Source: Brachyspira pilosicoli (GTDB lineage: Bacteria; Spirochaetota; Brachyspiria; Brachyspirales; Brachyspiraceae). From it: DNA of 15,622 nt. A program made the translations under genes and the position numbers. Numbering within the stretch: the first letter of the stretch is position 1; the number at the start of each line of letters is the position of its first letter. Under the pieces are notes generated by a model. That model saw only the letters and a list, made by a program, of their open reading frames with translations, searched no databases and was not told the DNA's origin. This document shows, piece after piece, positions 1 to 15,622 of this stretch. The stretch covers positions 1-15,622 of the forward strand of contig NZ_SRZM01000215.1 in assembly GCF_019402445.1 (NCBI RefSeq), written 5' to 3'.

Positions 1-27
1 GTGGGGGTGTGGGGGCTAGTCCCCACA
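1..27. repeat. GC-rich hairpin with GTGGGGG direct repeat
   Basis: Positions 1-15 hold two copies of a GTGGGGG-type heptamer in tandem. Positions 8-14 and 21-27 form a perfect 7-bp inverted repeat (TGTGGGG / CCCCACA) around a six-base loop. This is a striking island of G and C in very AT-rich DNA. Neither strand has a T-run directly after the stem, so it is not a convincing intrinsic terminator. It may be the end of a dispersed intergenic repeat or an RNA structure downstream of a gene lying to the left of the window. The function is unknown. Confidence 0.55.
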
Positions 28-71
28 AATAATAATACTAAAAAAATAAAAAACAATAAATTGGAGTTTAA

Positions 72-1727
72 ATGATGCGAAGAAGCGGTATTAAAATTAT
101 GGCACAATTAATCGGACTAATTGCTCCGCTTATGCATGTTATGATATTAGCAATAACTACAGGAGTGTTGGGTTTCTTGTGTGCTATATCTATAACAATA
201 CTTGGCGGATATGCCATATTAACTTTTTTGGGTTTAAATAATTTCTTTACAATAAAAACAATATTCATTACTGTTTTAGTGCTTGCAGCTTTAAGAGGTT
301 TGCTTCACTATGTTGAACAGTTAAGCAATCACTTTATAGCTTTTAAATTGCTTGCTCTTATTAGAGATAAAGTTTTTAAGGCTCTAAGAAAATTATCTCC
401 TGCCAAACTTGAAGGAAGAGATAAAGGAAATTTAATAGCACTCATTACAAGCGATATTGAACTTCTTGAAGTGTTTTATGCTCATACAATTTCACCTATA
501 GCTATAGGCGTATTAACTTCAATAATAATGACAATATTTATAGGAAGCTTTAATATTGTGTTGGGTGCTATTGCTTTACTTGGATATTTTACTATAGGGT
601 TTATCATTCCTTATTTTTCATCAAAGTTTGGAAAAAATGACGGAATGGAATACAGAAATAATTTTGGTAAATTAAACAGCTATTTTCTTGATAGTTTATG
701 GGGCATAAAAGAGATACTTCAATTTGGATACGGTGAAAAAAGAATACAAGCAATAGAAAATAAAACTGACGACTTGATGGATTTAAATAAAAAACTAAAA
801 CACTATGAAGGCATAATATCAGGACTTACCACTTCAGCAGTATCATTATTTACATTGGCTATTCTTGTTGTGAGTATATTAATATCAAAAGACAAAAATT
901 TATCTAATATATTAATACCTACTATAGCAATGGCAAGTTCTTTCGGACCTGTGATAGCATTGAGTAATTTATCAAATAATTTATTTATGACATTGGCAAG
1001 CGGTGAGAGGGTTCTTAATTTGCTTGCAGAAACACCTATTGTAGAAGAAGTTTATGACGGAGAGAGTAATTTAGAGTTTAATGGACTTGAATGCGAGAAT
1101 GTATACTTTGATTATGAAGGCGAAGAGATATTAAACGATTACAATTTAGAGATAGAGCCTAATAAGATAATAGGCATAAGCGGAAAGAGCGGAAGCGGTA
1201 AATCTACACTTTTAAAACTCTTTATGCGTTTTTGGGATATAAAAAAAGGAAGCTTAAAAATATCTGGCACTAACATAAAAGATATTAACACCAATAGTTT
1301 AAGAGATATTGAAAGCTATGTAACACAAGAAACTTCAATATTTAAAGACACCATAGAAAATAATATAAAAATAGCAGATAAAGATGCCACAAGAGAAGAA
1401 GTTATTGAAGCATGCAAAAAGGCGTCATTGCATGACTTTATAATGAGCCTTCCAAATGGATATGATACTAATGTAGGAGAACTTGGTGATACTTTATCAG
1501 GCGGAGAAAAACAACGAATTGGCATAGCTAGAAGTTTTTTACACAAAGCACCATTCATGCTTCTTGATGAGCCTACAAGCAATCTTGACAGTCTAAATGA
1601 AGCCGTTATATTAAAATCTGTAAAAGATAATAGCAAAGATAGAACTGTTGTCTTGGTTTCGCATAGAACATCTACACTTAATATAGCTGATAAAGTTTAT
1701 AAAATGAAAACTGATAGAGTAAGTTAA
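72..1727 (+). CDS. cydC: CydC-type ABC exporter, fused permease and ATPase
   Basis: This is a 551-residue half-transporter. An N-terminal membrane domain of about six hydrophobic segments (residues ~1-310) is followed by an ABC ATPase (~335-551). Walker A (GKSGSGKST) lies at 371-379, the LSGGE signature at 475-479, Walker B (MLLDEP) at 496-501 and the switch histidine at H531. In the membrane domain, the stretch around residues 80-150 (YVEQLSNH, then LSPAKL and the ISPIAIG segment) resembles CydC, the partner of CydD in the heterodimer that exports glutathione and cysteine or handles haem for cytochrome bd assembly. The start is supported by TTGGAG at 61-66. A second ATG follows immediately at 75. 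CydC normally needs a second half, which would have to lie left of the window because none is present here. Family membership is secure; the substrate is an inference, and it could be another type I exporter of the lipid or peptide class. Confidence 0.8.
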   Translation: MMRRSGIKIMAQLIGLIAPLMHVMILAITTGVLGFLCAISITILGGYAILTFLGLNNFFTIKTIFITVLVLAALRGLLHYVEQLSNHFIAFKLLALIRDKVFKALRKLSPAKLEGRDKGNLIALITSDIELLEVFYAHTISPIAIGVLTSIIMTIFIGSFNIVLGAIALLGYFTIGFIIPYFSSKFGKNDGMEYRNNFGKLNSYFLDSLWGIKEILQFGYGEKRIQAIENKTDDLMDLNKKLKHYEGIISGLTTSAVSLFTLAILVVSILISKDKNLSNILIPTIAMASSFGPVIALSNLSNNLFMTLASGERVLNLLAETPIVEEVYDGESNLEFNGLECENVYFDYEGEEILNDYNLEIEPNKIIGISGKSGSGKSTLLKLFMRFWDIKKGSLKISGTNIKDINTNSLRDIESYVTQETSIFKDTIENNIKIADKDATREEVIEACKKASLHDFIMSLPNGYDTNVGELGDTLSGGEKQRIGIARSFLHKAPFMLLDEPTSNLDSLNEAVILKSVKDNSKDRTVVLVSHRTSTLNIADKVYKMKTDRVS

Positions 1728-1754
1728 AAATATATTATAAATTATTTATAAAAA

Positions 1755-1787
1755 ATAAAAGAGTTCTACCAATATAGTAGAACTCTT
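1755..1787 (-). terminator. Intrinsic terminator of pepA, at convergent junction
   Basis: Perfect 11-bp arms lie at 1759-1769 and 1777-1787 (AAGAGTTCTAC / GTAGAACTCTT) with a seven-base loop. Read on the minus strand, the stem is followed by a T-rich tail (TTTTATTTTTTATAAA), which makes it a good terminator for pepA. Read on the plus strand, the tail is A-rich, so it is weaker for the ABC exporter gene, although the stem may still protect that transcript's end. Confidence 0.85.
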
Positions 1788-1808
1788 AAAATATATAATA
1801 ATTATTTA

Positions 1809-3278
1809 TTAATTAATTTCTATTAACTTCTCAATAGTTTTTTCTAACAAATAAACTCCAACACCAGTAGCACCTTTAGTCAAATATTTATCATTAGAAT
1901 CAGATATAGAAGTGCATGCTATATCCAAGTGAGCCCATTTAGTTCCTTCAGTGAAGTATGAAAGAAATTGTGCTGCGGTAATAGTACCAGCATGTCTTCC
2001 GCCAGTGTTTTTGATATCTGCAACATCCGATTTAATTTGCTCTCTATACTCATCAAACATAGGAAGCTCCCATACTCTTTCATAAGTATCATCGCCAGCA
2101 TCTTTAATAGCTCTAGACAATTTATCATCTGTAGAAAGAAGTCCTGTAGCATGTCTTCCCAAAGCTATAGAACAAGCACCTGTTAATGTAGCAATGTCTA
2201 TTATATAATCAGGTTTATATTTATCTATTCCATAAGCAAGAGCATCAGCAAGTATTAATCTACCCTCTGCATCAGTATTAACAACCTCAACAGTAACACC
2301 ATTATACATCTTTAATATATCTCCTGGATTAATAGCACCGCTTCCTGTTTTGTTGTCTGTTAGAGGGCAAATAGCAGTAACATTAGCATCAAGGTTCATA
2401 TCAGCAGCCAAAAATAAAGCCCCGCAAACTGCAGCAGCACCAGCCATATCATCTTTCATTCCAAGCATACTATCAGCAGGCTTCAAACTCATTCCGCCAG
2501 TATCAAATGTTATACCCTTACCAACTAATACTATATTTTTTTTAGCCTTAGGCTTTTTATATTGCATGCAAAGTAATCTAGGCGGATTTTTACTTCCAGC
2601 ATTAACACCTAATATACCATTCATCTTTAGTGTCTTTAATTGTTTTTCATCTAATATAGTAACAGTTATTTTTTTCTTCTCAGCAATCTTTTTTGCTCTA
2701 TCTATAAATGTTAAAGAGTTAATAATATTGCTAGGTTCATTAACCATATCCCTAGCCCAGCAAATATGCTCAGATATATTAGAAGCAATATTAATAGCAT
2801 TTTCTGTATCTTTTTTATGGTCAGAAACAAGTAAAATATTATTAATATTGTTTTTCTCTTTAAGTCTTTTCTCTCCAAAATGATAATTAAAATTATAAGA
2901 AGCTAAAAACATTCCTAAACAAAATTGTATATAAGATTCCTCAGAACCAATTTCAGCAAATAATTCTGCCATATCAACTTCTATATCAGATATATGAAGC
3001 TGATTCATTATGCTTATTAAAGAAGCTCCTGCATTTTTCCAAGTTTCATAAATATAATTTTTCACTTCTTTGTAAGTAATATAAATTACTCTAGTATTAC
3101 TAGAAAAAGCAAATGCAAATGGAGTTGATATAGTATAATATTTGTCTTTTACTAAACTGTTAAATAATTTTATATACTCATCATTAAATGTGCAAACTTT
3201 TGGTTTTTCTTTTTCAACCTTAACAAAGATTGCTACTGTATCTTTTTTTATAAAATTGCTTGTATGTTTGAGTTTCAT
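1809..3278 (-). CDS. pepA: Leucyl aminopeptidase (peptidase family M17)
   Basis: This is a cytosolic, two-metal exopeptidase that removes N-terminal residues from peptides in protein and peptide turnover; the family usually forms hexamers. The protein has 489 residues, the usual length. The C-terminal catalytic domain is clear: K254, D259, K266, D277, D336, E338 and R340 match E. coli PepA K270, D275, K282, D293, D352, E354 and R356 with a constant offset of 16. NTDAEGRL is at 334-341. The N-terminal domain (~1-160) is more divergent, as is common. Minus-strand AAAGGA just upstream of the ATG supports the start. Transcription probably begins at its own promoter (3317-3344), which overlaps the end of the preceding gene, and ends at the 1759-1787 hairpin. 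Confidence 0.95.
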   Translation of the reverse strand: MKLKHTSNFIKKDTVAIFVKVEKEKPKVCTFNDEYIKLFNSLVKDKYYTISTPFAFAFSSNTRVIYITYKEVKNYIYETWKNAGASLISIMNQLHISDIEVDMAELFAEIGSEESYIQFCLGMFLASYNFNYHFGEKRLKEKNNINNILLVSDHKKDTENAINIASNISEHICWARDMVNEPSNIINSLTFIDRAKKIAEKKKITVTILDEKQLKTLKMNGILGVNAGSKNPPRLLCMQYKKPKAKKNIVLVGKGITFDTGGMSLKPADSMLGMKDDMAGAAAVCGALFLAADMNLDANVTAICPLTDNKTGSGAINPGDILKMYNGVTVEVVNTDAEGRLILADALAYGIDKYKPDYIIDIATLTGACSIALGRHATGLLSTDDKLSRAIKDAGDDTYERVWELPMFDEYREQIKSDVADIKNTGGRHAGTITAAQFLSYFTEGTKWAHLDIACTSISDSNDKYLTKGATGVGVYLLEKTIEKLIEIN

Positions 3279-3316
3279 CGATATGTCCTTTAAGAATTCT
3301 ATAAGATATTTTAAAT

Positions 3317-3344
3317 ATTATATATAATGTTTATTTTATGTCAA
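3317..3344 (-). promoter_or_regulatory. Consensus sigma-70 promoter of pepA
   Basis: On the minus strand, TTGACA (3339-3344) is followed after 16 bp by TATAAT (3317-3322), placing transcription start near 3310, about 30 bp before the pepA ATG. The -35 box abuts the stop codon of the upstream hypothetical gene. Both hexamers are perfect. The slightly short spacer and the AT-rich background leave a small chance of coincidence. Confidence 0.75.
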
Positions 3345-3884
3345 TTAATTAATTTTTAAATTAACATAATCTACAGATAAATCATTTTTAGTTTTACTTA
3401 TTACTAATTTATACTTATCTCCATTATGAGTATAAATCTCTGCTAAATCATCACCATTAGAGTCTTCTATACGCTCAATTTCTAATGCTATATTATTGTT
3501 ATCTAAATTTTTAAATATACTACTTAAAGCCATATCAATATTATTAGTGATATTAAGTGTAATCTGCTCTATTTTTTTATCCGAAATAAAAACATTAATT
3601 TCTGCGTTATTCTCATATACATTTATATCTTTTTTTAAAATATTATTATAAATCATATTTCTATCTATATTAAATAAATTAGATAAATCATCAAACGATG
3701 TTGTAAAAGAAAGGGAAGCCAAAGACTTTACCTCCCCATTTACACAATAGACTATATCACTATAAGAAAAAGGACGAACCATATTTTTTTTATCATACAC
3801 GGCTTTATTTTTATGTATGATATTCAGTATCATTATACCAAATATTATAAAACATACTAATACTACAAACTTTACGAATCTCAT
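3345..3884 (-). CDS. Membrane-anchored hypothetical protein
   Basis: I do not recognise this 179-residue protein. A hydrophobic segment at residues ~4-23, preceded by basic residues, looks like an uncleaved signal anchor. The rest (~25-179) is hydrophilic, rich in Asn, Asp, Ile and Lys, and would lie outside the cytoplasmic membrane. No lipobox follows the hydrophobic segment and no catalytic motif is visible. The gene starts 34 bp after the ComFB-domain gene in the same direction, so the two are probably co-transcribed. The ribosome binding site is weak, consistent with translation helped by the upstream gene. Alternating short hydrophobic stretches suggest a beta-rich fold, but this is only an impression. 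Confidence 0.7.
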   Translation of the reverse strand: MRFVKFVVLVCFIIFGIMILNIIHKNKAVYDKKNMVRPFSYSDIVYCVNGEVKSLASLSFTTSFDDLSNLFNIDRNMIYNNILKKDINVYENNAEINVFISDKKIEQITLNITNNIDMALSSIFKNLDNNNIALEIERIEDSNGDDLAEIYTHNGDKYKLVISKTKNDLSVDYVNLKIN

Positions 3885-3918
3885 TAATCTACAATAATAT
3901 AATTAACAAATATTTTAT

Positions 3919-4578
3919 TTATTTATTTTCTATAAGCGATATATCATTAACTTCTTCAACTGAAAATAATGGCATATCTCCAGCATTATAATATTCAGGC
4001 TGCACAGTAAAAGTTAAAGAACTTTTAAACTTCTGATAATTCTCAGCTTCTACTACTATATCTAAATTAACATCTATCTTTTTATTAGAATCTGTTTTTT
4101 GTGGCATAAAACAAAACATATATTTACCAGCCACATTTTTAGCAACTATAGCAGGATTAGGGAAATTTACTCCATATCCTTTTAATAAAGCATTATTACT
4201 AAACATATAAACCTTAGCACTCTCTATTCTGTCAGTATTATTAGAAGCGAATAAGTTACCCATTATACTAGGATAAGTAATATAATAACCACTTTCTTCT
4301 ATAACCGGTATAGTATCTGAAGCATTACTCTCTCTTCTTTTTGTAACAACCTCGCAAGCTTGAGATATAATATTTAAAACTTCTTTATTATCTTCTATAG
4401 GGTCTTTATAGCTATATAATACCCCCCTAGCACTTGTAACATATTCTGGTTTTACTCTATTTAATGTATATGCAATAATGTCCATACGCATATTGCTATT
4501 AACTGGAATATTTTTCTTCTGTAAATATGCATCTGCCAACTTAGAAACTTTTTGTTCCATTAGGTTTACTAAATACAT
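3919..4578 (-). CDS. ComFB-domain protein with unknown C-terminal domain
   Basis: This 219-residue protein has an N-terminal part (residues ~3-57) that resembles the late-competence ComFB domain: VNLMEQKV at 4-11, then MDIIAYTLNRVKPEYV at 32-47 and the SARG segment at 49-52. In better known members, a Cys-x-x-Cys pair precedes the equivalent of MDIIAYTLN. Here those cysteines are absent, with Asn and Met around positions 28-31. Some ComFB proteins have been reported as cyclic dinucleotide receptors, so a signalling role is possible but not shown. The C-terminal two thirds (~85-219) are unfamiliar and look beta-rich. The start is well supported by minus-strand AAGGAG seven bases before the ATG. 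A perfect consensus promoter lies at 4606-4634, so this gene leads a two-gene unit with the membrane-anchored hypothetical. Confidence 0.7.
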   Translation of the reverse strand: MYLVNLMEQKVSKLADAYLQKKNIPVNSNMRMDIIAYTLNRVKPEYVTSARGVLYSYKDPIEDNKEVLNIISQACEVVTKRRESNASDTIPVIEESGYYITYPSIMGNLFASNNTDRIESAKVYMFSNNALLKGYGVNFPNPAIVAKNVAGKYMFCFMPQKTDSNKKIDVNLDIVVEAENYQKFKSSLTFTVQPEYYNAGDMPLFSVEEVNDISLIENK

Positions 4579-4605
4579 AACAAAACTCCTTAAACTTTAT
4601 AGTAC

Positions 4606-4634
4606 ATTATACAAAATTATATATTATTTGTCAA
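4606..4634 (-). promoter_or_regulatory. Consensus sigma-70 promoter of ComFB-domain gene
   Basis: On the minus strand, TTGACA (4629-4634) and TATAAT (4606-4611) are separated by exactly 17 bp. This is a perfect promoter, with a start expected near 4600, about 20 bp before the AAGGAG-preceded ATG at 4578. Such a site suggests strong or constitutive expression. Confidence 0.85.
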
Positions 4635-4655
4635 AGTAAATATAATAAATATATG

Positions 4656-4690
4656 TAAAAATGAAAGGGCTAAACTAATAGTAAAGCCCT
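4656..4690 (-). terminator. Intrinsic terminator of purC
   Basis: Arms AGGGCT (4666-4671) and AGCCCT (4685-4690) pair, and an inner ACTA/TAGT pair extends the stem across a 2x2 internal loop. On the minus strand the stem is followed by TTTCATTTTTAC. It lies between the purC stop and the promoter of the next gene, so it insulates the two. Confidence 0.8.
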
Positions 4691-4714
4691 CTTAAAATAA
4701 CAATATAAATTTAT

Positions 4715-5431
4715 TTACATATTATTAAGTCTGTTCAATACTTCTATATAAGCCTCTTCTATAGAACCTAAATCTCTTCTAAATCTATCTTTATCTAATT
4801 TCTTTCCAGTAGCCTTATCCCAGAAACGGCAAGTATCAGGTGTAATTTCATCAGCCAAAAGTATTTCACCTTTTGAGTTCTTACCAAACTCTACTTTAAA
4901 ATCTACCAAAGTAATGCCTATTTTGTCTAAAGCTTCTTTTAATAAATTATTTACTTTAGAAGTTACTTCGTATATATATTTTAATTCATCATAAGTAGCA
5001 AGTTTCAAAGCAACAGCATGATGGTCATTAATAAGTGGGTCACCATATTCATCATTCTTATAACATATCTCAAAAATAGTATTAGGTGGAACTGTACCCT
5101 CTTCTATACCAAGTCTTTTAGCCATAGAACCTGCTATTAAATTTCTTACTATCACTTCCAATGGAAATATTTTTACTTTCTGACAAAGTTGCTCTCTATC
5201 AGATAGCTTTTCTATAAAATGTGTCTTAACACCATTCTTCTCTAACATCTTAAAGAGTAAAGTAGTAATTTCATTATTCATAACGCCTTTATCTTTTATA
5301 GAACCTTTCTTCTCACCGTTAAAAGCAGTGGCATCATCTTTGTAATAAACTATTATTTCATCAGCATTATCAGTAGAATAAACCTTCTTTGCTTTACCTT
5401 CATAAATCATTTCTTTTTTTTCTTTGGACAT
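4715..5431 (-). CDS. purC: SAICAR synthetase
   Basis: This is phosphoribosylaminoimidazole-succinocarboxamide synthase, the ATP-dependent step of de novo purine synthesis that joins aspartate to CAIR. The 238-residue length is normal for the monofunctional bacterial enzyme. Family hallmarks include YEGKAKKVY at residues 10-18, the KGSIKDKG nucleotide segment at ~42-49, the VRNLIAGS substrate motif around 96-103, and [12 protein letters not shown] near the C-terminal active site. Minus-strand TAGGAG precedes the ATG. It is flanked by its own terminator on one side and by the sulfoquinovose operon terminator on the other, so it is a single-gene transcription unit. No other purine gene is nearby. 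Confidence 0.96.
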
Positions 5432-5464
5432 ATTTGTACTCCTATTTTATTAAAACGATTATTT

Positions 5465-5472
5465 ATTATATA
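5465..5472 (-). promoter_or_regulatory. Probable -10 element of purC promoter
   Basis: Minus-strand TATATAAT lies about 35-40 bp before the purC ATG, in the gap after the upstream operon terminator. The -35 position at 17-bp spacing reads TAGTAA, a poor match, so the promoter is placed mainly by its -10 box and position. Confidence 0.5.
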
Positions 5473-5511
5473 CCCTTTTTTATTATTTTACTACTTATTT
5501 TTTGCATGAAT

Positions 5512-5548
5512 AAAAATAAGGATATCTTATTATAAAGATATCCTTATT
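5512..5548 (-). terminator. Terminator of sulfoquinovose operon
   Basis: A perfect 14-bp inverted repeat (AATAAGGATATCTT at 5515-5528, its complement at 5535-5548) encloses a six-base loop. On the minus strand it runs into TTTTT (5512-5516). It sits just past the dctP stop and before the purC promoter, marking the end of the nine-gene operon. Confidence 0.9.
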
Positions 5549-5569
5549 GTGAATATTATATTTGGAAGT

Positions 5570-6697
5570 TTAATTGATTAACTGATTATTAATACCGTCA
5601 ATTCTTTTTGAATGTTCAGCTACTTTTTGTTCTAATTTTGCAATCCAAGGAGAAACCTCTTCACCATATTGTTCTATAAGCCAATCTTTAACGGGTTTGC
5701 TTTGTTCTACAAACATATTAAGTTCTTCTTCAGAAGGGTTATAAACAACACCACCTCTAGCTCTAAAATCATTATATGCTTGTATTTGTTGATGTTTAGG
5801 ATAAGAGTTTAAATAATTTCTCATATCTTCGAAAGCATCTAATACAATTACTTGTAAATCTTCAGGCATAGAATTAAGTTTATCACTGTTTATAAACCAA
5901 AAAGCAGAAAGATAAGCATGGTTATCTAATATAATATAATGTAGAGTTTCATGAAGCTTAGCATTAACAATATCAACTATACTTAATTTTACACCATCAA
6001 CAACACCAGTAGAAAGAGAAGTATATATTTCAGAATAAGGCATAGCTGTAGGAGAGCCTCCCAAAATAGTAACCAATTCCTGTTGAACTTGAGAAGGAAC
6101 AGTTCTTATTTTTAATCCTTTTATATCGCTAGGAACTTTTATTTGCTTTTTAGAAGTAGTAGCAAAATCTCTCCAACCGCCACTTGCAGCAATCATCACT
6201 AATTTTAATTGAGGATATTTTTCAGCTATAGATTTTCTAGCTGCATCAACTATTTCAGGGTCAGATAATACAGCCTCAGCAACTCTGTCATTAGGGAACA
6301 AATAAGGTAAACCAAAGGCATTAGCAGGAGTCCAATATGAAGCTAAGTCATCAGTAGCCTTAAATATATCTATATTTCCAGACATTAAAGCATCAATACC
6401 CTCTTTTCCGCTTGCAGCTAATTGACCATTAGGATAAATTTTTACGCCAACTCTGCCGTTAGATTTATTTTCAACTATAGTTTTAAATAATAAAGAAGCT
6501 TGATGGTTATAACCGTCTGTATTATGGTCATGTGAAGTAACTAAAATAAATTCTGCATTCTCTGGAGCTTGCATATAATCCAAATTATCAGGTCCAGATG
6601 ATGTTCTAGTTCCTCCTGATCTTGATTCTCCTAATTTAGTACAAGAACTAAAATTAATCATAGATAATATAAATATTAAAACAAATAGTTTTTTCAT
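5570..6697 (-). CDS. dctP: TRAP solute-binding lipoprotein (DctP family)
   Basis: This is the substrate-capturing protein of a tripartite (TRAP) importer; the permease subunits are the first two genes of the same operon. It has 375 residues. A lipoprotein signal peptide ends at C19 (NFSSC), so the mature protein is probably tethered outside the inner membrane, as in other spirochaetes. Family features follow in order: LKIRTVPS with the ligand-binding arginine at R198, the GGSPTAMPYSEIYTSLSTG segment at 213-231, and GVVDG at 231-235. The usual Gln-Glu after GVVDG is Val-Lys here. In characterised members the arginine pairs with the ligand's carboxylate; here it could pair with the sulfonate of sulfoquinovose or its glyceryl glycoside. 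That substrate is inferred from the operon. Minus-strand AAAGGAG precedes the start. Placement at the far end of the operon, away from dctQM, is unusual. Confidence 0.9.
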   Translation of the reverse strand: MKKLFVLIFILSMINFSSCTKLGESRSGGTRTSSGPDNLDYMQAPENAEFILVTSHDHNTDGYNHQASLLFKTIVENKSNGRVGVKIYPNGQLAASGKEGIDALMSGNIDIFKATDDLASYWTPANAFGLPYLFPNDRVAEAVLSDPEIVDAARKSIAEKYPQLKLVMIAASGGWRDFATTSKKQIKVPSDIKGLKIRTVPSQVQQELVTILGGSPTAMPYSEIYTSLSTGVVDGVKLSIVDIVNAKLHETLHYIILDNHAYLSAFWFINSDKLNSMPEDLQVIVLDAFEDMRNYLNSYPKHQQIQAYNDFRARGGVVYNPSEEELNMFVEQSKPVKDWLIEQYGEEVSPWIAKLEQKVAEHSKRIDGINNQLIN

Positions 6698-6722
6698 ACC
6701 GAACTCCTTTTTTATTTAATAA

Positions 6723-7406
6723 TTATTTATTTGTGTTTGTATTGTCCCAAGCATTTGTAAATATACCAAGTCCTTTATCTGTGAATGGGTGTAACATAGC
6801 TTCTTGATATACTGCAAGACCGCAAGTAACAGCATCAGCACCATGTTTAAAAGCATGTGCAACTTGAGAACCACTTCTTAAAGCAGCAACTAATACTTTT
6901 GTTTGAGCACCTACAGCTTTATAAGCTTTGATGATTCCTTCTATATATTCTCTAGTGTCCTCTCCAGAAGATTCTTTCCAACCTACAAATGGTGAAACAA
7001 ATAAAGATTTTGCATGAGCAGCATATAAAGCCTGTGATACTGAAAATACTAATGTTAAATTAGTTCTTATTCCCATTTCTTCTAATTCATGAGCACTTTG
7101 TATTCCTGCTTCAATACAAGGCAATTTAATAACAAAGTTTTTTGAAATAGAAGCTATATCTTTAGCCATAGTAACCATCTCTTTAGCATCATTTAAATGA
7201 GGATTTACTTCTACAGAAATAGGGAAATCTTTATAATCTTTAAAACCTGTATTAGAAGCCCATTTAGCTATATCTTCTATTACTTTGTAAAATGGCTGAC
7301 CGCTTGCTTGTATATGTCTTGGGTTTGTAGTAATACCATCGATTCTAAATAATTCATAAGCCTTTTTAATTTCGTCTAATTTAGCACTGTCTAAGAAAAA
7401 TAACAT
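6723..7406 (-). CDS. sftT: 6-deoxy-6-sulfofructose transaldolase
   Basis: This is a class I aldolase-fold enzyme of the short transaldolase/FSA group (227 residues). The probable role is to cleave 6-deoxy-6-sulfofructose, release 3-sulfolactaldehyde, and transfer the glycerone unit to glyceraldehyde-3-phosphate to form fructose-6-phosphate. Visible features are D6 (LDSAKLDE), GITTNP at 24-29, the Schiff-base lysine K94 in FVIKLP, the NLTLVFS strand at 116-122, and VSPFVGW at 137-143. Two positions differ from ordinary FSA and TalC enzymes: the residue after TTNP is Arg (R30) rather than Ser, and the usual VGR is VGW. Both could help accommodate a sulfonate in place of a phosphate; that is inference. 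The sulfo- assignment rests on neighbours, above all the GH31 sulfoquinovosidase. An ordinary fructose-6-phosphate aldolase or transaldolase is the alternative. Minus-strand AAGGAG supports the start. Confidence 0.82.
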   Translation of the reverse strand: MLFFLDSAKLDEIKKAYELFRIDGITTNPRHIQASGQPFYKVIEDIAKWASNTGFKDYKDFPISVEVNPHLNDAKEMVTMAKDIASISKNFVIKLPCIEAGIQSAHELEEMGIRTNLTLVFSVSQALYAAHAKSLFVSPFVGWKESSGEDTREYIEGIIKAYKAVGAQTKVLVAALRSGSQVAHAFKHGADAVTCGLAVYQEAMLHPFTDKGLGIFTNAWDNTNTNK

Positions 7407-7454
7407 AATTTAACTCCTTAATTTTTTATTTTTTGTTTTGTTTTTTTATTTATT

Positions 7455-8522
7455 TTATTTTTCTAAAGGTAAAGTTGAAGTCATACCCGAATGAGTTAAA
7501 GTAGGGAAATCATTACCTATAGTAAGTATTTCTTTAGAGCCTTCTAACATCAAAAGAGTCTCTTCAGCTTTAGTTCCTATCAAAGTTGGGTTATAAGCAA
7601 TCATTTGATTTTTATAAATAGTTTCTTGCAAAGTAGGTCTTAATATCCATTCTCTAGATTCAAAACCTATAGCTCCGCCTTGATGATGATTAAAATATTC
7701 TGTTTCAACTCCTTCTTCTTTATAAGTTTTTACCATAAAGTCCCATAAAGTTTTAGAGTCTGTACCTATATTTGTTTCATTCATCAAAAGATTATTTATT
7801 TTGCAAATAGTTTCATCTCTTTTCTTTTCTTGTTCAGTTCTTTTTCTAAAATAAAGAATTCTTGATAAAGCAATAACTACTCCTTTATATCTAGGACATA
7901 AAACAGCCATAAATCTTTCATTAGCTATTTTACTTGTTGCTAAAGGGTGTCTATAAAAATTTAAATTATCATCGCTTGCTATAAGAAGTACAGGAAGCTC
8001 TATATTTTCTTTACCGAAAGCATATCTTATTTCCGCCTCTATTTGGTATTCAGTTAATCCTGGCTTTATATTTTTCATTGTCTTTTCTAATATAGAAGCA
8101 GAAGTTTTACCCAATTCTCTAGCAATAGCTATTTGGTCATCAAATAAACTATATCTAAGTTTTTTTATGTTGGCAAAATCTTCTTTAACACCATTAAAAC
8201 CAAAATCACCATTAACCTTTTTTCCGCTAATAAGTTCAGCAACATTTTTTGCAGGTCCATCAACCCAAGAGTAAGATTTAACAGGTATAACTCCTTTAAA
8301 AATCTCTCTCTCTATTCTAGGTGCTTCATTGTTTGAAGTGTAGTAAAATGCATCGTTCTTATCAACATAAATATATCCCAAACCAAAATCAGTATAAAAA
8401 TTCATAGAGCTTTCACATTGAGAGAACCAAGCAAATGAACTTCTTCTATTTAATATAACAGCATCTATATTGTTGCTATGAATATAATCTCTTAATCTTT
8501 GTATAGCTTCATTTACAGCCAT
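7455..8522 (-). CDS. M24/creatinase-fold protein lacking most metal ligands
   Basis: This 355-residue protein has the two-domain layout of proline peptidases and creatinase: an N-terminal creatinase-like domain (~5-130) and a pita-bread M24 domain (~135-350). M24 metallopeptidases bind two metals through Asp, Asp, His, Glu and Glu. Here the Asp-bearing segment reads CPRYKGVVIALSR (209-221) with no Asp, the usual GHGIG is HQGGAIG (280-286) so the metal His is Gly, and the first Glu of the C-terminal pair is Asn (AYNPT, 309-313). Only the last Glu, in the KAEET segment at 318-322, persists. H192, H279 and H280 remain. It is therefore unlikely to be a standard aminopeptidase; a metal-independent hydrolase or a binding role is possible, as creatinase shows for this fold. 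It is embedded between the sulfoquinovosidase and transaldolase genes, so a role in sulfosugar use is inferred but unknown. Minus-strand AAGGAG supports the start. Confidence 0.8.
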   Translation of the reverse strand: MAVNEAIQRLRDYIHSNNIDAVILNRRSSFAWFSQCESSMNFYTDFGLGYIYVDKNDAFYYTSNNEAPRIEREIFKGVIPVKSYSWVDGPAKNVAELISGKKVNGDFGFNGVKEDFANIKKLRYSLFDDQIAIARELGKTSASILEKTMKNIKPGLTEYQIEAEIRYAFGKENIELPVLLIASDDNLNFYRHPLATSKIANERFMAVLCPRYKGVVIALSRILYFRKRTEQEKKRDETICKINNLLMNETNIGTDSKTLWDFMVKTYKEEGVETEYFNHHQGGAIGFESREWILRPTLQETIYKNQMIAYNPTLIGTKAEETLLMLEGSKEILTIGNDFPTLTHSGMTSTLPLEK

Positions 8523-8545
8523 AATATATTCTCCTTAATAAAAAA

Positions 8546-10543
8546 TCATAAAGATTTTAAACTTCTAAATAAATCTAAATATTTTGAAGATTTTTTGATA
8601 AATACAGGAATCTTTCCTACACCGCTTTCTATAGTTATAGTTTGTCCGCCGTCATATTCTTTATCGCTCCACAAATGAACCCACTTATCATTAGGTAAAT
8701 AAACTTCCCAATTATCTGTTTTTTCTTTCCATACAGGAGCAACCAAAATATCACTTCCCAACATATATTCATAATCTATAGAATAAGATTCTTTATCATT
8801 TTCATACTCAAAAAATAAAGGTCTTATAAGAGATATACCTTTCTCTTTTGCATCTTTCATAAAATTAATTCTATATTCTTTTAATGCTCTAAATATTCTC
8901 ACCATCTTAGAAAGAAGAACCATTGTAGTTGGAGAATCATATAACTGTATATTATCATTAGGTCTATTAGTTTCATGAGAACGCATAGTTGAAGTGAATG
9001 CAGCAAACTCTATCCATCTATCATTCAATTCAGGAGTTCTCACATTTCCAAATAATGATGTATATCCGCCTATATCGCTATGATGATAACAGAATCCGCT
9101 TACAGCAGAAGATAAAGCAGCAGGTATTACAGTTGCTATACCATCATCTTTAGTAAAGTCAACGCTTTGGTCTCCAGCCCACAATACAGGAGCATATTGC
9201 TGAGCACGGCTTCCAGAAGCTCTCATAAATATAAATATGTCCCCTTTTTTGCCTGCCATATCCAAAGCCATATCATTAACTTTAGCCCATAATACAGGCC
9301 ATTCATTATGCTTCTTCATAGCAACAGATTCAGATAATTTTACATCTATAGGTAAATACTCTCCAAAATCTGCCATCCAGCCTTCTATACCATAATCCAA
9401 CATCTCTTCTACAAGTATTCTCTTAGCAAACCATTTGCATACCTCTTCCCTTGTAAAATCAGGTATTCCGCAATAGAACTCACCAAAATCAACTTCGTAT
9501 ATCTCGCCTTTATCGTTTTTAGCTAAATATCCCAAATCTTTAGCCTCTTTAAATAAAGCTCCATCAATAGCTAAATAACAATTTGAATAAGCTAGGAAAC
9601 GTATGCCTTCTTCTTTTAACTTTCTTACATTTTCTTTAAAATCAGGATATCTCTTAGGGTCATGTGCCCAGTTCCACATAAGTCTTTGTCCAAAACTAGT
9701 CATTCTTATTCCTTCCCAGTCTTGTATCCAAACACCAGTAACACTAACACCATAAGATTTTAAATCATTCAATACTCTTTTAATTTTATCCCAACCGCCC
9801 TGTATTCCTACTACAATTCCATCATTCATCCAATCAGGAATATTAGGTTGCCTTCCAAAATATTCAGTGAAAGATTCCATTAATTTGTAGAAACTATCCT
9901 CTTTCCATAAAAGTATTTGTTCAGGTACTTCCCAAACATGTATCTCTGTAAAGTTTTCATTTCTAAAATCAAATTCACTATAAGCATAACTATCAGAAAA
10001 TAAAGAATATTTTTTACTAGACATATATGAAGGCTGAGGATAATTAGTATTCCAGTAATCTCCACCTGCCATACCAGTAGAATCAGACATCCAAGTAACA
10101 TATGTGTTTTTGTTTCTACCAACACCAGGCTCAGATGACCATATAGGAAATAATTTTCCACGCAAATTAAAATGACTCATCTGCTCGCCAAGTCCATACA
10201 TATGTTCATCTTTATCAGATTTTATTCTTATCCAAAATCTAGTATACTCTTTTGATGCCTTTAATTTTAATGCACATTTAGTCTTTTCTTCATTGAAAGT
10301 AAGAATTAAAGAGTCATCTCCATAATAAAACTCTATACCCTTATCTGTTTCTTTGAATAATTTTAAAGGTATCTTAGAATCTTCTAAATTTGTTATTCTA
10401 AAGTTTCCTCTATACATCAATATATCTTCTCTACCGTTTCCAACAAATATAGCAGGATTATCTTTTGAATGTTCTAATATCAAAACATCATCTAAGAATA
10501 TTTCTAATTTATCATTATTAATTTTTTTTGTAAGCTTAGGCAT
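8546..10543 (-). CDS. sftG: Sulfoquinovosidase (GH31, YihQ type)
   Basis: This retaining alpha-glycosidase releases sulfoquinovose from sulfoquinovosyl glycerol or the sulfolipid. It has 665 residues, with an N-terminal beta-sandwich (~1-225), a GH31 barrel (~235-560) and C-terminal beta domains. The nucleophile is D392 (MADFGEYLP) and the acid/base is D458 (WAGDQSVDF). Residues that E. coli YihQ uses for the substrate and its sulfonate are present at equivalent spacing: Q274 (WIQDW), R287 and W290 (FGQRLMW), Y494 (DIGGYTS) and H523 (RSHE), matching Q288, R301, W304, Y508 and H537. This separates it from ordinary alpha-glucosidases and xylosidases. There is no signal peptide, so glycosides must be imported intact. 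Minus-strand AAGGA precedes the start. The 108-bp gap to the preceding isomerase gene, the widest within the operon, holds repeats described separately. The symbol follows the Bacillus sft nomenclature; the same function is named yihQ in E. coli. Confidence 0.93.
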   Translation of the reverse strand: MPKLTKKINNDKLEIFLDDVLILEHSKDNPAIFVGNGREDILMYRGNFRITNLEDSKIPLKLFKETDKGIEFYYGDDSLILTFNEEKTKCALKLKASKEYTRFWIRIKSDKDEHMYGLGEQMSHFNLRGKLFPIWSSEPGVGRNKNTYVTWMSDSTGMAGGDYWNTNYPQPSYMSSKKYSLFSDSYAYSEFDFRNENFTEIHVWEVPEQILLWKEDSFYKLMESFTEYFGRQPNIPDWMNDGIVVGIQGGWDKIKRVLNDLKSYGVSVTGVWIQDWEGIRMTSFGQRLMWNWAHDPKRYPDFKENVRKLKEEGIRFLAYSNCYLAIDGALFKEAKDLGYLAKNDKGEIYEVDFGEFYCGIPDFTREEVCKWFAKRILVEEMLDYGIEGWMADFGEYLPIDVKLSESVAMKKHNEWPVLWAKVNDMALDMAGKKGDIFIFMRASGSRAQQYAPVLWAGDQSVDFTKDDGIATVIPAALSSAVSGFCYHHSDIGGYTSLFGNVRTPELNDRWIEFAAFTSTMRSHETNRPNDNIQLYDSPTTMVLLSKMVRIFRALKEYRINFMKDAKEKGISLIRPLFFEYENDKESYSIDYEYMLGSDILVAPVWKEKTDNWEVYLPNDKWVHLWSDKEYDGGQTITIESGVGKIPVFIKKSSKYLDLFRSLKSL

Positions 10544-10564
10544 ATTAAAATCCTTATTTATTAG

Positions 10565-10610
10565 GCATAATACTTAAAAATAATTTTTTATTATTCTTTA
10601 AGTATTATGC
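10565..10610. repeat. Long inverted repeat between isomerase and glycosidase genes
   Basis: Perfect 14-bp arms (GCATAATACTTAAA at 10565-10578, complement at 10597-10610) enclose an 18-base AT loop inside the operon. In the direction of transcription (minus) no T-run follows, so full termination is unlikely. On the plus strand TTTTT follows, but no plus-strand gene lies to the left that would need it. It may act as an mRNA processing or stability element that uncouples glycosidase expression from the upstream genes. Confidence 0.7.
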
Positions 10611-10630
10611 TTTTTGAAATTATTGATGAT

Positions 10631-10663
10631 TATGCTTTAATCAGGCTTCAATTAGGCTTCAAT
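10631..10663. repeat. Three 11-bp tandem repeats over the isomerase stop codon
   Basis: Three consecutive 11-bp units lie at 10653-10663, 10642-10652 and 10631-10641 (minus-strand forms ATTGAAGCCTA, ATTGAAGCCTG and ATTAAAGCATA). The first unit encodes the last Ile-Glu-Ala of the isomerase and part of its TAA stop. The other two are downstream. This looks like slippage duplication at the gene end, with the third copy decayed. Confidence 0.75.
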
Positions 10664-11971
10664 CCACTCCCAACCTTTTATTTTGCATAACAATCTAAAT
10701 TTCTCTATATAATCTCCATATACCATAACAACATGGTGAGCAAAACCATTGTCTAATAAAGTGTCATATACAGCCTTAACACCCTTATCAAATTTGCCTT
10801 TTGCATAAGTACCTTTAAGAAGTTTATCCATATATACAGCCTTACCTTTTTCAGCAAATATTCTAGTTTTACCTAAAGCACTGTCTATACGAACAATATT
10901 GAAATCACCTTCTTTTAATACAAATCCTGTAGTAACACCTTTTCCGCCTGCAAAATATGTATCTAAAGTAGGAGTACATTTTTTATTAGTAAGATTGCAT
11001 GGAGCTACTCCGCAGTGCCATAATAAAGCAGTATCCTCTTCAAAATCAACCTGAGAGAAGTCAGCAGAATAAGGAGTTTCTATATCAAGAGCCTTACAAA
11101 CTAACATGCTTAAAGCCAACATAGCATCGCCTTCACAAGCTAAAAGATATTTTTCTTTAGCTATTATAGACATAGCAGCACATGGAGCTATACCATAACT
11201 TTGAGCATATTCAGGCCAGCATCTTACTGCTAAAGCATCTATATGATTAGAATCAACAAATTTTTTGATTGATACACATAATTTTGCAACTCTCTTAATT
11301 TGTTCTTCATTAACATCATCACAGTTAAAGAAACCTTTTATCTCATCTAAATATTTTTTAGCTTCTTCATCGCTTACCTCTTGATTGTACATATCAGCTA
11401 TTTGATAATATTCCAACATAGCACCTGTACTTTTGAAGCTAGTTAATTCATCAAAAGCCAAGTTAAAAAATCCTTGAGCACGTGAACCAACTAAAGCTAT
11501 TTTTGCTATCTCCATTGCTTTTACCATTCTTAAAGCATCTATCCAATTAATATCTGGTAAAGGAGCAACAACGTGATGTACAAATTTTACACCTGCTTTA
11601 AAAAGGTTAGATTTATTTAAATGCACACCGCAAGCTGAGTTGTATCTTATTTTTCCGCCATCATATGGTGCCTCAGGAAGTCCCCATAAATGTACAGGTT
11701 TTTTAAGTTTTTCTTCTATAATAAGTGCTAAATGTCCAAGGTGAAAAGTTCCGCTTGTAATAATAACACCATCTACCAATTCTGAAGATAATTTATCAGC
11801 AGCTTTTTTTGCCTCTTCTACTTCAATTACAGGCTCATCAATGATAACCCAATCAACGTTTTCTATTTTTTTTAATTCTGATTCTTTGCTTTTAAACTCT
11901 TTCCAAGCACTTTCATAGTCAAAAGTTTTTCTTAAAAGACATACTAAACCAATTTTTACTTTACCTTTCAT
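10652..11971 (-). CDS. sftI: Sulfoquinovose isomerase (fucose isomerase-like)
   Basis: This is a probable aldose-ketose isomerase converting sulfoquinovose to 6-deoxy-6-sulfofructose. The 439-residue protein has the layout of L-fucose/L-arabinose isomerase-like enzymes: an N-terminal Rossmann-like half (~1-165, with GVIITSGTFHLGHLAL at 68-83) and a C-terminal metal-binding half. Likely metal or acid-base residues are E254 (CWPEY), E280 or D282 (ACEGDA) and H319 (LLWHCGVAP); which acidic residue binds metal cannot be settled by eye. It is much shorter than true FucI (about 590 residues). No fuculose kinase or aldolase gene is nearby, arguing against fucose use. A fucose-isomerase-like protein is the isomerase type I recall from Firmicutes sulfo-transaldolase clusters, unlike the YihS-type isomerase of the sulfo-EMP pathway. 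Minus-strand TGGAGG supports the start. The function is inferred from family plus operon. Confidence 0.82.
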   Translation of the reverse strand: MKGKVKIGLVCLLRKTFDYESAWKEFKSKESELKKIENVDWVIIDEPVIEVEEAKKAADKLSSELVDGVIITSGTFHLGHLALIIEEKLKKPVHLWGLPEAPYDGGKIRYNSACGVHLNKSNLFKAGVKFVHHVVAPLPDINWIDALRMVKAMEIAKIALVGSRAQGFFNLAFDELTSFKSTGAMLEYYQIADMYNQEVSDEEAKKYLDEIKGFFNCDDVNEEQIKRVAKLCVSIKKFVDSNHIDALAVRCWPEYAQSYGIAPCAAMSIIAKEKYLLACEGDAMLALSMLVCKALDIETPYSADFSQVDFEEDTALLWHCGVAPCNLTNKKCTPTLDTYFAGGKGVTTGFVLKEGDFNIVRIDSALGKTRIFAEKGKAVYMDKLLKGTYAKGKFDKGVKAVYDTLLDNGFAHHVVMVYGDYIEKFRLLCKIKGWEWIEA

Positions 11972-12000
11972 TTTTATAATCCTCCATTTTTAAAAAGTTA

Positions 12001-12870
12001 TTATTTATTAGACATATCTTTTACAGCTTTATATGTAGCTGAAAAATCTTCTTTTCCTAAATTCATTTCCATAGCATGGTCATATACTTTCTTTGTGTTT
12101 TCCATACCATTTAATTTAAGATTAGATTCTTTAGCTAATCTATCAGCTATATAAACATCTTTATGCATATTTTCTACAGAGAAAGCAGTATCATATTTAT
12201 TCTCAGCTATATTTTTATACTTGCTTGATAAATAGAAATTCTGTCCTCCGCCATAAGATATAGCAACCTCAAATGTAGCAGGGTCTATTCCAAATTTGCT
12301 AGCTAATAAAATGTTTTCGTTTACACCATTTTGTATTTGAGCTACCAAATTATTGTGGCATGCTTTCATTACAAGACCAGCTCCATTGCCTCCCAAATGA
12401 ATAACATTATTACCCATGCGTAAAAGCAAATCTTTTATTTTTTCAAAAGTAGCTTTATCTCCGCCAACATATATTCCTAAAGTTCCCTCTATAGCAGCAG
12501 CCTTAGATTTTACTAAAGGACAATCAAGCATAATAGCCCCTGTTTTTGATACCTCTTTTGATACATCTATAGAAACTTGAGGGTCTATTGTAGACATATC
12601 AACCCATATCTTTCCAGATTTCAAAGCAGGCATTATCTCTTTTGATAAAGATAAAACATGTTCGCTTTTTGGTATTATAGAAAATATAACATCAGTCTTC
12701 TCTACAACCTCTTTTGATGATGAAGCCCAAGTTGCTCCTAATGATTCAAACTCTGACTTTTTACCGTCAAATAAATCATAAACAAATACTTTATCATCTT
12801 TACCTTTTTTTATTATATTTTTACACATTGGGTCACCCATTATACCCAAGCCTATGAAACCTATATTCAT
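12001..12870 (-). CDS. 3-sulfolactaldehyde reductase (beta-hydroxyacid dehydrogenase family)
   Basis: This 289-residue NAD(P)-dependent enzyme belongs to the 3-hydroxyisobutyrate dehydrogenase family, which includes YihU, the sulfolactaldehyde reductase of E. coli. The probable reaction is reduction of 3-sulfolactaldehyde to 2,3-dihydroxypropane-1-sulfonate, recycling reduced cofactor. The Rossmann motif GLGIMG is at 7-12, the substrate loop DCPLVKSKAAAIEG at 116-129, and the catalytic lysine K169 with N173 is in GAGLVMKACHNN. In YihU an arginine (R123) in the substrate loop contacts the sulfonate; here the aligned residue is K121, with a further lysine at 123, so a basic pocket is kept. The start has minus-strand AAGGAG. 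Alternatives are a 3-hydroxyisobutyrate or tartronate semialdehyde reductase, but the sulfoquinovosidase and transaldolase neighbours favour the sulfonate substrate. Confidence 0.82.
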   Translation of the reverse strand: MNIGFIGLGIMGDPMCKNIIKKGKDDKVFVYDLFDGKKSEFESLGATWASSSKEVVEKTDVIFSIIPKSEHVLSLSKEIMPALKSGKIWVDMSTIDPQVSIDVSKEVSKTGAIMLDCPLVKSKAAAIEGTLGIYVGGDKATFEKIKDLLLRMGNNVIHLGGNGAGLVMKACHNNLVAQIQNGVNENILLASKFGIDPATFEVAISYGGGQNFYLSSKYKNIAENKYDTAFSVENMHKDVYIADRLAKESNLKLNGMENTKKVYDHAMEMNLGKEDFSATYKAVKDMSNK

Positions 12871-12899
12871 AATTCTCTCCTTAAATTTTTATATATTTT

Positions 12900-13643
12900 T
12901 TATTTTATTAATTGACTAACTTGATTAAATATTGTAATTCCTCCAGCAACTATAAGAACTATATTCAATATATATTCAAAAGTTGTTTTAGAAATTTTAT
13001 CTGCTAATTTGTTTCCATAAACTATTGCCGCTATCAAAAAAGGAATATTAATAAGTGTATACTTTATTACTTCAGGAGTATAAGCACCTGTTAATATACT
13101 TTGTATAAAAGTTGCAAAGTTTAGTATTATCCATAAAAGAGATAAAGTAGCTCTAAACTCCTGTTTGTCTGTAAGCATTATACTAGCGTAAATTACTATT
13201 AAAGGACCTCCTGATACAAAAGCACCCTGTATAATACCGCCGGCAAATAACAATAAATATCCAACCAATTTAGGTATATTATTTATTTCTAATCCTCTTA
13301 ATTTTGCTATTCCAAGTCCACCTGCAAATATCATAAGAACACCTAATATCATTATTAATTGTTGCTGCGGAAGTTTACTATATAATAGATATCCAAAAGG
13401 AAGCCCTAATGCTGATATTCCGATTATTATTAAACAAGTTTTTAAATTCAAATGCTTGAATGTTTTTAAAAGTACGTATCCTGGCTGTATTAAACCCATA
13501 ACTAAAAGCACAGATTTTGCTGCAGATATACCTATTAATGATATTACAAAAGGCATAGCAATTATGGTACATCCAAAACCAGTTAAAGCACTTATAAAAT
13601 GAGTGGAAGCAATAATTAATATTAAAACTATGTAGCTTATCAT
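12900..13643 (-). CDS. TauE/SafE family sulfonate exporter
   Basis: This is a 247-residue integral membrane protein with about seven to eight hydrophobic segments and the internal duplication typical of the TauE/SafE (DUF81) family. The paired half-motifs are ALTGFG (19-24) in the first half and GAFVSGGP (140-147) in the second. Members recur in sulfonate catabolic clusters, where they export sulfite, sulfolactate or other sulfonates. No desulfonating enzyme is encoded in this operon, so the most likely cargo is dihydroxypropanesulfonate, the expected end product. The gene lies 41 bp after dctM and 29 bp before the reductase gene. Its ribosome binding site is weak (TTTGGAAA). Confidence 0.87.
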   Translation of the reverse strand: MISYIVLILIIASTHFISALTGFGCTIIAMPFVISLIGISAAKSVLLVMGLIQPGYVLLKTFKHLNLKTCLIIIGISALGLPFGYLLYSKLPQQQLIMILGVLMIFAGGLGIAKLRGLEINNIPKLVGYLLLFAGGIIQGAFVSGGPLIVIYASIMLTDKQEFRATLSLLWIILNFATFIQSILTGAYTPEVIKYTLINIPFLIAAIVYGNKLADKISKTTFEYILNIVLIVAGGITIFNQVSQLIK

Positions 13644-13684
13644 AAATATTTTCCAAATCTATTTTTTATCAATATTCTCTCAAA

Positions 13685-14968
13685 TTACATTCCAAGCAAA
13701 TAAGGTAAACCCATTACTAAGTCAGGGAAGAATGATATTAAGAATATAACTATTATCTCTGACAATATAAAAGGCCAAGCCTCTTTTACTATATCTTCCA
13801 ATGGCACTTTAGATATATCTGATGACATAAATAATACCAATCCCATAGGAGGAGTAACCAAACCTATAGTAACGTTAATACTCATAACAACCCCAAAATG
13901 TATAGGGTCTATGCCCATAGATATTAGAGAAGGAGCAAATATTGGAGCAAATATCAATATAGCAGGTCCAGCATCTAAGAACATACCTATTACAAAAAGC
14001 ATCATATTAACAATAAAGAATGCTAAATAAGGATTATCTCCCAAAGAAAATATTATTTTACTTGCAAACATTGATATAGGTGATAGAGAAGCTACAACAG
14101 CAAACCCAGTAGCAAAAGCAACCATCAAAAGTATTGAAGATGATGATATAGCAGCATCTCTAAATAATGGAAATAATGCTTTTAATGGTATAGATCTATA
14201 TACTAATAAAGCTATTATTAAACCATAAGCCACAGCTACAGATGCAGATTCTGTAGGAGTAAATATACCACCATATATACCACCTAATATTATTACAGGT
14301 GTAAGTAATGCTAAAAATGAATGTTTTGTTTGTATAACTCTCTCTTTAAATGTTGCCTTAGGTCTTCTAAAATTAAAACCTTTCTTTGAACATAATATAT
14401 AATTCACTATCATCAAAGATACACAAAATAAAAGTCCAGGTATTATAGAAGCAATAAACATAGCACCCACTGAAACATTCATTGTAAATGCATATATAAT
14501 CATAATTCCAGAAGGCGGTATTATAGGACCTAAAACAGTTGCAGCAGCAGTAACAGCAGCAGCATATTTTTTTGTAAATCCATTTTTATACATTTCAGGT
14601 ATTAACATGTTTCCTATAGCAGATGTTGCAGCTACAGCAGAACCAGTCAATGCTGAAAATAATGTTGCAGATAATATAACAACGTGACCTAAACTTCCTT
14701 TAACATGCCCTACCATAACTTGAGAAAAACCTATTATCTTTTCTGTGATTCTTCCTTTACCCATAACAGCACCAGCTAATATAAAGAAAGGCAAAGCAAG
14801 CAATGTAAAACTCTCAAGCGATATATTAATTCTATTGAACATAGAAGATACCATATTTATTTGTCCTGCCATCATAACCTCTATTAAAGGAGCAGCAGCT
14901 AAGGCAAATAAAACAGGAAGACCTAATATCATTAAAGCTAAAAATATAATAAAAAACATTATACTCAT
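13685..14968 (-). CDS. dctM: TRAP transporter large permease subunit (DctM family)
   Basis: This is the ion-coupled transport channel of the tripartite importer, with 427 residues and roughly eleven or twelve membrane segments, a normal length. Family motifs are TGSAVAATSAIG at 108-119, GPIIPPSG at 147-154 and, in the second half, GLVTPPMG at 369-376. The two PP-containing loops are the paired re-entrant regions of the ion-transporter superfamily, likely sodium-binding. Minus-strand TAGGAG precedes the ATG. It follows dctQ closely and should form a complex with it; the matching binding protein is encoded at the operon end. Inferred cargo is sulfoquinovose or sulfoquinovosyl glycerol. Confidence 0.93.
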   Translation of the reverse strand: MSIMFFIIFLALMILGLPVLFALAAAPLIEVMMAGQINMVSSMFNRINISLESFTLLALPFFILAGAVMGKGRITEKIIGFSQVMVGHVKGSLGHVVILSATLFSALTGSAVAATSAIGNMLIPEMYKNGFTKKYAAAVTAAATVLGPIIPPSGIMIIYAFTMNVSVGAMFIASIIPGLLFCVSLMIVNYILCSKKGFNFRRPKATFKERVIQTKHSFLALLTPVIILGGIYGGIFTPTESASVAVAYGLIIALLVYRSIPLKALFPLFRDAAISSSSILLMVAFATGFAVVASLSPISMFASKIIFSLGDNPYLAFFIVNMMLFVIGMFLDAGPAILIFAPIFAPSLISMGIDPIHFGVVMSINVTIGLVTPPMGLVLFMSSDISKVPLEDIVKEAWPFILSEIIVIFLISFFPDLVMGLPYLLGM

Positions 14969-15001
14969 TTGAAAACTCCTAAATTAAACCAACAGTGTAG
15001 A

Positions 15002-15571
15002 TTAATTAACATTAGTATTATTATTATCTTCATCTGAAGAGGCAAATGGATCTTGCAAAAATAAATTGGCATAATCAACATTAAATAAATAACATAAAGA
15101 TACTATCAATTTCTGCAATGATACTGTTATAGTAAAAAATAGAGATATTGGCATTACAACTCTCACTACTGCCAAACTTATAGGAAGCAAATTCGCATTA
15201 ATACTCATTCCCTGTTGGAAAGAAGTTATTGAAAAAGGAAAATATACAACTGCTATAAATACAATAAAACAAATATATACTATATCAAATATATATTTTA
15301 TCTTTGTGTTTTTAAATCTTCCATATACTAATTCCATTACTACGTTTTTATCAGCATAAACCAAATAAGGTAAACAAAGATATGACATCCATACCATCAA
15401 ATAAACAGCAAACTCCTCAACCCATCTTAAAGGCGACTTCAAAAAATATCTCAATACAACTTGAACAACAACAGATATAGTCATTATTATTAATGTAACA
15501 GTAGCAATATTAACAAAAAATTTACATATAAACTTATGAATATTATCAATAAATAGAATAATAGTTTTCAT
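15002..15571 (-). CDS. dctQ: TRAP transporter small permease subunit (DctQ family)
   Basis: This 189-residue membrane protein has four hydrophobic helices, as expected for DctQ, which supports the large subunit. The family segment RYFLKSPLRWVEE (41-53), running into helix two with VWMSYL, is clear. The C-terminal tail is polar and Asn/Asp-rich. It is the first operon gene visible, preceded on the minus strand by AAGGGG and an AT-rich leader that may hold the promoter. It cannot be excluded that more operon genes lie beyond the right edge of the window. Confidence 0.9.
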   Translation of the reverse strand: MKTIILFIDNIHKFICKFFVNIATVTLIIMTISVVVQVVLRYFLKSPLRWVEEFAVYLMVWMSYLCLPYLVYADKNVVMELVYGRFKNTKIKYIFDIVYICFIVFIAVVYFPFSITSFQQGMSINANLLPISLAVVRVVMPISLFFTITVSLQKLIVSLCYLFNVDYANLFLQDPFASSDEDNNNTNVN

Positions 15572-15592
15572 ATAAGCCCCTTAATATAAAAT

Positions 15593-15620
15593 ATTTTAAT
15601 TAATATCTACATAATGTAAA
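15593..15620 (-). promoter_or_regulatory. Possible promoter of the sulfoquinovose operon
   Basis: On the minus strand, TTTACA (15615-15620) and TAAAAT (15593-15598) stand 16 bp apart, ahead of the dctQ ribosome binding site. Each hexamer matches consensus at four of six or better, but the region is so AT-rich that chance is likely. The window ends here, so an operator or further upstream sites cannot be judged. Confidence 0.3.
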
Positions 15621-15622
15621 AC

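Follow-up and report, generated by a model that had tools for sequence, protein, structure and literature searches.

The closest described counterparts of the locus analysed here are the sulfo-transaldolase (sulfo-TAL; SFT) systems for sulfoquinovose (SQ) of Bacillus megaterium/B. aryabhattai and gut Firmicutes (SqvA/SftT, SqvD/SftI, YihQ/SftG, SftR). The initial annotation treated this route as one described in Firmicutes, which understates its range; a 2026 review (PMC12890257) adds Thermotogae and Chloroflexi for sulfo-TAL, and names Spirochaetes for sulfo-TK. The window (the whole 15,622-nucleotide stretch of DNA that was analysed) very probably carries a nine-gene sulfo-TAL operon for SQ in a Brachyspira chromosome, all of the activities and the direction of transport being predicted from sequence; the gene set and its order, the family assignments, the key residues and their conservation in another genome are read from the sequences directly. 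The transaldolase family, the GH31 YihQ, the reductase type and the TauE-type permease are shared with the Firmicutes systems, whereas the TRAP importer, the second-type isomerase, the extra M24-like gene, the absence of DUF4867/SqvB and the spirochaete host are not; the operon would add a TRAP-fed, second-isomerase version of sulfo-TAL. Among the other loci compared, L004 (Planctomycetota MAG) resembles the operon in its SF-TAL, its second-type isomerase and its DctP/Q/M TRAP genes, but it additionally has transketolase, Fe-ADH and DUF4867, its reductase gave only 64 bits, and no match to GH31 or M24 was found on its 11-kb contig. Three Bacillota SQ loci (L022, L054 and L073) combine GH31, SF-TAL and isomerase with an HHQGG M24-like gene, as in Brachyspira; they differ in the canonical-type isomerase, in the TctA-type transporter, in an M24-like protein that is only 24% identical and, for L054 and L073, in an additional transketolase.

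Table 1. Features of the operon region, with positions in the window and the matches on which each assignment is based
Feature	Position	Strand	Evidence
dctQ, TRAP transporter small membrane subunit	15002..15571	-	Pfam DctQ 73.8 bits
dctM, TRAP transporter large permease	13685..14968	-	Pfam DctM 334 bits; TIGR00786 394 bits, above cut-off
TauE/SafE-type permease, candidate DHPS exporter	12900..13643	-	Pfam TauE 75 bits
Sulfolactaldehyde (SLA) reductase, sulfo-TAL-locus type	12001..12870	-	Reductases of seven other sulfo-TAL loci, 52-58% identical
Candidate SQ isomerase (FucI-like, second subfamily)	10652..11971	-	NF048012 (SftI) 174 bits, cut-off 700; identity to second-type isomerases
GH31 sulfoquinovosidase (YihQ)	8546..10543	-	PRK10426 946 bits, cut-off 553; PDB 8r56 733 bits, 6pnr 730 bits; YihQ residues
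M24-like protein without most metal ligands	7455..8522	-	Pfam Peptidase_M24 38 bits; 1pv9 alignment; HHQGG family
6-deoxy-6-sulfofructose transaldolase (SF-TAL/SftT/SqvA)	6723..7406	-	8bc3 259.5 bits; tree
dctP, TRAP solute-binding protein; lipobox seen by eye, so apparently a lipoprotein	5570..6697	-	Pfam DctP 202 bits
Terminator-like hairpin at operon end	5515..5548	-	14 pairs, loop 6, T-rich tail; folding z -6.5
Operator-like palindrome half, putative (from G136), cut by contig end	15615..15622	-	Comparison with L203

The minus strand of 5570-15571 forms a single operon in the order dctQ-dctM-tauE-reductase-isomerase-GH31-M24-transaldolase-dctP (Table 1), and the gaps between the nine genes, calculated from the coordinates, are 23-108 bp. 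The initial annotation had proposed one minus-strand operon with five enzymes, and each of the five was found there as an intact ORF of the expected family (ORF list; profile and PDB matches); the genes for the TRAP proteins DctP, DctQ and DctM and for the M24-like protein, in the same interval, had gone unmentioned. Directly downstream of dctP lies a strong terminator-like hairpin with a T-rich run, and neither Rfam families nor tRNA genes were found when the window was scanned. The contig stops 51 bp upstream of dctQ, so that a regulator may lie beyond it. Another Brachyspira genome, G136, repeats this gene content and order across two contigs (L203, dctQ-dctM-tauE-reductase-isomerase; L116, GH31-M24-transaldolase-dctP). 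In L203, a LacI-family gene and three exact TAAAACGTTTTA palindromes are present upstream of dctQ, which suggests that the operon may be induced by its substrate; a motif search of the window found no full palindrome.

The assignment of the short transaldolase to the sulfo-TAL route was borne out, as the match to BmSF-TAL (8bc3) far exceeded that to the best other transaldolase in PDB (123 bits), and as the protein nested among the SF-TALs in the tree. Its identity to the ordinary-type paralog of the host is 38% (126 bits), and this paralog deviates at 23 (including H31, W143, K144, E145 and Q181) of the 64 columns that are invariant over 21 SF-TAL rows, the transaldolase of the window being one of these rows. 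Lys94 aligns with Lys89 of BmSF-TAL, for which the role was taken from PMC12890257. On these comparisons, the transaldolase is classed as of the sulfofructose type.

The GH31 protein had been credited with the full sulfonate-recognition set, and the alignment agrees: the signature and catalytic residues of E. coli YihQ are all kept (7/7), Q248, Q274, R287, W290, Y494, D392 and D458 corresponding to Q262, Q288, R301, W304, Y508, D405 and D472 of E. coli, which we take to be the sulfonate-pocket and catalytic residues. No signal peptide was seen by eye in this protein, and it is therefore regarded as cytosolic. For the reductase, described earlier as YihU-like, the function as an SLA reductase fits the identity to those of the seven other sulfo-TAL loci, whereas the YihU type does not hold; the identity to E. 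coli YihU is 25%, K121-S122 stands where E. coli YihU has R123-T124 (presumably its substrate motif), and the score against NCBIfam PRK15461 is 138 bits (cut-off, 348). The reductase is, as judged by these matches, of the type of the Firmicutes sulfo-TAL loci and not of the E. coli YihU type. The TauE-type permease, also named in the initial annotation, was confirmed in the operon as a candidate DHPS exporter, and a TauE match is found in 38 of the 80 named SF-TAL loci.

The isomerase had been called fucose-isomerase-like; it does belong to the FucI-like fold family, but to a second subfamily remote from canonical SftI, with 46-56% identity to second-type isomerases and 22-25% to the canonical type. 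Note that three canonical-type isomerases from the loci (360-407 bits) likewise fall below the cut-off of the NF048012 model. The second type occurs in nine of the 80 named SF-TAL loci, seven of which also have a GH31 YihQ homolog and a reductase. Relatives that are ~50% identical are present in many lineages, Asgard archaea among them, and a search of the isomerase against PDB gave no match.

The M24-like protein shares the fold family of the M24 prolidases and creatinase (pita-bread fold) by Pfam, and aligns to 1pv9 over most of its length, but the similarity is low (38.6 bits) and the metal ligands are largely missing. Among the five ligands (D, D, H, E, E) that we take to be those of M24 metallopeptidases, the second Asp is replaced by Ala and the His by Gly, the first Asp and the first Glu fall in gaps, and the last Glu is retained. 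Four of the five being lost, the protein is probably not a metallopeptidase. It may resemble metal-free creatinase. M24 proteins are widespread, and among 24 relatives from spirochaetes other than Brachyspira, five lack both a Tct transporter and sulfosugar-like genes in the surrounding stretch, as would be expected if the gene were an unrelated passenger that codes for an ordinary peptidase and takes no part in the use of sulfosugars; we consider this unlikely because of the lost ligands, the coherent set (HHQGG, R191, R221, R290, K318 and E320) conserved across 23 rows, the position kept in G136, and the relatives that share a locus with GH31 YihQ homologs in L022, L054, L073 and L123. In the preferred reading, the M24-like protein is probably an accessory enzyme that needs no metal and works on the sulfonated sugar as it enters. 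A bolder proposal, which we put forward only tentatively, is that the HHQGG proteins might catalyse an undescribed step of sulfosugar catabolism, as metal-independent pita-bread-fold enzymes for negatively charged sugars, recruited from separate family branches and with a wider tie to TRAP/TTT import. The relatives in sulfosugar loci fall on three separate branches of the family (Brachyspira/Brevinema, Bacillota, and other spirochaetes) in a tree whose root is arbitrary and in which long branches meet (program warning). Ring-opening or mutarotation of SQ instead of DUF4867 is a candidate role: M24 is present and DUF4867 absent in L054, L073 and the Brachyspira genomes. This was kept only as a lead, since L022 has both, since only two of the 17 loci without DUF4867 (among 61 named isomerase-bearing loci) have M24, and since the one Aldose_epim protein of the host genome could serve as well.

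In the proposed pathway, the TRAP transporter DctPQM would import SQ or sulfoquinovosyl glycerol, and the cytosolic GH31 would free SQ, which the FucI-like isomerase would convert to sulfofructose. The transaldolase would then transfer a three-carbon unit onto glyceraldehyde-3-phosphate, yielding sulfolactaldehyde as well as fructose-6-phosphate, which would enter glycolysis. The reductase would convert the sulfolactaldehyde to DHPS with regeneration of NAD+ for fermentation, and the TauE-type permease would export DHPS. A profile search of the host genome (G000) found no Gly_radical protein (3 of 14 control genomes matched), so that HpsG/HpfG are taken to be absent and DHPS is likely the end product. 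The claim of a complete route from the sulfoquinovosidase to DHPS export is consistent with this absence and with the set of predicted genes. If the substrate were not SQ but a similar sulfosugar (another epimer, for instance) or sulfonate conjugate, this would account for the distance of the isomerase from the canonical type, for the extra M24-like gene, for the unusual importer (a DctM match is found in one of the 80 named SF-TAL loci), and for the missing DUF4867/SqvB (PF16161; putative SQ mutarotase), which is present in 50 of the 80 but gave no match in either G000 or G136, whereas the positive control, G318, matched at 244 bits. We judge this quite improbable, as the GH31 keeps every YihQ residue, the SF-TAL and the reductase are of the types of SQ loci, and second-type isomerases accompany GH31 YihQ homologs at most of their named loci; SQ remains the likelier substrate.

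That the contig is misbinned and the operon comes from another gut bacterium is scarcely credible, although the host genome is a draft of 463 contigs and the GH31 is carried by only two of the 26 genomes of the genus: the idea was rejected because the flank is collinear (1-5503 of the window, on the same contig as the operon, aligns at 91-94% to three other Brachyspira genomes) and because the operon is also present in G136 (DNA ~88% identical), and the contamination figure of 0.19% and an M24-like protein named Brachyspira sp. (90% identical to that of the window) also speak against it. The host is Brachyspira. As to the expectation that a spirochaete version would widen the host range, SF-TAL genes were also found in six of 392 Spirochaetota genomes outside Brachyspira (E<=1e-60) and in three named spirochaete MAGs among the 80 loci; Brachyspira is therefore not a unique host. 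In a quick tree, many of whose deep branches are weak, the spirochaete rows stood at five places, and a single spirochaete origin of SF-TAL was unsupported.

Brachyspira lives in the gut and is best known for members that cause disease in pigs, birds and people; DHPS can be used by H2S producers of the gut. The initial annotation had suggested that the host may draw carbon from plant sulfolipid in the diet and may hand DHPS over to sulfite-reducing bacteria. Should the operon work as proposed, some Brachyspira would be able to live on a plant sulfolipid sugar and to release DHPS, on which the H2S producers could draw. Gene-based surveys built on canonical SftI, DUF4867 or YihU would count too few of these degraders, and the operon, if the reading is true, directs attention to a so far unstudied family of proteins linked with loci for sulfonated sugars.

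The operon consists of nine minus-strand ORFs, and their Pfam and NCBIfam identities in transcription order are DctQ, DctM, TauE, a reductase of the 3-hydroxyisobutyrate dehydrogenase family, a FucI-C isomerase, GH31, M24, TAL_FSA and DctP. The terminator-like hairpin gave a folding z of -6.5, and none of 200 shuffles was equally stable. The neighbours outside the operon (purC, ComFB-like, leucyl aminopeptidase and ABC transporter genes; assigned from ORFs, Pfam and NCBIfam) were unrelated.

Coordinates of features in the window and in comparison loci (L-numbers)
Sequence	Position	Feature	Description
Window	5570-15571	Operon	Minus strand; spacing between ORFs 23-108 bp
Window	5515-5548	Terminator-like hairpin	14 pairs and T-rich tail, 22 bp past dctP stop
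Window	3919-4578	Spirochaete ComFB-domain protein	Adjoins purC (Pfam)
L203	3703-4952	LacI-family gene	Upstream of dctQ in G136
L074	1192-3099	GH31 YihQ homolog	Gln at E. coli Arg301 position
L123	10997-13051	GH31 YihQ homolog	Gln at E. coli Arg301 position
L120	6891-11580	Spirochaete locus	SF-TAL, second-type isomerase, MFS_2 transporter, Gfo/Idh/MocA-family protein
L121	5921-11596	Spirochaete locus	SF-TAL, second-type isomerase, MFS_2 transporter, Gfo/Idh/MocA-family protein
L004	1041-10291	Planctomycetota contig	SF-TAL, transketolase, second-type isomerase, DUF4867, TRAP genes
L124-L146		HHQGG M24-like genes	Adjoin TctCBA tripartite transporters in 16/24 spirochaete loci outside the genus

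The window transaldolase scored 259.5 bits against the Bacillus megaterium 6-deoxy-6-sulfofructose transaldolase (BmSF-TAL, 8bc3) versus 123 bits or less against any other PDB transaldolase. Its Lys94 was aligned to BmSF-TAL Lys89, described as the Schiff-base lysine in section 10 of PMC12890257. Over 21 SF-TAL rows, the window's own included, 64 columns were invariant, and 23 of these differed in the ordinary-type paralog of the host genome (G000). The quick tree (119 rows) placed the window within a 13-row clade (SH-aLRT, 100) with the second Brachyspira genome carrying the operon (G136) and protein clusters P0001-P0011, some of which were named Brevinema sp.; spirochaete rows were scattered over five places. 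The window GH31 matched 8r56 (733 bits) and 6pnr (730 bits) in the PDB and retained E. coli YihQ Q262, Q288, R301, W304, D405, D472 and Y508, the sulfonate-pocket and catalytic residues. The sulfoquinovosidase family is defined by the signature residues of Speciale et al. (PMC8397734, section 17). The reductase was 52-58% identical to those from seven other sulfo-TAL loci and 25% identical to E. coli YihU.

The isomerase was only 22-25% identical to the canonical-type proteins of sulfoquinovose (SQ) loci. Among the 80 named SF-TAL loci, 9 carried its own subfamily (second type) and 52 the canonical type; the rest, several of them short contigs, had neither. Second-type isomerases 46-51% identical to the window's were found in four spirochaete SF-TAL genomes (G005, G162, G206 and G215). 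E280, D304 and H413 were invariant over both subfamilies and, by FucI numbering, are probably metal ligands.

Alignment of the M24-like protein with prolidase 1pv9 showed Asp replaced by Ala, His by Gly, two ligands in gaps and the last Glu retained. The invariance of R191, R221, D184, H279, Q281-G-G, R290, N311, K318 and E320 over 23 rows suggests an anion pocket. Of 1690 candidates in the homolog search, 21 proteins passed E<=1e-3. For seven of the 11 nearest SF-TAL clusters (P0001-P0011), the longest contig was equal in length to that of a cluster among the 14 closest M24 ones (P0121-P0134), which implies, short of proof, common contigs. The gene was directly observed with GH31, SF-TAL and isomerase in the window, G136, L022, L054 and L073; with GH31, SftI-like isomerase, transketolase and TauE in L123; and with isomerase and transketolase in L137 and L145, where no GH31 matched within the stretch. 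Among 24 spirochaete M24-like loci outside the genus, 16 had TctA or TctC, three were sulfosugar-like (L123, L137 and L145) and five were neither. Sulfosugar-linked M24s formed three well-supported groups (100/100, 100/99 and 100/100) on long separate branches of a 49-row tree, for which long-branch warnings apply and no root was inferred.

SF-TAL was detected at E<=1e-60 in 8 of 392 phylum genomes (two Brachyspira and six others); Brachyspira is not the sole spirochaete with the enzyme. G318 had SF-TAL, reductase, canonical isomerase, DUF4867, GH31 and TctA on a single stretch; in G005, SF-TAL and reductase shared one contig, with isomerase and GH31 on a different one; and G200 had SF-TAL and no match for the isomerase. 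Of the named spirochaete MAG loci, L074 held a complete set, and L006 and L008 were partial contigs. The GH31 search of L120 and L121 gave no match, and both are candidates for a GH188 (NAD-dependent) sulfoquinovosidase version. PMC12890257 gives Firmicutes, Thermotogae and Chloroflexi as sulfo-TAL hosts and Spirochaetes as hosts of sulfo-TK; Spirochaetota sulfo-SMO clusters are reported (PMC13372026), and a Neosphaerochaeta MAG appears in a sulfo-TK figure legend (PMC13219744). Literature searches, mostly outside subscription journals, found no paper joining SQ with Brachyspira, one maize proteome paper pairing SQ with M24 and one taurine-respirer paper pairing SQ with TRAP transporters.

The window is contig C130 of G000 (2.47 Mb, 463 contigs, completeness 98.5%). 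Window 1-5503 was aligned to three other genus genomes at 91-94%; four more purC loci matched around purC only, at 83-86% (seven loci compared, out of 25 genomes with a match). Because the three alignments each break off at 5493-5503, the operon is a variable block next to a conserved chromosomal flank. In G136 it is bordered by other genes: a LacI gene with RND-type efflux genes at one end, and a NERD-domain gene at the other. GH31 was present in 2 of 26 genus genomes and SF-TAL in 2 of 31 class genomes; P0122, an M24-like protein named Brachyspira sp., was 90% identical to the window's. Three exact TAAAACGTTTTA palindromes lie between the LacI gene and dctQ in G136; with one mismatch allowed there were five matches, a number reached by 0 of 200 shuffles. 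The complete motif was not found within the window, and the contig end reads GTAAAAC, as if cut within such a site.

No Gly_radical protein was found in the draft G000 (3 of 14 control genomes were positive), and thus the known HpsG and HpfG routes are excluded as far as the draft reaches; this result and the presence of the TauE-type permease fit DHPS export. Judged from sequence, the sulfo-TAL operon is real, intact and conserved, with ordinary core chemistry. Its novelty is in the host genus, the importer, the isomerase type and the M24-like companion.
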